Assembly (NCBI GenBank): GCA_030434875.1 | Contig: JAUISW010000001.1 | Location: 1,127,501-1,191,500 of the forward strand | Origin: Lachnospiraceae bacterium C1.1 | GTDB taxonomy: Bacteria; Bacillota; Clostridia; Lachnospirales; Lachnospiraceae | Reading direction: 5' to 3' | Length of the DNA: 64,000 nt | Made by a program: the position numbers and the translations under genes | Notes under the pieces: generated by a model | Told to the model about the DNA's origin: nothing | What the model saw: only the letters and a program-made list of their open reading frames with translations | The model's database searches: none | Shown: positions 1 through 64,000 of the stretch, in pieces | Position numbering within the stretch: the first letter of the stretch is position 1 | How the letters are laid out: each line of letters begins with the position of its first letter

Positions 1-936
1 AAGAACTTCTTGTTTTGAAAACTTACCTATACGCTCGTTGACATATGTCTTAACAACATCATATGACGTGCTCTTAGACCCGGATATATAGGCTATAGAT
101 ACTCTGGCTTCAAATTCCTTATAGCAAGATAAAATTATACTAAGCATATATTTTATAAATGGCTTAGGGTCATTAGTTCCTTCATACCATCCTTGGTCTG
201 CCTTTTGAAGAGCGTCATAATATGCCTCTTTGGTATCTGCAATAGCTTTTTCAATACTGATATACTGCCCAACCATATATCCACTACGATAAAGCAATAA
301 TAATGTCATCAATCTGCTCATACGACCATTACCGTTATTAAACGGATGGATGCACAGGATATCAAGCAAGAAACAGGGTATGAGAATAAGCTCATCAACC
401 AGCTCTTTATCTAATGTCTCTTGGTATTTTTCACAAATAGCATCGATTGCAGATGGCGTCTCGTATGGCTCAAGTGGCTTAAACAAAACTATTTTCTCAC
501 CTGTTTCAAGCACCATATCAATTTCATTAGGTGTAGTTTTAAACTGTCCACCATAATTCAGAGTCGTATACTTCAACAAATCTCTGTGCATTTGAAGAAT
601 ATAATTACTACGTACCGGTATTACATCATAGTTTTCATGAACAAGATTCAACACATTACGATAACCAAGGATTTCTTCCTCATCCCTATTCTTTGGTGTT
701 GTCTTATCAGCCACAAGCTGTTTCAGTCTGGCATTCGTAGTAATAATACCTTCGATTCTATTGGAAGCTTCGGTACTCTGTATCTTAGCAATTTCAATAA
801 GCCTATTAAGCTCAACATGCTTTTGGCGTAAGTATAACTCCTGCTTTCCCTTATTCTCATGAATCTTTGAAATATAAGATATTATTTCATTGTCCCAAGT
901 CCTATTTGCAAGATAAGAATAATCAAATTGTCTCAT
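1..936 (-). CDS. Fic family protein (3' end outside window)
   Basis: The frame is open from an ATG at 936 to the left edge, giving 312 residues without the C-terminus. The Fic signature HPFNNGNGR sits at about residues 197-205, with the catalytic His at 197. An N-terminal helical region precedes it, including an STEASNRIEG stretch typical of stand-alone Fic proteins; this stretch resembles the inhibitory S/TxxxE(G/N) helix of class II Fic enzymes. Fic proteins usually transfer AMP to a hydroxyl side chain of a target protein. The target here is unknown. The gene lies downstream of an XRE regulator and a small membrane protein, and its promoter region holds five TTGGGA-type boxes. The motif is complete, so the enzyme is probably active. 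Confidence 0.9.
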   Translation of the reverse strand, partial: MRQFDYSYLANRTWDNEIISYISKIHENKGKQELYLRQKHVELNRLIEIAKIQSTEASNRIEGIITTNARLKQLVADKTTPKNRDEEEILGYRNVLNLVHENYDVIPVRSNYILQMHRDLLKYTTLNYGGQFKTTPNEIDMVLETGEKIVLFKPLEPYETPSAIDAICEKYQETLDKELVDELILIPCFLLDILCIHPFNNGNGRMSRLMTLLLLYRSGYMVGQYISIEKAIADTKEAYYDALQKADQGWYEGTNDPKPFIKYMLSIILSCYKEFEARVSIAYISGSKSTSYDVVKTYVNERIGKFSKQEVL

Positions 937-951
937 TGGCTAATACTTCTT

Positions 952-1076
952 TCTCCCAAGGAATATTATTATCGCCCAATCTTACATCTATTTTGGGAGA
1001 TATTTGTAAGTGTTGGGAGAATAATTCTACTCCAAATTATAATATTCTTTCTCCCAAATCACAATCAATTTTGGGA
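952..1076. promoter_or_regulatory. Cluster of TTGGGAGA boxes upstream of fic
   Basis: TCTCCCAA occurs at 952-959 and 1050-1057, TTGGGAGA at 993-1000 and 1013-1020, and TTGGGA at 1071-1076. The boxes form two inverted pairs within 125 bp directly upstream of the Fic start. Repetition and symmetry suggest an operator for an unidentified repressor; no binding protein can be named. Confidence 0.4.
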
Positions 1077-1304
1077 CTTATCGGTCAAAAAATCTTTTTC
1101 AATATCCGCTGTCTTGGCTATAGATTTTTGCTGCAAAACATCAAAAATCCCGCAAACAAGCCATTTAAATGTGGCTGCGACAAGGGCTGCTACATTCTCA
1201 TAAATGCTTGCTACTATCGTGATTATCAGGCTTAATAAGCTCATTACAATTATCATTGGAAGAATTATCGGTGCCAATAGGATTTTTACTAATACTCTAC
1301 TCAT
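1065..1304 (-). CDS. Small hydrophobic membrane protein
   Basis: A 79-residue protein. The ATG at 1304 was chosen because GGGAGG lies 7-8 bases upstream; a longer frame to 1331 has no such site. About residues 5-45 are almost entirely hydrophobic (one or two membrane segments), followed by a short FKWLVCGIF segment and a charged tail. The start lies 1 bp after the end of the XRE gene, so the two are probably co-transcribed. I do not recognise the family. Pieces of related genes recur at 33474-33517 (44 bp identical DNA) and near 53574-53640, so it belongs to a repeated, probably mobile, gene set. Confidence 0.5.
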   Translation of the reverse strand: MSRVLVKILLAPIILPMIIVMSLLSLIITIVASIYENVAALVAATFKWLVCGIFDVLQQKSIAKTADIEKDFLTDKSQN

Positions 1305-1305
1305 G

Positions 1306-1578
1306 TCAGATCCTCCCCTCACGCTTTTCATTTGCTACCTTATAGGCAATCAAACGAAGTACATAGTCAGGCATCTGTCTACGTCCAAGCTCCCACTCCT
1401 GCATAGTTCTATAAGGAACTCCAAGCCACTTGGCAAATTCTGTACGATTCATACCTGACTGTTCCCTGATTACTTTAAACATGTAAGCTGTCTTACGACG
1501 CTCAGCGTCTTTGTCATCCTTGTCAGTTCTTTCAACTTCAATCTGGATGCCTTCTACATCATAAATATCTTTCTTCAT
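1306..1578 (-). CDS. XRE-family helix-turn-helix regulator
   Basis: A 90-residue protein. An N-terminal charged segment precedes a helix-turn-helix at about residues 33-85, with the recognition-helix region VPYRTMQEWELGRR typical of Cro/C1 proteins. GGAGG lies upstream of the ATG at 1578. The gene is directly followed by the small membrane-protein gene and then fic. Nearly identical 17-bp direct repeats in its promoter suggest it controls its own transcription. Its target promoters beyond that are not known. Confidence 0.8.
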   Translation of the reverse strand: MKKDIYDVEGIQIEVERTDKDDKDAERRKTAYMFKVIREQSGMNRTEFAKWLGVPYRTMQEWELGRRQMPDYVLRLIAYKVANEKREGRI

Positions 1579-1592
1579 AGGCTACCTCCATC

Positions 1593-1646
1593 AATGTAGT
1601 CAATGCGTGTATTTATCTACCCTCATTTTAATGTAGTCATTGCGTG
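1593..1646 (-). promoter_or_regulatory. Direct-repeat operator/promoter of the XRE gene
   Basis: On the minus strand the 17-mers CACGCAATGACTACATT (1646-1630) and CACGCATTGACTACATT (1609-1593) differ at one base and are 37 bp apart. A TTGACA (-35) adjoins the distal copy, with a TTAAAAT-like -10 about 17 bp on. The arrangement fits autoregulation by the XRE protein. Binding is inferred. Confidence 0.5.
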
Positions 1647-2018
1647 CATGTCAATGCAAAAAATAAAGCTGACTGCTAAACCGGTTCGAAAGTCAAGGAC
1701 TTTTTTGTGACAGATTTTAAGGTTGAATGGAATCATAATAGACAGTGCAAAAATATATATGACAGTGATGGATTTTAAGTAGTACTACGATAGGCTTTAG
1801 GTTGACAGTAGTACTTTTTTATAGCTTTTTGTAGGGGATAATGATAGAGGGTACAACAAATAGGCCAGAGGATTCCCTGGCAATCAAAAAGCTGTACCGT
1901 CAGAGAGTGAGGTGAACTCGCATTTGCGATAAGCCAGACCCTTACTGCCACGATACAGCTGCGTTTATTATACAGCTGTAAAGTATTTAAAAATATAAGA
2001 TTTTGAAGAATATATAGA

Positions 2019-3338
2019 TCAGAACAGTTCGTTCATCATGAATACATAACTTAATTCAGTATATTTTCTCCATGCAAGTGGTTCTTTAAGCTCAGAGCGT
2101 TTGTCTTCTGTAAGTGACTTTATGAACTGAAGAGCGCTCTTGGCCTTTTCCAGGACAGCCTGCATTTTTGTGATCTGATTAGATGCTGTCATTTCCTTAT
2201 CCTTCCACTTATCTATTACTGACTTAAGAAGGCGTTGGTCACGAAGTATTACTTTTTCAGGATCAACAAGCCGTTTTTCTTCACGATGCTTTTGGGATGC
2301 TTCTCTGCGAGCTGCAGCTTCTTCATCAGCATATCTGCGTCTTACTTTCTTTAAATCACCACCTGTCATCATAATTGATGCAGGAACACCAAAGTAGTTG
2401 TCAAGTGGATAAACTCCCGTTGTGGCATACTGATAGAATTCCTCAGGAGTAAGTCCTGCAAGATCATACTGATAATGCTCTGAATTGTGTGCCTTAAGGT
2501 AACCATCCACAAGCTGTCTTGCAGACGTAAAATCCCTGCACATAGCAACCATATCGAGGATGGCTGTTTTAAGCCTCCCAAAGAAGCTCTCCATAGGTGC
2601 GTTATCCTGAGAATTGCCTCTGGCTGATACAGACTGTACAAAGCCATCATCGTGAAGTAGCTCAGTAAAGGAAGTGGCAAGGTACTGGCTCCCCTGATCA
2701 TGGTGCACATAAACTTCATTGGTCCTCATGACTTCCGCAAGTTCGCCAGCATGACCACTCATCATATCCCGGTAGGCTTCTTCTACGAGTTTTAGAGACA
2801 TATATCTCCCTATGCTCCAACCAAGGTTTTCACGAGTATAGGCATCTCTGAATACGCACAGATAAAATGTGGTCCGATATTCACCATAGTAAAGATATGT
2901 TATATCTGAAAGAATGACTCTTCGCGGAGCGATGAAGAAGTTCTGGTTCACCGCATTTACCGGCGCCGCGCACACGTGATTATGTGATGCCTGATGCTTA
3001 TATGCATCTTTATGCGGCATCTGTGCCTGTATGTTCATCTCAGCCATAAGCGCCGCTATCTTTTTGGTATTCACAGTCCTGCCAAATCTTCTAAAAAGCT
3101 CCACCCTGAATGTCCTTTTCCCAGGAACCACGCCATTTCTGGCAATGATAATCCTACGCATAAGTTCTTTGATTGCATCCCTGTCGGCTTTTTTCTCCGC
3201 CTGTTTTCCAAATATATCTTCCTTACGGCCTTTCCATGCATAGTAGCCAGAGTCAGACACTCCAAACATACGCAGGCATTGTGAAACGTTATACCCATTG
3301 AGTTTCGACTTCTGCTTATTTATAAATGAATCAACCAT
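2019..3338 (-). CDS. IS3-like DDE transposase (third gene of transposon)
   Basis: A 439-residue protein. The rve integrase core spans about residues 130-310, with DDE residues visible as LSDITYLYYG (Asp), HHDQGSQY (Asp) and NAPMESFFGRLK (Glu). It starts with a short helix-turn-helix-like region (VSQCLRMFGVSDSGYYAWKG) as in IS3 OrfB proteins. It carries a C-terminal extension of about 120 charged, coiled-coil-like residues that ordinary IS150/IS3 OrfB proteins (about 280 residues) lack. It starts 35 bp after the 151-residue gene. All catalytic residues are present, so it may be active. Confidence 0.85.
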   Translation of the reverse strand: MVDSFINKQKSKLNGYNVSQCLRMFGVSDSGYYAWKGRKEDIFGKQAEKKADRDAIKELMRRIIIARNGVVPGKRTFRVELFRRFGRTVNTKKIAALMAEMNIQAQMPHKDAYKHQASHNHVCAAPVNAVNQNFFIAPRRVILSDITYLYYGEYRTTFYLCVFRDAYTRENLGWSIGRYMSLKLVEEAYRDMMSGHAGELAEVMRTNEVYVHHDQGSQYLATSFTELLHDDGFVQSVSARGNSQDNAPMESFFGRLKTAILDMVAMCRDFTSARQLVDGYLKAHNSEHYQYDLAGLTPEEFYQYATTGVYPLDNYFGVPASIMMTGGDLKKVRRRYADEEAAARREASQKHREEKRLVDPEKVILRDQRLLKSVIDKWKDKEMTASNQITKMQAVLEKAKSALQFIKSLTEDKRSELKEPLAWRKYTELSYVFMMNELF

Positions 3339-3373
3339 AACAAATCTGTCTGCCCGGATTTCCTTTTCCTCAA

Positions 3374-3829
3374 TCAGGTAAAGTACTCCTCCAATTCGGA
3401 TCGGATTTTTTTTTGAGCCAAAAGCATTTCTTCAAGATAGTGGTTACGCGCTACAAGATATGCCCGTTCTTCTTCTGGCGTGAGATTTCCCATCTGTTCA
3501 CGGGAGACGGAGCCGTCATAATTCGTCTCATCTACAGTAAAAAGTTTGTTGTCTCTGGCCTTCTGCATTACGCGCTTTCCGGCTGAATAGGCTCGGTCTT
3601 CTCCCAAGATATTTGTGTCAAATCCAAGCGCATTATAAGCCTGAACATATGTCATTCCTTCATCATGGATTTTCTTGTACAGGGCAATGTCAAAGTCTTT
3701 AGAGTAGAAGATCCTGTCCTCTTTGAAGCCAGTAACAAACTCATTATCGAGAAAGGGAATGATCTTTTCATCAGGTCTGTCACTGCCGTCCTCATATTTA
3801 TACTTTTTTGAATGATCCACCAGTTTCAT
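3374..3829 (-). CDS. Transposon-encoded helical accessory protein
   Basis: A 151-residue acidic, mostly helical protein lying between the two transposase genes. It overlaps the end of the upstream transposase gene by 32 bp and ends 35 bp before the next, so translation is probably coupled. The central part (about residues 50-75, YKKIHDEGMTYVQAYNALGF) reads like a homeodomain-like helix-turn-helix, suggesting an OrfA-type DNA-binding partner. No catalytic motif is visible. The role is inferred from position. Confidence 0.65.
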   Translation of the reverse strand: MKLVDHSKKYKYEDGSDRPDEKIIPFLDNEFVTGFKEDRIFYSKDFDIALYKKIHDEGMTYVQAYNALGFDTNILGEDRAYSAGKRVMQKARDNKLFTVDETNYDGSVSREQMGNLTPEEERAYLVARNHYLEEMLLAQKKIRSELEEYFT

Positions 3830-5750
3830 CGTTTAATCCCCCAATACTTTTTTCTGTAAACTCCTTATAGCTTCTTGCAGCCATGTGAGCGTTTTTTGCT
3901 GACTTTACCTTCATCTTTTCAAAGCGTTCTTCTTCTCTCGCCAGATATTTGGCGAATTCTGCTTCACTCATCTGTTCCAGGTATTGTTCATACTCTGCAG
4001 GTGTCATCTTTTCTCTATCCCACATGCCTCTTTCATTATTATAGTAAAAGCCATATCTATCAATACATTCCTGCAACTCATCCAAAGATTTACAAGCTTC
4101 ATAAGGGCACTCATCTTTAAAATGTCCAAAGAATGATTCCTGAACTGCATTATCCCAGCAGTTCCCGCGTCTTGACATTGACTGCGTAAGTTCTCGTTCA
4201 ACAACTGCAGCCTGAAAGTCATCACTCATGTAAAGTATGCCCTGGTCGGAATGAAGTATTGCACCACTTTTGGCAGGGTAAGAATCCATTGCGGCCAGGG
4301 TATCAAGCGCAAGCTGAAGATCATTGTTTTCACTAATAATGAAGCATATGAGTCTGCCTGTAACCGGATCCACAGATGCTGAACCATAGGCACGCAGACC
4401 ATCACCATAGTCAAGATATGTCACATCTGTAAGCCTTATTTCATTGGGTCTGTGAAGCCTGAATCTCCGCATGATGAGGTTGGCTTTTTGGTTTCTCGCT
4501 ATGAGTTCTTTCATTGCTTTTCTATTCCGGCTGGGACGTCTTATTGTTGTTCGGATTCCGTATTTATTCATAAGCCTGCGTATCTTGTACATGCTAAAAG
4601 ACTGTCCGGTAACCCTTGGCATAAGCATATATACCTGGCGTATACCTTTCTCAAAGCCTTTGTATGCAAGTACCTGGCGAATTATTACTATATCTTCCTC
4701 ATCTCTGCGACACCTGTTAATTTTGCCTGTTCCATATGTTTCATTATGTAGCAGTGCGTAATAGCGGCTTTTTGATAAATCCATCAGTTTCAGTATCCTT
4801 TTTCTGGAATAGTATCCCCAAGGATCACTGGGGAGTCCATCTACCCATCGACAAACTTTGCGCTGAATATCATAATTGTCAGTTTTGAATATCTGTCCTA
4901 ATTCGCAAAAACCTTTTCTTACTTCCTGGAACATCATAGAAGCCCGTCTATTCTGTATCTCCAAAATGCCTTCATTACATGGAATAACCTCTGTCTCCAA
5001 AGGCTTCCATGCTTGCAAAGATGAATTGATCCGCGTTTTACTCCAGGTATTCACCAAGCTATCATCAATTCCGTATATCTCAAAAATCTTTGAAAGCGGA
5101 ATGGGTATCATGTATACCTCATTAAAGAAGGCATTTTTCATGTACAGATTTCCACGTACTATCTTTTCTACATAGGGATTCTCTAAGAGCTTTGGAGAGG
5201 CTGCAGAAACATGATACTCGACTTTTGAAACACCTTCAGACGCAGCATATCGTCTGAATATTTCTCTCTTAAAAGCCTGTTCCAATCTGACGATTCTTTC
5301 ACATCCGACATCAAGTGGATCAATCCCATTGCGCCTTAACATATCTTCAATTGATGTGTCAGGGTAAGCTTCCATTAATTCTTGGCGAAATCCGGGATCT
5401 ATCGTCATTCCGAATCCTCGTTTCTTTCTGTAAAACTTCCCTGACAGTATCAAAGGATTAGTTTCTTTATATTCCGGATCTATTTCAGGGTGAGATTTTT
5501 CTGTAGGCAGAGGATATCCGCCGTATTTGAATCTTGCACATATATCTTTAAATGAATGGGATAAGAGGTCTATTGCCAGAATATCAACTTTCTTAAGCTC
5601 TTCCTCTATGGTTTCAGGGGTAGGGTTTTCTTTCCATTTTTCGAAGAGTTTTATCCTAAAGGGAAGTGTAAATCCCACTGTTTCACCATAGATGGTTTCG
5701 ACAACCGGATTATCATTTAGCTTTTTTCTGTTTATATCCCTTCCATACAT
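3798..5750 (-). CDS. Large DDE transposase (first gene of transposon)
   Basis: A 650-residue protein from the ATG at 5750, which follows an AGGAGG at 11 bp; a longer frame to 5801 would overlap the end hairpin. The N-terminal 300 residues are unlike standard IS3 proteins and not recognised. From about residue 330 it follows the IS3 OrfB plan: a helix-turn-helix, then an rve core with LTDVTYLDYG, LHSDQGILYMS and NAVQESFFGHFK supplying the DDE triad. A 70-residue charged tail follows. It shares the core layout of the 439-residue transposase 0.4 kb downstream, so the element carries two different DDE enzymes. Confidence 0.85.
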   Translation of the reverse strand: MYGRDINRKKLNDNPVVETIYGETVGFTLPFRIKLFEKWKENPTPETIEEELKKVDILAIDLLSHSFKDICARFKYGGYPLPTEKSHPEIDPEYKETNPLILSGKFYRKKRGFGMTIDPGFRQELMEAYPDTSIEDMLRRNGIDPLDVGCERIVRLEQAFKREIFRRYAASEGVSKVEYHVSAASPKLLENPYVEKIVRGNLYMKNAFFNEVYMIPIPLSKIFEIYGIDDSLVNTWSKTRINSSLQAWKPLETEVIPCNEGILEIQNRRASMMFQEVRKGFCELGQIFKTDNYDIQRKVCRWVDGLPSDPWGYYSRKRILKLMDLSKSRYYALLHNETYGTGKINRCRRDEEDIVIIRQVLAYKGFEKGIRQVYMLMPRVTGQSFSMYKIRRLMNKYGIRTTIRRPSRNRKAMKELIARNQKANLIMRRFRLHRPNEIRLTDVTYLDYGDGLRAYGSASVDPVTGRLICFIISENNDLQLALDTLAAMDSYPAKSGAILHSDQGILYMSDDFQAAVVERELTQSMSRRGNCWDNAVQESFFGHFKDECPYEACKSLDELQECIDRYGFYYNNERGMWDREKMTPAEYEQYLEQMSEAEFAKYLAREEERFEKMKVKSAKNAHMAARSYKEFTEKSIGGLNDETGGSFKKV

Positions 5751-5963
5751 TATGATAGATTCCTCCTGACAATAGAAATACCCAGACAATGGGTATTTCA
5801 ACTGTCATGTTGAAGTCCATCATCTGGGTATCAGTTTATGCCATAATCGACAATCAGCTTCTTTTACGGGATCTCTATCATAAAAATGTATCTCCCTTTT
5901 TACAAAAGTGTTCCTATATGCACAAACTTGAAGTTGTGCGATTAACTTCCGTTTGTTCTTCCA

Positions 5964-6887
5964 TCAAGGATTATGTATTACATTTCTCTTTCCACTATTG
6001 GCAGTTCCTCTTACTTCTTCGTGGTAAAAGTAATCTACGATTGTTGGATGTCCTTTCTCTACTCTCTCATACGGAGTTTCATTATCAACAAACCTGCAAT
6101 CATACTTTTTAGCCAGCTCTTCTGCTTTCTTTTCCAACGCTTCAAAATAGCTGCGGTTCTTTTTGTTATAAATTTCGTCATACAGCGGCACCAGATCCGG
6201 ATGTTTATCGGAAATGTATTTCATGATATCTGCCTTAAAACCTCCGCGAAGATTCAGATTCTCAAGCCATACAAGGTCACACTGATCTTTTGTCCTGTCT
6301 ATGATTGCTTCTATATCCGTAATCCCCGGGAACACGGGTGAAATGAAGCAAATTGTACGAATGCCTGCCGCATATACCTCTTTCATTGCAGCAAGCCTTC
6401 TTTCTATGCTTACTGCCGCATCCATATCATCTTTAAACTCTTCATCGAGAGTATTGATTGACCATGATACTGTAAGTCTGCTATTTTCATTGATTTCTTT
6501 TAGCAGATCCAGATCTCTTAGTACAAGGTCTGACTTTGTGCAGATAAGTATGTCCGCACCACTGTCCTTTAGTTCTTCCAGAAGTCTTCTTGTATTTTTA
6601 TATGTTTCCTCTAGCGGATTATAACCATCCGTAACTGTTCCAATGATCACCTTCTGGCCGGCATACTTCTTTGGATTCTTTATTTCAGGCCAGTCTTTCA
6701 CATCCATGAAGGTTCCCCATTCCTCCGTATGCCCTGTAAAGCGTTTCATAAAAGATGCGTAGCAGTATTTACAGGCATGGGGACACCCCACATAGGGATT
6801 CACCGAATATCCTCCAATAGGAGTATTCGATTTTGTCATTACACTTTTTGTTTCTATATGATTTACTTTGATTTTTGGTTGTTCCAT
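5964..6887 (-). CDS. Radical SAM mobile pair protein B
   Basis: A 307-residue radical SAM enzyme. CPHACKYC (about residues 34-41) binds the 4Fe-4S cluster that cleaves S-adenosylmethionine. The Elp3/SPL-like core continues with GTVTDGYNPLEE and the KSDLVLRD segment. It overlaps the end of the upstream radical SAM gene by 25 bp. The linked trio (MarR, radical SAM A, radical SAM B) matches the family NCBI names radical SAM mobile pair, whose reaction is unknown. Both proteins resemble spore photoproduct lyase-like enzymes, but substrate and product cannot be inferred from the sequence. Confidence 0.85.
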   Translation of the reverse strand: MEQPKIKVNHIETKSVMTKSNTPIGGYSVNPYVGCPHACKYCYASFMKRFTGHTEEWGTFMDVKDWPEIKNPKKYAGQKVIIGTVTDGYNPLEETYKNTRRLLEELKDSGADILICTKSDLVLRDLDLLKEINENSRLTVSWSINTLDEEFKDDMDAAVSIERRLAAMKEVYAAGIRTICFISPVFPGITDIEAIIDRTKDQCDLVWLENLNLRGGFKADIMKYISDKHPDLVPLYDEIYNKKNRSYFEALEKKAEELAKKYDCRFVDNETPYERVEKGHPTIVDYFYHEEVRGTANSGKRNVIHNP

Positions 6888-7561
6888 ATCCTCTGCTCCT
6901 CCAACACTTTGTTAAAAGCATCCGGCATTTCCTGTATCATTTCTTCTCCCATAATCGGAACAAGATCTTCTTTCCAGAATACAGGAATGTTCAGTTCATG
7001 AGCCTGTTCTGTCAATGAATAAGCCCACCCGGGATCTGTTTTAACAGTCCTGCTCTTTGCACCTGTCATGGTTCCCACCACAATCCAGTCAATGCCTGTA
7101 AGATCAACCTTACCCGGATCATCGAACAAAGGCTCAAAGGTAACATGATATTTTTTTGCCTTCACATTGCTCCGCAGTGCATCAATACGCCATAACTCAG
7201 ACTTTCTCGTAACTGTAACGCCAAACCATGCATTATCAAGATCTGTTTCAAAAGACAGAAGATCCGGTCGTTTGGTAAGAAAAAGAAACTGGTGCTGAGG
7301 ATTCTCTGCTATCTTATTAAAGACTTCCTCTCTCCATTCCTCATGCCAGCCCGAGAGATCGCTCATGCCGGTCAGCAGAAAATTCTGCGGCTTTTTCTTT
7401 TCCATCATACGAAGCTTTCCTTGAAAAAACTGTGGCTTTTCAAAATCATCTATGATGTGATAACGCCTCGTATTGTTTCTGGCATAGCAGTACGGACATC
7501 CAACAGTGCACCCTATAACAAGATTCATGTTCTGAATCTGATCTTTAATACAGATACTCAT
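6863..7561 (-). CDS. Radical SAM mobile pair protein A
   Basis: A 232-residue protein. CTVGCPYC at about residues 18-25 supplies the three cluster cysteines, and FLLTGMSDLSGWHEEW follows the DUF5131/phage Gp37-like radical SAM pattern. The ATG overlaps the stop of the MarR gene (ATGA, 7558-7561), and the gene overlaps protein B by 25 bp, so the three genes are one tightly coupled operon. The Trp/Asp-rich C-terminal half is typical of the family. Function is unknown. The fixed pairing of two short radical SAM enzymes suggests they act together on one substrate. Confidence 0.85.
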   Translation of the reverse strand: MSICIKDQIQNMNLVIGCTVGCPYCYARNNTRRYHIIDDFEKPQFFQGKLRMMEKKKPQNFLLTGMSDLSGWHEEWREEVFNKIAENPQHQFLFLTKRPDLLSFETDLDNAWFGVTVTRKSELWRIDALRSNVKAKKYHVTFEPLFDDPGKVDLTGIDWIVVGTMTGAKSRTVKTDPGWAYSLTEQAHELNIPVFWKEDLVPIMGEEMIQEMPDAFNKVLEEQRIWNNQKSK

Positions 7562-7995
7562 TTGTCACTCCATTCCTCAAGGTTTACCCTGATGCGGTTA
7601 AGATACTCTTCAAACTGAAGAATCTCTTTATCCGTAAAATCACGATAATAAATATTCCCCATCTCATTTGATACGGAGTCATAAGCTTCTTTAAGTTCTT
7701 TGGCTTTATCTGTGAGGAACAGAAGAGTTTTTCTCTTATCAGCTTCATCAGTTTTGCGGCTTATCAGTCCGTTTTTTTCCATCCGCTCAAGCATGGTTGT
7801 AAGTGAAGTAATTGCAAGTCCGCTTTTCTCGGAAATAATTTTAATAGGAACACCATCTTCCTGCCATAAGACATAAAGAATCCTTCCCTGAGCTCCGTTA
7901 AATGCATCAATGTTTTTTTCTGCCAGTATCCTTTCAAATATACGATCACCCAGCTGTTTTATTTTTGTAACAAGAAATCCACCATTTGTCTTCAT
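7558..7995 (-). CDS. MarR-family regulator of the radical SAM pair
   Basis: A 145-residue winged helix-turn-helix protein. The helix-turn-helix (IKIISEKSGLAITSLTTMLE) lies near residues 52-72, followed by the wing RKTDEADKRKTLLFLT. It is first in the operon with the two radical SAM genes. The start at 7995 is 5 bp from a 43-bp palindrome whose arm contains the AGGAG ribosome site, so binding there would block both transcription and translation start. The ligand that would relieve repression is unknown. Confidence 0.9.
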   Translation of the reverse strand: MKTNGGFLVTKIKQLGDRIFERILAEKNIDAFNGAQGRILYVLWQEDGVPIKIISEKSGLAITSLTTMLERMEKNGLISRKTDEADKRKTLLFLTDKAKELKEAYDSVSNEMGNIYYRDFTDKEILQFEEYLNRIRVNLEEWSDK

Positions 7996-8000
7996 AATTT

Positions 8001-8043
8001 AATACTCCTATATCGTAGTTTTATACTACGATATAGGAGTATT
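8001..8043. promoter_or_regulatory. Perfect 19-bp-arm palindrome, probable MarR operator
   Basis: The arms 8001-8019 and 8025-8043 are exact reverse complements (each contains TATCGTAGT or its complement) around a 5-bp centre. The minus-strand arm nearest the MarR start contains AGGAG, 9 bp before the ATG. Symmetry, length and position point to an autoregulatory operator. As RNA it would also form a hairpin hiding the ribosome site. Confidence 0.7.
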
Positions 8044-8133
8044 TTTGTCAAGCATACATATCATAACTTCCGATATAATCGTCCACGTCACATTGCAAAA
8101 GCTGAATCGTATCTTCAACAGAGATTTTCCTTT

Positions 8134-8727
8134 TTATAAGTTTTTTGCAATTTCAAATACTTTTCTTAGATACTTACCAGCGTTTTTATCCCGGTTAGCA
8201 TCATTACCATAGCCTCTGGTCATCTCATCAAAAGCATATACTTCGCAGGTTTTTGCTCTATTTCTGATCCGGTCACCAATCATAACTGTCTTCATTGCTT
8301 CCAGCTGATCTCTTCTTACCTTATCTTTTAATGACCCACCCATGGTAATCAAAAATAATGCTTTTTCCAGACATTCCATGGATGTTTTATCCCCATATGC
8401 AAATCCGTAAGTCCATACCCGTTGAAACCATCCCTCTAACATAGCAGGAGACGAAGTCCAAAAATCAGGGTAAATAAAAGCTATCGCATCTGCTTCATTT
8501 ATCTTTTTCTGCTCAAAAAGAACATCCTCCGATACAGGACTATCCAAATTATAAAATCCTTCTCTTATATACTCTTTTTCCGACATCACGGGATTGAATC
8601 CATCTGCATACAGATCAGAAATCTCATATGAATGTCCTGCACTCTCCAGTCCTTTGATAAAAGCTTCTTTCACTTCATATGTGAAACTATTTTTACTTGG
8701 ATGACAATATACAATGAATACCTTCAT
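8134..8727 (-). CDS. Flavodoxin-fold NAD(P)H oxidoreductase
   Basis: A 197-residue protein of the NQO/MdaB-like (Flavodoxin_2) family. The N-terminus KVFIVYCHPSKNSFTYEV forms the FMN/FAD phosphate-binding loop. FIYPDFWTSSPAMLEGWFQR is the family's diagnostic central motif, and LFLITMGG follows. Such enzymes pass two electrons from NAD(P)H to quinones or other acceptors. It stands alone between the MarR/radical SAM operon and an acetyltransferase gene, on the same strand; the 21-bp gap to the latter suggests co-transcription. Confidence 0.88.
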   Translation of the reverse strand: MKVFIVYCHPSKNSFTYEVKEAFIKGLESAGHSYEISDLYADGFNPVMSEKEYIREGFYNLDSPVSEDVLFEQKKINEADAIAFIYPDFWTSSPAMLEGWFQRVWTYGFAYGDKTSMECLEKALFLITMGGSLKDKVRRDQLEAMKTVMIGDRIRNRAKTCEVYAFDEMTRGYGNDANRDKNAGKYLRKVFEIAKNL

Positions 8728-8748
8728 TTCATACTCCTTTACCTATGG

Positions 8749-9195
8749 CTACTTATCCATCTCTATCCACTGTATGAAAGCTGTCTTATCACTGCTGTTA
8801 TACCCAGCCTTCTCATAGAAATGCATAGTCTCCGTCTTCTTTGTTCCTGTCAGTAGCATCATTTTGTAACAGTTTTCCTTCTCCGCAATCTTCTTTGCAT
8901 AATCCAGACATTCACCTGCATATCCGTTTCCTCTGAAATCCGCATGTGTTACCACATTCTCAACAAAAGCATATGGTCTTATATTTCTTGTTAAATTCGG
9001 GATAATCACACAAACACAAGAAGATATAATCTGACCATCAATCTCATTTACGATCAGATGGTGATTCGGATCTTCAATGATCTGATTCCATATTCTTTCA
9101 AGATGTTCATCATGCTTGGGAATACTGTCTTCATGTAAGTAAAGATACAGTTCCAAAAGTGCTTCCAAATCTTCTTTTTTTGCTTCTCGTATCAT
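8749..9195 (-). CDS. GNAT-family N-acetyltransferase
   Basis: A 148-residue protein covering the whole GNAT fold: IREAKKEDLEALLELY at the N-terminus, the acetyl-CoA loop VVTHADFRGNGYAGECL (R/Q-x-x-G-x-G/A) at about residues 84-100, and a C-terminal MHFYEKAGY. It probably transfers acetyl from acetyl-CoA to an amine; the substrate is not evident. It precedes the flavodoxin-fold gene in the same direction. The start at 9195 follows GGTAAGGAGC about 10 bp upstream. Confidence 0.85.
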   Translation of the reverse strand: MIREAKKEDLEALLELYLYLHEDSIPKHDEHLERIWNQIIEDPNHHLIVNEIDGQIISSCVCVIIPNLTRNIRPYAFVENVVTHADFRGNGYAGECLDYAKKIAEKENCYKMMLLTGTKKTETMHFYEKAGYNSSDKTAFIQWIEMDK

Positions 9196-9228
9196 CAGCT
9201 GATGCTCCTTACCTCCTTAACCTGGAAT

Positions 9229-9279
9229 TCAAAGTTCCATAATTTCTAAATCGTCCGGAACAAAAAGCTTTCCATTATC
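9229..9279 (-). pseudogene. C-terminal scrap of an MBL-fold hydrolase
   Basis: Minus-strand translation gives KLFVPDDLEIMEL and a stop, matching the last residues (NLYVPDDLESIEL) of the intact MBL-fold gene at 25107-25907. Only about 16 codons remain, abutting the end of the DUF5714 gene. It is a deletion scar from a second copy of that hydrolase. Confidence 0.65.
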
Positions 9280-9829
9280 CAAAGAAAGGGCATCTTTCTT
9301 TGATACACTGCTGGTTCTGCGATGAGAACTCACAGTGTTGCTTCTCATATTCAATCTGCACACCGTAGTGCTGTCTTACGTACTCTATTCCATGCTTGAA
9401 CGCAATCATAGCATCTCTTTTACAACATCTTGGGCCATTTATCTGGCCAAGTTCTCCTATGGCGCTTGATGTAAATGCCATGTGATCTCCCCAGGTGCCA
9501 TCTTCAGAAAGAGGTCCTGTGCCATCAATAATAGAAAGAGCCGCACCTATAGAAGTTATCGCTCCGCATATTCCCCAGAGTCCACACATTGCTCCCGGCA
9601 TCCGGAGTCCTTCATTAAGAAGTTTCTTTAAAGCGGAGTCTATATCTATTTTGCCACCAGCATTATAATAAGCCATCAAGAGACATGCCCCGTCTAATAT
9701 ATGATGTTCTGGCCCATGTATGCTTATGTAATCTTTTTTTGCCATTGTCTTAAACATATTGATAGGATTAATGCCTTTTTCTTTACGTATATCTTCAATA
9801 ATCCTGTTTGCTTTTTCTTCAATAGTCAT
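9275..9829 (-). CDS. DUF5714-family protein
   Basis: A 184-residue Cys-rich protein. The body ISIHGPEHHILDGACLL, then GGKID, then a Gly/Ala-rich central helix and RCCKRDA, matches what NCBI/Pfam list as DUF5714. The C-terminus CEFSSQNQQCIKERCPFFG has a three-Cys cluster that could bind metal or an Fe-S centre. It follows a GNAT gene by 23 bp and that gene overlaps a MarR gene, so all three form an operon. DUF5714 also occurs fused to methyltransferase-like domains elsewhere. Biochemical function is unknown. Confidence 0.75.
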   Translation of the reverse strand: MTIEEKANRIIEDIRKEKGINPINMFKTMAKKDYISIHGPEHHILDGACLLMAYYNAGGKIDIDSALKKLLNEGLRMPGAMCGLWGICGAITSIGAALSIIDGTGPLSEDGTWGDHMAFTSSAIGELGQINGPRCCKRDAMIAFKHGIEYVRQHYGVQIEYEKQHCEFSSQNQQCIKERCPFFG

Positions 9830-9852
9830 AAGTAGCTTCTCCTATAAACTAA

Positions 9853-10329
9853 TTATGAAGCTCTGTACTCCATAAGAGTTGTGTTCTGCCATTTTCCAAA
9901 TCGATCTTTAGCTATTCTTTCCCTATAGCCAATTTCCCTGAAACCACATTTTTTGTGTAAAGCTATACTTGCTTTATTAATTGAAAATATTGCAGAATAT
10001 ATGCTCCAATATCCACATTGCTCAGCCTCTCGGATAATCGTATTTACCAAAGCTGTTCCTATCCCATGACCTCTATAGTTTCTATCAACATATACACTCA
10101 TTTCAACGCAGCCTTTATATGCGCACCTACTTGAAGAAGGACTTAGCGCTATCCAGCCTACAACCATTCCTTCTTCCTCAAAAACAAACCTGCAATTCTT
10201 TATGTGGCCTTCATTCCACTCAGTAAAACTAGGACACTCTGTATTAAAAGTTGATGTTCCCTCTTCTAATCCCTGCTTGTAAATCTCTGCTACTGTCCCC
10301 CAGTCTTCATCTCTCATTTCTCTAATCAC
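9853..10329 (-). CDS. GNAT acetyltransferase, phosphinothricin-acetyltransferase-like
   Basis: A 158-residue protein. IREMRDEDWGTVAEIYKQG and EGTSTF at the start, the acetyl-CoA loop VDRNYRGHGIGTALV at about 81-95, and HKKCGFREIG resemble Bar/Pat-type N-acetyltransferases, which acetylate phosphinothricin, methionine sulfoximine or small amines. Its start overlaps the end of the MarR gene by 8 bp. Pairing with MarR suggests induction by a small molecule. The true substrate cannot be deduced. Confidence 0.85.
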   Translation of the reverse strand: MIREMRDEDWGTVAEIYKQGLEEGTSTFNTECPSFTEWNEGHIKNCRFVFEEEGMVVGWIALSPSSSRCAYKGCVEMSVYVDRNYRGHGIGTALVNTIIREAEQCGYWSIYSAIFSINKASIALHKKCGFREIGYRERIAKDRFGKWQNTTLMEYRAS

Positions 10330-10765
10330 AGCATTCCACCTCCGATTTTTTTATCGCATCATTATAGATATTTAATGCCTCTAAAACCTGACTCTGTTTT
10401 TCCTTTGGAATCATAGAAAAAACTCTCTTAAACTTCATATTCATATCTTTTTCTATTGTATTGAATCTTGCCATTCCTTCATCAGTCAGATTAAGCACTA
10501 CACATCTGCGATCCCTTGTTGAAGGTTCTCGCAAAACATATCCTTTTTGAACAAGTTCTTCTACAGATCTGCTTACAGCACTTTTATCCATCTTAAGAAG
10601 TTCAGCAAGTTCCTTTACACATATTCCGGGTTTTCTGCCTATCTCAACAACCAGAAAGCATTGAGATGTATTGACGTTACATTGACAGCAATCAGAACTG
10701 TTTAACTTCTCAAGATTACGTTCTAATTCTCTGGTACTTTCTCGAAATAGTTTTACCTTATCCAT
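10322..10765 (-). CDS. MarR-family regulator
   Basis: A 147-residue protein from the ATG at 10765, which has AGGAGG 7-8 bp upstream; an upstream in-frame ATG at 10801 lies inside the promoter. The winged helix is clear: VKELAELLKMDKSAVSRSVE (recognition helix) and the wing REPSTRDRRCVVLNLT. The N-terminal SSDCCQCNVNTSQC has four Cys in a short span, a plausible redox or metal sensor as in some MarR proteins. It is first gene of the MarR-GNAT-DUF5714 operon. Confidence 0.9.
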   Translation of the reverse strand: MDKVKLFRESTRELERNLEKLNSSDCCQCNVNTSQCFLVVEIGRKPGICVKELAELLKMDKSAVSRSVEELVQKGYVLREPSTRDRRCVVLNLTDEGMARFNTIEKDMNMKFKRVFSMIPKEKQSQVLEALNIYNDAIKKSEVECCD

Positions 10766-10788
10766 CGAATGTCCTCCTATGGATTTAA

Positions 10789-10817
10789 ATGATAAAATCA
10801 TTAGTTGTATTTGTCAA
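10789..10817 (-). promoter_or_regulatory. Promoter of the MarR-GNAT-DUF5714 operon with operator symmetry
   Basis: TTGACA (10817-10812) and TATCAT (10794-10789) are exactly 17 bp apart on the minus strand. The inverted repeat TAGTTG/CAACTA overlaps the -35, and GATAAAAT/ATTTTATC elements flank it. This is where the MarR protein would be expected to bind. Confidence 0.6.
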
Positions 10818-10831
10818 CTATTTTATCATAT

Positions 10832-10868
10832 AAAAAAGCCACATAGCCGTTATAAACAACTACATGGC
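10832..10868 (-). terminator. Rho-independent terminator
   Basis: On the minus strand a 9-bp stem (GCCATGTAG / CTATGTGGC, two G-U pairs) is followed by six T. It lies after the Sir2 gene and before the MarR promoter. Confidence 0.6.
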
Positions 10869-11000
10869 AATTACGTGGGCATATTCATTTATCTTATTTG
10901 TGATCTATTGCTTATGATATTTAATACGTATGCTAACCTATCTGATCAATCCTCTTTCAGACCTATCACATAGTCATAAACTACCCTTTCCGAAGTGGAG

Positions 11001-11063
11001 TCTCTTTAATACCGATAATATCTTTCTTTTTCTGAAATCATGCCAGTTTATCCAAAAGCTCAT
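11001..11063. repeat. 63-bp repeat, copy 1 (Sir2 gene 3' end)
   Basis: 63 bases covering the last codons of the Sir2 gene and its downstream flank are identical to 35131-35193, 24 kb away. At the second site the Sir2 tail is joined to a radical SAM gene start. Confidence 0.85.
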
Positions 11064-12033
11064 CTATATCACTGTTAATGCATACGCTCCTATCTTCTAT
11101 CTCTCTGGGACAGTATGCCTCTTTGTAATTCAAGCATGCATATGTAGCTTTTTCATTTTCCATTGTCATTTGCCAGAATGGATACTTGATTATTACTGGT
11201 GTATTGCTGCCTACCCCAAGCTCCAGGAAAAGCACCTGCAGGTTTTCATGTCTTCTAAGGAAATCAGAATAAGCAGCTGATGCTCTATGCCAGCCTCCAT
11301 CTTCAAGGAATGTATCATCACTTCTAAGATTCATGGTAACATCACTGCCATCAATCGGACACTTTGGAATCAAACTGCTGTCAATTTCCATTCTGACCAC
11401 GCCTCCAGATGGTATTGCAAAAATCCCATTACCATCCTTAACAAATCCCTGAGATTTCATGGCACTCATCACCCAGTCTTCATTATCAAAGTTTTCCCTA
11501 ATTGCCGGATTCAAACTTTGAAACAAACCATAATCTCCCTGAGTGTAAAATAATCTTTTCTTATCAAATCCTGCTTTCTGAAAGCAATGATCCACATTTG
11601 TAGTAATCACAAAGTAATCTTTATCCTTAACAAGGTTATAAAGTTTTGAATATGTATCTTTAGGTGCATCAAGGTATCTGTTGATGTAGATATTTCTTGA
11701 CCAATATGCCCAGAACTCTTCCTTGGTTTTGTATGGGTAAAACCCGCCTGAATACATGTCCTGAAAACCATATTTTTCTTCAAAATCAGAAAACCACTTT
11801 TTAAACCGGTCTCCACTGTACGTAAACCCTGCGGAAGTAGAAAGTCCTGCCCCGGCTCCAACAACAATAGCATCAGCAGCCCTTATTTCTTCTTTTAATC
11901 TGTCAAGCTGCTCTATATCATCATCTTTCCCGAGGGACATACCGCTGTTAAAACTATGTATGGCACTTAAACCTTTTTCTATTGTTTCCTGATATCCATT
12001 TGGCTGAAACGATCTGATCTTAGCCGTTATCAT
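11038..12033 (-). CDS. SirTM-like Sir2 family NAD-dependent protein
   Basis: A 331-residue Sir2-fold protein. VVGAGAGLSTSAGF (NAD-binding GAGxS) lies at about residues 57-70, and ITTNVDHCFQKAGF carries the Asn/Asp-His set. Where canonical deacylases have a catalytic His-Gly, this protein has YTQGDYG, that is Gln. This Asn/Gln arrangement is the hallmark of class M sirtuins (SirTM), which ADP-ribosylate lipoylated GcvH-like carrier protein. The usual SirTM partners (macrodomain, GcvH-L, LplA2) are not in the window, so the substrate is open. The gene has its own terminator and lies between SnoaL-like and MarR genes. Confidence 0.75.
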   Translation of the reverse strand: MITAKIRSFQPNGYQETIEKGLSAIHSFNSGMSLGKDDDIEQLDRLKEEIRAADAIVVGAGAGLSTSAGFTYSGDRFKKWFSDFEEKYGFQDMYSGGFYPYKTKEEFWAYWSRNIYINRYLDAPKDTYSKLYNLVKDKDYFVITTNVDHCFQKAGFDKKRLFYTQGDYGLFQSLNPAIRENFDNEDWVMSAMKSQGFVKDGNGIFAIPSGGVVRMEIDSSLIPKCPIDGSDVTMNLRSDDTFLEDGGWHRASAAYSDFLRRHENLQVLFLELGVGSNTPVIIKYPFWQMTMENEKATYACLNYKEAYCPREIEDRSVCINSDIDELLDKLA

Positions 12034-12139
12034 TGTAAAACACTCCTTACATTTTAACCATTTAACAGTTTTTCATATATTTCAAAATCAATGTCCTTAA
12101 TAACATTGAAAACAATCTTCATCTCACTACTTCGTGGCA

Positions 12140-12162
12140 GATGTAGTTGCAATGGTTACATT
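12140..12162. promoter_or_regulatory. Second copy of GATGTAA-N9-TTACATC-like site
   Basis: GATGTAG-N9-TTACATT overlaps the stop codon of the SnoaL-like gene and repeats, with the same 9-bp spacer, the operator over that gene's promoter (13045-13067). It may be a second binding site for the same regulator or a relic of another promoter. Confidence 0.35.
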
Positions 12163-12994
12163 AAAACTTTCCGTTTTCATTAGCCCATGTAGACTTATCA
12201 GCTAATGTCTCCATTACATCCCAGTGCTCTGCGATAAATCCGTTCTCAACACGGAACAGATCATAGTAGGTTGTAGGTACACCGCCAAAGGTTCCTTCTG
12301 AGTAGGCAAGTGCATAATCTCCATCTGCAAGAACCATATGAGTCTTGTTATAAACCATTGAGATTCCCTGCTTAGCCATAGCTTCAAGTGCAGCTCCAAG
12401 ACCGGAAAGACCATCTGCTATTGCTGTGTTATGCTGAATATACTTGTCTCCGTCATAATATGAAGTAAGCTTATCCGGATTCTCCCCGCGGAGTACATCG
12501 CCTACAAATCCGGCAACAACCTTACGTGTTTCTTCCTTGTCTACATCTTTCTTCTCAAGAGTTCCATCAATCTGAGTATGTCCTGAAGGATTAGGAGCTG
12601 CCTTGTCTGCCAGATTATCCCAGTGCTCTGCAATCTTACCGTCTGCATCGAATCTAAAAACATCGAATCCGACCTGCTCTCCTGCTCCTGCAAAATTATA
12701 TACTGTCTGAAGGAAAACCTTATCTCCATCCTCGAATGCACGAATGTTATTAACTGTTGTTTTTACAGGTGCCTGTGCAAGTCCTTCAACAGCTGCTACA
12801 AATGCATCTGCCCCTGTTCCAAATGCGAGGTTATGCTGAATATAACCTGGTGCAAGAAGTTCCTTTGCCTTTGCTGTATCTCCTGATACGAATGTTCCGA
12901 TGAGTGCTAATGCTTTTTCCTTATTTGTCATGATTATTTTCATTTCTGGGCTCTGCCCTGCGAGGTAATTATCCTGGAATATTAAAAAGTTCAT
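12161..12994 (-). CDS. Tandem SnoaL-like (NTF2-fold) protein
   Basis: Up to 277 residues holding two consecutive SnoaL-like domains. Each has the series YIQHN, a FEDGDKVFLQTVY or LADGDYALAYSEG strand pair, and FDVFRFDADGKIAEHWDN or YDLFRVENGFIAEHWDV. The two halves are homologous, about residues 23-140 and 150-277. NTF2-fold proteins of this type are often ester cyclases or small-molecule-binding domains; the ligand is unknown. The start is uncertain: no ribosome site is obvious, and ATGs at 12943 or 12931 would remove an unconserved 17-21 residue lead. Transcription starts from a strong promoter at 13029-13057. Confidence 0.8.
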   Translation of the reverse strand: MNFLIFQDNYLAGQSPEMKIIMTNKEKALALIGTFVSGDTAKAKELLAPGYIQHNLAFGTGADAFVAAVEGLAQAPVKTTVNNIRAFEDGDKVFLQTVYNFAGAGEQVGFDVFRFDADGKIAEHWDNLADKAAPNPSGHTQIDGTLEKKDVDKEETRKVVAGFVGDVLRGENPDKLTSYYDGDKYIQHNTAIADGLSGLGAALEAMAKQGISMVYNKTHMVLADGDYALAYSEGTFGGVPTTYYDLFRVENGFIAEHWDVMETLADKSTWANENGKF

Positions 12995-13000
12995 TGATGT

Positions 13001-13067
13001 AACCGTTACGGTTTCATCTGATAGTGCAAATATATCACCTCAGAGATGTAATGTCAATAGTTACATC
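13001..13067 (-). promoter_or_regulatory. Strong promoter with palindromic operator for the SnoaL-like gene
   Basis: TTGACA (13057-13052), 17 bp, TATATT (13034-13029) on the minus strand. GATGTAA-N9-TTACATC (13045-13067) is a perfect palindrome centred on the -35. A second palindrome AACCGTTACGGTT (13001-13013) lies just downstream. Together they indicate tight repression by a dimeric regulator not identified here. Confidence 0.6.
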
Positions 13068-13081
13068 AAAATAATTTTTTA

Positions 13082-13127
13082 AAAAACAAGTGACTATAAA
13101 TCTTTCGACTTATAGCCACCGTTTTTG
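13082..13127. terminator. Hairpin with flanking A and T runs
   Basis: GTGACTATAA and TTATAGCCAC (13090-13119) form a 10-bp stem with one mismatch, flanked by an A run on the left and a T run on the right. It could work in either direction between the cyclophilin-like and SnoaL-like genes. Confidence 0.5.
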
Positions 13128-13169
13128 TACCAATATATTTCTACTTTAATAATCACTATCCCATGCTAA

Positions 13170-13359
13170 GATGTAAGGGTCAAAAGTAAATTTTGCCCCT
13201 TACTGATGTCACGGATTGCTTCATTGCTACGCAATTCCCGCAATCCTAAAACACTAGCATTCCGCGTAATAACGCTACTTGCTCGTGTTTTGCGGGTCCC
13301 AAGGTCTCAATCCTCTTTGTGCAAGCACAATCGGATTTTGACCTTTTGACCCTGACATC
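13170..13359. mobile_element. 190-bp MITE with 17-bp inverted ends and 7-bp target duplication
   Basis: The left end GATGTAAGGGTCAAAAG (13170-13186) and the complement of the right end (13343-13359) match at 16 of 17 bases. ATGCTAA flanks both sides (13163-13169 and 13360-13366) as a perfect 7-bp direct repeat. The element is too short to encode a transposase. It inserted two codons before the stop of the cyclophilin-like gene, and its sequence now supplies the end of that reading frame. Confidence 0.8.
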
Positions 13360-13961
13360 ATGCTAATAGTTATTGTAACATCGCCATTTGAAAGCAACTC
13401 AGTCATGCCAGCCTCATCCTTATCAGATATGTGACCTAACCGTGTGTATGACCAGCTGTTAGAACCATAGAACACAACCATTTGATTCCCTGAATAAAGA
13501 ACTATATCCCCTGATGATGTTGTCGTCTGTTTGTCATTTCTTGGAAGACTTTGACCTATAGATCCCACCTGCTCAAATCCGCCATACATTGACATCTGAA
13601 TTGTGACATCACCATCTCTGGCCATATCCCGCAATGCTTCTACAGCCTGGTTGTCTTCCCAGTCTACATTAACTTTTGTATCGCCAATCTTCATTATCAT
13701 AGTAGCTTCTCCAATGCTAATATCATCAGAAGAAGAGTCACTCGCAACAGCTTGATTATCAGTTTCTTCTGTTTGATATGTTTCTAAGGCTTCTAATAAT
13801 ATAGTTCCCTCTGTACTTTCTGCTTCTATATCTTCCGATTCAGAAATAACAGCAATCGAATCATGATTTTTATCCATAGCCTCCATATTATCTGAACAGG
13901 CACTAACACAAAACATCATGAACACACTAAGTGCCATTGCAATCATTTTTGCTATCATCAC
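13275..13961 (-). CDS. Cyclophilin-like lipoprotein, C-terminus extended by a MITE
   Basis: A 228-residue protein. MMIAKMIAMALSVFMMFCVSAC is a lipoprotein signal ending in the lipobox VSAC. An acidic Ser-rich linker runs to about residue 80. A cyclophilin-like fold domain follows (residues 85-200: VNVDWEDNQAVEAL, MYGGFEQVG, DIVLYSGNQMVVFYGSNSW), the PF18050-type domain found alone or fused in gut Firmicutes; no isomerase activity is established. The last 27 residues are encoded by the inserted MITE. Removing the element and one target copy would end the protein at TITISMG. It is the last of a minus-strand run with a flavodoxin-like gene 10 bp upstream. Confidence 0.85.
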   Translation of the reverse strand: MMIAKMIAMALSVFMMFCVSACSDNMEAMDKNHDSIAVISESEDIEAESTEGTILLEALETYQTEETDNQAVASDSSSDDISIGEATMIMKIGDTKVNVDWEDNQAVEALRDMARDGDVTIQMSMYGGFEQVGSIGQSLPRNDKQTTTSSGDIVLYSGNQMVVFYGSNSWSYTRLGHISDKDEAGMTELLSNGDVTITISMMSGSKGQNPIVLAQRGLRPWDPQNTSK

Positions 13962-13971
13962 AAAACTTCCT

Positions 13972-14514
13972 CTATTTTAAAGCCTTACCAAACTCGAAAG
14001 CCTCGTTTAACTCTTCTATTTTCCCGGATGCCTCACCCATATCACCTATGCCACCGCAGAATAAGGAACCTGAAAACTGAGCCTTTTCGAAGCAATCAAC
14101 CCATCCCTGAAGTCCACTTTCCGCCTTTTTAGGCACAAACTCTTCATCCTCAGCTGCTACAGAGAGCATATATACATTTCTAAATCTATAATCTGAAGGA
14201 TATAGAGGATTGAGCCTGTCCAAAAGAGTCTTCATCTGACCACTCATCTCATAGTAATAAATAGGAGTGACGAATACCAATGTATCTACGTTCTTTACTT
14301 TATCAGCAATCGTGGCAGCATCATCCTTAATGACACATTTCTGAGTATTCTGACATGCCAGACATCCTATACAAAAGCCTATGCTCTTCCCTTTAAGACT
14401 TATATGCTCCACATCATGACCTGATGCTTTGGCTCCTTCTATAAGCTTTTCAGTAAGTATATCTGAATTGCTATTTGCACGAAGGCTTGTTGAAATTACT
14501 AATACTTTGCTCAT
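13972..14514 (-). CDS. NADPH-dependent FMN reductase / iron-sulfur flavoprotein-like
   Basis: A 180-residue flavodoxin-fold protein. KVLVISTSLRANSNSDIL is the FMN phosphate loop. IGFCIGCLACQNTQKCVIKDD carries a CxxCxxC-type cysteine set that in this family can hold a 4Fe-4S cluster. FVTPIYYYEMSGQMKTLLDR is the flavin-stacking region. It probably reduces FMN or quinone-like compounds. It is one of three related proteins here (19254-19781, 19782-20315). Confidence 0.88.
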   Translation of the reverse strand: MSKVLVISTSLRANSNSDILTEKLIEGAKASGHDVEHISLKGKSIGFCIGCLACQNTQKCVIKDDAATIADKVKNVDTLVFVTPIYYYEMSGQMKTLLDRLNPLYPSDYRFRNVYMLSVAAEDEEFVPKKAESGLQGWVDCFEKAQFSGSLFCGGIGDMGEASGKIEELNEAFEFGKALK

Positions 14515-14527
14515 ATCATCTCATCCT

Positions 14528-14743
14528 TTATTTCTTTTCTATTGGCACGACATTTTCTATCTTCTTAATCAGTTTTGCGGGAACGCCTCCCACAATTGTG
14601 TTTTCCTCCACATCCTTTGTCACAACTGCTCCGGCTGCAATTACAGCACCGTCACCGATCGTAACTCCTCTGGTAATAATGGCTCCTGCTCCAATCCATA
14701 CTCTGTTTCCAATATGTATAAAGATATTCCAGTATTTCTTCAA
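14528..14743 (-). pseudogene. 3' remnant of a sugar O-acetyltransferase
   Basis: Seventy-one codons encode the end of a left-handed beta-helix acetyltransferase: [45 protein letters not shown]. The acceptor-binding N-terminal two thirds are missing; compare the full 187-residue relative at 24468-25031. The remnant sits 9 bp beyond the end of the alpha/beta hydrolase gene. It is probably non-functional. Confidence 0.75.
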
Positions 14744-14752
14744 CCGTTATCA

Positions 14753-15754
14753 TTATTTCAGATTCTCCTTAAAGAAGTTCTCCAGCTTGTCAAAAGGAAT
14801 ATAATCCTTATCACCACCATCATAAAGATCAGTATGTACCGCATCAGGGATTATCATAAGTTCCTTATTATCTGCATACTTGCTGTCTTTGACCATATCT
14901 GCATATGCATCCTTTGAGAAGTAGCAGGAATGTGCCTTTTCTCCATGTACAAGTAAAACTGCACTTCTGATTTCATTGCTGTACTTAAGAATTGGCTGAT
15001 TTACAAAAGATTCACAGCCGATCACATTCCAACCACCGTTGGAATTAAGACTTCTCTTGTGATATCCTCTGTCAGTCTTGTAATAGTCATAGTAGTCTTT
15101 TACAAAGAAAGGTGCATCCTCCGGAAGTGGGTCTACAACTCCGCCTCCAAGCTTATATTCGCCTGCCTTAAGATCTTCAAGTCTCTGAGCACACATGGCT
15201 GCTTTCTTCTGATATCTTGCTTCTTCACTGTCTTCTGAGTCAAAATATCCCTTGGCATTTACTCTTGTCATGTCATACATTGTCATAGCAGCTGTAGCCT
15301 TGATCCTTGTATCAAGAGCTGCCGTATTGATTGACATCCCGCCCCAGCCACAGATACCGATTATTCCAATCCTCTCATGATCTACTTTTTCGTTTAATGA
15401 AAGAAAGTCAACAGCAGCCATGAAATCTTCTGTATTGATATCCGGCGATGCCATGTATCTTACATTCCCACCGGACTCTCCTGTAAAAGAAGGGTCAAAG
15501 GCTATCGTCAAAAATCCTCTCTCAGCCATTGTCTGAGCATAGAGCCCTGAACACTGCTCCTTAACTGCTCCGAATGGTCCACATACAGCAATTGCAGGAA
15601 GTTTGCCCTCTGCATTCTTAGGAACATACATATCTGCTGCCAGTGTGATTCCATATCTGTTTACGAATGTTACTTTGCTGTGGTCAACCTTATCACTTTT
15701 CTTAAAGGTCTTATCCCACTCGGTTACAAGGTTTAGTTCTTCTTTTCTGATCAT
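14753..15754 (-). CDS. Alpha/beta hydrolase (dienelactone-hydrolase-like)
   Basis: A 333-residue protein from the ATG at 15754, 7 bp after GGAGG. The fold is clear: VTFVNRYGITLAADMYVP, the oxyanion segment CGPFGAVKEQ, AFDPSFTGESGG, the nucleophile elbow IGIIGICGWGG and the late His in AVHTDLYD. The elbow places a Cys where esterases have Ser, as in dienelactone hydrolase. It closely parallels the lipoprotein hydrolase at 61435-62613. A LysR gene upstream, divergent, is broken. Substrate is unknown. Confidence 0.85.
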   Translation of the reverse strand: MIRKEELNLVTEWDKTFKKSDKVDHSKVTFVNRYGITLAADMYVPKNAEGKLPAIAVCGPFGAVKEQCSGLYAQTMAERGFLTIAFDPSFTGESGGNVRYMASPDINTEDFMAAVDFLSLNEKVDHERIGIIGICGWGGMSINTAALDTRIKATAAMTMYDMTRVNAKGYFDSEDSEEARYQKKAAMCAQRLEDLKAGEYKLGGGVVDPLPEDAPFFVKDYYDYYKTDRGYHKRSLNSNGGWNVIGCESFVNQPILKYSNEIRSAVLLVHGEKAHSCYFSKDAYADMVKDSKYADNKELMIIPDAVHTDLYDGGDKDYIPFDKLENFFKENLK

Positions 15755-15774
15755 TTTACATTCCTCCGTATTAA

Positions 15775-15990
15775 TCACTTTTCTTTCTGAATCTGTCTTA
15801 TCAAAAAATCCATGTTATCAACTTTTTTCTGGCTGTCATGAAGCTCATCCATAAGATGGCACCGGCATTTCCTAAGATCTCGAAGAAGTGTATCGGTGTC
15901 ACCTTCTTCATACATCTTTTTCATAAAGTTTATTTCTTTTTCATTGCAGCCCATGTCCGAAAGACCTTCAAGAATCTTTTCTGTATCCAT
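15775..15990 (-). CDS. Small helical protein upstream of the hydrolase
   Basis: Seventy-one residues, highly charged and probably two or three helices, with two Cys in LRKCRCHLMDEL. It lies 20 bp upstream of the hydrolase start in the same direction and has an AGGAGC-like site before its ATG. I do not recognise it. Its place between the divergent LysR and the hydrolase suggests co-expression with the hydrolase. Confidence 0.6.
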   Translation of the reverse strand: MDTEKILEGLSDMGCNEKEINFMKKMYEEGDTDTLLRDLRKCRCHLMDELHDSQKKVDNMDFLIRQIQKEK

Positions 15991-16111
15991 CTTTTTGCTC
16001 CTTCTGACTTCATAGTAAATCCTTGACCAGATTTTCGCTAATGAATAAAATAAATATCATGATATTCACTTTTGGAATAACACATAAATTGTCAGCTTTA
16101 GGGAGGTTTTC

Positions 16112-16378
16112 ATGGAAATAAAAAATCTCAAATACTTCCTTGCAGTTGCAAGGGAAGAAAATATGTCAAAGGCTGCTGATCAGCTTCATGTATCACAGCC
16201 CACTCTTTCAAAGACGTTAAAAGCATTAGAGGAAGAACTTGGAAAGAAACTGTTTGTGAGGCACAGTTTCAGCATTTCGCTTACGGACGAAGGGATGCTC
16301 CTTCGTGACAGGGCTCAGGATCTTGTTGCCATGTCCGATAAGATAGAACAGGAATTTAACTCCCTGGATGATATAACA
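16112..16378 (+). pseudogene. LysR regulator truncated after the DNA-binding domain
   Basis: About 89 residues of an LTTR winged helix: EIKNLKYFLAVAREENMSKA, LHVSQPTLSKTLKALEEELG and FSISLTDEG, close to the intact LysR at 62825-63685. The frame then runs for 17 meaningless codons through the 3' part of an MBL-hydrolase fragment lying on the other strand, to a stop at 16432. The whole ligand-binding domain is lost. The good ribosome site GGGAGG remains, so a DNA-binding stub could still be made. Confidence 0.8.
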
Positions 16379-16705
16379 ACAAATTCTTTACATTTAAATT
16401 CTCAGCCAGCTCACAGGCATCCTTCACTGTAGAGTGATGCTTCTCGTACGGATCAAAAATATCTCTCTCTGAATACAGATAAAATGCCTCATGAAGAAGC
16501 CACTCACTGTCCTTGGCATATTTTTCTTCACAATCTGTATATGGTTCATCGCCACAACAAGTGAGCTTCTTTCCATTTCCCATATCCATGCAAAAGCCAT
16601 ATTGATCAGCCTTTGTCGATTGGATATCAAAGAAGGTTACATCATGACCTATGATATTCTTTGTTTCACCATCATGAACCTCTACTAAATGAAGTCTATC
16701 CCGGA
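16379..16705 (-). pseudogene. Internal fragment of an MBL-fold hydrolase
   Basis: The minus-strand frame matches the middle of the intact MBL protein (25107-25907) from DRLHLVEVHD through GHDVTFFDI, LTCCGDEPYT and EKHHSTVKDACELAENLNVK. The metal-binding N-terminus and the C-terminus are missing. One end is fused to the truncated LysR gene, the other abuts the ACT-domain gene. It is the middle of a copy whose tail is unaccounted for; the scrap at 9229-9279 is a tail of such a copy. Confidence 0.8.
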
Positions 16706-16707
16706 AG

Positions 16708-17073
16708 TTATACCACAGTATATCCTTCAGCAGCCAGCGCTTCCAAAGCCCGTTCAAAGTTCTCTTCCTTCACAAGAATATAATCTGTGTTATATGTCGA
16801 AACAGCAAAGATTCCTATCTTATGCTCCGCAAGTATTCCGGATAGTTTAGAAAGGATTCCTATCAAAGAAAAATCAAGGACTCCTTGGATCCGAAATCCC
16901 TGCCATCCATCATCGCGTTCTATCGTATTATATGGAACATTTTCAGTCTTGCATACAAGCGAGAGTTCTTCATCTGTCTTTCCAATGAAGTAGAAATCCA
17001 TAGTCAAATCTATATCTGAAATATCTGTCACCTTACAGACAGACAACTTATGCTCTATTTTCTTCAGTTCCAT
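16708..17073 (-). CDS. ACT-domain protein
   Basis: A 121-residue protein with two ACT-like halves. The first (residues 1-55) includes FYFIGKTDEELSLVCKTENV; the second has FSLIGILSKLSGILAEHKIGIFAVSTYNTDYILV, the classic amino-acid-binding ACT helix-strand. It resembles stand-alone CASTOR/ACT proteins that bind an amino acid and regulate other proteins. It is followed by the MBL fragment and preceded by the chimeric AKR-PhzF gene with 32 bp between. The ligand cannot be named. Confidence 0.8.
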   Translation of the reverse strand: MELKKIEHKLSVCKVTDISDIDLTMDFYFIGKTDEELSLVCKTENVPYNTIERDDGWQGFRIQGVLDFSLIGILSKLSGILAEHKIGIFAVSTYNTDYILVKEENFERALEALAAEGYTVV

Positions 17074-17105
17074 CTGTGATTATTGTCCTTTCTTATGCGC
17101 CGCTT

Positions 17106-18056
17106 TTAATCTCCCACTACTATCTCTGATACTGCCACGAGAGTTGCTTCTCCGCTTATTGCTATCCTCCCGTTCTCCAGCATCTCGCAGTACAAATGCC
17201 CTCCTCTCTTAGAAGCCTGATATGCATGTATACTGAGCTTGCCCAGCTCTTTTGACCAGTAATCCGCTATCTGGCAGTGTGCCGAACCGCATACCGGATC
17301 CTCTGCCACAAGGAGCTTCGGGAAGAAACTTCTGGAAACACAAGCCGAATCCTCTCCTTTTGTAGTTACATCCTGGCCACGCCCGGGAAGATCAGCGAGT
17401 TTACTCTGATCAGGTTTCATGTTGCGGATCTGCTCTTCGGAATCAAATATGCATAAAAGATCCGGTCCCAGAACAGCCTTGACGGGACGAACTCCAAAAG
17501 CACTCTCCATCTCATCGTTTAATAGCTGTCCTCCTGAAAAAGGCTTCATAACCGATATGCCTACACCCAGCTTTTCACATCTCTTATACACATCCGCTCT
17601 CTCATCCACGCCGCCATAAGCGTACTCACCATGGTTATAGTCATATGCAGGATTAACCGAGAACATCAGCATATCTATGATGTCTGTATCTAAAATCTCC
17701 TGTATTACTGAAGGTGTATGGGATGATGCTCCTATATGCTTCACCACACCCTGGCCTCTCATGTCCAGGAGGTACTGAAGGATGCCGTTCTTCTGATACT
17801 TCTCCCAATCCTTCGACTCATCCTGGCAATGGATAAAACCGTAATTGATATAATCGGTTCTCAAATCCTTCAACTGCTTATCTACTGATCTCTTCACAGT
17901 ATCCAGATCAAGTGTCCATCCATATGTGCCCTTTGAATAATCAGCACCAAAATGGATCTGATACATCACTTCATCCCTTACATCAGACAGAGCCTCACCA
18001 AAAATGGAAAATGCTGCTCCGTCTCCTGCGGCAAGGTCGTAATAATTGATCTTCAT
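17106..18056 (-). CDS. Chimera: aldo-keto reductase middle fused to PhzF C-terminal half
   Basis: One uninterrupted 316-residue frame joins two unrelated enzymes. Residues 1-203 are the core of a ferredoxin-type aldo-keto reductase (INYYDLAAG, LRTDYINYGFIHC, VDMLMFSVNPAYDY-like, ISVMKPFSGGQLL), lacking the first strands and the Cys-cluster C-terminus. Residues about 206-316 are the C-terminal lobe of a PhzF-type isomerase (FGVRPVKAVLGPDLLC, EDPVCGSAHCQIADYW, GGHLYCEMLENGRIAISG). PhzF's catalytic Glu lies in the missing N-terminal lobe. The ribosome site AGAGGTG precedes the ATG. Most likely a deletion product; protein may be made but neither activity is expected. Confidence 0.8.
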   Translation of the reverse strand: MKINYYDLAAGDGAAFSIFGEALSDVRDEVMYQIHFGADYSKGTYGWTLDLDTVKRSVDKQLKDLRTDYINYGFIHCQDESKDWEKYQKNGILQYLLDMRGQGVVKHIGASSHTPSVIQEILDTDIIDMLMFSVNPAYDYNHGEYAYGGVDERADVYKRCEKLGVGISVMKPFSGGQLLNDEMESAFGVRPVKAVLGPDLLCIFDSEEQIRNMKPDQSKLADLPGRGQDVTTKGEDSACVSRSFFPKLLVAEDPVCGSAHCQIADYWSKELGKLSIHAYQASKRGGHLYCEMLENGRIAISGEATLVAVSEIVVGD

Positions 18057-18077
18057 CCGGCACCTCTTATCTGCTCC

Positions 18078-19196
18078 CTACTCGAGAGTAATCTCCACAT
18101 CACCATTTCCCAGCATCTCGGCTAGTTCCTCTTGTGTCATGTCGATATGGCCAAGCCTCGTATATGCCCAGGTGTTTGATCCATAAAAGACTACAATCTG
18201 GTTCCCGGAATACAGGACGATATCTCCATATTCGGTCGTGATCTGCTCATCATTTCTCGGCAGGCTTTCACCAAGGGAGCCAACCTGTTCAAATCCACCA
18301 TACATAGACATCTTCACAGTCAGCGGGCACAGTTCCTTCAACGCTTCTACCGACTCATTATCTTCCCATTCAACCGGGCATTCTTCACCGTCAATCATCA
18401 GGATCATACCTTCACCTGCTTCTTCATTTATATCTTTTACAGACAGCAGCTCAATCTGTACATTAAGTTCATCATCCACTGTCACTCTGTATTTGTGGTC
18501 AAGATTATCAGCTATCGGTGACCTTTCCTCTACAACCACCGTCGTTTCACCCGGTTTTATTCCAGTAAAGGTGATAATCTTATCAAAACCGGAGCCTGTC
18601 ATTTCCCCGTGATCAGAGCTATGATATTTCACCTCAGTTTCATAAGAAACAATGCCTTCGTCAGAGACCAACACATTAAACTCTGGACCGCCGCCATCAA
18701 AGGACTCAAAGCTAAGTTTTGCTTTCTCACCACCGGCATTATCACTTGCCTCTTCCGCAACGATTTCTCCGGACCAGTCCTCTATTCCGCCAAACTCATA
18801 GACATTCACATATCCCATGTCAGCCAGCTTTTGAGATGCTTCCTTGCTTCTCCTGCCGGTACGGCAATAAACCAGTATGATCTGATTTTTGTCCGGCAAC
18901 TCTTCCGGTGGAGTATCGGTAATAATCTCATTCGGGATCAGGATTGCTCCCGGAATGTGACCTTGTGCGTATTCAGCAGTTCTCCGGACATCTACGATAA
19001 CATGCCCGTCATCCTCCTGCATCATGAGCTTGGCCTCGTCCTGTGATATCTGGGCATAGGTATGTTCTCTCACCATGCCGTCTCCATCCATTACCTGCCC
19101 GGTTTTTCCACATCCAAATAACGAAAACATCAGACATACTCCCAACAATATTGAAAATCTTAAGCTAATTCGTCTGCTTAAATGCTTCGTACTCAT
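18078..19196 (-). CDS. Lipoprotein: rhodanese + Ig-like + cyclophilin-like domains
   Basis: A 372-residue protein. The signal peptide ends at the lipobox LFGC (residue about 29). Residues 50-145 are a rhodanese domain with VIVDVRRTAEYAQGHIPGA and the active loop CRTGRRS, whose Cys would carry a persulfide. Residues 155-250 form a beta-rich middle domain (FDGGGPEFNVLVSDEG). Residues 262-372 are a cyclophilin-like domain (CPVEWEDNESVEAL, MYGGFEQVG, IVVFYGSNTWAYTRLGH) closely related to that of the lipoprotein at 13275. The three-domain order suggests an envelope sulfur or redox function. It ends 22 bp before the chimeric AKR-PhzF gene. Confidence 0.85.
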   Translation of the reverse strand: MSTKHLSRRISLRFSILLGVCLMFSLFGCGKTGQVMDGDGMVREHTYAQISQDEAKLMMQEDDGHVIVDVRRTAEYAQGHIPGAILIPNEIITDTPPEELPDKNQIILVYCRTGRRSKEASQKLADMGYVNVYEFGGIEDWSGEIVAEEASDNAGGEKAKLSFESFDGGGPEFNVLVSDEGIVSYETEVKYHSSDHGEMTGSGFDKIITFTGIKPGETTVVVEERSPIADNLDHKYRVTVDDELNVQIELLSVKDINEEAGEGMILMIDGEECPVEWEDNESVEALKELCPLTVKMSMYGGFEQVGSLGESLPRNDEQITTEYGDIVLYSGNQIVVFYGSNTWAYTRLGHIDMTQEELAEMLGNGDVEITLE

Positions 19197-19253
19197 ACTC
19201 TGCTTCCTTCATCTCCGATATTCTGTTATTTACTTTGATATATAGGAACCCTC

Positions 19254-19781
19254 TTAGCAGTCGAAGCCAAATTGATAGGCTTCACTCATTGCCAAAGTTT
19301 CTCGAACCTCGCCTTTTTGCCAGACTCCTTCTCCCCATATGATTCCTTTGATATTATTTCCTAAGTTTTCAAAAATCCGGGTTAATTCTTCACCAACAAG
19401 TCTAAGTCCTTCTTTGCCATCATGACCCGTAATAATCAAGTAAACATCGTGCCCACCTAAATCCTGCCATTTTGGAAGAAACCGGTCAATGGTTGTCTTT
19501 AACATCCCGTTCATTGTGAGAAAATATGTTGGAGTAGCTACAACGATAACATCCGCCGACTGCGTTTTTTTAAGAATTTCAGACATGTCATCCTGTAATA
19601 CACACCTACCTGTTTTGAAGCACGCATAACATGCCCTGCATAAACCAATATTTTTATCATAAAGATTTATCTGCTCAACAGAATTTCCTGTCTCTTCAGC
19701 TCCTTTTTTAAACTGCTGGCATAAAATGTCACTATTACCCATCTTCCTTGGGCTTGATGAAAGGATCACTATCTTTTTCAC
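19254..19781 (-). CDS. Flavodoxin-fold NAD(P)H reductase
   Basis: A 175-residue protein read from a GTG at 19781 with AGGAG 8 bp upstream; the GTG directly follows the stop of the upstream paralogue. KIVILSSSPRKMGNSDIL is the FMN loop. IGLCRACYACFKTGRCVLQDD holds the CxxCxxC-like cysteines, and VATPTYFLTMNGMLKTTIDR the flavin-facing strand. It is the second gene of a two-gene flavoprotein operon. It probably reduces small electrophiles or quinones. Confidence 0.87.
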   Translation of the reverse strand: MKKIVILSSSPRKMGNSDILCQQFKKGAEETGNSVEQINLYDKNIGLCRACYACFKTGRCVLQDDMSEILKKTQSADVIVVATPTYFLTMNGMLKTTIDRFLPKWQDLGGHDVYLIITGHDGKEGLRLVGEELTRIFENLGNNIKGIIWGEGVWQKGEVRETLAMSEAYQFGFDC

Positions 19782-20315
19782 TTATAAGCTCCTTCCCAGC
19801 TGATATGCCTCTTCGGGATATCTGCTTCTTTTTGTCATAGATGGAGTGCCGCAGCCATATCCCAAAACCATACCCTCATCCTCGAAGTTAATATAACGAA
19901 CAAGAGTTTTATAATGCGACACCAAGGCTTCAAAGGTCCAGTCATCCGCATTCCACGCCACCGTAAGAAGTGCTGATTTTAAATGCCTGCTGTTTAAGCT
20001 GCTGTTATACGCACAGAACCTATCCACTACAGCTTTTAACTGAGCACTCATGCCATAGTAATATAAAGGTGTTGCAAAGACTACCATATCTGAAGAAAGA
20101 AGCTTTCCCTTAACATCTTCAACATCATCCTTCTGTACACAGGGACCTTCATAACCGCAAGCTACACACCCGATGCAGGGATGTATATTGGCATGACACA
20201 CATCTATGACTTCACAGGCATGTCCAGACTCCTTAGCTCCTCTTTTAAACTCGTCTACAAGAGTACTTGTTGAGCCATTTCTATTGGGACTTCCCATAAG
20301 TATTGTTATCTTCAT
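19782..20315 (-). CDS. Flavodoxin-fold NAD(P)H reductase
   Basis: A 177-residue protein (ATG at 20315 preferred because GGTGG lies 7-8 bp upstream; another ATG is at 20324). KITILMGSPNRNGSTSTLVDEF is the FMN-binding start. IHPCIGCVACGYEGPCVQKDD contains the cysteine cluster, and FATPLYYYGMSAQLKAVVDR follows. The next gene starts immediately at its stop codon, so the two are translationally coupled. They are similar but not near-identical, consistent with an old duplication. Confidence 0.87.
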   Translation of the reverse strand: MKITILMGSPNRNGSTSTLVDEFKRGAKESGHACEVIDVCHANIHPCIGCVACGYEGPCVQKDDVEDVKGKLLSSDMVVFATPLYYYGMSAQLKAVVDRFCAYNSSLNSRHLKSALLTVAWNADDWTFEALVSHYKTLVRYINFEDEGMVLGYGCGTPSMTKRSRYPEEAYQLGRSL

Positions 20316-20456
20316 TTTGTTCACACCACCTTATTATCTGTTTTCATCTGAGATTTCCTGCATAAGAGGGCATCCTGCGTTCCAATAAATGCCCATGATA
20401 AAAGCATGATGATATTCTCAAGGAATACGAGGATTCCTGCCTTCTTATCTCTTTCT

Positions 20457-20628
20457 TTACTGTAAACCCTCAATCCAGGATCTGATTTCATCCTCTGATG
20501 CTCCGGCACCAAATCGCATACCATCAAGCCATGTACCGGTTCCTGCATTATCTGCAAGATTCTGACCGCTTCTTCCTATTCCACTGCTGCTTGAGGTGCA
20601 GAAAGGGATCATGGTAATGCCATCAGCC
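20457..20628 (-). pseudogene. C-terminal fragment of a flavodoxin
   Basis: Minus-strand codons read ITMIPFCTSSSSGIGRSGQN and TWLDGMRFGAGASEDEI to a stop at 20457. This is the end of an SCP-type bacterial flavodoxin. The N-terminal FMN loop is absent; upstream lies the end of the CMD-cupin gene. A second such fragment lies at 21770-21940. The 130 bases between this relic and the next gene (20325-20456) show no clear gene. Confidence 0.7.
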
Positions 20629-20630
20629 TC

Positions 20631-21386
20631 CTATTTCAATTTGCCATAGTCTTCATCCGATACAGCCTCCAGCCATTCATTACTTGTCTCTTCACCGGCA
20701 ACTTCTATTGCAAGATGTGAGAACCATGAATCCGGCGCTGCTCCGTGCCAGTGCTTTACTTCAGCAGGAATGTTTATTACTTTACCTGGAGTCATCTCCA
20801 CGGCTTCCTTGCCCCATTCCTGATAATATCCTCTTCCACCGATGCAGATCAGCATCTGTCCGCCGCCGTTTTTCGCATGGTGGATATGCCAGTTATTTCG
20901 GCATCCCGGCTCAAAGGTTACATTGAAAATAGAAACCTGCTCTTTTGATACAGGAGCCAGATAACTCTGTCCTACAAAGAACTCTCCATAAGGATTCTCT
21001 TCTCCAATGGGGAAGAAAATGGAATTCTGATACTTATCCTTCTCTGTAACAGCCTCTGCCGTTTCATTCCACACTTCTTTTGCAAGTCTGAATACTGCCC
21101 AACCCTTAGGCCATCCTACATACATAGTGGCATGAGTAATGATCGCTGCAATCTCTTCCTTGGTAACTCCATGAGCCTTAGCATTCTGAAGATGATAGGT
21201 CAGCGAAGAATCTGTGATACCGGAAGCCATAAGCGAAACCACTGTAATAATGCATTTGGTCTTCACATCAATGGCTTCTTCATTCCATACCTCACCAAAA
21301 AGTACGTCATCATTCAAGTGCGCAAACATAGGTGCAAACTCACCAAGCTGTTCTCTTCCTGCTGTCTGTACTACCTTCTCACTCAT
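20631..21386 (-). CDS. Carboxymuconolactone decarboxylase-like + cupin fusion
   Basis: A 251-residue protein; the ATG at 21386 is taken because AAGGAGG lies 8 bp upstream. Residues 1-105 are an AhpD/CMD-fold domain (EVWNEEAIDVKTKCIITVVS, SLTYHLQNAKAHGVTKEEI), but the usual redox CxxC is reduced to a single Cys. Residues 140-251 are a cupin with NNWHIHHAKNGGGQML and the later VKHWHGA, giving the metal-binding His set. This architecture is common in gut anaerobes next to flavodoxins and aldo-keto reductases, as here. The reaction is not known. Confidence 0.87.
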   Translation of the reverse strand: MSEKVVQTAGREQLGEFAPMFAHLNDDVLFGEVWNEEAIDVKTKCIITVVSLMASGITDSSLTYHLQNAKAHGVTKEEIAAIITHATMYVGWPKGWAVFRLAKEVWNETAEAVTEKDKYQNSIFFPIGEENPYGEFFVGQSYLAPVSKEQVSIFNVTFEPGCRNNWHIHHAKNGGGQMLICIGGRGYYQEWGKEAVEMTPGKVINIPAEVKHWHGAAPDSWFSHLAIEVAGEETSNEWLEAVSDEDYGKLK

Positions 21387-21399
21387 TTCATATGCCTCC

Positions 21400-21732
21400 T
21401 TATTGTCTGATAAATTCACTGTCCTTTTGTGGTATTCCATTTATATCTGATACATAACGTTCTGCTGTCATATGAAGATCATATTTCTCTCGTAATTCGG
21501 CAATCTCTTTCATCATCGGAGATGCATGATGCCTGTCTATTGCCTCCTGATCTTCCCAACTGTCGATCAGAAGCACCGTTTCAGGATCTACGAGTGGGAT
21601 AAAATACTCATATTTTAAATTTCCCTCTTCTGCCCGAATACGTTTGGCAATCCCTGTTCTTTCCATCTCCTCTGCAAATCTGCGTGCATTTCCGTTAGCT
21701 CCTGTATAATACAAATTCACTGTAATACTCAT
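21400..21732 (-). CDS. Antibiotic biosynthesis monooxygenase-like (ABM) protein
   Basis: A 110-residue protein from the ATG at 21732. The dimeric alpha/beta-barrel ABM/YgiN pattern is visible: ITVNLYYTGANGNARRFAEE, EYFIPLVDPETVLLIDSWED and IDRHHASPMMKEIAELREKY. Members oxidise quinols or aromatic compounds without cofactors. It precedes the CMD-cupin gene by 13 bp and is probably co-transcribed with it. Confidence 0.82.
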   Translation of the reverse strand: MSITVNLYYTGANGNARRFAEEMERTGIAKRIRAEEGNLKYEYFIPLVDPETVLLIDSWEDQEAIDRHHASPMMKEIAELREKYDLHMTAERYVSDINGIPQKDSEFIRQ

Positions 21733-21769
21733 CTCATAAACCTCACATATATTAAAGTACTCCGTCAAG

Positions 21770-21940
21770 CTACCTTTTTATTGCTGTTTCATCAGGTCGG
21801 TTAATCTGTGTGCCCTTTTCCCACTTAACATCACCCTTCACATTCTTATGAAGATCTTCATCACTTCTTCCTACACCGCTTCCTCCTGATGTGCAAAAAG
21901 GAATAATTGTCTTTCCACTGAAATCTGCGTCCTTCGGACT
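21770..21940 (-). pseudogene. C-terminal fragment of a second flavodoxin
   Basis: The minus-strand frame gives FSGKTIIPFCTSGGSGVGRS and a diverged tail ending in a stop at 21770. It is the same domain piece as at 20457-20628, from a different gene copy. It lies just downstream of the aldo-keto reductase gene. Only about 55 codons remain. Confidence 0.65.
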
Positions 21941-21952
21941 TGATTCGTCAAC

Positions 21953-22888
21953 TCACTTCATTTCCTTTTCCCAAAAACGAATTACATTAAGTTCCAGACT
22001 ATCCGCTACTTTTTCAAGTGAGGATACTTCCTCATCTGTAAGTGTGATATTTGCAGCCTTTACTGCATCAAGTACCTGATTTTCCTTGGTCACACCAATG
22101 ATAGGAAGCGTTCCTTTTGCAATTGCCCACGCTACAGGAATCTGTGCCATGCCTACGTCATACTTATCAGCCAGTTTCTTAAGCTCTGCGTTAAGGATTT
22201 CTAGCTTATCAAGCACAGGATTATAGGTCTCTGCCCTTGCTGATCCTTCCGGCATTGGATGCTTTGTATCATACTTGCCAGACAGTGCTCCCTGCTCAAG
22301 AACCATATATGCAAAGAAATGGATATCATTTTCCTTACAATAATCCAGGATTCCTGAATCCTCAGAAGAGCGGTTTATAAGGCTGTAATGATTCTGTACT
22401 GCTGAAAGCTTAAGTCCATGTGCCTTTAAAATCTCGTTTGCCTGCTTGATTTCTGCCAGGTTATGATTTGATACTCCAAGAAGAGGAACATTGTCTTTGC
22501 CTTCAAAGTATTTGGCAAGCTCTTCCGTCCACTTAGGAGCCCCTGATACATTGTGGATCCAGTAAACATCAAATCTATCGAGATCCATAAGGCCAAGCTG
22601 CATCTCGATCATATCCTTCATCGCAGTAGCAGAAGATGCATCAGCACACTGAGGTGTGAATTTATCAGAAATCAGGTAAGACTCCCTTGGCAGACCTTTG
22701 AGAAATCCTGCCAGCACCTTCTCAGATGTTCCCATGCCATATGCATATGCCGTATCCCAAAGATTAAGTCCGTTTTCCATAGCCGTATCAAAAATAGGCT
22801 TCAGGCTCTCTGCTGTCAGATTATTTCCAAAAGTTCCATCGTTGCCCCATGCCCATGCACCAAGGGCAATCTTAGGTAAATTTGCCAT
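21953..22888 (-). CDS. Aldo-keto reductase
   Basis: A 311-residue (beta/alpha)8 barrel enzyme. The catalytic tetrad is visible: Asp45 and Tyr50 in LWDTAYAYG, Lys76 in LISDKF, His112 in VYWIHNV. The C-terminal IIGVTKENQVLDAVKAA supplies the NADPH 2'-phosphate-binding motif. Length is full. It is transcribed away from nothing else on this strand except the flavodoxin relic; the TetR gene starts 50 bp upstream of it and probably regulates it. Confidence 0.9.
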   Translation of the reverse strand: MANLPKIALGAWAWGNDGTFGNNLTAESLKPIFDTAMENGLNLWDTAYAYGMGTSEKVLAGFLKGLPRESYLISDKFTPQCADASSATAMKDMIEMQLGLMDLDRFDVYWIHNVSGAPKWTEELAKYFEGKDNVPLLGVSNHNLAEIKQANEILKAHGLKLSAVQNHYSLINRSSEDSGILDYCKENDIHFFAYMVLEQGALSGKYDTKHPMPEGSARAETYNPVLDKLEILNAELKKLADKYDVGMAQIPVAWAIAKGTLPIIGVTKENQVLDAVKAANITLTDEEVSSLEKVADSLELNVIRFWEKEMK

Positions 22889-22939
22889 TTTACGTTGTCC
22901 TCCTTTAATTTGTTTTTTTGTGTTAGTCTGCCGTAATTT

Positions 22940-23557
22940 TTATAGAAGCTTTAACAGACAGTTATTTGTTATTTCAAAAATGGACTGGTACACATAGTCC
23001 ACATTTGCCTCTTTCATGGCTTCCCTCTGCTTATCCGTTACTGAGGTGTAAGGATATATTCCAAACATAAATGGGAAAAATATGTATATAAAGTTTTGAA
23101 TCTCCTGAACAGATTTCTCAGGGCAGAACTTTGTGATTATCCTGCATACATTCTTCATTGACTCGCCATAGGCCACCTTAAATGATGTCAGCAGTTCTGG
23201 TCTGCTATTTTCCTCCATATCGTAGTTATTCATAGAGAGGAGCTTAAGCAGTTGCTGCCTGTTTGCTATGGATGATGCAAGCTTCTCTGCCAATTGCTTC
23301 CTGGTAAGTTTTTCATTCTCCTGAAGAATAGACTTAAGTTCTTCATTCCATCGGATGTATTCCCTTTCAAAAAGAGCTAAGAATATCTCCTCTTTTGTCT
23401 GATAGTAGTTATATATCGTAGGTCTAGAGAAGGATGTCTCATTCCCAATCTCTTTAAGTGTAATATCTTTAAAGCTCATTGTCTGATACAGTTTCTCACA
23501 GGCACTTATGATTTCTTCTTTTCTTGCTGCGGTTCTTTCAGGTGATCCTTTTGGCAT
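22940..23557 (-). CDS. TetR/AcrR-family repressor
   Basis: A 205-residue protein. The N-terminal helix-turn-helix is SFKDITLKEIGNETSFSRPTIYNYYQTKEEIF in outline (residues 28-60), followed by an all-helical ligand domain. Two palindromic operator sites lie just upstream. The aldo-keto reductase gene follows by 50 bp, so the pair likely responds to a reactive carbonyl or aromatic compound. The inducer is unknown. Confidence 0.9.
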   Translation of the reverse strand: MPKGSPERTAARKEEIISACEKLYQTMSFKDITLKEIGNETSFSRPTIYNYYQTKEEIFLALFEREYIRWNEELKSILQENEKLTRKQLAEKLASSIANRQQLLKLLSMNNYDMEENSRPELLTSFKVAYGESMKNVCRIITKFCPEKSVQEIQNFIYIFFPFMFGIYPYTSVTDKQREAMKEANVDYVYQSIFEITNNCLLKLL

Positions 23558-23581
23558 GCTTGCCCTCCAAATATTTCATTC

Positions 23582-23629
23582 TGACTTCGTGTCAATTTGA
23601 ATTATAATCGCTTGTTGACACCGTGTCAA
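23582..23629. promoter_or_regulatory. Two TetR operator palindromes
   Basis: TTGACACCGTGTCAA (23615-23629) is a perfect palindrome around one base. TGACTTCGTGTCA (23582-23594) is a weaker copy 33 bp away. Both lie between the TetR start and its likely upstream promoter. Confidence 0.65.
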
Positions 23630-23649
23630 TATAATTTTTTCTGATATTT

Positions 23650-23683
23650 AAAAAAGACGCATAAACCAGATTGTTTATACGCC
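23650..23683 (-). terminator. Rho-independent terminator (related to that at 61360)
   Basis: On the minus strand GCGTATAAAC and GTTTATGCGT form a 10-bp stem followed by six T. The same stem sequence ends the hydrolase gene at 61435-62613. Here no intact minus-strand gene precedes it, so it seems left over from a deleted gene. Confidence 0.6.
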
Positions 23684-23689
23684 CTGTGT

Positions 23690-23818
23690 TATATCGTTCC
23701 ACCGCAACCAATCTCTACCACCGGCACCTTCCTGGTATCACTTAACGCAAAGTATAAGCCGATTGAAGTAGGCGAGTACAGCACCTTTAAGATATTTGGA
23801 AGACTCGCCACAGATTAA
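23690..23818 (+). other. Unrecognised coding-like remnant
   Basis: A plus-strand frame reads TTGTFLVSLNAKYKPIEVGE then a short run ending in RLATD and a stop at 23818. It has no start codon in context. The composition looks like the C-terminus of a real protein, but I cannot identify it. It may be the remains of the gene once terminated nearby. Confidence 0.3.
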
Positions 23819-23889
23819 GTCCCAATTATAGGACACTCCTTTATTTACAATGGTACTTGTGAAATAGTTTGTATTTGTAATTATTCAGA

Positions 23890-24009
23890 GCCAAGTGAAA
23901 ACATTAAAAATACAGCTGTCAAGCTTGCTTGAGCAGATATATTTTTAAATGTTTTCATTTGGCGGATATCCGACAACGAGGAAACATTTATGTTTCCGAG
24001 TCTTGGCTT
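23890..24009. repeat. Nested palindrome cluster upstream of an XRE gene
   Basis: Outer arms AGCCAAG (23890-23896) and CTTGGCT (24003-24009) enclose three structures: a hairpin with 16-bp arms GCCAAGTGAAAACATT and AATGTTTTCATTTGGC (23891-23906 and 23949-23964, one mismatch), the palindrome CGGATATCCG (23964-23973), and GGAAACAT/ATGTTTCC (23981-23998). The inner loop itself contains CTGTCAAG/CTTGAGCAG. No coding frame is present. It could be a structured RNA leader, a protein-binding cruciform or a MITE-like relic. Confidence 0.55.
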
Positions 24010-24046
24010 TGAATAGTTGACTGTACTTCAGAGAGGGGTGAACATC

Positions 24047-24295
24047 TTGAAAGATTTAATCTATTCAAACAGAGTTTATGAACTTCGTAAAAGCTACGGA
24101 ATCAGTCAGGATCAAATGGCTGCCGACCTTGATATAAGCAGGCGCACTATCAGCAAGATTGAACACGGTGAACAGAATCCTTCACTTGATATGGTTTACA
24201 GGATTGCTGCCTATTTTAATCTTCTGATTCCTGATGTATTCCCACTGGCAAAAGAAATCCATCTTGCTTCCTATGAGGAATGTGTAAAGAAATGA
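24047..24295 (+). CDS. XRE-family regulator
   Basis: An 82-residue protein read from the TTG at 24047, which has GAGAGGGG 8 bp upstream; an ATG-like extension to 24017 lacks a ribosome site. VYELRKSYGISQDQMAADLD and SRRTISKIEHGEQNPSLDMV form a canonical Cro/C1 helix-turn-helix, with a short helical tail. It is alone on its strand, directly after the palindrome cluster, which may be its target. Confidence 0.85.
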   Translation: MKDLIYSNRVYELRKSYGISQDQMAADLDISRRTISKIEHGEQNPSLDMVYRIAAYFNLLIPDVFPLAKEIHLASYEECVKK

Positions 24296-24349
24296 TATGA
24301 ACAAAGATAAGCGAACCTATATCGCTATCAAATCCATCCAGTATCTTCA

Positions 24350-24475
24350 TTATCTCCTTGTTTCTTTCAAGCATATTATAAATCCTGCAATCTTGTCCTT
24401 CTGGCGGTTCTTCAGATCTTTATAGGTCTTGTTCATCTGGAGAAGCTTGCCATTTACCATTTTATGCTTACTCAT
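24350..24475 (-). CDS. Small basic hypothetical protein
   Basis: Forty-one residues, very Lys/Arg-rich (KMVNGKLLQMNKTYKDLKNR). The ATG at 24475 overlaps the end of the acetyltransferase gene by 8 bp, suggesting translational coupling. I do not recognise it. It could be a natural small protein or a truncated start of another gene. Confidence 0.35.
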   Translation of the reverse strand: MSKHKMVNGKLLQMNKTYKDLKNRQKDKIAGFIICLKETRR

Positions 24476-25031
24476 TCACAGCCTCTTTAAACTTCTCAGC
24501 ATCCAATGTCTTGATCACTCTTGCCGGACTGCCTACTACAACTTCATAGTCTCCTACATCATGGGTAACAACAGATGCAGCTCCAACAATTGCGAACTTA
24601 CCAATTGTTACTCCCGATAGTATGGTTGCCCCTGCGCCGATCCAAGCTCCATCCTTGATAACGATAGGCTTGCAGGTCAGAATCTGTCTGTCATAAGGAT
24701 CATGATTGTTGGATAAAAGCTGCACATTTCCAGCAATCTGCACATTATCTCCGATAGTAATGCCTCCTCTTGACATAGCCAGAAGATTACTGTTGATAAA
24801 ACAATGCTTACCTATAACAAGCTTCTCCATGGCAGCTCCACCAAGAGGTGCTGCAACATATGAGCCTTCTCCAATCCTGTCTTCAAATAACTCTTTAAGC
24901 ACACCCATATATTCCTCTGTACGTGGCATGGTATGATTCAGCTTAAACATCAGCTGTGCCTGCCTGTCATATATTACCTGTTCCTCAGGTGTGCGTTCTC
25001 TCATATCTACTCTTAATTCTTCCATCATCAT
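24468..25031 (-). CDS. Maltose/galactoside-type O-acetyltransferase
   Basis: A 187-residue left-handed beta-helix acyltransferase. The helical N-terminus (TPEEQVIYDRQAQLMFKLN) and hexapeptide repeats ITIGDNVQIAGNVQLLSNNH, WIGAGATILSGVTIGKFAIV and VVTHDVGDYEVVVGSPARVI match LacA/Maa proteins. The active-site His is in SNNHDPYDR. It acetylates a sugar hydroxyl using acetyl-CoA. It lies between the XRE gene and the MBL hydrolase. Confidence 0.88.
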   Translation of the reverse strand: MMMEELRVDMRERTPEEQVIYDRQAQLMFKLNHTMPRTEEYMGVLKELFEDRIGEGSYVAAPLGGAAMEKLVIGKHCFINSNLLAMSRGGITIGDNVQIAGNVQLLSNNHDPYDRQILTCKPIVIKDGAWIGAGATILSGVTIGKFAIVGAASVVTHDVGDYEVVVGSPARVIKTLDAEKFKEAVNE

Positions 25032-25106
25032 TAACCCCGTTCTCTATAGTTTTTTCTCAAAAGCAATGTCTCCGTGCTAAATATATTATGTCAATTAAGA
25101 ATCCGT

Positions 25107-25907
25107 TTATAGCTCTATGCTCTCTAAATCATCCGGAACATATAAATTCCCATGATAATACTGAGTTCCTTCTTCCTTATACAGCCTTGCCCTGTCTGAA
25201 AGATTTTTATCCTCAGTATGATATAAAAGCAGATTCTTAACATTCAGTTTTTCCGCAAGCTCACAGGCATCCTTCACTGTAGAATGATGCTTCTCATAAG
25301 GTTCAAAAATATCCCTCTGAGAATACAGACAAAATGCTTCGTGAAGCAGCCACTCACTATCCTTAGCGTACTTCTCTTCACGCTCGGTATAAGGCTCATC
25401 ACCACAACAGGTCAGTTTTCTTCCATCCCCTATATCCATGGAAAAACCAAACTGATTTGCTTTCGTGGAACCAATATCAAAAAATGTTGTGTCATGTCCT
25501 ATGATGTTCACGGTCTCATCATCATGAACTTCTACCAGATGCAGGCGGTCTCCGATAAATCTTGTCTCCTTACTAAGAAGAAGTTTCCCTGCTATATCTT
25601 CAATCAGATTCAACACTTCTTTGTGGGAATAGATATATGCCTCGCCTTTGTAATCACCATGATTCATAAACTGACAGATCATTCTCACCATCCACATGAT
25701 ACCCATGAGATGATCCACATGTTTGTGGGTTACAAAAATATGTCTGATATCCATCCAATCATATCCGGCATGCTTTATCTGGTGCAGAACAGTATTTCCT
25801 CCCCCACCATCAACCATAAATAATTGTCTGTTGTCATCAATGATAAAACAGGTATTGTAACACTCTGTAACCAGAGCATTTCCTGTTCCTAACATCGTTA
25901 ATTTCAC
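25107..25907 (-). CDS. MBL-fold metallohydrolase
   Basis: A 266-residue protein. TMLGTGNALVTECYNTCFII and THKHVDH (H-x-H-x-D-H, residues about 60-66) bind the di-metal centre; CCGDEP and the late YHTEDK supply further ligands. It resembles RNase Z / arylsulfatase-type MBL enzymes. It is intact, while two other copies survive in the window only as fragments (9229-9279, 16379-16705). The gene is solitary; the fragments share 70-80% or more of residues with it by eye. Confidence 0.87.
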   Translation of the reverse strand: MKLTMLGTGNALVTECYNTCFIIDDNRQLFMVDGGGGNTVLHQIKHAGYDWMDIRHIFVTHKHVDHLMGIMWMVRMICQFMNHGDYKGEAYIYSHKEVLNLIEDIAGKLLLSKETRFIGDRLHLVEVHDDETVNIIGHDTTFFDIGSTKANQFGFSMDIGDGRKLTCCGDEPYTEREEKYAKDSEWLLHEAFCLYSQRDIFEPYEKHHSTVKDACELAEKLNVKNLLLYHTEDKNLSDRARLYKEEGTQYYHGNLYVPDDLESIEL

Positions 25908-25924
25908 TTCTAATCACTCCGTTT

Positions 25925-26056
25925 CTATTTCAACGCTGCGCTGAGGCTGTTAGGAATGCCCCTTGGTCCTCTCACAGCATATATTCCATACTCGGATTTC
26001 AGCCTGTCAAAAGTAAATTTATCAGGCTTGTATCTCTTTTGAAGTTTTATCTTCAT
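25925..26056 (-). pseudogene. Short unrecognised remnant
   Basis: A 43-codon minus-strand frame (KIKLQKRYKPDKFTFDRLKS, ending SLSAALK) looks like the C-terminus of a larger protein rather than a complete gene. It directly follows the 203-residue hypothetical gene. I cannot assign the family. Confidence 0.3.
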
Positions 26057-26061
26057 AAGTG

Positions 26062-26673
26062 CTAACATTGACAATCTTTTTTGGCTTGCTTCATAGAAAC
26101 AATTTCATTGATACGATCAGCCTTTTCCATAAACTCCTTTGAAGCATTTCTAGAGCTTAAGCTAAGCTGAATCATAATGTCTTTTCCATTACGATTTATT
26201 ATTTCATAGAAGTAATGATTATCGGTGTTCCATCCGCTTGGAGCATTTGGGACATCTGGCAAGATTTCAGACATTGTCTTAGTAGTAAACCTTGTACAGG
26301 TTCTATTGCACTTATCTACATTATCTATTACCGCATCAGTTTTAACAGTCCATGTCCTAAGTATTTCAGCAATCTTCTGTAATCTGGCAATTTCTTCAGG
26401 ACTTTTTATTTCCGAAGAATCCTGCGAGAATTCATCAACAAGATAAGGAACAATAACCTTGCGGAACTTATTACTCCATTCACCCAAAAATGCAGCCATA
26501 TTATCCCAGTCTTCTTTATTGGTTATGCTAACATCATCAAGCGAATAATAAATCCAGGACATCTTATACTCATCTAATCTGTCCCAAGACAGGTTCAGTC
26601 TGTAATCCCATATGCATATTTCAATACAAACGGAACTATAAGCATATTTGATATTACCGGAGGAATTGAGCAT
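26062..26673 (-). CDS. Hypothetical protein, probably 5'-truncated
   Basis: A 203-residue soluble protein that begins abruptly with strand-like sequence (CIEICIWDYRLNLSWDRLDE) and continues helical, Trp-rich, to a Cys-ending C-terminus. There is no convincing ribosome site and the protein appears to start inside a domain. I do not recognise it. Neighbours are the short remnant at 25925 and a broken MNT gene, so it probably also suffered deletion. Confidence 0.45.
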   Translation of the reverse strand: MLNSSGNIKYAYSSVCIEICIWDYRLNLSWDRLDEYKMSWIYYSLDDVSITNKEDWDNMAAFLGEWSNKFRKVIVPYLVDEFSQDSSEIKSPEEIARLQKIAEILRTWTVKTDAVIDNVDKCNRTCTRFTTKTMSEILPDVPNAPSGWNTDNHYFYEIINRNGKDIMIQLSLSSRNASKEFMEKADRINEIVSMKQAKKDCQC

Positions 26674-26823
26674 AAATATCTGTTTTTCCTAAGAATATAA
26701 GATCCAAATGCCGCTACAGCTGTTGCAATTGTTCCAAAAATTATATCCAATACTACACATCCATATCTGCATTTTGTGACATTTTCAGATTTAAAAAACT
26801 TGCCTTCAAACTGTTAATATCTG

Positions 26824-27117
26824 TTAAAAGATTTGTTTTCCATATTTATCCATATCCTCTCTGAGATAATCACTACATACCTCATCATAATTGAAAATAT
26901 CAATTTTTCACAAGGTAGGGATCTCATCTACTTCTTCCATAAGCCCATCAATATCTTCACAACCATATACAACAAAATCAATATCACTTCTTTCCGTCTG
27001 CGTGCCTCTGGCAAACGAGCCAAATAAGTCAAGTCGTTTTGCGTTGTATTTATGAGCAATCGATGTAACCCGTGATATTATTTCTTCAATCGGCATTGTT
27101 TTATTTAAGTTTGCCAT
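26824..27117 (-). pseudogene. MNT-type nucleotidyltransferase with in-frame TGA
   Basis: The first 69 codons carry the minimal nucleotidyltransferase signature LFGSFARGTQTERSDIDFVV (G-S-x10-D-x-D). A TGA at 26908-26910 interrupts. The same frame continues with KIDIFNYDEVCSDYLREDMD and KYGKQIF to a normal stop at 26824, which is the expected MntA/MNT C-terminus. A partner HEPN gene is absent. One substitution has therefore split an antitoxin-like MNT gene; the 69-residue product would lack the end of the fold. Confidence 0.75.
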
Positions 27118-27256
27118 ATAAAACCTTCTTTAATTATTTTGATGCATTAATAAATCATTCACTATTATAATCAATTAATATAAAGCATACAATTATTATA
27201 TCGGTATTTTTCCTCAACAAGCTGTTGCTATAAACAATTATCATTTGCTATAAAGC

Positions 27257-27287
27257 AAAAAAAGGGAGTACCATAACTGATACTCCC
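27257..27287 (-). terminator. Rho-independent terminator of the GT-condensation gene
   Basis: On the minus strand GGGAGTA and TACTCCC form a 7-bp stem followed by seven T, 10 bp after the stop codon of the 834-residue gene. Confidence 0.75.
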
Positions 27288-27296
27288 ACTATAATA

Positions 27297-29801
27297 CTAC
27301 TCCACTCTATCTATGTTGATACCTTTTATTCCAGCCTCACTCAGTATGTCTCGCATTGCCTTTACATACTCTTCGCCGTGGAAACCCTGATACCAGTCAA
27401 TATAGAATACTCCGCCGATCTCAGTGATCTGCAGCATAATTCCCTTTTCCTGCATCGCATGGAATGCAGTCATACGTATGCGCTTGCCATAGTCTCCTGT
27501 CTTCAAAGTGCCCAGATAGCTGACGCCTCCTGATCCCTTCACATTTTTGCGCTGATCCATAATTACCTTATCAAGTGCGCCATAAATGAAAGCTTTTGTA
27601 TATCCTTCACATATACCGCGATATACTCCGGAGATCATCTTTATACTTTCTTCAGAACAGAACTTTTTAAGATGTTCTCTATATCGGGTGTTCAATGTGG
27701 TCTCATCTTCGTTCTCAAGATCCTTTGGATCTAATGGATAACTGGTATGCACGACCTGATGCAGAAGTGAATTTTCATTACCCATGACCTTTCGTATACT
27801 TACAGGATTCATAAAAATATATGGAAGTGTATTGTCCGGATGTACCCTCTTGAGCGCCTTTGCAAAGCATATATTAAATACTGACATCGGACTGCCCTTA
27901 ACAGACTTTGCGTAAGCCATAAATTCATCACCCGGTACACTTATACAAAAGCCTCTGCAATCCTGCTTTGGTACAAAAATGCCGCTATCAAGATTTTCAG
28001 GCACAGTAAAACTGTCTTTAGAACCATATAATCCCATCAAGGCCTTTGGATCAACAGCATCAACCGTAAGATATCCGTCAACATCCTGTCCTTCTACTGC
28101 TCCATCCTTCTCAGTAAATACGCCATCCGGCACTGCATATTCCTTGCCATCAAGCAGGCAATAATAGTGATAGAAGAACGTCTCTACCACCTTCATAAAT
28201 CCCGTGCCATCATAAGGGACATGATCTACATACATCCACAAAGTATTGCCTAGATAGCACAATGTAACTGAGTGGAAATTGCCGCTTGCCTCAAACGGCT
28301 CTATTACTTCACCTGTCTCTTTAATTACGAATGGCAGCGGGTTCTCGGCAAGTACAAGACGACTGCCGCGAGTAACTACTGCATATCCCACATACGGATA
28401 GACTTTCAATGTCTTATCCCATGCCTGTTTTAGCGCATCAGGATCAACATTTTCCTTCAGATCATACCTGTAGGTCATGAAGAATGCCTTATCAGTCGGA
28501 TATGTTCCCCTTGCAAACATTCCTGCTGTCAAAGGTCTGATGACATTCCATCCCTCTGTCCTCGGATCTCCATCTATTCCTACTGAAAATTTATATGTTC
28601 TCTCATACTTATTTTCATTTAAGGAAAGAACCGTATCCCATCCATTACACTGGCCTGAGCACATAAATGCGTTACATCGGGACAAGATATACAGCGCATA
28701 GAAATAATTAACTGTAGTATCTTCCATCTTTTCAGCATACTCATTTCCGCCATGCTCTTTCTCATATTCGGAGATGACCTGTCCTACTCGAAGTTCATTT
28801 CTAGACAATCTATGCTGAGACAGAGCTATCATCGTCTTGCCAAACTCTTTTCGCATCTGGTTTAAGATATCGGCATCTTCCGTTGCAAGGAAAATCTTTT
28901 CATAGCCGTAATCAGACATCCATTTGCGGATCTTTGGTACCATTTGCTCGACACTTGCCATCTTACGGGTACCTGAAAGACCGGTTGCAATATAGTCCGT
29001 ACCTCTTATCAGTATTCCAAGCGTCTTCTTTTCGCCAAATACCGCATCATAATACTCGTCCATCTCTTCAAGGAACTTATCTGCTATCACAGACTTATCC
29101 ACAAGTCCCGGCTGCATGTTGTAAAACTTTGTCTTAATGAACAGCACAATGTCCGGAACTTTAAGTGTATTCTCCTCAGTAACATCTTTATTCCAAAGAT
29201 CGACCGAAAAGTAACGCTCTACCAACTCGCGCGGATACTTTCCAAAGTGATCCTTATCCGGTGCAGAAAACTTAAGTCCGAAATGCTCAAAAGCCCTCTG
29301 ATAACGTTTATAGCCGGAAAGTAGTGCTCCAATTCCTCCCGTGTTGTCAATTGGCATAGTTACATACTTAAACTGAGAAAAAGATTTCCCGTTAAGCATC
29401 CATTGCATAAAAAATATATTGTGGAATGCATAAGTATTTCCCAGGCGGTTGAAATTATTATCCTCCATTCCGACTCTCAGCTGCTCCTGAATGTAAAAGC
29501 AGTCATCGGAAAACTTATCTTCCGGAAAATCCTCCACAATGTGAATTCGCGGACTCTTATCTACAAACCAGAATATCCTGTCATCGGTGCACCACACTTC
29601 CATATCGGTATAAGCAAGCACGACCTTTGTAATGACAATGGTATACTCATTCAATTCTTCAAACATCAGTCTCTTGAGACCATTAAAAAAGTCAAGATAA
29701 AGAGTATCCTTGTCATGCTCATCATACATCCAATACTTTGTCATGTATGGCGGCTTTACATACGCAGGATATGTATCTCTTGGCTCAATATCTTCATCCA
29801 A
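27297..29801 (-). CDS. Fucosyltransferase-like domain fused to a condensation/acyltransferase domain
   Basis: An 834-residue protein. Residues 1 to about 425 resemble NodZ/O-fucosyltransferase GT-B enzymes: GILIRGTDYIATGLSGTRKM (donor-binding Arg), EKIFLATEDADILNQM, and SRCNAFMCSGQCNGWDTVLS. Residues about 435-834 are an NRPS-condensation/WS-DGAT-like domain with YVDHVPYDGTGF, matching the H-x-x-x-D-G active site, and a C-terminal FHAMQEKGIMLQITE. The fusion suggests a sugar is added and then acylated on one polymer or glycolipid. The start is a TTG at 29801; no ATG or ribosome site exists before an upstream TAG, so the true 5' end may have been lost in a rearrangement. Confidence 0.75.
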   Translation of the reverse strand: MDEDIEPRDTYPAYVKPPYMTKYWMYDEHDKDTLYLDFFNGLKRLMFEELNEYTIVITKVVLAYTDMEVWCTDDRIFWFVDKSPRIHIVEDFPEDKFSDDCFYIQEQLRVGMEDNNFNRLGNTYAFHNIFFMQWMLNGKSFSQFKYVTMPIDNTGGIGALLSGYKRYQRAFEHFGLKFSAPDKDHFGKYPRELVERYFSVDLWNKDVTEENTLKVPDIVLFIKTKFYNMQPGLVDKSVIADKFLEEMDEYYDAVFGEKKTLGILIRGTDYIATGLSGTRKMASVEQMVPKIRKWMSDYGYEKIFLATEDADILNQMRKEFGKTMIALSQHRLSRNELRVGQVISEYEKEHGGNEYAEKMEDTTVNYFYALYILSRCNAFMCSGQCNGWDTVLSLNENKYERTYKFSVGIDGDPRTEGWNVIRPLTAGMFARGTYPTDKAFFMTYRYDLKENVDPDALKQAWDKTLKVYPYVGYAVVTRGSRLVLAENPLPFVIKETGEVIEPFEASGNFHSVTLCYLGNTLWMYVDHVPYDGTGFMKVVETFFYHYYCLLDGKEYAVPDGVFTEKDGAVEGQDVDGYLTVDAVDPKALMGLYGSKDSFTVPENLDSGIFVPKQDCRGFCISVPGDEFMAYAKSVKGSPMSVFNICFAKALKRVHPDNTLPYIFMNPVSIRKVMGNENSLLHQVVHTSYPLDPKDLENEDETTLNTRYREHLKKFCSEESIKMISGVYRGICEGYTKAFIYGALDKVIMDQRKNVKGSGGVSYLGTLKTGDYGKRIRMTAFHAMQEKGIMLQITEIGGVFYIDWYQGFHGEEYVKAMRDILSEAGIKGINIDRVE

Positions 29802-29816
29802 TGTCAGTAAGTTAAG
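29799..29816 (+). repeat. 18-bp inverted repeat, left copy
   Basis: CAATGTCAGTAAGTTAAG here is the exact reverse complement of 31515-31532. The right copy is the last codons and stop of the 62-residue gene at 31516-31704. The pair brackets the IS4 region and marks a rearrangement at the 5' edge of the GT-condensation gene. The 185 bases between here and the transposase stop hold no gene. Confidence 0.65.
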
Positions 29817-30001
29817 AGATATGGATTTAATGAAATAACTACAGCCAGCATCATATGCTCGCTACAATAAGACAGAAATACTGCTCTCAGCAAAAGAAGC
29901 AGGAGCAGTGGTCAAGAAATAGGAATTCAGAGCATGACAAACAGACAGATTTATATCTGCCTCAAAGAGATGTATTATATTAGTTGATGGCTAGTCTGTA
30001 T

Positions 30002-31333
30002 CTATGCGGCACGATAAATAAAATATCGCGGTTTTCGGAAATGCGCAGTTTGCAGACGGCTGTATTTCCTGTCCTCCCGTATGGGTATCAGTTCTCTTGC
30101 GAGAAGCGCCATCACATCAATTGGGTTTTCCTCCGCGGAGAGGCGGAGGAAGACCCTGCATATGTGGGCAGCAACGCTGAAATTCACCTTGTAGGAATGT
30201 TTCCTCTTGGCTTTCCTGATGACAGTGCTGTTTATCATCGCCTCAGTCAGGTTATAAGCTATAAGACGGCTCCAGATTTCCTGCATAATAAGTTCTGGTT
30301 TGTATGAATGGAAATTGCTCAGCCCGATGGTGTATTTCAGCTTCCTGAAGGAGGATTCTATGCCCCATCTGGCATAATAAAGATTTTTTAGACGTTTGGG
30401 AGGAAACTCATCAGCAGGCAGGTTAGTGACAAGGCATTCATAACTATCATCCGAGAGTTTGATTCTAACCACACGGAATGAGATCGGGTATGTGTCTTTT
30501 GAACCATACTCAAGGTAATCAAATGAAGTTGCGGCATCAATGAAGCGTCGATAAGTATCACCGCAGTCGACTTTCGAGGACTGACTCCTCACAAGAGTGA
30601 CATTTACGGTGATATCAAATGTCTCATCATCAGGAAAGTCAAACTTCCCCACGAGGCCTTTTTGGTGGATGTCCTTTGCCCTGAACAGAAAATACTGCTC
30701 ATTCTGGATGACATGGGCCATGTTGTTATAAGAGCAGTAGCCCCTGTCGCCGATATAGATATTTTTAGAGCCGGGTACAACGGGATGACGGTCAACGATG
30801 GTGCAGAAAGCACGGAACTCATCTTTATGGCGGATCGGCTGCAGGAGGGCATCCGTATATAGATTGGAGTCCAGGTCCTGAAAAGCATTGATATGGATGC
30901 TGTATGCTCCCTTGATTGATTTGCCAGGAGAGATGAAATATTCATCCGGAGGAGAATACTTGTCGTGGCTGAAATAAGATGCGGTGGAACCGTCTGCAGC
31001 AATAATCCGGTATCCCGGGTAACTGCCATTGCACGATGGAATTGATCCAGTGAAACTGTCAAATATTTTCTTCATTGCTTCTGGTTTGAGTTTTTCACGT
31101 TGCTGGAAGAACGCGGAAGAAGACGGTGATTGCGTATCCATACCAAAGAAGTCAAGCAGCTCGTTTTTTGTAGCCGAAGAACCTTCGGCAATCAAGAAGC
31201 GCATCAGCTTCCCGGGCGGAAGTTTTCGATCACGTGAAAAATCCTTGGCAGGGTTCTTAGCGTAATCAGAAACAGAAGATGAGACAGAGTCGATTGCAGA
31301 ATTTAAAAGATTTTTGATTTTGTCGTGGGTCAT
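30002..31333 (-). CDS. IS4-family transposase
   Basis: A 443-residue DDE transposase. The first Asp is in IIAADGSTASYF, the second in IYIGDRGYCSYNNM, and the IS4 signature Y-(2)-R-(3)-E-(6)-K is YARWGIESSFRKLK. N- and C-terminal lengths are normal, so it may be active. Its ribosome site AAGGAGG directly follows, and partly belongs to, a 13-bp-arm hairpin, an arrangement that in other IS elements prevents translation from read-through transcripts. Confidence 0.9.
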   Translation of the reverse strand: MTHDKIKNLLNSAIDSVSSSVSDYAKNPAKDFSRDRKLPPGKLMRFLIAEGSSATKNELLDFFGMDTQSPSSSAFFQQREKLKPEAMKKIFDSFTGSIPSCNGSYPGYRIIAADGSTASYFSHDKYSPPDEYFISPGKSIKGAYSIHINAFQDLDSNLYTDALLQPIRHKDEFRAFCTIVDRHPVVPGSKNIYIGDRGYCSYNNMAHVIQNEQYFLFRAKDIHQKGLVGKFDFPDDETFDITVNVTLVRSQSSKVDCGDTYRRFIDAATSFDYLEYGSKDTYPISFRVVRIKLSDDSYECLVTNLPADEFPPKRLKNLYYARWGIESSFRKLKYTIGLSNFHSYKPELIMQEIWSRLIAYNLTEAMINSTVIRKAKRKHSYKVNFSVAAHICRVFLRLSAEENPIDVMALLARELIPIREDRKYSRLQTAHFRKPRYFIYRAA

Positions 31334-31342
31334 AAGAACCTC

Positions 31343-31427
31343 CTTGAAATTGGAACAACGGTTATATTTCCAATTTCAAGGGCCGCTCTCGCTACCTCTT
31401 ATAATTCAATCAGTAGCGAGAGCGGCC
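31343..31427. repeat. Two long perfect hairpins before the transposase
   Basis: CTTGAAATTGGAA (31343-31355) pairs with 31368-31380. GGCCGCTCTCGCTAC (31381-31395) pairs with 31413-31427. They are adjacent without a gap. The first ends in the transposase ribosome site. Confidence 0.8.
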
Positions 31428-31471
31428 GCACAATTTCGGTTCTATGTCAACCCCTTTAGGGGAATTTTTTC

Positions 31472-31508
31472 AAAAAAACTGGGTTAGACCCCCTATGGAA
31501 TCTAACCC
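31472..31508 (-). terminator. Rho-independent terminator
   Basis: On the minus strand GGGTTAGA and TCTAACCC form an 8-bp stem followed by AG and seven T, just after the 62-residue gene. Confidence 0.65.
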
Positions 31509-31515
31509 TTTGAAC

Positions 31516-31704
31516 TTAACTTACTGACATTGTATCTTCATCATTATCCCAATAGACGATATCAAAGTCCTCCCCTTTGTCGTTCTTAACATGGTAGCGC
31601 GCTTTACTAGCCGGCTCATCCTTGAGTGCATCGTGAAATAAACTATCACTCAGCACCAGTGTCTTAGCTTCCTCATCTGTTCTTACGCTTTCAATTTTAA
31701 ACAT
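31516..31704 (-). CDS. Small acidic hypothetical protein
   Basis: Sixty-two residues: MFKIESVRTDEEAKTLVLSD, then a short KARYHVKNDKGEDFDIVYWD strand region and an acidic end. It has GAAAGGGACGGG before its ATG and its own terminator. I do not recognise the family. Its 3' end is duplicated in inverted orientation at 29799-29816, so another copy once lay there. Confidence 0.5.
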   Translation of the reverse strand: MFKIESVRTDEEAKTLVLSDSLFHDALKDEPASKARYHVKNDKGEDFDIVYWDNDEDTMSVS

Positions 31705-31794
31705 AAAAATCCCGTCCCTTTCATTTTAAGAAAAATCTCCGTTTTCTATATCGACAAAAGGGAAGGGAATACTTATAACTGATATGCATTTAAT

Positions 31795-32277
31795 TCAAAT
31801 TAAATTGGATAAAATTGAGAACATGGGGATGGTGGACAAACTATCGGCAATATCTCCTAGTTCTTTCTCAATAGAATATAAGGCAACCGCCATCATAAGC
31901 ATTGCCGGATTAGCATTCATCGTAATCGTACTTGTTGTAGAAATCGGGTCTGCCGCCGCCAACTGGGCAAATTTTGAACCTCCTTCTGCAGTTTTAAATG
32001 CTCCCCAAAAATTACCATTCTTAGCAACTTTCAAAACATTTCCGGCACTTGCATTTGCAAGTTTATACATTCCTTGAACATCCATCATATTAGTCTGTGT
32101 AACAGTATTTAACGCCGGTATAAGTGAGGACACTCCTGCTCCCAAAACAGATAGTTCCGTTATAGGCACACTAATAGCCTTGTCCTTTGGAATTGCCTCA
32201 CTCCGCACATCGAAAATCTTGTGTGCAAAGATATTCTTTCCTATCGGGATTAACCCAATTATAAGCTTCTTCCATAA
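31795..32277 (-). pseudogene. Truncated Ala/Gly-rich protein gene
   Basis: A minus-strand frame reads from about 32277 (LWKKLIIGLIPIGKNIFAHK, no start codon) through ELSVLGAGVSSLIPALNTVT, GMYKLANASAGNVLKVAKNG and MMAVALYSIEKELGDIADSL, then a short unrelated tail. The body looks like a conserved Firmicutes protein of unknown function whose C-terminal segment has been lost and whose start codon is mutated. Likely non-functional. Confidence 0.5.
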
Positions 32278-32424
32278 AATGTTATCCCCTCACTTTTTTC
32301 AACGCTATAATTATGTAGATTTGTATTTCTAAACATCAACTTAAGACATAAAAATTTTACTATAAAATGGCACGTATAATCACGCAAATAATGCACTTTA
32401 TAAAGTACTTTATCTCATTGTCTT

Positions 32425-33068
32425 TTACATCTTTAATATTGCCATCAATTCCTCATCCAAATACTTCTCTAGAATTAAATCGACATTCACGTTTCCAAAT
32501 CCATGATAGAATTCTTCAACCACACCTCCGGCAATTGCTCCAAAAGTATCACTATCACAAGGAAGACTGAAAACATTTCTGATAAAGGACTCATAATCAG
32601 TACTTTCATAGAAGCATCGCATCGCAGCAGGAAATGATCCCTGACAACTAACATCCCATTTATATCTTGGGCGGATTTCATCAAGTGAATATCCTATGCT
32701 GTATTCATAATCACTTATCGGATATTCTTTAAAGACATAATCAAAAATCTCTTCTTTATTGTTTAGCCATCCAAATACAGGTAGCTGTAACCACAGCCCC
32801 TTTTATACCTTCAGGATGATTATGTGAAACAGAAGCAACGTCAGCAGCTGTTTTCTGCATAATCTCATAATCTTCAAATGCTTCACCGATATATGATGTT
32901 CTCATCGCAGAACCATTTCCCCAGCTAGTGTAAGGGTCATGGATTGGTTCGAGTATCCACCTATAGAACGTTTCGCCATAACCACAGTTAGGATATTGCC
33001 TCTCCACTTCAATCATAGTTTCAACAAGGTTTCTGTTTTCAACAATCGCTTTTTTAACTGCTAATACA
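32425..33068 (-). pseudogene. ADP-ribosylglycohydrolase (DraG-like), frameshifted and 5'-truncated
   Basis: Two frames together make the C-terminal two thirds of an ADP-ribosylglycohydrolase. 33068 to about 32756 encodes WGNGSAMRTSYIGEAFEDYE and VSHNHPEGIKGAVVTATCIW, followed by a stop. The next frame encodes EIFDYVFKEYP through SLPCDSDTFGAIAGGVVEEF to 32425, including the metal-binding CDSDT motif. A frameshift near 32755 separates them. The N-terminus is replaced by an IS3 fragment. The enzyme would remove ADP-ribose from proteins; this copy is dead. Confidence 0.8.
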
Positions 33069-33219
33069 ATCTATGGCTGGGTCAAAGCCGTCCATGACGG
33101 AAAACTGGACATCGGAGAAGGTGCCCATGAACCCCACAGCGCCCTTACACTTAACCAAGAGATGATGGAACTTCGTAGGCAATTAAAGGCGCAGGAAAAG
33201 GAAACTGATAAACTCGCCC
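33069..33219 (+). pseudogene. IS3-type OrfA fragment
   Basis: A plus-strand frame reads IYGWVKAVHDGKLDIGEGAH and LTLNQEMMELRRQLKAQEKE, the typical end of the OrfA helix-turn-helix plus leucine zipper of IS3 elements. No OrfB or terminal repeat adjoins it. It interrupts the ADP-ribosylglycohydrolase relic. Confidence 0.7.
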
Positions 33220-33555
33220 TTCATAATCGGTAACTGCAATCTGCCAGTTTAACTGTGAAATTTGTTCCTTTATCTGCTCCCTTCGTTCCGCCGATATCCT
33301 TCTCGGCTTACGATAACTAATCTCAGTATTATTAGAGGATGATTCACATACTTCTAGAGGTATGTCAGACATACTACCCTGAGTATGTTTCTCATACTTC
33401 TTGGGATATGAGCCACATACCACTATGAAGTTCTTCACATAAATCCTGGTGGGTTTACCCTGGCCCTGCTGTTATTATCAGGCTTAATAAGCTCATTACA
33501 ATTATCATTGGAAGAATATAACTTACTATCGCATTTCCTCGCAGATTCTTGTTTG
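33220..33555. repeat. Debris zone with a 44-bp copy of the small membrane-protein gene
   Basis: 33474-33517 is identical to 1222-1265, part of the small membrane-protein gene beside the XRE regulator at the left end. The preceding 200 bases contain a weak minus-strand frame (33151-33438, PRRISAERREQIKEQISQLN) that looks like a gene scrap. I see no complete gene in this stretch. Confidence 0.55.
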
Positions 33556-34293
33556 TCAGAACAATATTGGAGTATCACCATACATAATAATTCTTATTAT
33601 TCCAATAACAACAAGATGTGCCGGATAGTAAATATAGAAAAACCATTTTAGCCATTTAGCTTTTCCTCGCTGTCCGTCATAACGTTTCATAAGCGGATAT
33701 ACAAGGATAACAAACAATTCTATGATTCCGTGAACTTTATTTACAAAGAAAAACGACACTACTGCATACAACATAACCCATAGCATCATGATAAGCGTTT
33801 GTTTTTTTAGATCACCGCGATGTCTGTGAATGCCAATGATCGCCAGCACCGCGATACAACTCCAATCCGCAGGAAAAGAACTCCATACAAGTACAAAAAT
33901 CAGGATATGTTTCAGCACTTTATACCTGAACTCTGAATCCTGAAGCCACAGTACCAACACTGCTATAAACAATGGGTACATGACGCTTGTCTGATTAAAG
34001 ATACCTGTTTTAAGTGGAACGAAGTTTATTCCAAAAGCAAAACAGTACGCAAAATGCGAGATTATGGCAAATATGCCCAGTCTAAGCAGATACTTTTTTA
34101 TGTTGTGTGTGTAATGATAGCCCTCTGCGATGAAAAACCACATAATCGGAGCCGTCAGCCTTCCTATAATATGTAACGCAATAGGAAGCGGCTGTGCGGG
34201 GAACGATGGATAGAATAAATTGGCAGTATGATCTATCGTCATGGCAATAATTGCTATTATTTTAAGATGATTGGAGTTTAATTTCTTTTCCAT
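33556..34293 (-). CDS. TraX-family membrane protein
   Basis: A 245-residue protein from the ATG at 34293 (GAAAGGGAT upstream; a longer frame to 34434 is not supported). It has about eight hydrophobic segments. LKIIAIIAMTIDHTANLFYP, GRLTAPIMWFFIAEGYHYTH and WSCIAVLAIIG match TraX, which acetylates F-pilin in conjugative plasmids; chromosomal Firmicute members are presumed acyltransferases of unknown substrate. The neighbour upstream is a CAT-like gene 61 bp away. Confidence 0.85.
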   Translation of the reverse strand: MEKKLNSNHLKIIAIIAMTIDHTANLFYPSFPAQPLPIALHIIGRLTAPIMWFFIAEGYHYTHNIKKYLLRLGIFAIISHFAYCFAFGINFVPLKTGIFNQTSVMYPLFIAVLVLWLQDSEFRYKVLKHILIFVLVWSSFPADWSCIAVLAIIGIHRHRGDLKKQTLIMMLWVMLYAVVSFFFVNKVHGIIELFVILVYPLMKRYDGQRGKAKWLKWFFYIYYPAHLVVIGIIRIIMYGDTPILF

Positions 34294-34354
34294 TTTATCC
34301 CTTTCATATATTATCCTGGAATATAATTTGCCTCTAAAAATTCCGATTGATCGA

Positions 34355-35014
34355 TTATAGCCCGACAAAACATCTGATTTCCTGTTCCAGGAGTCGAAAT
34401 ACGTTTGCGACCAGATACCCATCAGCAATCGCATGATTCAGACGAACGGTCACAGGCATGACAAGTCTGCCGTTTTCTTCTCTATATTTTCCCCAGTTGA
34501 TGATCGGTGCAAAATACGGGTTCCCATCGGGCAGCTCAAGATGCAGTGAATCATAGGAAAGCCAAGATATATAAGACGCATCAAACCAGTTGGGATGGTT
34601 TGTCATATCCAGACCGTATTCTCTTGTTTTCTTTGCCGCTTCAACATCATGCGATGCAGCAGCATAGAACTTTTCATAGTCCTCATCGTATTCCGTATAT
34701 ACAGGCGTACAGGTTTCTGTATCTTCATGAAAAACATACTGCGTAGGATTGATTACGTCATAGCAGATCAGCTCATCTGTCTGCCAAAGGTATCCCATTC
34801 TGTAGTCTTCGCGTGAATTCATGACTTTTGAAAGGATAAACAGGAAATTGATGTAAAACTTCGTCCCTGTGTTCCTGGAGTATGCGGCGAGCTCTGTTAC
34901 GTCTATTCTCGAAGTTATCGAGGTCGAGCACTTACAGTCTTCCGTAAAGTGGCGAAATACACCTTTTCGATAATACGTCCCTTTATCAATTACTTTATAG
35001 TTAATTTGCTTCAT
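34355..35014 (-). CDS. CatA-like chloramphenicol O-acetyltransferase family protein
   Basis: A 219-residue protein with full CAT length. The catalytic HxxxDG is RLNHAIADGY (His194, Asp198). The N-terminal region TSITSRIDVTELAAYSRNTG and FYINFLFILSKVMN, and the central SWLSYDSLHLELPDGNPYFAP, follow the type A CAT fold. It would acetylate chloramphenicol or a related hydroxyl compound using acetyl-CoA; many CatA-like proteins in gut anaerobes have unproven substrates. A TetR regulator is encoded divergently 0.45 kb away. Confidence 0.85.
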   Translation of the reverse strand: MKQINYKVIDKGTYYRKGVFRHFTEDCKCSTSITSRIDVTELAAYSRNTGTKFYINFLFILSKVMNSREDYRMGYLWQTDELICYDVINPTQYVFHEDTETCTPVYTEYDEDYEKFYAAASHDVEAAKKTREYGLDMTNHPNWFDASYISWLSYDSLHLELPDGNPYFAPIINWGKYREENGRLVMPVTVRLNHAIADGYLVANVFRLLEQEIRCFVGL

Positions 35015-35130
35015 TCTTACACCCCCGACCTTCTGCTCGTTCAGAAGAAGTATAACTGTATCTCCACAAACACCGATTCTTAATTATTCTATCATGAGCA
35101 ACACAAATGTAAAAAGGGAGAAATGTATTT

Positions 35131-35193
35131 TCTCTTTAATACCGATAATATCTTTCTTTTTCTGAAATCATGCCAGTTTATCCAAAAGCTCAT
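35131..35193. repeat. 63-bp repeat, copy 2 (Sir2 tail)
   Basis: Identical to 11001-11063. It carries the final codons (ELLDKLA, stop) and 3' flank of the Sir2 gene, here attached to a radical SAM gene start. Confidence 0.85.
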
Positions 35194-35299
35194 ACATAGT
35201 GCAAAACTTACATCTGTTATGGGTACAACCCTGTGTGATCTCAAGCAAAGGCCATGTAGGCCAGTATGGGTTTCTATATACGGTTCCTGTAAAATGCAT
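35168..35299 (-). pseudogene. Chimera: radical SAM N-terminus joined to Sir2 C-terminus
   Basis: A 43-codon frame with a good GGAGG site. Residues 1-36 are the start of a radical SAM enzyme (HFTGTVYRNPYWPTWPLLEI, then CTHNRCKFC with the three cluster cysteines). Residues 37-43 are ELLDKLA, the last residues of the Sir2 gene at 11038. The joint is in frame. Such a short product cannot be an enzyme; this is a deletion scar. Confidence 0.8.
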
Positions 35300-35460
35300 A
35301 TCAATCGCCTCCGTTTCTTAAATCATGCTCATAATATAGGCTTTTATCTCCTGTTCTATGTGTATAACATACAACCGAAACTTGTAATTTACCACTTCAG
35401 AATTATAATTCTGATAGATAATCTTACATTTTTACGATTCTGTTATAAATGAGGCGTGAT

Positions 35461-35988
35461 ATGGCCGAAAGAACAAAGATTTGGATAGCAGACTCTCTCA
35501 GAAAACTGCTCTCCCGTAAATCAATAGACAAGATCCGGGTAACCGAGATCTGTAAGGAAGCTGAGATCGAGCGTCCTACGTTTTATTATCATTTCAAGGA
35601 CAAATATGACCTGATGGCATGGATGATCTTTCAATCTGCCTACAATACAGATGTCCTTGATCTTGATTCAGCATCTGCAGCTCTGGACAGGATGAAAAAG
35701 GACTGCATTTTTTACAAAAGAGCCTACGAGGACAACTCGCAGACTCCCATGTGGAAATACATGCATGAATATTTCGTGGAGCGTTACGCTCATATGGCAA
35801 AGCAGAATCTGGCTACCGATACCCTTGACACTCAGCTCATGTACAGCATCAGGCTATACTGTTATGGAACTCTTGGAATGACAAGGGAATGGGTGCTTAC
35901 CGATAACATCACCCCTTCACGGACAGCTGCACAGATGATGCTTGAATCCATGCCTGAGACACTTAAGCAAATACTCTACAGGGCATAG
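35461..35988 (+). CDS. TetR/AcrR-family regulator
   Basis: A 175-residue protein; the ATG at 35461 has GAGG 6 bp before it. The N-terminal helix-turn-helix includes KIRVTEICKEAEIERPTFYY and HFKDKYDLM, and the C-terminal helical domain resembles the TetR_C group of dihydroxyacetone-kinase regulator relatives. It is divergent from the CAT-like and TraX genes and may regulate them. Confidence 0.85.
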   Translation: MAERTKIWIADSLRKLLSRKSIDKIRVTEICKEAEIERPTFYYHFKDKYDLMAWMIFQSAYNTDVLDLDSASAALDRMKKDCIFYKRAYEDNSQTPMWKYMHEYFVERYAHMAKQNLATDTLDTQLMYSIRLYCYGTLGMTREWVLTDNITPSRTAAQMMLESMPETLKQILYRA

Positions 35989-36264
35989 ATACGACAATAT
36001 CGTATTTATCGACTATGCTACTGTCACATGTGATATGACGAAGGAAGATGCTGTAAGACAAGCAGAAGAACTGTTTACTGGCGGTCATGCTGGGTTTGTA
36101 AGACGAATAATTATTAAATTGCCTGCCCCCCTATAGGAGAACATTCAATTTCCCTTCAAGAATATTCTTGACTTAATAATAACAAATCGGTTGGAAAAGA
36201 ACGAAGATCAGATCAAGAGGTATTTCGAGGAGCATCTGGACGGATGAGCGTAAAAATGTCTGAT
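35989..36264 (+). other. Non-coding stretch with weak remnants
   Basis: Short plus-strand frames (CDMTKEDAVRQAEELFTGGH near 36030-36090; ITNRLEKNEDQIKRYFEEHL near 36178-36240) look like scraps of coding sequence without starts. I see no complete gene. Confidence 0.3.
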
Positions 36265-36367
36265 TTGACTTTTAATTCAGTTTTGCTATAATGGATTTAG
36301 GCATGACGATGCTATGAATGCTTAAGGCAACAAAAACCCCGGAGATCGCGACTCTCCGGGGTTTTTT
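36265..36367 (+). ncRNA. Probable antitoxin RNA of an Fst/par-like type I system
   Basis: TTGACT (36265-36270), 16 bp, and an extended TGCTATAAT (-10 at 36287-36292) would start an RNA near 36299. It ends at a 9-bp-stem terminator (CCCCGGAGA/TCTCCGGGG, 36332-36367) that also has an A run, so it works in both directions and is shared with the convergent small-toxin mRNA. The RNA carries ACGATGCTATGAATGCTTAA (from 36306), nearly the same as 36479-36498 over the toxin start. The RNA could therefore pair with the toxin's translation-initiation region, as RNA II does at par loci. Confidence 0.65.
36332..36367. terminator. Bidirectional terminator of the type I locus
   Basis: A perfect 9-bp GC-rich stem with a 7-base loop, flanked by five A and six T. 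It serves the antitoxin RNA on the plus strand and the toxin mRNA on the minus strand. Confidence 0.85.
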
Positions 36368-36389
36368 ATTCCGTTTTTGCGAAGGTGGC

Positions 36390-36497
36390 TTATTCCTTAG
36401 GCTTGTTGCCATGATTATCTCTGTCAAGCCATTTGCAGATGTAGTAGGCAGCTACACTTGCCGCAACAGAGATTAAAAACGATGCTATAATGCTCAA
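36390..36497 (-). CDS. Fst-like small membrane toxin (putative)
   Basis: Thirty-five residues from a TTG at 36497, 6 bp after a strong GGGGGTGA site. One hydrophobic helix (SIIASFLISVAASVAAYYIC) is followed by KWLDRDN and a charged, Pro-containing tail. The WLD after the membrane helix is also seen in Fst/Ldr-type toxins. The start region is complementary to the convergent small RNA, and both share a bidirectional terminator. Toxicity is inferred from this arrangement, not shown. Confidence 0.65.
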   Translation of the reverse strand: MSIIASFLISVAASVAAYYICKWLDRDNHGNKPKE

Positions 36498-36716
36498 GAC
36501 TTCACCCCCTTCCCGTGCCCGTGTAGGGAGTGGCAACTTTTGTATTATATAAAAATCTTAAATTCAAATCAAGAAAGTTTTTTCCCACAAACTGTTGAGA
36601 TAATTATAATTATAGTGTACATTCTGAATATAAGGTGATTTACGGTTGTCTTTCTTAACTGGAGGCGAGAATGCAACAGAACAAAATATCTTTCATTTTC
36701 CTTCCTATCTATGACT
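36498..36716. other. Intergenic region with a truncated gene start
   Basis: This holds the toxin's leader and, on the plus strand, a TGGAGGCGAG ribosome site followed by an ATG at about 36671 (MQQNKISFIFLPIYD) whose frame soon runs into the opposite-strand glutaredoxin-like gene. It looks like a gene start cut off by a rearrangement. Confidence 0.3.
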
Positions 36717-37034
36717 TTAGCATCCTTTTCCGTCTATACCACAGGCAGCTCCCTCGTTTCCGGGATGAACAACCTCTATTCCCTGCTCGGTAAAAAAGCT
36801 TTCCCAATCCAAAGTAAGCTTTCCATCGTCAGTCACCAAGGCAGGAATTCCAATATATCCATTGTCCCTGGCATCATCAAATACGGCATCTTTATCGCGC
36901 AATCTAAGAAACTCTTTCATATGCTTGAGATTCTTAGTGATATCCTTGTTTTCATATTCTATATTGTTTCGGTCAAGATTGTACTTACACTCTATGCAAT
37001 CCGGACACAGTTCACTTCCATATACCTTTAACAT
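36717..37034 (-). CDS. Glutaredoxin-like protein
   Basis: A 105-residue thioredoxin-fold protein. KVYGSELCPDC has the CPDC redox pair at residues 10-13, IGIPALVTDDGKLTLDW contains the cis-Pro, and the C-terminus ends GIDGKGC with extra Cys residues. It is the last gene of a run with two small Cys-rich genes and a YbaK gene. It probably reduces a disulfide or mixed thiol. Confidence 0.82.
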   Translation of the reverse strand: MLKVYGSELCPDCIECKYNLDRNNIEYENKDITKNLKHMKEFLRLRDKDAVFDDARDNGYIGIPALVTDDGKLTLDWESFFTEQGIEVVHPGNEGAACGIDGKGC

Positions 37035-37087
37035 AGTCTTTGCTCCTCTTCATGTCATTCTTCGATTTCAAAAGGTCACTTTTATCA

Positions 37088-37288
37088 TTATTCACTTGTA
37101 ATACGCTGAAACTTTAAAAAACTCTTGCTGCCATCTATGTAATCCTTATACGCAGTCTCAGCATCTCTTCCACGAAATACCTTGCAAAGCCCGCACATGT
37201 CGCAGTCAGATATACATGGATATCTTTCCTTAATATATGCCCTGCGTTCTTCTGGAGTTGAGCTTGCTATATCCGGTGCATTGGCCAT
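37088..37288 (-). CDS. Small Cys-rich protein (paralogue 1)
   Basis: Sixty-six residues. CISDCDMCGLCKVF has four Cys in a CxxxCxxCxxC pattern suited to an Fe-S cluster or zinc. The tail AYKDYIDGSKSFLKFQ is shared with the next gene upstream (IYQDYIDGKKEIREIN). It lies between that paralogue and the glutaredoxin-like gene. No function is known. Confidence 0.65.
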   Translation of the reverse strand: MANAPDIASSTPEERRAYIKERYPCISDCDMCGLCKVFRGRDAETAYKDYIDGSKSFLKFQRITSE

Positions 37289-37301
37289 AAGATTGATCTC
37301 C

Positions 37302-37523
37302 TTAGTGTATCTGCCTGTCCTGACGATACTTTTCCATGTACTCCATATTTATTTCACGGATTTCTTTTTTTCCATCAATGTAGTCCTGATAAATATCCCA
37401 AGGGCTTCCACCGCCAAGCCAGCAGGAAGAACAGTTCTCACAACCGCCACCGCAATCGAGAGAATTTTTCACTATCTGCTCACGCTCTTCTTTAGTTGTA
37501 TCTTTAATAAGGATAGACTTCAT
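37302..37523 (-). CDS. Small Cys-rich protein (paralogue 2)
   Basis: Seventy-three residues with CGGGCENCSSCW (CxxxCxxCxxC), the same cysteine spacing as its neighbour, then WDIYQDYIDGKKEIREINME. Its ATG overlaps the end of the YbaK gene (ATGA), so it is translationally coupled to it. It likely binds a metal or Fe-S cluster. The function is unknown. Confidence 0.65.
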   Translation of the reverse strand: MKSILIKDTTKEEREQIVKNSLDCGGGCENCSSCWLGGGSPWDIYQDYIDGKKEIREINMEYMEKYRQDRQIH

Positions 37524-38002
37524 AGGCTATTCCTTTCCCATCCCTTACATACATCACACCAGCCTCGTGTATCAGTGATCCTTTCAAGTTCATCAGGTGT
37601 TATCTTCACTGAGGTAAACTCATTCCCACCTGCAGGATGAACATATTCAAATCTCTTCATAGAAACATCGAGCCATATCGGGATATCCTTTGGCACTGCA
37701 AAAGGGCACACACCGCCAGGCTGAAAACCAGTTATATCAACAACCCGTTCTCTTGGTATCATATGTGGCTTTGTATGAAACACAGACTTAAACTTAGAAC
37801 TGTTTACCTTGCCATCACCTGCCATCACAACAATCACCGGCTTCTCATCCACAATAAAAGACAGTGTCTTAGCAATCTCCGGCTCTGTACATCCTATCTG
37901 CTGTGCAGCATGCTCCACAGTATCTATCGTCTGGGCATGTTCTGTAAGTCTGTCACCCAGTCCGTTATTATCTAGAAATTTCTTAACTTTAGCATTTATC
38001 AT
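37520..38002 (-). CDS. YbaK/ProX-type aminoacyl-tRNA deacylase
   Basis: A 160-residue protein from the ATG at 38002 (GAGGTGAG upstream). The INS/YbaK domain is clear: ARVKKFL-like start, TVEHAAQQIGCTEPEIAKTL, VVMAGDGKVNSSKF and FQPGGVCPFAVP. Relatives hydrolyse Cys-tRNA(Pro) or other mischarged tRNAs. It heads the operon with two Cys-rich proteins and a glutaredoxin-like protein, and lies after a cystine-type transporter gene. Together these suggest a thiol theme. Confidence 0.88.
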   Translation of the reverse strand: MINAKVKKFLDNNGLGDRLTEHAQTIDTVEHAAQQIGCTEPEIAKTLSFIVDEKPVIVVMAGDGKVNSSKFKSVFHTKPHMIPRERVVDITGFQPGGVCPFAVPKDIPIWLDVSMKRFEYVHPAGGNEFTSVKITPDELERITDTRGWCDVCKGWERNSL

Positions 38003-38027
38003 CAGCTTCTCACCTCGCCTTAATTCT

Positions 38028-38087
38028 ATTATATCAAACATGCACCAGGCAGTCATTATTCTATATGAGAATTATGACTGCCTGGTT
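38028..38087 (-). promoter_or_regulatory. Promoter with long hairpin before YbaK
   Basis: TATAAT (38033-38028) lies 16 bp from a TGACTG -35 that is inside one arm of a 13-bp-arm palindrome (ACCAGGCAGTCAT, 38045-38087). The hairpin may be an operator or the terminator of the upstream cystine transporter. Confidence 0.5.
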
Positions 38088-38240
38088 CCCGTTACTGTTC
38101 ACACGCTTTCAGCGTGCTCCAGTAACGGGTTTTGCCATTTAAAATTGCCTACGGCAATGGGCAAAACCCAGTGTTCAGTCAAAGTTATTGTGGCATAACT
38201 GCGCAGCGGAGTGCGCAGTTTGCCTGTGAACAGTAACCGG
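38088..38240. repeat. 150-bp multi-branched palindromic element
   Basis: Outer arms GTTACTGTTCACA (38091-38103) and TGTGAACAGTAAC (38225-38237) match perfectly. Inside are CACGCT/AGCGTG, CCCGTTACTG/CAGTAACGGG, GGGTTTTGCC/GGCAAAACCC enclosing ATTGCC/GGCAAT, and CTGCGCA/TGCGCAG. It encodes nothing. It looks like a REP/BIME-type repeat or a folded RNA between the transporter and YbaK genes. Confidence 0.65.
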
Positions 38241-38264
38241 TTCCCCTCTTGTTTTGCTATCTTA

Positions 38265-39602
38265 TTAAGCCGCAGACACTTCTTTTGACTCCTGAGATTT
38301 TTCTACTACTTTACCGTTATATACCTCATGATCAAGAAGTCCTTCTGTCTCCGCTGTAAGCACTGTTGCTGTTGCAGCTCCTATTACATTAGTTGCAGTT
38401 CTTGCCATATCTACTATTGCTGAGATAGGTGAGAAAAGAACTATAAGCTCAACCGGAAGTCCTGCTGCTGTGAAAAGAGCTGTCGCCGTAATTGTCGCTG
38501 TTCCGGGAACTCCTACAGTTCCGATTGATACGAGAAGTGTCAGTGCGATAAGAAGCACATACTGTCCTGCTGAGTAGCTGATTCCCTGCTGGTTGATCGT
38601 AAATACAGCAAGAAGTACAGGCCAGATTCCTGCGCATCCTGGCATTCCAAGGTTTGCTCCAAGTCCTGCTGTGAAAGCAGCCACATCTCCGTCAACCCCA
38701 ATGTCCTCTTTTAACTTGCTGACTGTGACAGGAAGTGTACCAACGCTACTCTGAGAAGTGAAAGCAACGATTCCTGCAGGTGCGATCTTCTTAAGGAATG
38801 TAATCGGATCGAGCTTTCCGATAGTTGCAATAAGTATGCTCTCTACTCCAAAGAGCTGGATTGCTGCAAGTACATAAGCAACTACAAGTACAAAAAGAAG
38901 TGGTAAAAGATCTTCAAGTTTGCTTCTGCCTACTGCTCTGGCAATAAGTGCTGTAACTGCGTAAGGTGTGAAAGATACAATGAAGCTAACTGCTCTGCCG
39001 AGTACTGTATTTGCTGAGTCTACGAAAGCCTTGAACGGCTTAACTGATTCATCTTTTCTTACAACTTTGTTATAAGCAAGCGCCACAACCAGCCCAAAGA
39101 TAAGGATAGGAACAACAGTATTGCTGCCCCACTCATTTATGAGATTCTTTGGGAAAAGACCTACGATAGCATCTACTGCTGTAGGAACCTCATTTGCCTC
39201 AGCAGCTTCAACTGTATACTGAAAACCTTTTCCAAGTCCCAACGAAAGAGCTGCTATAAGAGTTATAACTGCTGCTGTAAGTGTGTTAAGGAGCAGGAAA
39301 AGAACTGACTTAAGGCTCACCTTATGCAGCTTAACCTGATTTCCAAGATTTGTGATACTTGATATTACGCTGAACAACAGAAGCGGAACCACAAAGGCCT
39401 GAAGGGCATTTACATATACTGTTCCAAATGCTGCAACGTACTTGTAATTCTCTTTAAATATGAGTCCAATGATCACACCAAAAGCTGTTGCAATAAGGGT
39501 CCTTATTCCAAAGTCCACATGTTTTCTTTTTAAGAAGTATAATACTCCGAATAGTGCCAGTGCTGATATGAGTGCTCCAATTTCTAATGCATTAATTTCC
39601 AT
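38265..39602 (-). CDS. L-cystine-type dicarboxylate/amino acid:cation symporter
   Basis: A 445-residue membrane protein from the ATG at 39602 (GGAGGAG upstream). It has the DAACS (GltP/TcyP) pattern: eight or so helices, the re-entrant Ser-rich loop FTSQSSVGTLPVTV, GANLGMPGCAGIWPVLLAVF and the final VGVPGTATITATALFTAAGL. NINALEIGALISALALFG-like start and FVVPLLLFSVISSI resemble TcyP cystine transporters. The downstream Cys-rich/YbaK operon supports cystine as cargo. A structured leader precedes it. Confidence 0.85.
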   Translation of the reverse strand: MEINALEIGALISALALFGVLYFLKRKHVDFGIRTLIATAFGVIIGLIFKENYKYVAAFGTVYVNALQAFVVPLLLFSVISSITNLGNQVKLHKVSLKSVLFLLLNTLTAAVITLIAALSLGLGKGFQYTVEAAEANEVPTAVDAIVGLFPKNLINEWGSNTVVPILIFGLVVALAYNKVVRKDESVKPFKAFVDSANTVLGRAVSFIVSFTPYAVTALIARAVGRSKLEDLLPLLFVLVVAYVLAAIQLFGVESILIATIGKLDPITFLKKIAPAGIVAFTSQSSVGTLPVTVSKLKEDIGVDGDVAAFTAGLGANLGMPGCAGIWPVLLAVFTINQQGISYSAGQYVLLIALTLLVSIGTVGVPGTATITATALFTAAGLPVELIVLFSPISAIVDMARTATNVIGAATATVLTAETEGLLDHEVYNGKVVEKSQESKEVSAA

Positions 39603-39642
39603 GACAATTCTCCTCCAATTTACATGAAACATAGTTAAAGAA

Positions 39643-39769
39643 ATATGCCCGGTGACAAATGAGTCTCCCGGGCATATGGCATACGTTCTATTTCTTTTTA
39701 CGCTTGATGGCATGAACATCGATGAGACAACATGCCAGCCATATATGATGCCCGGTTATTTGTCATCAT
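39643..39769 (-). promoter_or_regulatory. Possible attenuator leader of the cystine transporter
   Basis: In transcript order, CCGGGCATCA (near 39755), ATATGCCCGG (39677-39668) and CCGGGCATAT (39652-39643) compete: the middle segment can pair with either neighbour. TGACAAAT beside the first and ATTTGTCA beside the third can also pair. Such mutually exclusive stems before a transporter start suggest transcription or translation attenuation. No known riboswitch consensus is recognisable. Confidence 0.4.
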
Positions 39770-39847
39770 GCAACACATGTATTCAGATTTGTGATTTCTG
39801 AAGTTAAGCATTTCTCACGCCATCCTTTCTTTTGTTTCCTGTTGAAA

Positions 39848-40103
39848 CTAATGATAATGGAGTTTGATCATCTTGGCTAATACGTAATGGTTATTTCCTG
39901 TGATAAGCTCAGATTTTAACCCTACTGTATTTATCAGTTCCCCTATATCTTCGATAACACACCTGACCACATCCCCTTCTTTTAGAAAAAACAGTGGTTT
40001 CATTCCCATCGCAACGCCGCCAGGAGTTCCTGTAGCAATTATCGTATCTACCTTTAATCTGGGATGCACATTTGATACATCAAATACATACTGAAGTCTT
40101 GGT
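39848..40103 (-). pseudogene. Fumarylacetoacetate-hydrolase family fragment
   Basis: The minus-strand frame contains IIATGTPGGVAMGMKPLFFL and GDVVRCVIEDIGELINTVG, the C-terminal signature of FAH-family hydrolases. The N-terminal half and metal ligands are missing; a disjointed piece (HHVYAYDAKEHELFRA) lies at about 40115-40190. It is adjacent to the 3' end of the group II intron. Confidence 0.7.
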
Positions 40104-40236
40104 CTGCCGCAGCTCTCTACTCTGCCTTATCCGCACGGAAAAGCTCATGCTCCTTTGCGTCATAGGCATATACATGATGGATAAGCCCATCTTCAAGGAT
40201 GCCTGGAAATCACACAGATGCATTATCAATTAAAGG

Positions 40237-42182
40237 GTCGAGTAGACAAGGGAGATCTCTCTCCCAAGCCCCCTCACGGATCCGGACATGCGGCTTTCTC
40301 GCATCCGGCTCTTTACGAAATTACTTGACTCCGCTATCTAAATATAGACATAAAAGGTCTTGGGTCTTACGACCGGATGACCATTTGTTATCATGTCATA
40401 GAAACCCGCCCTAGTGTAGCTTCTTTTCTGGCTTCTCCTGTTCAGCCAGTAATACAGGCTGTTCAGTACATTCCATCTGAATTTCATAACTTTCGGGTAG
40501 TTTCCATAAACGCCATAGTAATGGTAATAGCCTACAAGAACTTGGTTAATCCAACGTATGATGTTCACAGTCTTTTCCGTGCGTAACCTACCAATCAAAT
40601 CATGCATAACTTTGCATTTCTTGATAAACTTTTTGCGACTCGTTATCCTCCACACTTTGAACTTTCCGTACTTAGATTTAGAACAGACGTGTGTGAAGCC
40701 CAGGAAATCGAAAGATTCAGGCTTGCCCTCGTTTCTTCGTTTGCGGTTCTGTTCCGCGAAACGTCCAAACTCGATGAGCCTACACTTTTCTTCTGCTAGG
40801 CTGAGTCCGAAGTACGCCATCCTATGTTTCAGTCGCTCGTAGAATTGCTCCGCTTCCCATTTGTATTGGAAGCAGACCACAAAGTCATCGGCATAGTTAA
40901 CGATACCAGCGTAGCCTTTAAGCTGTGTTTTCACTACTTCGTGGAACCACCATAGCAGGATATAGTGCATGTAGATATTTGCCAATATTGGAGAACAGAC
41001 AGAACCTGTCCACTTCCCTGTTCAGTAGGCTCATATCCGCCCATATCCTTGACAACTCTGGCTTTAAGCATCACCTTTACAAGCCTCAGCACTCTTGGGT
41101 CTTTGATTCTTGCCCCTACGAACTTCATCATCCAATCATGGTCGATATTGTCGAAGAACCCTCTGATGTCCGCGTCAAGCACCCAATTTGTACAGTTACC
41201 ACCTATCTGATTATTAAGTAGCTTCAGTGCATCATGACATCCACGATTAGGTCGGAAACCCATCATTTCGTCATAGAAACACGGCTCAAATACCGCCTCT
41301 AATACTCTTTTGATTGCTTCCTGAACCAATTTATCCTCATAGCAATAAATGCTCAGAGGTCTGGTTTTGCCATTGTCTTTAGGTATTTCAACACGCCTTG
41401 CCGGTTTTGGATGATACGCTTTGCGTTTCAACCTGTCCACAAGGTCAAAGAGATTCTTCTCCAAATCTTTGCTGTAGTCATCTTTGGTTACACCGTCGAT
41501 TCCTACCGCTTTCTTCCCATCCATCTTGATGTGACAGTCTGCTAACATTTCAATGTTTATCAAGTGTCCAATGGATGTGAAAACCATGTTTGGGTTTTCT
41601 TTAGATAGCTGCGCTATTCTCTCCAGTTTCGTTGCCATTAGTTACCTACCATCTGAGTGTAGTTAATGTTTCCCCTTTAAGTTTGTTCCGTATGGCTGGA
41701 AAAGGAGGTTACTTTCCCATTCTCGACTTTCCTCCGATGCTTATACCTAATGGATTTCGCATCTTCAAAGGTACTATTCGGCCATCCGACTGCCTGCATG
41801 CCATTTGCCTCGTTTCCTTTCTGGTTACTTTGGCATACCACTTATACATTATTGCCCCACACACTAATCAGAGCTGATATGGAGCAAACAGGCTCTCCCC
41901 ATTCGACGCTGAATAATTGTGCAACATGAACGGGTCTTCCCGACACCGTCGGAGTGTACGTATTCTCACCATAGCGATTACATACATGTTGGCTTCTGCC
42001 CGTGTAACAGCATCGCCTCCAAATTGAGTATTTCGGTGCTCAATGTCCGTCCCTATTGCCTAACTGTCTACGCTTAAACCTAACGTTACCGTTTCGGCTC
42101 CAAGACTCGTTAACGGTGGATTGGTTAATCCTTACCGTATGGGATTTCCACCCATTATCTAAAGCGTCCTACATGAGCGCAC
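40237..42182 (-). mobile_element. Group II intron
   Basis: The minus-strand 5' end is GTGCGCTCATG, fitting the GUGYG consensus. Domain V is recognisable at 40311-40279 (GAGCCGGATGCGAGAAAGCC and a pairing half), followed by a domain VI-like stem and a 3' end near ...CTCGAC (40237). The maturase gene lies between. The intron sits about 20 bp beyond the T run of the terminator at 42202-42235. Exact ends are inferred. The 540 bases 41639-42182 are ribozyme domains without a gene. Confidence 0.8.
40338..41638 (-). pseudogene. ltrA: Intron reverse transcriptase/maturase, split by a frameshift
   Basis: Two overlapping frames together encode a group II intron protein. 41638 to about 41005 gives the finger region (GIDGVTKDDYSKDLEKNLFD, LSIYCYEDKLVQEAIKRVLE, WVLDADIRGFFDNIDHDWMM). 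Then 41004-40338 gives the palm with the catalytic YADD (GIVNYADDFVVCF), thumb and X domain. The joint reads GSGQVLSV where GQGSVCSPILANI is expected, indicating one G missing at about 41005. Unless frameshifting occurs, no complete protein is made and the intron cannot move by itself. Confidence 0.88.
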
Positions 42183-42201
42183 TACACGGTACCAATGTCT
42201 C

Positions 42202-42235
42202 AAAAAAAGGGGTATGGCAGTTCAACGCCATACCC
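42202..42235 (-). terminator. Rho-independent terminator of the precursor operon
   Basis: On the minus strand GGGTATGGC and GCCATACCC (42235-42210) form a perfect 9-bp stem followed by C and seven T. It lies 32 bp after the Cys-rich precursor gene and just before the intron. Confidence 0.85.
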
Positions 42236-42266
42236 TCTGTTTATTTATACACGCAGCATCTTTATA

Positions 42267-42587
42267 TCAGTGAGGCACCTGGTTCCACCATACGGGATAG
42301 CCGCATTCTATGCCATTCTGTTCCATGTACTTAATGATATATATTGTATCGGCATCAGAAGCATCTGTTGAATATTTGCAGTGCGAAGGATCGTCACAGG
42401 TCCACATGGAAATCGCTGCATCCCATACCATAGGCTTTCCACAGTAAAAACAGGTTGCTTCATTTGCTCCACCGACTCCGCCTGTTACCTTCTCCATTTC
42501 AGCATCGCTTAATGGTATGTTTTTGGCATTTTCAAGAGCCACCTTCTTGTACTTCTTAATGAGTTCTGCATAATTTTTCTCTGCCAT
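42267..42587 (-). CDS. Double-glycine precursor with Cys-rich, zinc-ribbon-like core
   Basis: A 106-residue protein. Residues 1-37 are a leader ending PLSDAEMEKVTGG, the type cut after Gly-Gly by C39 peptidases. The 69-residue core contains CFYCGKPMVWD, WTCDDPSHCKYS and one more Cys (IECGYP). CxxC plus CxxxxxC spacing suggests a metal-binding knuckle or disulfides rather than a modified peptide. AAGGAGAAAG precedes the ATG. It is the last gene of the operon with DUF3021 and is presumably exported by the C39 ABC transporter encoded 5 kb away. Confidence 0.75.
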   Translation of the reverse strand: MAEKNYAELIKKYKKVALENAKNIPLSDAEMEKVTGGVGGANEATCFYCGKPMVWDAAISMWTCDDPSHCKYSTDASDADTIYIIKYMEQNGIECGYPVWWNQVPH

Positions 42588-42661
42588 AATCTTTCTCCTT
42601 CTGCCCTTTACCAGGCTTAAAAATTGTTGTAAAAGGTTTCATGATCTGTTTTGCTTCTCTG

Positions 42662-42973
42662 TCAGTAATCAATGACACCTGTTATCTGCCATCCATAATA
42701 GCCTCTGATCCTGCTTACCGTTACCTGGTCTCCTACTCCTATATCCGGTATATCTGCTCCTGCAACACCATATATTCCGCCGCTTAATTCAAAAACCCTC
42801 AATCCATCCTTCTGGCAGTCTTCAAAAACGCCTCTGTACATAATGCCTGTCGGAAATGGGTCTACAAATACTATGCCTGTTATTGTGGAGAAATTTGTCC
42901 CGCCGGCGTTTCCTTTTCCACCCGTTGCTTCTACCATTTCTTCTTCTCTGATTTCCATATTGTTATCTGCCAT
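42662..42973 (-). CDS. Double-glycine precursor read from an internal start
   Basis: An ATG at 42973, with GGAGA 7 bp upstream, opens a 103-residue product in the same frame as DUF3021. The leader MADNNMEIREEEMVEATGG ends in Gly-Gly. It is close to the leader of the precursor at 53171. The 84-residue core is Gly/Val/Ile-rich with one Cys and ends GDQVTVSRIRGYYGWQITGV, a beta-strand pair similar to the end of the other precursor (GTRVRCALVGMGRWEIVAF). Internal initiation would release a soluble export substrate. Confidence 0.65.
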   Translation of the reverse strand: MADNNMEIREEEMVEATGGKGNAGGTNFSTITGIVFVDPFPTGIMYRGVFEDCQKDGLRVFELSGGIYGVAGADIPDIGVGDQVTVSRIRGYYGWQITGVIDY

Positions 42974-43435
42974 AATGCTGTCTCCTTTGATTATATAATT
43001 TTCGTTTATTTTTCTGTCCTTCATTTCACTAAGTTCTCTGTTTAAGTCCTCGATTGACCTTTTCCAGATCGTATACTCCATCAGCCATATGAGAGCATAT
43101 ATTACAGTAAATGCTATGATTGCTGCTATCAGCAGTCCACCGTTTCCGAACCAGTGCAGGAAATGGTTAGCTGTAAGGAAAGCTGTAAAGGTTATAAAAT
43201 AATGTGTAAGTGTTGCCTTTGTAAGGCCCCAGTCCTCTATCTCATAGCTTATTGTTCCGCCTATTGCAACAGCCCCGTATATTCCCGAACCTATAAGATT
43301 TATCAGAAACATCTTTCCGCCGGCTGTCAGGAACTTAAGCTCATTCAGGCCTGTCATTATAAAAGCTCCTATTATCATTCCTGCAACAAAGCCAATCAGC
43401 AGTCGGACGATAAGTTTATTTTTAATTTCTTTCAA
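42662..43435 (-). CDS. DUF3021 membrane protein fused in frame to a double-glycine precursor
   Basis: The 257-codon frame starts at a TTG (43435). Residues 1-150 are a DUF3021 protein: four membrane segments (LLIGFVAGMIIGAFIMTG, FLINLIGSGIYGAVAIGG, HYFITFTAFLTANHFLHW, LLIAAIIAFTVIYALIWLME) and a charged tail. DUF3021 genes typically sit beside LytTR regulators, as here. No stop follows; residues 155-257 are a complete precursor with its own ATG and ribosome site (see next entry). The protein could be made as a fusion, separately, or both. Transcription is from the LytTR-type promoter at 43525-43593. Confidence 0.75.
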   Translation of the reverse strand: MKEIKNKLIVRLLIGFVAGMIIGAFIMTGLNELKFLTAGGKMFLINLIGSGIYGAVAIGGTISYEIEDWGLTKATLTHYFITFTAFLTANHFLHWFGNGGLLIAAIIAFTVIYALIWLMEYTIWKRSIEDLNRELSEMKDRKINENYIIKGDSIMADNNMEIREEEMVEATGGKGNAGGTNFSTITGIVFVDPFPTGIMYRGVFEDCQKDGLRVFELSGGIYGVAGADIPDIGVGDQVTVSRIRGYYGWQITGVIDY

Positions 43436-43524
43436 TTCATCTCACCACCTCTATATCTGATTCAGGTTTATGTAATTCAGGTGATCCGGATACCGTTTCT
43501 ATAATTGCTCTTCCTGATGAATTG

Positions 43525-43593
43525 AATATATCAGAAAGGAAAATCCCCAACAATAAATCCTGCGCATTCGGTCATTTTCCCCGCGCATTCGGT
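43525..43593 (-). promoter_or_regulatory. LytTR-type operator/promoter of the DUF3021-precursor operon
   Basis: ACCGAATGCGC occurs twice (43593-43583 and 43572-43562), exactly 21 bp apart. TATATT (43530-43525) starts 42 bp after the proximal repeat's first base. Two direct repeats two helical turns apart, upstream of a -10 with no good -35, is the layout bound by LytTR activators. Confidence 0.7.
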
Positions 43594-43623
43594 TTGCGTT
43601 GATTTCATATCCACAGGTAAGCA

Positions 43624-44094
43624 CTAAAGATTGACTGCCGTCAGCAGTTTCTTCAGGTCTTTTACCCGTCTTCTTGCCACATAGGTGTTTTCTCCATTTT
43701 CAAGCTCAACCCTGATGGTTCCTGCAAGAGAAAAATCAAACTTTTTCACTTTTCTGAGATTGATGGTTTCTGACTGAGAAATCCTTACAAACCTCGCTTT
43801 ATCAAGATTTTCCTCTATTTCATGAAGCGGCTTTCTGATTTCGTAAGTTTTATCCAGCGTTTCTATCATGACCTTTCTATTATGTATATAAAGTCTGATT
43901 ATCCTTCTTTGCGGAACATACTCCATCTCCTCATCGCAATATGCCATTATAGGAGGAAAAGCACTGTCGGAATATGCCTGCACCGCCTTTATGATTGCTT
44001 CAACGTCATCATTGCGCTCCCTGCATTTGATATATACCGTAGTTCTTTCCCAATTCTTTTCAATAAGAAGTTTAATCTCGATTCTGTCCGTCAT
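43624..44094 (-). CDS. LytTR DNA-binding regulator (second)
   Basis: A 156-residue protein from the ATG at 44094. The N-terminal 60 residues are a small alpha/beta region with no receiver domain. The LytTR domain fills residues 60-156 (RRIIRLYIHNRKVMIETLDK, FVRISQSETINLRKVKKFDF, ENGENTYVARRRVKDLKKLL). It is 25 bp downstream of a paralogous LytTR gene, both ahead of the DUF3021-precursor operon. Without a receiver it is not a classic response regulator; activity may be set by the DUF3021 membrane partner. Confidence 0.85.
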   Translation of the reverse strand: MTDRIEIKLLIEKNWERTTVYIKCRERNDDVEAIIKAVQAYSDSAFPPIMAYCDEEMEYVPQRRIIRLYIHNRKVMIETLDKTYEIRKPLHEIEENLDKARFVRISQSETINLRKVKKFDFSLAGTIRVELENGENTYVARRRVKDLKKLLTAVNL

Positions 44095-44119
44095 AGCTTT
44101 CCCTATAATAAAGAGCCTT

Positions 44120-44608
44120 TCATACCGCACCAAAACAGGATTTATTTCTCAGGATATCTTTTATGGGTTTGACATAGCTTCTTGAGGAATAAGTCCTGAC
44201 ACCATTTCCAAATATAACGCATACTGTCCCGGAATTACTAAGATCAAACTCTCTAACTTTGTCGATATTTACGATTTCCGACTGTGATATTCTTAAAAAA
44301 GATTCGGGATTTAATTTTGATTCAACAGCAGAAAGTGTATTCTTGATGATGTAGCTGTCCTCTTCGGTTTTAAGAAGTAGATACCTGCCTTCCGTATGTA
44401 TCCTCACTATGTCTTTTTGATCGACAAACACCATCCCTTCACCATCCGACAGAAATGCCGGAATTGTCGAAATCTCTCGGTCGCCAACCTGTTCTATGGC
44501 ATGAATTATATCTTGTATATGTCGAGTTTTCTGATTGGTTAAGATCGTAATTTTCGGTTCTGTATATTCCTCACTAAAAACCAGCTCAATATCAACTGTT
44601 GATTTCAT
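44120..44608 (-). CDS. LytTR DNA-binding regulator (first)
   Basis: A 162-residue protein from the ATG at 44608 (GGAGAG upstream). It has the same plan as its downstream paralogue: a short N-terminal domain (DIELVFSEEYTEPKITILTN) and a LytTR domain (KDIVRIHTEGRYLLLKTEED, FLRISQSEIVNIDKVREFDL, GVRTYSSRSYVKPIKDIL). The two differ strongly in sequence, so they may bind different sites or form heterodimers. The promoter upstream lacks ACCGAAT repeats, so the pair seems not to be self-regulated through that site. Confidence 0.85.
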   Translation of the reverse strand: MKSTVDIELVFSEEYTEPKITILTNQKTRHIQDIIHAIEQVGDREISTIPAFLSDGEGMVFVDQKDIVRIHTEGRYLLLKTEEDSYIIKNTLSAVESKLNPESFLRISQSEIVNIDKVREFDLSNSGTVCVIFGNGVRTYSSRSYVKPIKDILRNKSCFGAV

Positions 44609-44752
44609 ATACACTCTCCTCTCAATTTCAATCACTTTGAACTGTTCAGAATTTATCCGCCATTTTCTCTGATATTAGTGCAAATTTCTGATAATAATTC
44701 AATTTTACGTTTTTTATTTTTCAATTTCAACAAATATACCCTTTGTACTAAA

Positions 44753-44806
44753 CAAAAGCCATAGGTTCATGTTCCTCATTAGAAACAATGAATCTATGGC
44801 TTTTTG
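44753..44806. terminator. Strong bidirectional hairpin terminator
   Basis: AAAAGCCATAG... pairs with CTATGGCTTTTT over about 17 bp around a 15-base loop. It separates the exporter operon (ending with the STAS gene) from the LytTR operon. Confidence 0.8.
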
Positions 44807-44869
44807 ATTTCAGGTCTTCCCGTAAGACTCTTAAAGTTTTTTCAAATGGCTTAAGCAAATGACATTGAT

Positions 44870-45169
44870 TCACTCAATTTTTATCATGTTTTTAAAGCCT
44901 GTGACTTCAAACACCTCAAGCACGCTATCCGAAACATTCTTAACAGACGTATTCCCACCCTTTTCTTCCACATATTCTATAACCCAATACAAAATACGCA
45001 GTCCTGCCGAGGATATATATTCAAGACCTTCAAAATCAAAATATATACTCGTTACCTCTTCGGGCAGTTCATTCATTTTATCATCAAGATTCATGGCACT
45101 AAGAGTATCAAGCTTCCCCTTAACTCCTATAAACAGCTCATTTCCTTTTATTTCCCAAGTCATTTCCAT
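44870..45169 (-). CDS. STAS-domain protein (anti-sigma-factor-antagonist type)
   Basis: A 99-residue single ST AS domain protein from the ATG at 45169 (AAGGAG upstream). FEGLEYISSAGLRILYWVIE contains the Ser54 that is phosphorylated in SpoIIAA/RsbV-type antagonists. It is the last gene of the exporter operon, 13 bp after the second ABC gene. Its likely partner is the SpoIIE-type phosphatase encoded divergently at 50213. The usual kinase/anti-sigma protein is not in the window. Confidence 0.88.
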   Translation of the reverse strand: MEMTWEIKGNELFIGVKGKLDTLSAMNLDDKMNELPEEVTSIYFDFEGLEYISSAGLRILYWVIEYVEEKGGNTSVKNVSDSVLEVFEVTGFKNMIKIE

Positions 45170-45182
45170 AGTATCCTGCTCC

Positions 45183-47360
45183 TTATAAGATCTGCCGTTT
45201 AACAAGCTCCGAAAAATATCCTCCTTTTTCAATCAGTTCCTCATACTTCCCGTCCTCAACCACATGTCCTGCATCAAAAACAAGTATCCTGTCGCACTGC
45301 CTTATGGTAGACAGTCTGTGTGCAACGACTATCCTGGTACAGTTCATGGCATCAAGCGCCTCCGAGACTTTTCTTTGTGTAATATTATCAAGAGCAGAGG
45401 TTGCTTCATCAAATATCAGTAGTTTAGGCTTCGGCGCAACAGCTCTCGCTATCATAAGCCTCTGCTTCTGTCCTCCGGAGATTCCACCGCTGCCCTCCGA
45501 AATTATCGTATTCATTCCCATGGGCATCCGCCGGATATCCTCATCAATTCCGGCGATCCTCGCAGCTTCCCATGCATCATCCACTGTAAGATACGGGGCA
45601 GAGATCACTATATTTGAATAAATATCTCCTTGGAAAAGCTTCCCGTTCTGCGTAACGACGCCAATATGCTTTCGTAATGATTTCAGATCTATTGAATTTA
45701 TATCTTTTCCATCATAAAAAATTGTACCCTTAACCGGCTTCTCAAAGCCGAGAAGAAGCCGTACAAGCGTGGATTTGCCGCAGCCCGTCTTCCCCACTAT
45801 TGCAATATACTGCCCGGAATTTATCCTTAAGGACAGATTGTCAATTATCAGGGGTGTGTTCTCACCATAACTGAAAGTCAGATTTACAAGCTCTATCCCG
45901 CCCGATATCTTTGTGAGAATTTCTTTATTTTCTGAAATTTCAGGAACAGCCTTCAGTATCGGTTCAGCCATTTCAAATGTAGGCCTTATCCTTGCCGCAG
46001 TCAGGGCAACGCTGAACAGGGACATAAATGCACCCGATACCATTCCGTATGCTGTATTAAAGGCGAAATATTCAGCGGCGGATACGTGCGTCACTATTGC
46101 CTGATTGTACATGACTATGGTTCCCGTAAGAGATATTGCAAGACTTATGACAGAATTAATCTTGATAAATGCTGGTGGATTATAGCTAATCTCCGCTTCT
46201 TCAGCATACAGACTTCCCCATCTGGAAAATGCTCTTTTTTCCGCTCCTGAAAGCTTTATCTTCTGGATTCCCGATATCAAAGCATAGCTCATGCCATTTT
46301 CTTTTGAAGCAATGAGCATCTGCCTTTTGTTTAATTTCATCTGTATGAGCGATGTTGCTATCGAAAAACTGACCGTTGCCAATATGATCGCAAACGCCGG
46401 AAAAACAAGCCCCGGTGCATAAATTAAAATCTGTCCCAAATAAACGAGTGAAAATACGGAACTGAGTGCCGTATTCAAAACTACCGAAACCAGCGTTGAG
46501 CAGAGAGAATTTACATGAGATGCCCTTGAAGACAATTCTCCCGACCCATACTCCCTGAAAAAGCCTGCCGGCAGTGACAATATCCTCATCATTGTTGCGG
46601 CTTCTACGGCCACACTCATTTTGGTGTCGATCCTTGCCGAAATCAGATTCTTCACCGAGGACATCAGCAAAGACCCCCAGGATACCGAAAGAAGAAAAAC
46701 CATTGTAATCACCAGAAGAGATATACTCCCGCTGTTTACAAGATCCCTGAATATAAAGAGATTTATCCTCGGCACAAGCATTCCAAGCAGTGTTACGGTC
46801 ATTGTTGCAAGAATTATCATTATATAATCCCGAGGTTCGATAACACCAAGCATATACTCGGCAAGGTTTCTGATTCCGAGTTTTTTTAACGGAAATGATT
46901 TGTAAAAAGCATAGGCTTCTTTTTCAAACAGCTCTTCTGAATTTTTATCAACTTTCTCATATATTCCTTTTTCATCATCAAAGTATCTGTATCCGAAAAG
47001 TCCTGACGGAATCAGTGCAGTCGGAGTCCCGTTTAGTTTTCTGAATGCAAGGAAAACTCCCGAAGCATCCTTTCGCCAGAGCGGTGTCAGTTCTACCTGC
47101 CTGTACATTATCCCGGAGGTATGAAATACATAGTCGAGCTTTTCTTCTATCAGGCTTATTTTTGAAGGAATCTCTTTCTTGGGAAGATGATAATACTTTG
47201 CAATATCCTCTATGGCATTCTCCGCTTTTTCTTTTTCGTCCACAGCGGAATATGCCCTTCTTTCGCCGGTTACAGCTGAAGCCATCTTCCGAAAGGTTCT
47301 TTCAAAATTTTCCTCGTCATTCTTTTTTCTTAATTTTATCTGACTGTCAAACCAACCCAT
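45183..47360 (-). CDS. NHLM-type exporter, ABC transporter without peptidase (ABC2)
   Basis: A 725-residue half-transporter. The N-terminal 165 residues lack the C39 Cys/His/Asp and correspond to the degenerate cap of NHLM ABC2 proteins. Six membrane helices span about 175-430. The ATPase has Walker A GKTGCGKSTLVRLLLG, signature SGGISGGQKQRL and Walker B LLIFDEATSALDN. It starts 6 bp after the C39 ABC gene and presumably forms a heterodimer with it. It also sits directly upstream of the STAS gene. Confidence 0.9.
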   Translation of the reverse strand: MGWFDSQIKLRKKNDEENFERTFRKMASAVTGERRAYSAVDEKEKAENAIEDIAKYYHLPKKEIPSKISLIEEKLDYVFHTSGIMYRQVELTPLWRKDASGVFLAFRKLNGTPTALIPSGLFGYRYFDDEKGIYEKVDKNSEELFEKEAYAFYKSFPLKKLGIRNLAEYMLGVIEPRDYIMIILATMTVTLLGMLVPRINLFIFRDLVNSGSISLLVITMVFLLSVSWGSLLMSSVKNLISARIDTKMSVAVEAATMMRILSLPAGFFREYGSGELSSRASHVNSLCSTLVSVVLNTALSSVFSLVYLGQILIYAPGLVFPAFAIILATVSFSIATSLIQMKLNKRQMLIASKENGMSYALISGIQKIKLSGAEKRAFSRWGSLYAEEAEISYNPPAFIKINSVISLAISLTGTIVMYNQAIVTHVSAAEYFAFNTAYGMVSGAFMSLFSVALTAARIRPTFEMAEPILKAVPEISENKEILTKISGGIELVNLTFSYGENTPLIIDNLSLRINSGQYIAIVGKTGCGKSTLVRLLLGFEKPVKGTIFYDGKDINSIDLKSLRKHIGVVTQNGKLFQGDIYSNIVISAPYLTVDDAWEAARIAGIDEDIRRMPMGMNTIISEGSGGISGGQKQRLMIARAVAPKPKLLIFDEATSALDNITQRKVSEALDAMNCTRIVVAHRLSTIRQCDRILVFDAGHVVEDGKYEELIEKGGYFSELVKRQIL

Positions 47361-47366
47361 ATTATT

Positions 47367-49547
47367 CTACTCACTTTGTACAAGCTCTTTATAGTAGCCG
47401 CCTTTTGCATAAAGTTCTTCATGCTTTCCTCTGTCAACAACCTTTCCTTCTTTCAGAACTATTATTTCATCACAATCCCTTATAGTAGAAAGCCTGTGTG
47501 CAATAAATATACAGGTTATTCCCCTGTCCTTCAGAGAGTTTACGACATCAAATTCCGTTTTTGCATCAAGCGCCGAAGTTGCCTCATCGAGGATTACTAT
47601 TGTCGGATCTTCCGCCAGCACACGTGCTATTTCCATTCTTTGTCTCTGTCCGCCGGAGAAATCCTTACCTCCCTCAAGCATTCTGTGGTCATAACCGCTG
47701 CTTCTTTCCATGATATCTTCATGTATCATGGCATCTCTTGCAGCCGCTATCACTTCAAAATCCTTTATGGATTCATCCCACATCTTGATATTAGAAGCAA
47801 TGCTGTCCTCAAACATAATGATATCCTGATCAACTACGGCAAGCGAGCCTGTGAAAACGTTTCTGTCTATATCCTTCATGGGCTGTCCGTCAAAAAATAT
47901 CTCTCCCTCCCACGGTCTGTAGAGTCCGGATAAAAGCTTTGAAAGTGTAGACTTTCCACATCCGCTCTCCCCGACGAATGCAACTCTGCTTCCCGGCTCC
48001 AGCTTAAGTGAGAAGTCCTTAATAAGCGGTTCGGCAAGACGGGAATATCCGAAGCTTACATTTTTCATTTCCACTGCTCCGCGAAGTTTTTTATAATGTT
48101 CCTTCCCTGATTTCTCTCCTCTGGCTCCGCTGTTGTCATCCGGATACTGCATGACATCCTCTATACGTTCCATATCCGTCCTTAATTCCTGAATGGACTG
48201 CCCTGCGGAAATAAAAGTTCCTGCCGGTGCCGTAAAAGATGAGAGAAAACCCTGAAATGCGGTGATCATACCCAGTGTAAACTCCCCATTGAGCACGAGA
48301 TGCACGCTTATCGCCAGCACAAGTGTTGAAGTTAAGGAAGAAACGAGTCCGGGCAAAATCCCTAAATATTGATTGATAAGCGTAAATTTCACTTTCTGGC
48401 TGTTTACACTCGCCTGATATCCTGCCCATTTTTGGAAAAAACCGTCCTCAGCTCCACTTGCCTTTATGGTCTCTATCATTTCAATTCCGGATATCGTACA
48501 CCCTGATAATTTTCCCGCATCCCTCATCTGTATACGTGATACATTTATCCTGTGTTTCGATATTATCCTCGAAATGAACATATTTACAACTATTGATGAT
48601 ATGCCTATCATTGTCAGGAGCACGCTGTTTTTAAGCATCACCACGAGGTAAAAGATCATCATGAAGCAGTTCAGTGCCAGCGGCGCAAAAGTCTGTATAA
48701 GAGAATTTGAAATCGAGGCATTTCCCGCCCTTCTCGACAAAATATCCCCTGCATATCTCTGAGAAAAGAAATCCATAGGAAGATTCATGACTTTCCACAT
48801 ATAAGAACTTGTGCCGTAAACAGCCATCTTGCCCTCTATTCTTCTCGAATATATTACCCTGATAAGCTCTGAGACAATCTGAATTAATGCAAAAAAAGAC
48901 ATAACAGCTATAAAGGGAATATGCCATTCAGGATTCTTAGTCGTTAAAAGCCTGTCTATAAAGATTCTTGAAAAAACAGGATTTATAACCCCAATAAGTG
49001 ATGCGATAATATGTGTCAGTATCACAAAGACAATCGCAGCACCGCAACCCCTAAGCCTTTTTTTCGCAAATTCAACGGTAGACCTCTGCTTTCCTCCGGT
49101 CTCAAAGTTTTCACCCGGGGCAAAGAGGATGCAAAGACCCGTAAATTTTTCATCAAACTCCTTCAATGATACGCTGACTGTTCCCCTTGCGGGATCGTTC
49201 AGCGAAACCCTGTCTTTCCCGAAACCATTTACAACTACAAAATGATTAAAATCCCAGTGAGCGATGCATGGAAAAGTGCCATTTTCTTTCAGATAATCGG
49301 GTTCATAACGATAGCCTTTTGCCTCAAGTCCGTAATTTCTTGCCGCCCGCATGACATTAAGAGCATTAGAACCGTCCCTCGATACTCCGCAGTCACGTCT
49401 GACCTGCTCTAAAGGAATCCATTTTTCATAATACGCAAGTATCATGGCAAGGGCTGCAGCCCCGCATTCAAGTGCCTCCATCTGCATTATGAATGGCACT
49501 TTGGCAATTTTTCCGCTTAGTGGCTTTTTTGTTTTTTTATTATTCAT
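47367..49547 (-). CDS. NHLM-type exporter, C39 peptidase/ABC transporter (ABC1)
   Basis: A 726-residue peptidase-containing ABC transporter. The C39 domain (residues 1-150) has the catalytic Cys28 in MEALECGAAALAMILAYY, His in IAHWDFNHFVVV and Asp in SLNDPARG. Six membrane helices follow, then an ATPase with GESGCGKSTLSKLLSGL, FSGGQRQRMEIARVL and IVILDEATSALDAKTEF. It should cut precursors after the Gly-Gly leader while exporting them. It overlaps the secretion-protein gene by 4 bp and is followed by ABC2. Confidence 0.92.
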   Translation of the reverse strand: MNNKKTKKPLSGKIAKVPFIMQMEALECGAAALAMILAYYEKWIPLEQVRRDCGVSRDGSNALNVMRAARNYGLEAKGYRYEPDYLKENGTFPCIAHWDFNHFVVVNGFGKDRVSLNDPARGTVSVSLKEFDEKFTGLCILFAPGENFETGGKQRSTVEFAKKRLRGCGAAIVFVILTHIIASLIGVINPVFSRIFIDRLLTTKNPEWHIPFIAVMSFFALIQIVSELIRVIYSRRIEGKMAVYGTSSYMWKVMNLPMDFFSQRYAGDILSRRAGNASISNSLIQTFAPLALNCFMMIFYLVVMLKNSVLLTMIGISSIVVNMFISRIISKHRINVSRIQMRDAGKLSGCTISGIEMIETIKASGAEDGFFQKWAGYQASVNSQKVKFTLINQYLGILPGLVSSLTSTLVLAISVHLVLNGEFTLGMITAFQGFLSSFTAPAGTFISAGQSIQELRTDMERIEDVMQYPDDNSGARGEKSGKEHYKKLRGAVEMKNVSFGYSRLAEPLIKDFSLKLEPGSRVAFVGESGCGKSTLSKLLSGLYRPWEGEIFFDGQPMKDIDRNVFTGSLAVVDQDIIMFEDSIASNIKMWDESIKDFEVIAAARDAMIHEDIMERSSGYDHRMLEGGKDFSGGQRQRMEIARVLAEDPTIVILDEATSALDAKTEFDVVNSLKDRGITCIFIAHRLSTIRDCDEIIVLKEGKVVDRGKHEELYAKGGYYKELVQSE

Positions 49548-50044
49548 TGTTTTCCGAATATAAATGAAAGTGGTGAAATTTTCTCAGTTACTATCAATGC
49601 CTCATAAATCCCCTCCCGCAGATCCGGGTGGTATTCAGCAACAGTTACCTCATAAACCCACTCTCCGTTCTTCATATCTGCAAGAAACATCGCATATGAG
49701 TCAAAGTCCTCCCCTATCTGAATTGGTTTTGAAGAATTCAAAAAAGCGGGATATTCCCTTTCCCCTATTTTCAGATACATTTCATCAGTAAATTTATCAC
49801 TGTAATCTTTTTTTATATAACAGATAACCCGCTCTCCGTCGGATATACAGACTCCCGGTACCGTTGAATCTATATGCCCTACCGCACCGAATATACACGC
49901 TCCTGCAAGAATAATTACCAAAGCTCCAAGCACAAGCCATATCCCTATGTTATTAAGTCTTATATAATCATTCAGCTGTTCCGGTGATGAAATCCTCTTA
50001 ATGGATTTTTCTCTGAAAATGGTATTATTTTCCAAACTTATCAC
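49544..50044 (-). CDS. Short NHLM-type secretion protein (HlyD-like adaptor)
   Basis: A 166-residue protein. The start IFREKSIKRISSPEQLNDYI and the single membrane helix (IWLVLGALVIILAGACIFGA) match the N-terminus of NHLM secretion proteins. It ends with a beta-rich domain (GVCISDGERVICYIKKDYSD, YEVTVAEYHPDLREGIYEAL). The long coiled-coil hairpin of ordinary HlyD adaptors, which would cross the periplasm, is missing, as expected in a Gram-positive with one membrane. It is first in the exporter operon. Confidence 0.8.
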   Translation of the reverse strand: MISLENNTIFREKSIKRISSPEQLNDYIRLNNIGIWLVLGALVIILAGACIFGAVGHIDSTVPGVCISDGERVICYIKKDYSDKFTDEMYLKIGEREYPAFLNSSKPIQIGEDFDSYAMFLADMKNGEWVYEVTVAEYHPDLREGIYEALIVTEKISPLSFIFGKQ

Positions 50045-50060
50045 CCCCTGTTTCTCTTAC

Positions 50061-50128
50061 ATAGTATCAAAAAGCAGCTTCACTTTTACTCTTTTTGTTT
50101 ATTCCGTCGTTTTTCATGTCTATTCGGT
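50061..50128 (-). promoter_or_regulatory. LytTR-type operator/promoter of the exporter operon
   Basis: ACCGAAT (50128-50122) and ACGGAAT (50107-50101) are 21 bp apart. TACTAT (50066-50061) starts 41 bp after the first base of the proximal repeat. This is the same geometry as at 43525-43593 and 52266-52334. Confidence 0.6.
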
Positions 50129-50212
50129 AATCCGTCATGAAAACTTTCGAAATAAATTGTGCTATCATAGGTATATGATGATGTAATGTTACAGGTCATG
50201 TGAGGAACCGCT

Positions 50213-52261
50213 ATGATTATAATGATTTTAAAAATGCTTTCTATTATTGCAGTTCACGTTCTGCTTACGGTTTTTCTCTGGAAAAAAAATCAGTCTAAAG
50301 TCATGGGTATGTCTCAAAAGCTCATGATCGGATTTATATACGGTCTCTTTGCCATCTTCTCGAACCATTTCGGAGTTGTCTACGAACACAGTATCTTAAA
50401 TATCAGAGATTTAAGTCCGCTTACCGCCGGTCTCCTTTTTGACCCGCTTTCCGGTATCATTGCAGGATTTATAGGCGGAATTGAACGATATATAATCGGG
50501 AGGTACTTTAATATCGGCTATTACACACACGCCGCCTGCAGCATTGCCACAATAACCTCCGGATTTCTTGCGGCATTTCTTAACTGCTTTCTTCTCAGAG
50601 GAAAGAAACCTTCTGCTGCTTATGCTTTCTTTATCGGCGCGGTTATGGAAGTTTTTCATATGTACGAAATATTTCTGACCCACAGACGTGACATGCTTAA
50701 TGCTCTCTCAGCCATTAAAAACAATTCTGCTCCCATGATATTTTTTACTGCTTTCGGACTTATGGCAGAGATCATGATACTGCGCTTTTATGCTGGGGAA
50801 TGGACTACCCCCTTCAAAAAGATTCCAAAGGAAAATATCGAAATATCGAAGAAATTCAACTTTTGGCTCTCAACCGCTACCTTATCCGTATTATTTTTTA
50901 CCTTTATTTTTTCCTTCATGATACGGACACAGACGGCGATAGAGATTGCCCGCAATACATTGCGAAGATCGCTTCTCGATATCACGACACAGCACAGACA
51001 CTTTCAGAACGATAAAGCCCTCCTCGGCTCCATAGACATTCATGTTGGTTCAAGCGGGTCTTTTGACATTATAAGGGATGACCTCTTTGTCGCAGGTGCT
51101 CATAATACTCTGCCGGTTTCTCAGAAAATCAGGGATATAATTGAGCTGCATGAGGATAACAACTTTTTTAGAGTCGAATATTTCGACACTGACTCATTCT
51201 GCGTGATAAAGCACCTTGATAACGGTGACATAGTTTTTCTCACACTTCCTCTCAAAGAAATCTACAATAACAGAGACACAATGGCCTATGAAACAATTTT
51301 TGCAAATATCATTACAATGGCTGTTTTGTTTATGCTGGTTTCCTTGCTTGTACAAAATATCATTGTAAAGAATCTTTCACAGGTCAACAGTTCTCTAAGG
51401 AAGATCGCGGACGGCAATCTGCAGGAGGAAGTCTCGGTGTATGAATCAACGGAATTTGCTACCCTCTCAGAAGACATCAACAGTATGGTCAGTACGCTTA
51501 AAGGTTATATAGAAGCTGCCGAGAAAAGGATCCGGCAGGAGCTCCTCTTTGCAAAGACCGTACAGGAATCATCAATCCCCAGAAATTTCAGATTTGACAG
51601 AACTGACTTTGAAATTTACGCTTCCATGAAACCAGCAAAACAGGTAGGCGGTGATTTCTATGATTTTTTCTTTATAGGACAGGACAGACTTGTTCTGGTA
51701 ATTGCAGATGTCTCAGGAAAGGGGATTCCGGCCGCACTTTTCATGATGAAAAGTAAAGCCGCACTCCGTTCGCTGGCAGGAGAAGGCAATTCTCCCGCCG
51801 AAGTCATGAATAAGCTGAATTTAACTCTTGCCGAGGACAACAGGGTTAAAATGTTCGTAACTGTATGGCTCGGTATCATTGACCTGAAAACAGGAATCAT
51901 GAAATGCTCAAATGCCGGTCATGAATATCCCCTGCTCAAGCGAAAAAATACCGGTTATGAATATTATAAAGATTCGCACAATCTTGTACTTGGACTAAGG
52001 AAAAAAATTAATTTCACTGATTATGAAATAAGGCTTGAAAGCGGTGACGACATTTTCATATATACAGACGGCATACCTGAGTCTTTTAACGGTGAGGATG
52101 AAGTATATGGTTTTGAACGATTGAAAAATGTCCTGACTCTTAATAGTGATAAAAGCGCGAAAGAAATAGTTGAAAATCTTGTTTCAGATCTTGATGATTT
52201 CGTAGGAAATGCTGAACAGTTTGATGACACAACAATGCTTGTTTTTAAATATAAAGCATAA
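50213..52261 (+). CDS. Membrane-bound SpoIIE-type serine phosphatase with LytS-like 5TM sensor
   Basis: A 682-residue protein. Residues 1-190 are a five- to six-helix 5TMR_LYT-like module (NIRDLSPLTAGLLFDPLSGI, GIERYIIGRYFNIGYYTHAA). A second membrane-anchored extracytoplasmic segment (215-370) follows, then a HAMP linker (VNSSLRKIADGNLQEEV) and coiled coil. The PP2C/SpoIIE domain (440-682) has GGDFYDFF, DVSGKGIPAALFMMKSKAAL, SNAGHEYPLL, YTDGIPESF and DDTTMLVF, giving complete Mn/Mg sites. It probably dephosphorylates the STAS protein in response to an outside or membrane signal. It diverges from the exporter operon. Confidence 0.9.
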   Translation: MIIMILKMLSIIAVHVLLTVFLWKKNQSKVMGMSQKLMIGFIYGLFAIFSNHFGVVYEHSILNIRDLSPLTAGLLFDPLSGIIAGFIGGIERYIIGRYFNIGYYTHAACSIATITSGFLAAFLNCFLLRGKKPSAAYAFFIGAVMEVFHMYEIFLTHRRDMLNALSAIKNNSAPMIFFTAFGLMAEIMILRFYAGEWTTPFKKIPKENIEISKKFNFWLSTATLSVLFFTFIFSFMIRTQTAIEIARNTLRRSLLDITTQHRHFQNDKALLGSIDIHVGSSGSFDIIRDDLFVAGAHNTLPVSQKIRDIIELHEDNNFFRVEYFDTDSFCVIKHLDNGDIVFLTLPLKEIYNNRDTMAYETIFANIITMAVLFMLVSLLVQNIIVKNLSQVNSSLRKIADGNLQEEVSVYESTEFATLSEDINSMVSTLKGYIEAAEKRIRQELLFAKTVQESSIPRNFRFDRTDFEIYASMKPAKQVGGDFYDFFFIGQDRLVLVIADVSGKGIPAALFMMKSKAALRSLAGEGNSPAEVMNKLNLTLAEDNRVKMFVTVWLGIIDLKTGIMKCSNAGHEYPLLKRKNTGYEYYKDSHNLVLGLRKKINFTDYEIRLESGDDIFIYTDGIPESFNGEDEVYGFERLKNVLTLNSDKSAKEIVENLVSDLDDFVGNAEQFDDTTMLVFKYKA

Positions 52262-52265
52262 TTTT

Positions 52266-52334
52266 ACCGACTACGCATATATTTCTACCGAATGGACACA
52301 ATTGATTGAAAGGGATTTTTTCTGCTGCTATATT
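52266..52334 (+). promoter_or_regulatory. LytTR-type operator/promoter of the DUF975-precursor operon
   Basis: TACCGACTACG and TACCGAATGGA (ACC at 52266 and 52287) are 21 bp apart. TATATT (52329-52334) starts exactly 42 bp after the proximal A, as at 43525-43593. Confidence 0.7.
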
Positions 52335-52423
52335 ATTATCATAAAGCGAAAGCCAATCATCAATTCAGCAAAGATTGATTGATACACCTGTAGATGCAGA
52401 TGAATTGCAAGGAGGTAATTACA

Positions 52424-53119
52424 ATGTGGACGAGGGCCGAAGTTAAGACAAAAGGAAAAGAAGCTTTTAAGGGTAATTATTGGATGTGTGTTTTGACTGC
52501 TTTTATCATTTCAATAATTTCAGGCGCTTCTGCTGCCCCCGGGCAGACAGGTACTATAAGAAACCTCAACAACATGCTTAAAGACGACGGAGGCATGCTT
52601 TCGGTTATAATAGCTTTTATTGCTTCTGTCATAGTTATATTTTCCATCGTTTGGACCCTGCTTAAGATTTTTGCAATAAATCCGGTATACATGGGATGCA
52701 GATGTTTCTTCAAGGAAAATCTTTCAAAAAAACTGACTTCCCCCGACCTTACGGAAAGCATAAAAAAATCATTTACCGGAAATTATGGCCGAAATATTCT
52801 CTGTCTCTTTCTTAAAGATTTGTTTCTCGGCCTCTGGTTTTGCCTCTTCATTATTCCGGGGATAATTAAATGCTATTCCTATAAGATGGTTCCCTATATT
52901 CTTTACGACCACCCGGAACTATCCGCAACAGAGGCAATTACCTATTCGAGAAAAATGATGGGCGGTCACAAGTGGAGCGCTTTTGTCCTTGATCTTTCCT
53001 TTATCGGCTGGGGACTGCTAAGCCTTATCACCGGCGGATTGGTTGGTCTTTTCTGGACAAATCCCTATATGATGAGCACTGAAGCTGCACTTTATGAAAA
53101 GCTCAAAATGATGCAGTGA
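52424..53119 (+). CDS. DUF975-family membrane protein
   Basis: A 231-residue protein from the ATG at 52424 (AAGGAGG upstream; an earlier in-frame ATG at 52394 lies before that site). RAEVKTKGKEAFKGNYWMCV is the conserved DUF975 start. Five or so hydrophobic segments follow, with YKMVPYILYDHPELSATEAI and SRKMMGGHKW characteristic of the family. Function is unknown; it may help fold, sense or protect against the secreted product. It is co-transcribed with the precursor gene 51 bp downstream. Confidence 0.85.
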   Translation: MWTRAEVKTKGKEAFKGNYWMCVLTAFIISIISGASAAPGQTGTIRNLNNMLKDDGGMLSVIIAFIASVIVIFSIVWTLLKIFAINPVYMGCRCFFKENLSKKLTSPDLTESIKKSFTGNYGRNILCLFLKDLFLGLWFCLFIIPGIIKCYSYKMVPYILYDHPELSATEAITYSRKMMGGHKWSAFVLDLSFIGWGLLSLITGGLVGLFWTNPYMMSTEAALYEKLKMMQ

Positions 53120-53170
53120 TCAAATAAATCAAAGAAACAATTATAGACAACAAGAACAGGAGGAACGAAA

Positions 53171-53461
53171 ATGGCTGATAATAAGAATGTTGAACTCAAC
53201 GAAGAAATGATGGCAAATGCAGCAGGTGGAAACGCACTTGTCGATGCGGTGAATCTCCTTTCCGAAGGAAAGTATCGTACAGAGGATGGGATAATTACAA
53301 GTGCCCGTGAGCATGATGGTTGGTGGAACGTATCAACAGATCAGCATCCCCAGGGAATTGCAGCTTATTATTTCGCTTATGGAAAATTGTTGGAGCCCGG
53401 CACCCGTGTAAGATGTGCCCTCGTAGGAATGGGAAGATGGGAGATTGTTGCTTTTCTTTAA
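53171..53461 (+). CDS. Double-glycine precursor protein
   Basis: A 96-residue protein preceded by AGGAGG. The leader MADNKNVELNEEMMANAAGG (residues 1-20) resembles that of the precursor at 42973. The 76-residue core (NALVDAVNLLSEGKYRTEDG, WWNVSTDQHPQGIAAYYFAY, TRVRCALVGMGRWEIVAFL) has one Cys, many aromatics and a strand-rich end. It does not look like a lanthipeptide or thiopeptide core, so it is likely exported as a small folded protein. A terminator follows directly. Confidence 0.78.
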   Translation: MADNKNVELNEEMMANAAGGNALVDAVNLLSEGKYRTEDGIITSAREHDGWWNVSTDQHPQGIAAYYFAYGKLLEPGTRVRCALVGMGRWEIVAFL

Positions 53462-53469
53462 CAGTCTGA

Positions 53470-53510
53470 AAAACAAATAGGAGGGGATTCCCCCTCCTAT
53501 TTGTTTTTTC
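53470..53510 (+). terminator. Rho-independent terminator
   Basis: AACAAATAGGAGGGG and CCCCTCCTATTTGTT form a perfect 15-bp stem followed by six T, right after the precursor gene. Confidence 0.92.
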
Positions 53511-53823
53511 TCAAATTACAGGATGTCCTTTATTTTATCCGCATCTGTTCACATCATATGTCCACCATATGCCATAGATTTTTGCAGCAAAGCTCCAAAA
53601 ATCCCGCAAACAAGCCATTTAAATGCAGCTTCGCTGCGGGCTTGTTTGCCACATGTTTTACTTCATCACACGGAACCCGCAGTAAATGCGGATTCCTGCA
53701 ATTTAATCACAAGAATACATACACTTAAGCCATTTGAAAAATCTTTTTGCCGCGTAAATCGTTTTCTAAACACGGACAAAAAGTGTTTTCAATGCTTAAA
53801 TGTACGACGTTGCTTCACACGGC
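53511..53823. repeat. Remnant of the small membrane-protein gene and small hairpins
   Basis: 53574-53632 aligns with 1123-1180 in the small membrane-protein gene (minus-strand FKWLVCGIFGALLQKS versus FKWLVCGIFDVLQQKS). The rest contains short palindromes (GCAGCTTCGCTGC) and no complete gene. Confidence 0.55.
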
Positions 53824-54195
53824 TCAGATTTCCTGTGCCTGAACTTCATCGGTCACTTCTATTTCTGCCGATCTTTCATGCTCCCTTTGTATATCCGGCC
53901 ATGCCGAAAGCATAGGTCTGATGTCGGCGCCCTTTACCTGAGTCATATTTCCGATTCCGAAAGAAGCAAGAAAGCAGAATGCCGAGAAAAGCACCGCAAG
54001 TACGGTTCCTATTGTCTTGCAGTTTTTGTAGCTTCCAAGTCCGTCACGAAGGTAGTACATTGCACCTCCGCACCATTCACCTTTATTGTTTTTACGTCTG
54101 TAGTAAATTCCCAGAAGGTTCTCGGAATAATTGGTCATCATTCCAAAGAAAGCAATGATCCACATCCTGAAAACCGCTCCCGGTCCTCCCGTCAT
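53824..54195 (-). pseudogene. Fragment of an alanine/glycine:cation symporter
   Basis: The frame has GPGAVFRMWIIAFFGMMTNY, LLGIYYRRKNNKGEWCGGAM and FLASFGIGNMTQV, an internal piece of AGCS transporters, then an unrelated 38-residue tail. Both ends of the transporter (normally about 450 residues) are missing. Confidence 0.75.
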
Positions 54196-54518
54196 TATCG
54201 CTCCGGATCAACAACCTGGTAAAAGAGATCATCCCTGAACATTCTGTAAAAATCAACCTGAGGTCTTGCCCAGATTGGTGAATTGTCCCTCCACAGTTCC
54301 TGCTTACCCATACGGTTAATCCTTGCAAGGATATCCTCAATCTCTTTCATATGATATCCGCAGGTTTGAAAAACAAAACTCTCCGTAAGACCGGCATGAC
54401 TGAACAGCACATCATCAATTTTATGGACAAATCTATAACATTCTTCAAGAACACATTCCAGTCTGATAATACCTTCAATAGCAGTTATCCTTGCCTGGAC
54501 AGAATATCCCGATTCCAT
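54195..54518 (-). pseudogene. Fragment of a calcineurin-like phosphoesterase
   Basis: IEGIIRLECVLEECYRFVHK then DDVLFSHAGLTESFV and NSPIWARPQVDFYR resemble the middle of bacterial Ser/Thr-phosphatase-like metallophosphoesterases (FSHAG motif). The metal-binding N-terminal GDIHG block and the C-terminus are absent. It joins directly to the AGCS fragment. Upstream, 54530-54590 encodes SIIEAIEDWFRGLLV, resembling the start of an ICE VirB6/TrbL-like protein. Confidence 0.6.
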
Positions 54519-54656
54519 AGCATGCCTAAAACAAGCAGTCCTCTAAACCAGTCCTCTATCGCCTCAATTATGCTGTCCACTTGTTACCTCCTACTTTTTG
54601 CATAAAAAAGAACCATCCTTTGTTGAACGGTCCTACACTACATCAATATTAAGTTG

Positions 54657-55025
54657 TTATAAATCCGACAGCTTTATCCTGTCATATGCACCATTTTTAG
54701 CATCTTCAGGATGTGGTTCCAAACCGATTATTGTTATTTCCTGCTGATCTGGTCCATATACCCAGTACATGCGGCGCGCCCCGCTCTTTTTATTCTCAAG
54801 ATATGACTGCCAGACTTTCATACCATATCGTCTGGACAATTCAGTTATTTCATGAGATTTTAAGCTCGGGTACATCGGATCAAGGGATAGCTTCTTCAAA
54901 GCATTACCCCATTTTTTATAAAGCTCCTCGTCTTTTTTACTGATAGTACCATCCCGGTACTGAGTTTGAAGAGAATTCCATAATTCCTCCATTTCAGGAA
55001 TTCCCATCCTAATCGCATATCCCAT
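54657..55025 (-). CDS. Type II toxin, RelE/HigB-like
   Basis: A 122-residue protein. LYKKWGNALKKLSLDPMYPS and MKVWQSYLENKKSGARRMYW, then YGPDQQEITIIGLEPHPED, give the helix-helix-strand order and basic/aromatic residues of RelE-superfamily mRNA interferases. It starts 14 bp after the antitoxin gene. It may act on ribosome-bound mRNA. The module lies between relics of ICE transfer genes. Confidence 0.7.
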   Translation of the reverse strand: MGYAIRMGIPEMEELWNSLQTQYRDGTISKKDEELYKKWGNALKKLSLDPMYPSLKSHEITELSRRYGMKVWQSYLENKKSGARRMYWVYGPDQQEITIIGLEPHPEDAKNGAYDRIKLSDL

Positions 55026-55039
55026 CCAGGCAATTCCCC

Positions 55040-55279
55040 CTAAAAATCAGACAGATCAATAGCGGGTGAAACATCTCCCATCTTGAAATTCTCTATTGCT
55101 CTATCCATATCTTTTAAAGTATTTGCCGAGATGCCATCGGGAACAGTTAGTTCACGCGGTTCAAGCATTATGCAACCATTTTTGTATTCTTTTACATTAT
55201 AGTATTGATACAATGCACCTCTGAGGGTGATTCTCTTTTTGCTGTCAATGTGTACCGTATAATCTTTGATAGCTTCCAT
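55040..55279 (-). CDS. Antitoxin of the type II module
   Basis: A 79-residue protein from the ATG at 55279 (GGAGG 8 bp upstream). The N-terminal half (VHIDSKKRITLRGALYQYYN, VKEYKNGCIMLEPREL) is an AbrB/SpoVT-like swapped-hairpin DNA-binding domain; the acidic C-terminus would bind the toxin. An 18-bp perfect palindrome lies in its promoter. Confidence 0.75.
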   Translation of the reverse strand: MEAIKDYTVHIDSKKRITLRGALYQYYNVKEYKNGCIMLEPRELTVPDGISANTLKDMDRAIENFKMGDVSPAIDLSDF

Positions 55280-55297
55280 AAGATCCACCTCCATATA

Positions 55298-55354
55298 TGA
55301 CAGGTGGGATATCCCACCTATCATTATAATACTACCTACGCGCCCTTATGTCAA
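55298..55354 (-). promoter_or_regulatory. Promoter and palindromic operator of the toxin-antitoxin module
   Basis: TTGACA (55354-55349), 17 bp, TATTAT (55331-55326). AGGTGGGATATCCCACCT (55302-55319) is a perfect 18-bp palindrome, extended by TGA/TCA on both sides with one mismatch, over the start of the transcript. Confidence 0.8.
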
Positions 55355-55387
55355 TGAGACATGCTTTTTTCCGATTCCTCTGGCAGA

Positions 55388-55477
55388 TCAAAAAAGACCT
55401 GCAAGAAGAGGAACAAGTGTGGTTCCGATGAGGGCAACTCCACCTCCGGCCATGAGCTGTATTATTCCATTTTTGAT
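55388..55477 (-). pseudogene. C-terminal fragment of an ICE Maff2-family protein
   Basis: The minus strand reads QLMAGGGVALIGTTLVPLLA and GLF then a stop, the conserved end of the small Maff2 membrane protein that precedes the VirB6-like gene in many Firmicute conjugative elements. Only this end is left. The stretch to 55713 has no complete gene. Confidence 0.65.
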
Positions 55478-55712
55478 GTAAGTTTTATGAAATCAGGATG
55501 CGATCTGCATCATAGATTGATTAGACTGCCAGGGAATTATCTTCCCCGGCATCAGCCCAACATCATCACAAGGCTGAGAAGTATGCTTAAAAACCGTTTC
55601 TTTCATTTTACGATAAAACCAAGTTCCGAAATGAGGGTGATATTCATCTGACGAGGTTCTCTGTTCGCCTCATTCTTGGCAACAACATCTTGCGGACATT
55701 TTTCAAAACCGC

Positions 55713-56069
55713 TTATTTTTCTGCCTTCATCTGATCATCTGCCCAGTTATATACAGACTCAAGTGCCGGGATCAGAGTTTTTCCACGTTCCGAAAGAGAA
55801 TATTCCACTGTGGGTGGAATCGTATTGTACTGCTTTCTCTTTATGAACTTATCCTTTTCCAGTTCCTTAAGACATTTCGTAAGCATTGTAGCTGTGATGC
55901 CTACAACTTTTCTTTCAAGCTCTCTATATCTTAATGTCTGATTCTCAGCATCAGCAATATACCACAAAATAGGAAGCTTCCATTTCTTCCCTATCAGATC
56001 CATCGCATACAAAATCGGACAGTCAGTTTCATATATATTCTCGTCTTTTGGTAATGTTTTCCTTCCCAT
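55713..56069 (-). CDS. HxlR-family regulator
   Basis: A 118-residue winged helix-turn-helix protein. Cys at residue 17 (ETDCPI) is the redox-reactive Cys typical of HxlR proteins; LIGKKWKLPILWYI, ITATMLTKCLKELEKDKF and PPTVEYSLSERG complete the domain. It is divergent from a truncated Old Yellow Enzyme gene. It probably senses electrophiles and controlled that gene. Confidence 0.88.
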   Translation of the reverse strand: MGRKTLPKDENIYETDCPILYAMDLIGKKWKLPILWYIADAENQTLRYRELERKVVGITATMLTKCLKELEKDKFIKRKQYNTIPPTVEYSLSERGKTLIPALESVYNWADDQMKAEK

Positions 56070-56200
56070 AAATACTCCTTTACTATATTTTTTATAGTGA
56101 CAAAGAATATTCTACCTTCTTGTTTTTTCTTTGTAACAAATTATAATGAAGTAAAGGCGAAATGTAAAGCTTTTCAATGTGTTCATCACGGAGGTTTATC

Positions 56201-56413
56201 ATGAAAAAAATATTTGAACCTGTCGAATTAAGAAATTTATCTGTTAAGAACAGATTAGTCAGATCAGCTACCTGGGAAGGAATCGCAAACCCAGATTGCA
56301 GTATTACAAAAGAATCCTATGAGATATATGAAGAGCTTGCAAAAGGGGGCATAGGCACAGTCATTTCCGGATTTACCAGCGTCAGCCTTCACGACCACTA
56401 CTTCGAAGGGATG
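56201..56413 (+). pseudogene. Old Yellow Enzyme family, 3' end deleted
   Basis: From the ATG at 56201 (GGAGG upstream) about 71 codons read KKIFEPVELRNLSVKNRLVR, SATWEGIANPDCSITKES and IGTVISGFTSVSLHD, the N-terminus of an NADH:flavin oxidoreductase. The frame then runs antisense into the end of the AAA-ATPase gene and stops at 56533. Most of the barrel is gone. Confidence 0.82.
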
Positions 56414-56421
56414 ATATGTTT

Positions 56422-58284
56422 TTATTCAGTTCTTATCTTTACTTTTTTCCCTGAGAATGCTATCCCAAATTTAATGATATCCGCTACACCCTCCTCACAC
56501 ATTTCTGTGTCATACCCTTTCTCATCGATCTGATCAAGAGTCTCTGCGGATAAGGCATCCAGTTCCTCATCGCTCAGATCTTTATCCCATTTTAATTCCA
56601 TGATCATCCCCGGGTATTTATTTTCCCTCGGAAACAAGCTTATATCATATCGTCCATCGCCGGACTCTCTGTTTGACCTGATCCGATACTGATTATCCAT
56701 CAAAGCGATAAGCCCGAGAACAAGCCCGTGATAAAAGCCCTCCGCTCCGGCATCGTAGAAGCTGATACTCTTCTTTAAGTATTCTCCTATTCCGTCCTGC
56801 AGTTTCTTTGTATCCTGTGCATAAAGACTCTCAGCGATCTTATTGGCTGTAGCTCTTCCCATTGCACCGATCTGCATCAGATGCGACAGGATCTCACTCT
56901 TATATACTGCCGCTATCTCACAGTTCGGTATCGAAACCTCGCAGAGCCACGCTCCATCACCTTGCAACTCTTTCTTCGGAGTTTTAAGATATCCGGCCAC
57001 CAGAAGCAGACTGTAGATATTTGCAGGATCTTCCGCAAGCGATCTGTACACCACATTCTGATCGATCCTGGCAATAACACGTTCGCCCTGAAGAAGGGAA
57101 TACAGTTTCTCAGTGATATCATCCGTTGCCACCTTCAGTACATCTTCCAGTACCTCGTTCTTTCCGGTGTTCACCCAGTATGCCTGCGGCAGGCATCCTC
57201 TTGACAAGTAATTGATCACTGACCACGGATTATATATTTCTTTTTTCCCGAAGAAATATCCATCATACCAGTTACGAAGTTCTTCCTCCTTATCGGATGC
57301 TCCATAATAAGCAAGCATTTCTCTCACTTCCGATTCAGTGAATCCAAAGAAACCATCGTACTCCTCGTCCATCACTGAATTAACAGTAAGATTATTTAAA
57401 CCGCTGAAAATACTCTCCTGCGCTATCCTTAATATACCGGTCAGAAATCCATATGACAGGTTATTGTTATCCTTGAATGCTCCGGAAAAAAAGTTCCTCA
57501 TGAATCCAATGATCTCATCATAGAACTCTTTTGAATACCCTTCCTGTATCGGAGTATCATACTCGTCAATGATGATGATCGGAGCTTTTCCGTAATGAGC
57601 TGTAAGCATCTTGGAAAGTTTTTGGAGAGAAGCAGAAAGCTCTACTTCATTCGCCTGTCCGCTTAATACTTTCTCAAAATATTCTTTCTCATACTTTTCC
57701 AGTTTATCGCTGTTTTTAAGCTCGGAATGTCTTCCGAACTCCTCCTGTAACAATCCTGCGATCTTTGCAAAGGTTGCTTCCCAGGAATCAAATTTAACAT
57801 CTTTAAATGTAAGAAATATCACGGGATATTTCCCCTGATGCTTCCTGTATTCATCCCCACACTTCCAGATTGCTTTATCTGCAAAATACCTGCTTGTATC
57901 CTCGCCGGATATTTCAAAGAAAACACGAAGCATATCCATGTTTAAAGTCTTTCCGAAACGTCTCGGTCTTGTAAACAAAGATACAAATGCCTTTCGATCC
58001 AGAAATTCTTTGATCAAAAGAGTTTTGTCCACATAATAGTATTCCGACTGTGTACGTATATAATCTGATATTCCTACCGGAAGTGGTTTTTTCTCCTTCT
58101 CCGGCCCCGACTTGATATATCGTCCTGTAACTATACGCCTGTCAGCAGGGCGCTTGGCTTCATCCGGTATCTGCCATTTCTTCCCAATCTTAACAGCTCC
58201 GGGAATCATACCTTCCTTGCAAAATTCCGTTACTCTGCGCTCTGATATTCCCCATATCACAGCCATTTCCTTGCAGGATTTCAT
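56422..58284 (-). CDS. AAA-ATPase-like / PD-(D/E)xK nuclease-like protein
   Basis: A 620-residue protein of the AAA-ATPase_like + PDDEXK_9 type. Residues 1-60 are a MerR-like helix-turn-helix (WGISERRVTEFCKEGMIPGA). Residues 70-360 hold the ATPase (PVGISDYIRTQSEYYYVDKT, TRPRRFGKTLNMDMLRVFFE with a Walker A-like GKT, and IIIIDEYDTPIQEGY as Walker B). Near 560-590, DGRYDISLFP and GMIMELKW make the nuclease motif. These genes are abundant in gut anaerobes and have unproven roles. It has its own palindrome-covered promoter. Confidence 0.88.
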   Translation of the reverse strand: MKSCKEMAVIWGISERRVTEFCKEGMIPGAVKIGKKWQIPDEAKRPADRRIVTGRYIKSGPEKEKKPLPVGISDYIRTQSEYYYVDKTLLIKEFLDRKAFVSLFTRPRRFGKTLNMDMLRVFFEISGEDTSRYFADKAIWKCGDEYRKHQGKYPVIFLTFKDVKFDSWEATFAKIAGLLQEEFGRHSELKNSDKLEKYEKEYFEKVLSGQANEVELSASLQKLSKMLTAHYGKAPIIIIDEYDTPIQEGYSKEFYDEIIGFMRNFFSGAFKDNNNLSYGFLTGILRIAQESIFSGLNNLTVNSVMDEEYDGFFGFTESEVREMLAYYGASDKEEELRNWYDGYFFGKKEIYNPWSVINYLSRGCLPQAYWVNTGKNEVLEDVLKVATDDITEKLYSLLQGERVIARIDQNVVYRSLAEDPANIYSLLLVAGYLKTPKKELQGDGAWLCEVSIPNCEIAAVYKSEILSHLMQIGAMGRATANKIAESLYAQDTKKLQDGIGEYLKKSISFYDAGAEGFYHGLVLGLIALMDNQYRIRSNRESGDGRYDISLFPRENKYPGMIMELKWDKDLSDEELDALSAETLDQIDEKGYDTEMCEEGVADIIKFGIAFSGKKVKIRTE

Positions 58285-58320
58285 TTGAACATCCCCCTTT
58301 TGGTATCTATCATTTCCTAC

Positions 58321-58387
58321 AGTATAAACATTATTCGGAAGGATGTCAATGTGATATTGATTTCCTTCCGAATGTATTTCCGAATAA
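58321..58387 (-). promoter_or_regulatory. Promoter and TTCCGAAT operators of the AAA-ATPase-like gene
   Basis: TTGACA (58349-58344), 17 bp, TATACT (58326-58321). ATTCGGAAGGA (58333-58343) and TCCTTCCGAAT (58363-58373) are perfect inverse copies; TTATTCGGAA (58331-58340) also pairs with TTCCGAATAA (58378-58387). The protein's own N-terminal helix-turn-helix may bind here. Confidence 0.7.
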
Positions 58388-58412
58388 AGTCTTCATAATG
58401 TGGTTGATTATC

Positions 58413-58560
58413 TTATAACAGTGCCCTCATCTGCTTCAGAAGCATCTCCCTTACAGTATCATCATTTATTTCCTGTAATATTCCCAGTGCTTCCTTCTCA
58501 AAGGAATCCCGCTTTTCCTCAAATACCAAAAGATAATCCGGCGTTGTGTATAGAGCTCTT
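58413..58560 (-). pseudogene. C-terminal fragment of an XRE-type regulator
   Basis: The minus strand reads TTPDYLLVFEEKRDSFEKEA then LGILQEINDDTVREMLLKQM to a stop. This is the helical tail that follows the helix-turn-helix in a common group of Clostridia Cro/C1 proteins; the DNA-binding part is missing. Confidence 0.55.
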
Positions 58561-58569
58561 GCAAAGCCA

Positions 58570-58939
58570 GAGCAAGGAAAAAAGTAATTTCCCAAATGAA
58601 CCTCAGTGCAAACGCGATTTTTACTCTAAAAGTGTTTCCCGTACCCAACAGAATGCACGCTTGCGTGCAATTCTGATTGGATACGTGGAAACCTGACCTG
58701 TAAGGTAAAACGTCTAGTGGACGTTTTACGGGCACGTTTTGATGCGCTATGCGCATCAGTGCACTGCCGCGTGAAGGCTGATAAGCCGGAACGCGAATAC
58801 AGGGCGAGAATTGCGAGATAGCACGAACACTTAGTGAGCTTTAGCGAACTTAGTAAGAGTGTATGCAGAGCAGCAGCAAAGCTGCGGAGCAATTCACTTT
58901 CAGGCATGGTGGCGCACGGCGCAAGCCGTGCCTGAAAGT
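58570..58939. repeat. Hairpin-dense intergenic region
   Basis: At least five strong palindromes lie in 370 bp without a gene: TGCACGCTTGCGTGCA (58654-58669), GTAAAACGTC/GACGTTTTAC (58705-58729), GATGCGCTATGCGCATC (58741-58757), GCAGC/GCTGC near 58873, and CTTTCAGGCA/TGCCTGAAAG (58897-58938) enclosing CACGGC/GCCGTG. It is more GC-rich than its surroundings. The last hairpin directly follows the nitroreductase stop. Confidence 0.7.
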
Positions 58940-59437
58940 TTAATCAACATAGTGAATTCTTGTTTCATCGTATCTGTCCTGCTGATTCCTACTCTCTGCA
59001 GGGTATCCAAAAGGAACCAATGCAAATGGAACAAGATTTTCCGGTGTCCCAATAACTTTTGCTACATTTTCAACTCTGTCCTGAATTGGCGCTATTGCCA
59101 GCCATACTCCTCCAAGTCCCTGACTTGTTATCTCCAAAAGAGCATTTTCAGTTGCTATAGCAAGATCGATCTTGTCAAACTCAGGAAACATAAGTCCTGC
59201 GGTGCGATAGCATGGAACAAGTACTACAGGTGCATTTGCAGCACATCCTGAATATGGACTGCATTCTGACAGCGCCTTTATCTTGTCCTTATCAGTTACT
59301 ACATAAAACTCCCACGGCTGCTGATTACCTGCAGAAGGAGCTGCCATTGCAGCTCTCAAAACCTTTTCAATTTTGTCCTTTTCTACAGGCTTGTCTTCAT
59401 ATTTTCTTATACTTACGCGCTTAAATATTTCATTCAT
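58940..59437 (-). CDS. Nitroreductase-family protein
   Basis: A 165-residue FMN-dependent nitroreductase. RVSIRKYEDKPVEKDKIEKV, MAAPSAGNQQPWEFYVVTD and GLGGVWLAI are the conserved FMN and dimer motifs, and FVPFALVPFGYP-type C-terminus is complete. It probably reduces nitro groups or quinones with NAD(P)H. It lies near a flavin reductase-like gene and an HxlR regulator, giving a redox module. Confidence 0.9.
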   Translation of the reverse strand: MNEIFKRVSIRKYEDKPVEKDKIEKVLRAAMAAPSAGNQQPWEFYVVTDKDKIKALSECSPYSGCAANAPVVLVPCYRTAGLMFPEFDKIDLAIATENALLEITSQGLGGVWLAIAPIQDRVENVAKVIGTPENLVPFALVPFGYPAESRNQQDRYDETRIHYVD

Positions 59438-59570
59438 TAATTACACCATCCTTCTTACTGAATCATGATATTCTTAGACAATTCTAAGTTTTTAACAACT
59501 CTCTTACTATACCTATCATATCAGCTTTTCCATCTGATAATTTTTTTTAGCAGTTTCCTCATTTCTCCGA

Positions 59571-60134
59571 TTAGTTATGATTATATTCTCTTCCCATAAC
59601 CCAGCATCTTCCGAGCACACTTCCAGTGCTGATATACTGTGCGCTCTGAAATTCAAAAAGGACAGGTGATGCCTTTTCATAATCGATTTTTCCTCTTTCA
59701 TTAAGGCATTCTTCCTGCACATATGTGTGCACAGGTTTAAGAACATAATTAGTAAAGTCGCCCACTTCTATTGAATCAATAACTTCACAGCCCATCGATA
59801 CAGGAGCTTCATCTATAATAGGCGCATTTGCGAGTTCTCCAAAATGATGTGTAAAAACTTTTGACTTATCTGTTTCTGCCCCTTTTGCGATGCCGCAGTA
59901 ATCTGCTGCAACGAGCATCTCCTTATTCACAAGACTTACTGATAATTCCTTATTCTTTTTGATAATGGCATCTGTGTATGCATGGGACTTATCAATACTT
60001 ACAAGAAGGTGTCCATGATCTACAACTCCAACATGAGCTATTACAAGGAAATTTACCTTATCTTCTCCTCTAACCCCTACTACCGTTACCGGTGTTGGAT
60101 ACAACCCCATTACTGAACCTATATCTCTTTGCAT
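59571..60134 (-). CDS. Flavin reductase-family (split-barrel) protein
   Basis: A 187-residue FMN-binding split-barrel protein. LYPTPVTVVGVRGEDKVNFL, ISIDKSHAYTD-like strand and ELSVSLVNKEMLVAADYCGI match flavin reductase-like flavoproteins, and the C-terminal LGRCWVMGREYNHN closes the fold. It reduces or binds FMN. HxlR is encoded divergently 130 bp upstream and probably regulates it. Confidence 0.87.
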   Translation of the reverse strand: MQRDIGSVMGLYPTPVTVVGVRGEDKVNFLVIAHVGVVDHGHLLVSIDKSHAYTDAIIKKNKELSVSLVNKEMLVAADYCGIAKGAETDKSKVFTHHFGELANAPIIDEAPVSMGCEVIDSIEVGDFTNYVLKPVHTYVQEECLNERGKIDYEKASPVLFEFQSAQYISTGSVLGRCWVMGREYNHN

Positions 60135-60263
60135 GACTTGCTACTCCTTTCATTGCTTGATTATTCTTTCTTTTCGTGATAAAAATATCATAAATAATTA
60201 TTTTTGATAAGTACGCACTTTTGGGGTACATACTTACTTTTTAGAAACTATAGGAGAACAGAC

Positions 60264-60602
60264 ATGTCTAATAAAACAATACAAGAAAAGCCTTTCCACT
60301 GCCCTGTGGAAGCGACCTTTAGTCAGATAGGCGGCAAATATAAAATGATCATACTTTACCATTTATTAGAGGATGGGACTCTTAGATATAATCAGATACA
60401 AAAATATATCCCTCAGGCTACTGCAAAAATGCTTGCACAGCAACTGAGGGAATTAGAAACTGATGGATTGGTGCACAGAGAAGTCTATCCTGTTGTGCCA
60501 CCAAAAACTGAATATTCGCTTACCGAGAGGGGACTGTCGTTAAAACCCGTTATAGACTCAGTATGCGATTGGGGACGTAGCTACATGAAAGGAACTTTCT
60601 GA
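60264..60602 (+). CDS. HxlR-family regulator
   Basis: A 112-residue protein from the ATG at 60264 (AGGAG 7 bp upstream). The reactive Cys is in FHCPVEATF; IGGKYKMIILYHLLEDGTLR, ATAKMLAQQLRELETDGLVH and PPKTEYSLTERG make the winged helix. Between it and the flavin reductase gene, AAGTACGCAC and GTACATACTT form an imperfect palindrome typical of HxlR sites. Confidence 0.88.
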   Translation: MSNKTIQEKPFHCPVEATFSQIGGKYKMIILYHLLEDGTLRYNQIQKYIPQATAKMLAQQLRELETDGLVHREVYPVVPPKTEYSLTERGLSLKPVIDSVCDWGRSYMKGTF

Positions 60603-60611
60603 TAAAAGATA

Positions 60612-61217
60612 TTAATTACCGATTTTTTCCGCTAGTTTCTTTCTCTGTCTTCTTTCATGCTCAAGTCTTTCCTGGATTTCATCCATTCTCTTAAATATAT
60701 CTGCTATTGCTTCCGTCTCATCTTTAGGGCGCTCTACGGATACATTCTTGTTTCTGGCGGCTATGTCTTTTGCAAAAAGCCTTCCAAATGCCCATCTTAC
60801 AAATGGCTGTATAAAGAATACCTGTGAAAAGAATGCAAACGGAAAGTTATGGCATATAAGCTCGATCCAGTTTGCGAGAAGTGTAAAGATATTAAAGCCA
60901 TTGTAATATGGATAATACAAAAATGCTGCAATAAAGCTCATTGCCGGGCACATGATCAAAACAGTGCATGAAATGATCGCTGTTTCAAAAATCATTGGGT
61001 GGTTATTCTTAGGATCAAACATCCTGCATGCCATCTTAAATGACATGGGACTGCCCACAAGACACTCCAGAGCATACGCAAAGCAGAACTCTACGACTAC
61101 AACTGCCCATATAGGCAGCATTCTTCCAAACATATACACGCCGCCCTGTGCTCTGATAGCTTCCAGCACACTGCCTGCCCCTGTTATCTCCATAAGAAGT
61201 TTCCCAGTAACTAGCAT
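60612..61217 (-). CDS. DUF2798-type membrane protein
   Basis: A 201-residue protein with four membrane segments and a charged coiled C-terminus (MDEIQERLEHERRQRKKLAE). The pattern of paired helices (ISCTVLIMCPAMSFIAAFLY; WIELICHNFPFAFFSQVFFI, then PFVRWAFGRLF) matches DUF2798 proteins. The start may be downstream of a lost upstream part, since a broken HxlR gene abuts it. Function is unknown. Confidence 0.65.
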   Translation of the reverse strand: MLVTGKLLMEITGAGSVLEAIRAQGGVYMFGRMLPIWAVVVVEFCFAYALECLVGSPMSFKMACRMFDPKNNHPMIFETAIISCTVLIMCPAMSFIAAFLYYPYYNGFNIFTLLANWIELICHNFPFAFFSQVFFIQPFVRWAFGRLFAKDIAARNKNVSVERPKDETEAIADIFKRMDEIQERLEHERRQRKKLAEKIGN

Positions 61218-61239
61218 TATAGTTAGGCATCGCTAACTT

Positions 61240-61365
61240 GTCAAATAATCTTAAAGTAAGACATAGCTTAGAAACAATACCGCCACATGCAGAATATTCT
61301 CTTAACAAAAGAGTTCAAACACTCATCCCAATCCTAAAACAGATTATAATTTTAGGTAAAAGAAA
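61240..61365 (+). pseudogene. C-terminal fragment of an HxlR regulator
   Basis: The plus-strand frame reads LETIPPHAEYSLNKRVQTLI, the wing and last helix of an HxlR protein, without the N-terminus. It presumably once regulated the DUF2798-type gene divergently. Confidence 0.65.
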
Positions 61366-61396
61366 AAGGCGTATAAACCATATGATTTATACGCCC
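61362..61396 (-). terminator. Rho-independent terminator of the hydrolase gene
   Basis: On the minus strand GGCGTATAAA and TTTATACGCC form a perfect 10-bp stem followed by five T. The same sequence, slightly diverged, is at 23650-23683. Confidence 0.8.
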
Positions 61397-61434
61397 TGTT
61401 CTATAACGTTCTTTATTATATTTTTATGTGGATC

Positions 61435-62613
61435 TTAGTTTGAAAAGGCTTCATTATAAAAACTCTCAATTTTGTCAAATGGAATCTTTGTTACATCATC
61501 ATAGAGATCGATATGTCTTGCGCCTTCTACAACAACCATTTCTTTTGGTTCTGATGCTTTGTTATAAATGTCTTCTGTAAATGCACGGCTATGAGCTACG
61601 TCACCGGTTATCATAAGGAGTGGTTTATTAAGCTCATCTACATGTCCTGTTACTGGCAATGTCATCATATCAGGCTGTGATTCTCCGGTTATGTTACCTA
61701 AAGCATTGTAATGCCAGCCTCTGCTTGTGCCGTAAAACTCAAAAAACTCTGCGTCATTTCCCTGACGATCTTCAGGAATATGATCCATAGGTTCTTCAGG
61801 ATAGTTTTTCTGCCATTCTGCCTCACCTGTATCTACTCTCTTCCAACGGAGCTGTGCTGCCTGATCCAATGCTTCCTTACGAGCTTCTCCGGTGGTTCCA
61901 TTCATTAAGCTTGGAATATCATATAGAGCACTTGTCACTACTGCTTTGATACGAGAGTCCATAGATGCGGCTGAAATGGCAAAGCCTCCGGATGCACATA
62001 TACCAAGTGCCCCTATTCTTTCTCTGTCGATATAGCTTAAACTGCCAAGATAATCTACACCTGCACTTAAATCTTCGACATAAGTCGATGAAGATCCTGT
62101 ATAGCGTGGTGCACCACCGCTGTAACCATGATATGCCGGGTCAAATGCTAATGTAACGAATCCTCTTGATGCAAGTTCGTTGGCATAAACTCCGGGTCCC
62201 TGTTCCTTAACGCCACCAAAAGGAGGGCCGATTACGATTCCAGCATAGCTTTTGGTTTCATCAAAATCCTTAGGACGATAGAGATCTGCCGCGATTTCTA
62301 TACCGTAACGTGTTCTATAATATACTTTTTCTCTTGTTACATCATCCCTAAGCTCAAAGATATAATGATCTTCTTCATCCGAAACTCGCTCTGCAAGAGT
62401 AAGGTCTGCCTGCTGTGATGCCTGTACTCCCGTTTCACTTGAGGCAGCTGCCTCTGAAACTTCCTGCTCTGCTCCATCAGATGATTCCGATTCAACAACT
62501 GCTGCAGGATCAGAATCATCTGCACTTCTTACTTCCGATGATTGACTTCCGCAAGCTGTTGTAGATAGTGCCAATACTGTAACCATCAATACTGCTAAAA
62601 GTTTATTTTTCAT
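61435..62613 (-). CDS. Lipoprotein alpha/beta hydrolase
   Basis: A 392-residue protein. A lipoprotein signal ends at TTAC (Cys21), followed by an acidic linker to about residue 85. The hydrolase has YGIEIAADLYRP, GPPFGGVKEQGPGVYANELA, FDPAYHGYSGG, the elbow IGALGICASGGF (Cys nucleophile) and HIDLYDD. It is the cell-surface counterpart of the cytoplasmic hydrolase at 14753. A LysR regulator is divergent. It probably hydrolyses an ester or lactone. Confidence 0.87.
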   Translation of the reverse strand: MKNKLLAVLMVTVLALSTTACGSQSSEVRSADDSDPAAVVESESSDGAEQEVSEAAASSETGVQASQQADLTLAERVSDEEDHYIFELRDDVTREKVYYRTRYGIEIAADLYRPKDFDETKSYAGIVIGPPFGGVKEQGPGVYANELASRGFVTLAFDPAYHGYSGGAPRYTGSSSTYVEDLSAGVDYLGSLSYIDRERIGALGICASGGFAISAASMDSRIKAVVTSALYDIPSLMNGTTGEARKEALDQAAQLRWKRVDTGEAEWQKNYPEEPMDHIPEDRQGNDAEFFEFYGTSRGWHYNALGNITGESQPDMMTLPVTGHVDELNKPLLMITGDVAHSRAFTEDIYNKASEPKEMVVVEGARHIDLYDDVTKIPFDKIESFYNEAFSN

Positions 62614-62824
62614 TTTCTACCTCCATGCGTTATACATTGTTGAGTTTACTGATACCAATCATTTTCGTGTTTACAATTACAACTACATTCATGAGTTTGT
62701 GCTGAATAAGAATTTTTATTATAATTTTATTCATGTCTACATTATAGAGGTAGATTTTAATATGATCAAATACTTATAGTATATACATATCCATGCTAAA
62801 AATGCATAGGAAGGAGTGAGTGAT

Positions 62825-63685
62825 ATGGACATACGCATCATGGAGTATTATCTTGCCATAGTACGAGAAGGTAATATTTCCGCTGCAGCAGAAGCATTAC
62901 ACGTTTCCCAGCCGGCATTATCAAGGCAGATAAAGGATCTTGAAGATGAGTTAGGTGCTAAACTTTTTGACAGAGGAAACAGAAAGATAAAACTAACCGA
63001 GGAAGGTATGATACTCCGCCGACGGGCTGAAGAAATGGTCAGACTTATGCAGATTACTGAAAGTGAAATCGGGCAGGCACACAATATTATTTCAGGCGAA
63101 ATACATATAGGAGCCGGTGAATCATTAGCTTTCCGTTACATTTCAAAGATTGCCGGTGCTATACACAAATCGTATCTGGATGTCCGTTTTTATATCACAA
63201 GTGGTGATACTACTGATCTCATGGAGCAGCTGAACAACGGACTTTTGGATGCTGTACTTATATTTAATGATTATGATAAAGAATTGTACCAAGGCATTCC
63301 ATTACCTTCGAAAGACAGACTCGGTATCCTGGTGAGGAAGGATGATTCTTTGGCACTTAGAAAAGAAATATCTATATCCGAACTAAAGGATATTCCATTA
63401 ATAATCCCACGCGAAGCAGTGAATATCTTTGCTTCAGACCCGAGATTATCAGATATGAATATAGTGACAATTTACAATCTGATATACAATGCTTCGCTTT
63501 TTGTAGAAAATAAAGTCGGATATGCAATAGGGTTTATAGATTTGATAAATACAACCGGGGATAGTGCACTTAAATATATACCAATTACCGACATAGTGTT
63601 GGATCCCGGAGTTGTTATATGGAAAAAATATAAGATATTCAATTCGGCTGTGAATTTGTTTCTTGATCAGTTAAAAAAAATATAA
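62825..63685 (+). CDS. LysR-family regulator
   Basis: A 286-residue protein from the ATG at 62825 (AAGGAG 8 bp upstream; a GTG at 62816 is less likely). The helix-turn-helix is REGNISAAAEALHVSQPALS. The ligand-binding domain is full length (GEIHIGAGESLAFRYISKIA, LLDAVLIFNDYDKELY). It is divergent from the lipoprotein hydrolase and likely activates it. A truncated relative is at 16112-16378. Confidence 0.9.
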   Translation: MDIRIMEYYLAIVREGNISAAAEALHVSQPALSRQIKDLEDELGAKLFDRGNRKIKLTEEGMILRRRAEEMVRLMQITESEIGQAHNIISGEIHIGAGESLAFRYISKIAGAIHKSYLDVRFYITSGDTTDLMEQLNNGLLDAVLIFNDYDKELYQGIPLPSKDRLGILVRKDDSLALRKEISISELKDIPLIIPREAVNIFASDPRLSDMNIVTIYNLIYNASLFVENKVGYAIGFIDLINTTGDSALKYIPITDIVLDPGVVIWKKYKIFNSAVNLFLDQLKKI

Positions 63686-63771
63686 ATAGGTACCGTGTAT
63701 CAAGGAAGTAAGAATTACGTCAATTTTCCTCATTTCTTTCAACTTGAAAATATAACACACCCATACGCGTG

Positions 63772-63804
63772 AAAACGGACTTTTTCACCAAAAGTCCGTT
63801 TTAT
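63772..63804. terminator. Terminator after LysR
   Basis: AAAACGGACTTTT and AAAAGTCCGTTTT form a perfect 13-bp stem, usable in both directions between the LysR gene and the cyclophilin-like relic. Confidence 0.85.
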
Positions 63805-64000
63805 TCAATGCTAATGGTTATTGTAACATCACCATCTCTTGCCATATTCCGCAGTGCTTCTACAGCCTGGTTATCTTACCAGTCCACATTAACTTTTTTA
63901 TCGTCGATTTTCATTATCATAGAACCATCTCCAATAGCTTCATCCCCCCGCTGCCTCATTTTCTCCAGCAAGCTGATCCTCTATATACTGCAAGATGTAT
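63805..64000 (-). pseudogene. Cyclophilin-like gene with internal deletion and stop
   Basis: The minus strand reads MIMKIDDKKVNVDW, a TAA, then DNQAVEALRNMARDGDVTIT and ISIE. It matches the lipoprotein at 13275, but the Glu after VDW is a stop. About 80 residues between the two GDVTI motifs are gone, as if the motifs recombined. The 5' part is frame-damaged and runs off the window. Confidence 0.8.

Follow-up and report, generated by a model that had tools for sequence, protein, structure and literature searches.

A LytTR-boxed gene island of a Lachnospiraceae bacterium that appears to export tiny Gly-Gly proteins

The window analysed here is a 64,000-nt stretch of forward-strand DNA from Lachnospiraceae bacterium C1.1 (GCA_030434875.1, contig JAUISW010000001.1, 1,127,501-1,191,500), and the island under study occupies window positions 42,202-53,510 (Table 1). 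The genes for a short HlyD, C39-ABC1, ABC2 and STAS constitute a single operon, followed by two LytTR genes, DUF3021-pre2 and pre1, and divergent from it lie the genes for a membrane SpoIIE phosphatase, DUF975 and pre3. Every gene named in an earlier, sequence-only reading of this DNA was found in the island by domain profile searches and motif reading. That reading had named co-occurrence in other genomes as its refutation test, and the gene set does recur there, whole or in part, so that the island is something beyond chance. No description of the combination was found in the open-licence PMC literature. The island appears to be a self-contained gene set by which a gut-type bacterium makes, trims and exports a few tiny proteins, and relatives carry a like arrangement with different tiny proteins.

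Table 1. Features of the island, in window coordinates
Feature	Position	Strand	Evidence or remark
Short HlyD-like membrane protein, 166 aa, leads exporter operon	49544..50044	-	TIGR03794
ABC1 (C39 peptidase-permease-ATPase)	47367..49547	-	TIGR03796
ABC2 (permease-ATPase without C39 domain)	45183..47360	-	TIGR03797
STAS-domain protein, 99 aa	44870..45169	-	STAS 2.7e-12
LytTR regulator a, receiver-less	44120..44608	-	LytTR 1.3e-23; start from gene caller
LytTR regulator b, receiver-less	43624..44094	-	LytTR 2.5e-20
Promoter of DUF3021-pre2-pre1	43525..43593	-	LytTR box 43566-43593, 0 mismatches; TTGTTG-17-TATATT
DUF3021 membrane protein	42974..43435	-	DUF3021 2e-19
pre2, Gly-Gly protein, 103 aa	42662..42973	-	own ATG and ribosome-binding site within DUF3021 frame
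pre1, Gly-Gly protein, 106 aa	42267..42587	-	four-Cys zinc-ribbon-like core
Terminator 3' of pre1	42210-42235		
Exporter-operon promoter	50061..50128	-	LytTR box 50101-50128, 1 mismatch; GTAAAA-17-TACTAT
Membrane SpoIIE-type phosphatase	50213..52261	+	SpoIIE 1.2e-50, 5TM-5TMR_LYT 5e-26, HAMP
DUF975-pre3 promoter	52266..52334	+	LytTR box 52266-52293, 1 mismatch; TTGAAA-17-TATATT
DUF975 membrane protein	52424..53119	+	DUF975 8.3e-30; start 52424 chosen by ribosome-binding site
pre3, Gly-Gly protein, 96 aa	53171..53461	+	probable IF-1-like OB-fold core

ABC1 exceeds the cut-off of the NHLM model TIGR03796 (924.7 versus 853.3 bits), which upholds the NHLM type previously assigned to the exporter; its Peptidase_C39 match (1e-34) is accompanied by the catalytic Cys, His and Asp motifs and the ATPase motifs, and its C39 domain is matched to the solved structure 6mpz at 3.2e-66. 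ABC2 (residues 67-724) falls just below the cut-off of TIGR03797 (704.1 versus 709.4 bits), and the HlyD-like protein is below that of TIGR03794 (24.5 versus 156.2 bits), with a match to the first 53 of 421 positions. The short HlyD had been regarded as an odd feature. However, 67 of the 73 HlyD-like genes adjoining an NHLM ABC1 in the sampled loci encode fewer than 250 aa (median 160), and homologues of the short form were recognized in 40 of 56 clustered loci (window counted); being ordinary in sampled NHLM loci, it was rejected as a distinguishing mark. With its C39-ABC1, paired ABC2, HlyD-like gene and Gly-Gly cargo, the island resembles the NHLM/NHLP exporters (TIGR03794/96/97) as presented in PMC2887384. 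It is different from them in that the HlyD is the short form common in sampled Clostridia, the precursors are not NHLP/Nif11, a RiPP enzyme is absent from the island, and LytTR-boxed promoters and STAS/SpoIIE are added. The genome's second exporter, L009 (C1:1081949-1086257), is located between D-Ala-D-Ala carboxypeptidase-like and amidase genes; no box, HlyD, STAS or SpoIIE match was found at this locus, and it was rejected as a part of the island's system.

The two LytTR regulators, both without a receiver domain, are identical at 50 of 165 aligned residues. All three island promoters have in common a LytTR-type direct repeat, ACCGAAT-N14-ACCGAAT, ahead of their -35/-10 elements, with gaps to the -35 (as read by eye) of 10, 9 and 10 bp. 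This shared box is new here and bears out the LytTR control that had been proposed. Its layout of 9-bp repeats, 12 apart and about 10 bp before the -35 matches that of the LytTR Regulatory Systems, for which 9-bp repeats 11-13 bp apart and about 10 bp before the -35 are given in PMC6193735. There, too, a receiver-less LytTR adjoins a membrane protein (e.g. HdrRM/BrsRM), DUF3021 is named as the membrane partner for S. aureus, and the systems control bacteriocins in S. mutans, with targets likewise of bacteriocin type. The situation in the island differs from HdrRM/BrsRM, as far as the latter are described there, in its two LytTR genes, in a dedicated exporter among the boxed targets, in a box placed before DUF3021 and not before LytTR, and in the linked SpoIIE/STAS. 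A box upstream of LytTR a was rejected, because only an imperfect AAATTGAA repeat of period 22, different in sequence from ACCGAAT, precedes the LytTR pair in the window. In relatives, the box was found before LytTR-DUF3021 (L053, L207 and L224) or before LytTR (L052, L179 and L220), where LytTR Regulatory Systems have it for positive feedback on their own operon.

The case for the box depends on its placement and on the relatives, not on its frequency in its own genome. At one mismatch or fewer, no match beyond the three island promoters was found in the window; at three or fewer there were seven, against a shuffle mean of 4.87, and 24 of 100 shuffles reached seven. At two or fewer mismatches, the box was no commoner in the genome than the reversed pattern (32 versus 29). 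The surroundings of 30 of these 32 sites were examined: 26 fall within called open frames, and the other four are the three island sites and L172, which has two mismatches and lies 437 bp ahead of an open frame of 44 aa. The window's exporter belongs to an ABC1 clade (SH-aLRT 100) represented by 18 loci. These contained 38 box matches, 35 of them with a positioned -10, in 15 of the 18 loci, whereas the reversed pattern gave one; in a control of 82 other NHLM-type loci there were nine, one with a -10, versus 16 and four for the reversed pattern. The lone control match with a -10 (L063) was taken as chance, since the reversed pattern gave four such matches there. Pairs of ACCGAAT occurred 27 times at 21-base spacing and four times at the next spacing, and 15 clade genomes yielded 72 box matches versus two reversed. 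Three clade loci (L048, L051 and L054) showed no box in the DNA covered; by the genome-wide search, the genome of L054 has boxes elsewhere and that of L051 has none. The genes behind the boxes in clade genomes are often LytTR, LytTR-DUF3021, exporter, phosphorelay and Gly-Gly genes, and at 26 of the 67 distinct boxed sites the downstream run includes a Gly-Gly gene, for a total of 36 distinct Gly-Gly open frames.

We prefer to read the island, with a probability of roughly 0.7, as a closed, LytTR-driven regulon that makes and exports small, folded, unmodified proteins and has a partner switch attached. The leaders of pre1, pre2 and pre3 fit a hydrophobic -12/-7/-4 pattern, which we take to be the usual one for Gly-Gly leaders. 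The pre1 core appears from its sequence to keep a four-cysteine zinc-ribbon pattern, with four Cys among the 22 invariant columns of an alignment of 30 rows picked by similarity. Its AlphaFold model has a mean pLDDT of 75.4; Foldseek gave nothing under 0.001, and a PDB profile search gave weak matches to a designed zinc-finger protein (0.012) and then to zinc-ribbon ribosomal proteins (from 0.073). The pre3 core is likely an IF-1-type OB fold by its model; this likeness is likely, not proven, because the model is moderate (mean pLDDT 66.4, core blocks about 68-79), and the infA model did not match pre3 in a search of its own genome at E 0.1. No family common to the 33 cargo proteins was found in Pfam and NCBIfam, where the single weak matches included Spin/Ssty (0.00048), eIF-1a (0.012) and infA (0.12).

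Could such proteins be products of the usual NHLM RiPP pathway, with the modifying enzyme located elsewhere? ABC1 is of the NHLM type, and NHLM exporters accompany NHLP/Nif11 precursors and enzymes in PMC2887384; pre1 also has a sub-threshold match to the rSAM-modified RiPP leader model TIGR04149 (14.9 bits versus 25), and the boxed run of one relative (L207) ends in a short RiPP-like precursor of 58 aa. However, the leaders of pre1-pre3 are short and match neither NHLP nor Nif11, which are absent also from the families listed for the 33 cargo proteins; no modification enzyme gene was called between 42267 and 53461, and 19 of the 36 Gly-Gly proteins have cysteine-free cores. An NHLP/Nif11/RiPP identity was rejected because no precursor is over a cut-off and no enzyme lies in the island, and we regard the pathway as very improbable. 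Because no island gene is a modification enzyme, the cores probably leave unmodified, in agreement with the small unmodified cargo of the earlier proposal.

A weightier alternative, though one to which we give less than even odds, is that the cargo consists of class II-type bacteriocins, with DUF975 or other membrane proteins conferring immunity and a bacteriocin-type LytTR switch. The island proteins have the Gly-Gly leader and small core that serve as the criterion for class II bacteriocins; Gly-Gly leaders, a C39 exporter and LytTR/DUF3021 control are hallmarks of such systems, and the S. mutans precedent (PMC6193735) points the same way. Moreover, two of the 33 cargo proteins weakly match the signal model TIGR01847 (best 0.045), and in relatives the boxes also precede small membrane proteins and ABC-2 exporters that are immunity-gene-like. 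On the other hand, 31 of the 36 Gly-Gly proteins have cores of 58-76 residues, of the two modelled cores one is predicted to be a small barrel and the other a zinc ribbon with a helix, neither of them looking like membrane-active helices, pre1 is strongly conserved among its similarity-chosen rows, unlike arms-race toxins, and phosphorelay genes and large secreted proteins also lie behind boxes. Gly-Gly exports with a function other than killing are represented by EbfG1-4/PteB of Synechococcus elongatus, small proteins with a C39 transporter that serve a biofilm function (PMC4997328, partial text); that system is cyanobacterial, has a biofilm role, and in that portion of the text comes with no mention of a LytTR box or SpoIIE/STAS.

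As for the partner switch of the preferred regulon, the STAS gene starts 13 nt past ABC2, and its product scores as an anti-sigma antagonist (TIGR00377, 65.7 bits, cut-off 53.45) and not as MlaB (27.1 bits, cut-off 90). The phospho-acceptor Ser is kept in it, as in 25 of 25 STAS proteins of less than 130 aa in the loci, near copies included. SpoIIE combines a LytS-like 5TM region and HAMP with a PPM domain having the active-site motifs GGDF, DVSGKG, YTDG and DDTT. No HATPase kinase gene was found among the island genes, and no sigma factor gene in the island. The SpoIIE/STAS switch of the sequence-only reading thus stands as a pair tied to the exporter, with STAS in 11 and SpoIIE in 10 of the 18 clade loci, in or adjoining the exporter operon in relatives, but not as a complete switch. 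Six clade loci showed neither gene: L045, covered for 10 kb on either side, and L047, L048, L051, L054 and L058, where coverage of one flank is below 3 kb. The gene-call table, which is mechanical and incomplete and on which the labels of the exporter tree were built, omits the STAS of L049, L050 and L052 (found by tblastn), the SpoIIE of L053, L072 and L111, and the HATPase beside the L099 exporter. The SpoIIE-type phosphatase, the phospho-Ser STAS and, in some relatives, the HATPase kinase recall the Rsb/SpoIIA partner switches, from which the island's switch differs in being encoded with an exporter, without a sigma factor and without its own kinase.

STAS and SpoIIE might be an ordinary partner switch acting through the cell's HATPase and a distant regulator, the exporter's proximity reflecting mere co-expression. 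The genome's only HATPase_c_2 match at E 1e-6 (C1:337325) is about 835 kb from the island, next to an RsbV-like STAS but, as far as was seen, not next to a sigma gene, and most NHLM loci are without a switch gene nearby; to this explanation, too, we give less than even odds. Against it, a kinase follows STAS in L042 and L043, HATPase is fused to SpoIIE in L046, L049, L050 and L052, and within 10 kb of the NHLM exporter SpoIIE and HATPase each occur in nine of 49 family-sample loci, versus 1.55 and 1.15 expected (about 6-fold and 8-fold). A more direct arrangement, which we hold to be less likely than not, is that unphosphorylated STAS binds an ABC nucleotide-binding domain in the style of MlaB-MlaF, with SpoIIE and a kinase setting the gate. 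The position of STAS in or beside exporter operons, here and in relatives, the invariant phospho-Ser and the lack of a sigma factor in the island are consistent with such a gate; however, MlaB is a minimal STAS fold, Mla moves lipids, and the island STAS is an anti-sigma antagonist by model. PMC7367683 demonstrates STAS control of an ABC transporter in the lipid transporter MlaFB and proposes it for other ABC transporters, and the likeness to the island is a STAS protein linked to an ABC transporter, the contact here being putative.

In the LytTR-driven regulon that we prefer, the membrane protein DUF3021 would keep the LytTR regulator inactive until a signal arrives; the regulator would then bind the observed boxes and switch on the three promoters of the exporter operon, DUF3021-pre2-pre1 and DUF975-pre3. 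Judging from the protein families, ABC1 would cleave the cargo after Gly-Gly and the cores would be exported with ABC2 and the short HlyD. STAS would be co-produced with the exporter. Its phosphorylation state is probably governed by SpoIIE, the membrane phosphatase, which would amount to a second, fast control of output. What was a loose list of neighbouring genes thereby becomes a regulon that can be tested and that is marked by an address legible in the DNA. In the Lachnospiraceae of the exporter clade, the box locates cargo genes genome-wide, where Gly-Gly proteins are otherwise barely separable from noise, and predicts which cargo is co-expressed with which exporter; the recurring link of partner switch and NHLM exporter raises the possibility of post-translational control of peptide export.

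More doubtful is an extended form, in which SpoIIE/STAS(/HATPase) acts post-translationally on an ABC exporter of OB-fold and zinc-ribbon mini-proteins, LytTR-DUF3021 sets the amount, and DUF3021 is perhaps, in the lineage of the window, fused to a cleavable cargo. If it were true, a membrane receptor phosphatase would rapidly open or shut a C39 exporter, and with such a fusion the Gly-Gly cutting would report exporter activity to the regulator. DUF3021 and the three Gly-Gly precursors read earlier are all present, but DUF3021 and pre2 are read as a single open frame of 257 aa (42662-43435) that is not interrupted by a stop. Translation of pre2 can start internally too, since its own ATG is preceded by AAAGGAGA at a distance of 7 nt.

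The features of the island and of its surroundings are compiled in the table below. Gene calling across the island added no gene to those listed and therefore no modification enzyme is found among them, which supports the sequence-only reading of a secretion system for small unmodified proteins. ABC1 (C39 peptidase-permease-ATPase) exceeds the cut-off of its NHLM model and retains the peptidase and ATPase motifs. ABC2 (permease-ATPase without C39) falls five bits short of its cut-off, and for the island HlyD the match to the NHLM HlyD model covers no more than the model's N-terminal eighth. A short HlyD is the rule in the NHLM-type loci sampled: 67 of the 73 HlyD-like genes adjoining ABC1 in the loci fetched encode fewer than 250 aa.

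Features of the window and related loci
Feature	Position	Strand	Remarks
Window	contig 1, 1127501-1191500	forward	genome of 4.23 Mb
Short HlyD, C39-ABC1, ABC2, STAS, LytTR a, LytTR b, DUF3021 in frame with pre2, pre1	50044 down to 42267	minus	in this order
SpoIIE, DUF975, pre3	upward from 50213		in this order
Imperfect direct repeat	~44691-44730	minus	5' of LytTR a
Junction lacking DUF3592 segment	44832/44833		
DUF3592 segment	L041, 9778-10509		~730 bp, boxed
Group II intron	40237-42148	minus	RF02005 + RF00029
Clostridiales-1 RNA	13204-13360	minus	Rfam, 124.5 bits
Streptococcus sRNA SpF66	36321-36537	minus	Rfam, 45.4 bits (cut-off 42)
HATPase_c_2 match	C1:337 kb		E 1e-6
Second NHLM-type locus, L009	G000:C1:1076000-1095000		

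Inspection of the three upstream regions of the island by eye revealed one direct repeat common to all of them, formed by two copies of ACCGAAT at a period of 21. At one mismatch or fewer this predicted LytTR box has exactly three matches in the window, one 5' of each of the three transcription units and oriented as that unit is. At three mismatches or fewer, seven matches were found vs 4.87 in shuffles, and weight is therefore placed on near-perfect matches only. The -35/-10 elements read by eye after the three boxes are TTGTTG-17-TATATT, GTAAAA-17-TACTAT and TTGAAA-17-TATATT, with the -35 starting 10, 9 and 10 bases past the 9-base repeat, respectively. The same layout is described for LytTR Regulatory Systems (PMC6193735), in which 9-bp repeats are mostly 12 bp apart and strongly prefer a position 10 bp 5' of the -35. 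Throughout the genome, the box at two mismatches or fewer has 32 matches against a background of 29. Among the 30 sites with known surroundings, 26 lie within open frames and four outside, three of the latter being those of the island, and thus the regulon appears to be limited to the island in this genome. LytTR a is preceded by an imperfect direct repeat of another sequence (AAATTGAAA/AAATTGAAT, period 22), which may serve the other LytTR protein as its box.

In a tree of 88 ABC1 proteins (built by a quick method, with SH-aLRT branch support and no bootstrap), the window's ABC1 falls in an 18-member clade with a support of 100. The loci of this clade contain 38 box matches, spread over 15 of the 18 loci and followed in 35 cases by a suitably placed -10, vs one match to the reversed control pattern; the 82 NHLM-type loci beyond the clade contain nine (one with a -10) vs 16 reversed (four with a -10). 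Copies of ACCGAAT are 21 bases apart 27 times, and the next distances occur four times. Across 21 related loci the counts were 41 for the box and 1 for the reversed pattern. When a longer form of the box was searched for in the whole genomes of 15 clade members, 14 of them contained it, with 72 matches in total vs two for the control.

The genes behind the box in relatives comprise LytTR-DUF3021 pairs, exporter operons, response regulator-HPt-hybrid kinase sets, DUF3592 proteins, ABC-2 type exporters, small membrane proteins and large secreted proteins, with Gly-Gly proteins the most frequent. Of the boxed sites, 67 are distinct, and at 26 of these the run that follows includes a Gly-Gly gene; the Gly-Gly open frames thus collected number 36 without duplicates, a few of them truncated where a contig ends. 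The sites were mostly selected for having the box, and such counts describe the regulon rather than test it. The large proteins (L184, L185, L198, L218 and L221) reach 1,155 aa, some being incomplete in the fetched DNA, and their starts resemble signal peptides by eye. Proteins of 54-71 aa that resemble two-helix membrane proteins follow the box in L187, L196, L204, L206, L219 and L220, mostly beside Gly-Gly genes, and are candidate immunity or accessory proteins.

DUF3021 and pre2 form a single open frame in the window and in L041 (metagenome-assembled Lachnospiraceae bacterium RUI497; ABC1 98% identical), the closest relative in the fetched set, and DUF3021 is a separate gene of at most 165 aa in the remaining relatives. 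Inside the joint frame pre2 is equipped with a separate start and ribosome-binding site, so free pre2 is the likely product, perhaps with some fusion besides. In L041, STAS and LytTR a are separated by a segment with a boxed DUF3592 gene, which the window lacks. L041 also departs from the window at the group II intron directly 3' of the pre1 terminator, the intron being absent from the L041 DNA compared. The intron looks broken, since its reverse transcriptase is spread over two overlapping frames (234 + 215 aa).

Among 49 NHLM loci in 40 genomes, drawn from a sample of 397 genomes of the family, nine have a SpoIIE gene no more than 10 kb from the exporter vs 1.55 expected (Poisson tail 3.6e-5), and nine have a HATPase_c_2 gene at such a distance vs 1.15 (3.4e-6), so that the majority of NHLM exporters lack a neighbour of either kind. 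The nine loci with SpoIIE include that of the window; the nine with HATPase_c_2 do not. By incomplete gene calls, the presence of any switch gene within 10 kb requires 20 changes on the ABC1 tree vs a shuffled mean of 26.7 (a value this low was reached in 0 of 500 shuffles), and well supported branches force at least 11 of these changes; the link has therefore been gained or lost many times.

The SpoIIE/STAS pair belongs with the exporter in the window's clade, and the gene set recurs, entire or partial, in other genomes. Of the 18 clade loci, 11 have STAS, 10 have SpoIIE, and six show neither (L045 with 10 kb on each side, the other five with one flank shorter than 3 kb). STAS is followed directly by HATPase in L042 and L043, and by SpoIIE fused to HATPase in L046; L049, L050 and L052 have the order box-STAS-DUF3021-HlyD-ABC1-ABC2-SpoIIE::HATPase. 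Both STAS and SpoIIE, with no kinase gene seen, occur in the window, in L041 and in L044; the proposed switch lacks a kinase gene in the island. All 25 short STAS proteins, with near copies counted, retain the phospho-serine. The genome's single HATPase_c_2 match at E 1e-6 adjoins an RsbV-like STAS that has no sigma gene as a neighbour. Candidate targets of the pair are a distant kinase or, by analogy with MlaB acting on MlaF (as given in part of PMC7367683), the exporter itself.

The overall explanation, a LytTR-driven export regulon with SpoIIE/STAS attached, has in our estimate a probability of about 70%. A signal would relieve the hold of DUF3021 on LytTR (compare passages of PMC6193735), LytTR would bind the boxes, and the exporter, STAS, DUF3021 and the three cargo proteins, whose boxes are observed, would be made together; since DUF3021 is itself boxed, it would keep the response in check. 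The cores would be trimmed and exported by ABC1, as expected from its family, and SpoIIE, sensing an outside signal through its LytS-like receptor, would set STAS. The cargo may act as antimicrobials, as signals or at the cell surface; EbfG1-4 of Synechococcus are an example of Gly-Gly proteins that work in biofilm formation instead (PMC4997328).

The individual pieces of the island are already known. Among the open-licence PMC papers found, none describes them combined behind a single conserved box, with cargo of predicted barrel fold and with genes of a partner switch in the operon of the exporter; term counts gave zero occurrences of LytTR or SpoIIE in the main text of a rumen-isolate bacteriocin survey (PMC13289728). 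No Gly-Gly gene was seen adjoining the same genome's second NHLM-type ABC1-ABC2 pair, which lacks HlyD and is flanked by a D-alanyl-D-alanine carboxypeptidase-like gene and an N-acetylmuramoyl-L-alanine amidase gene.
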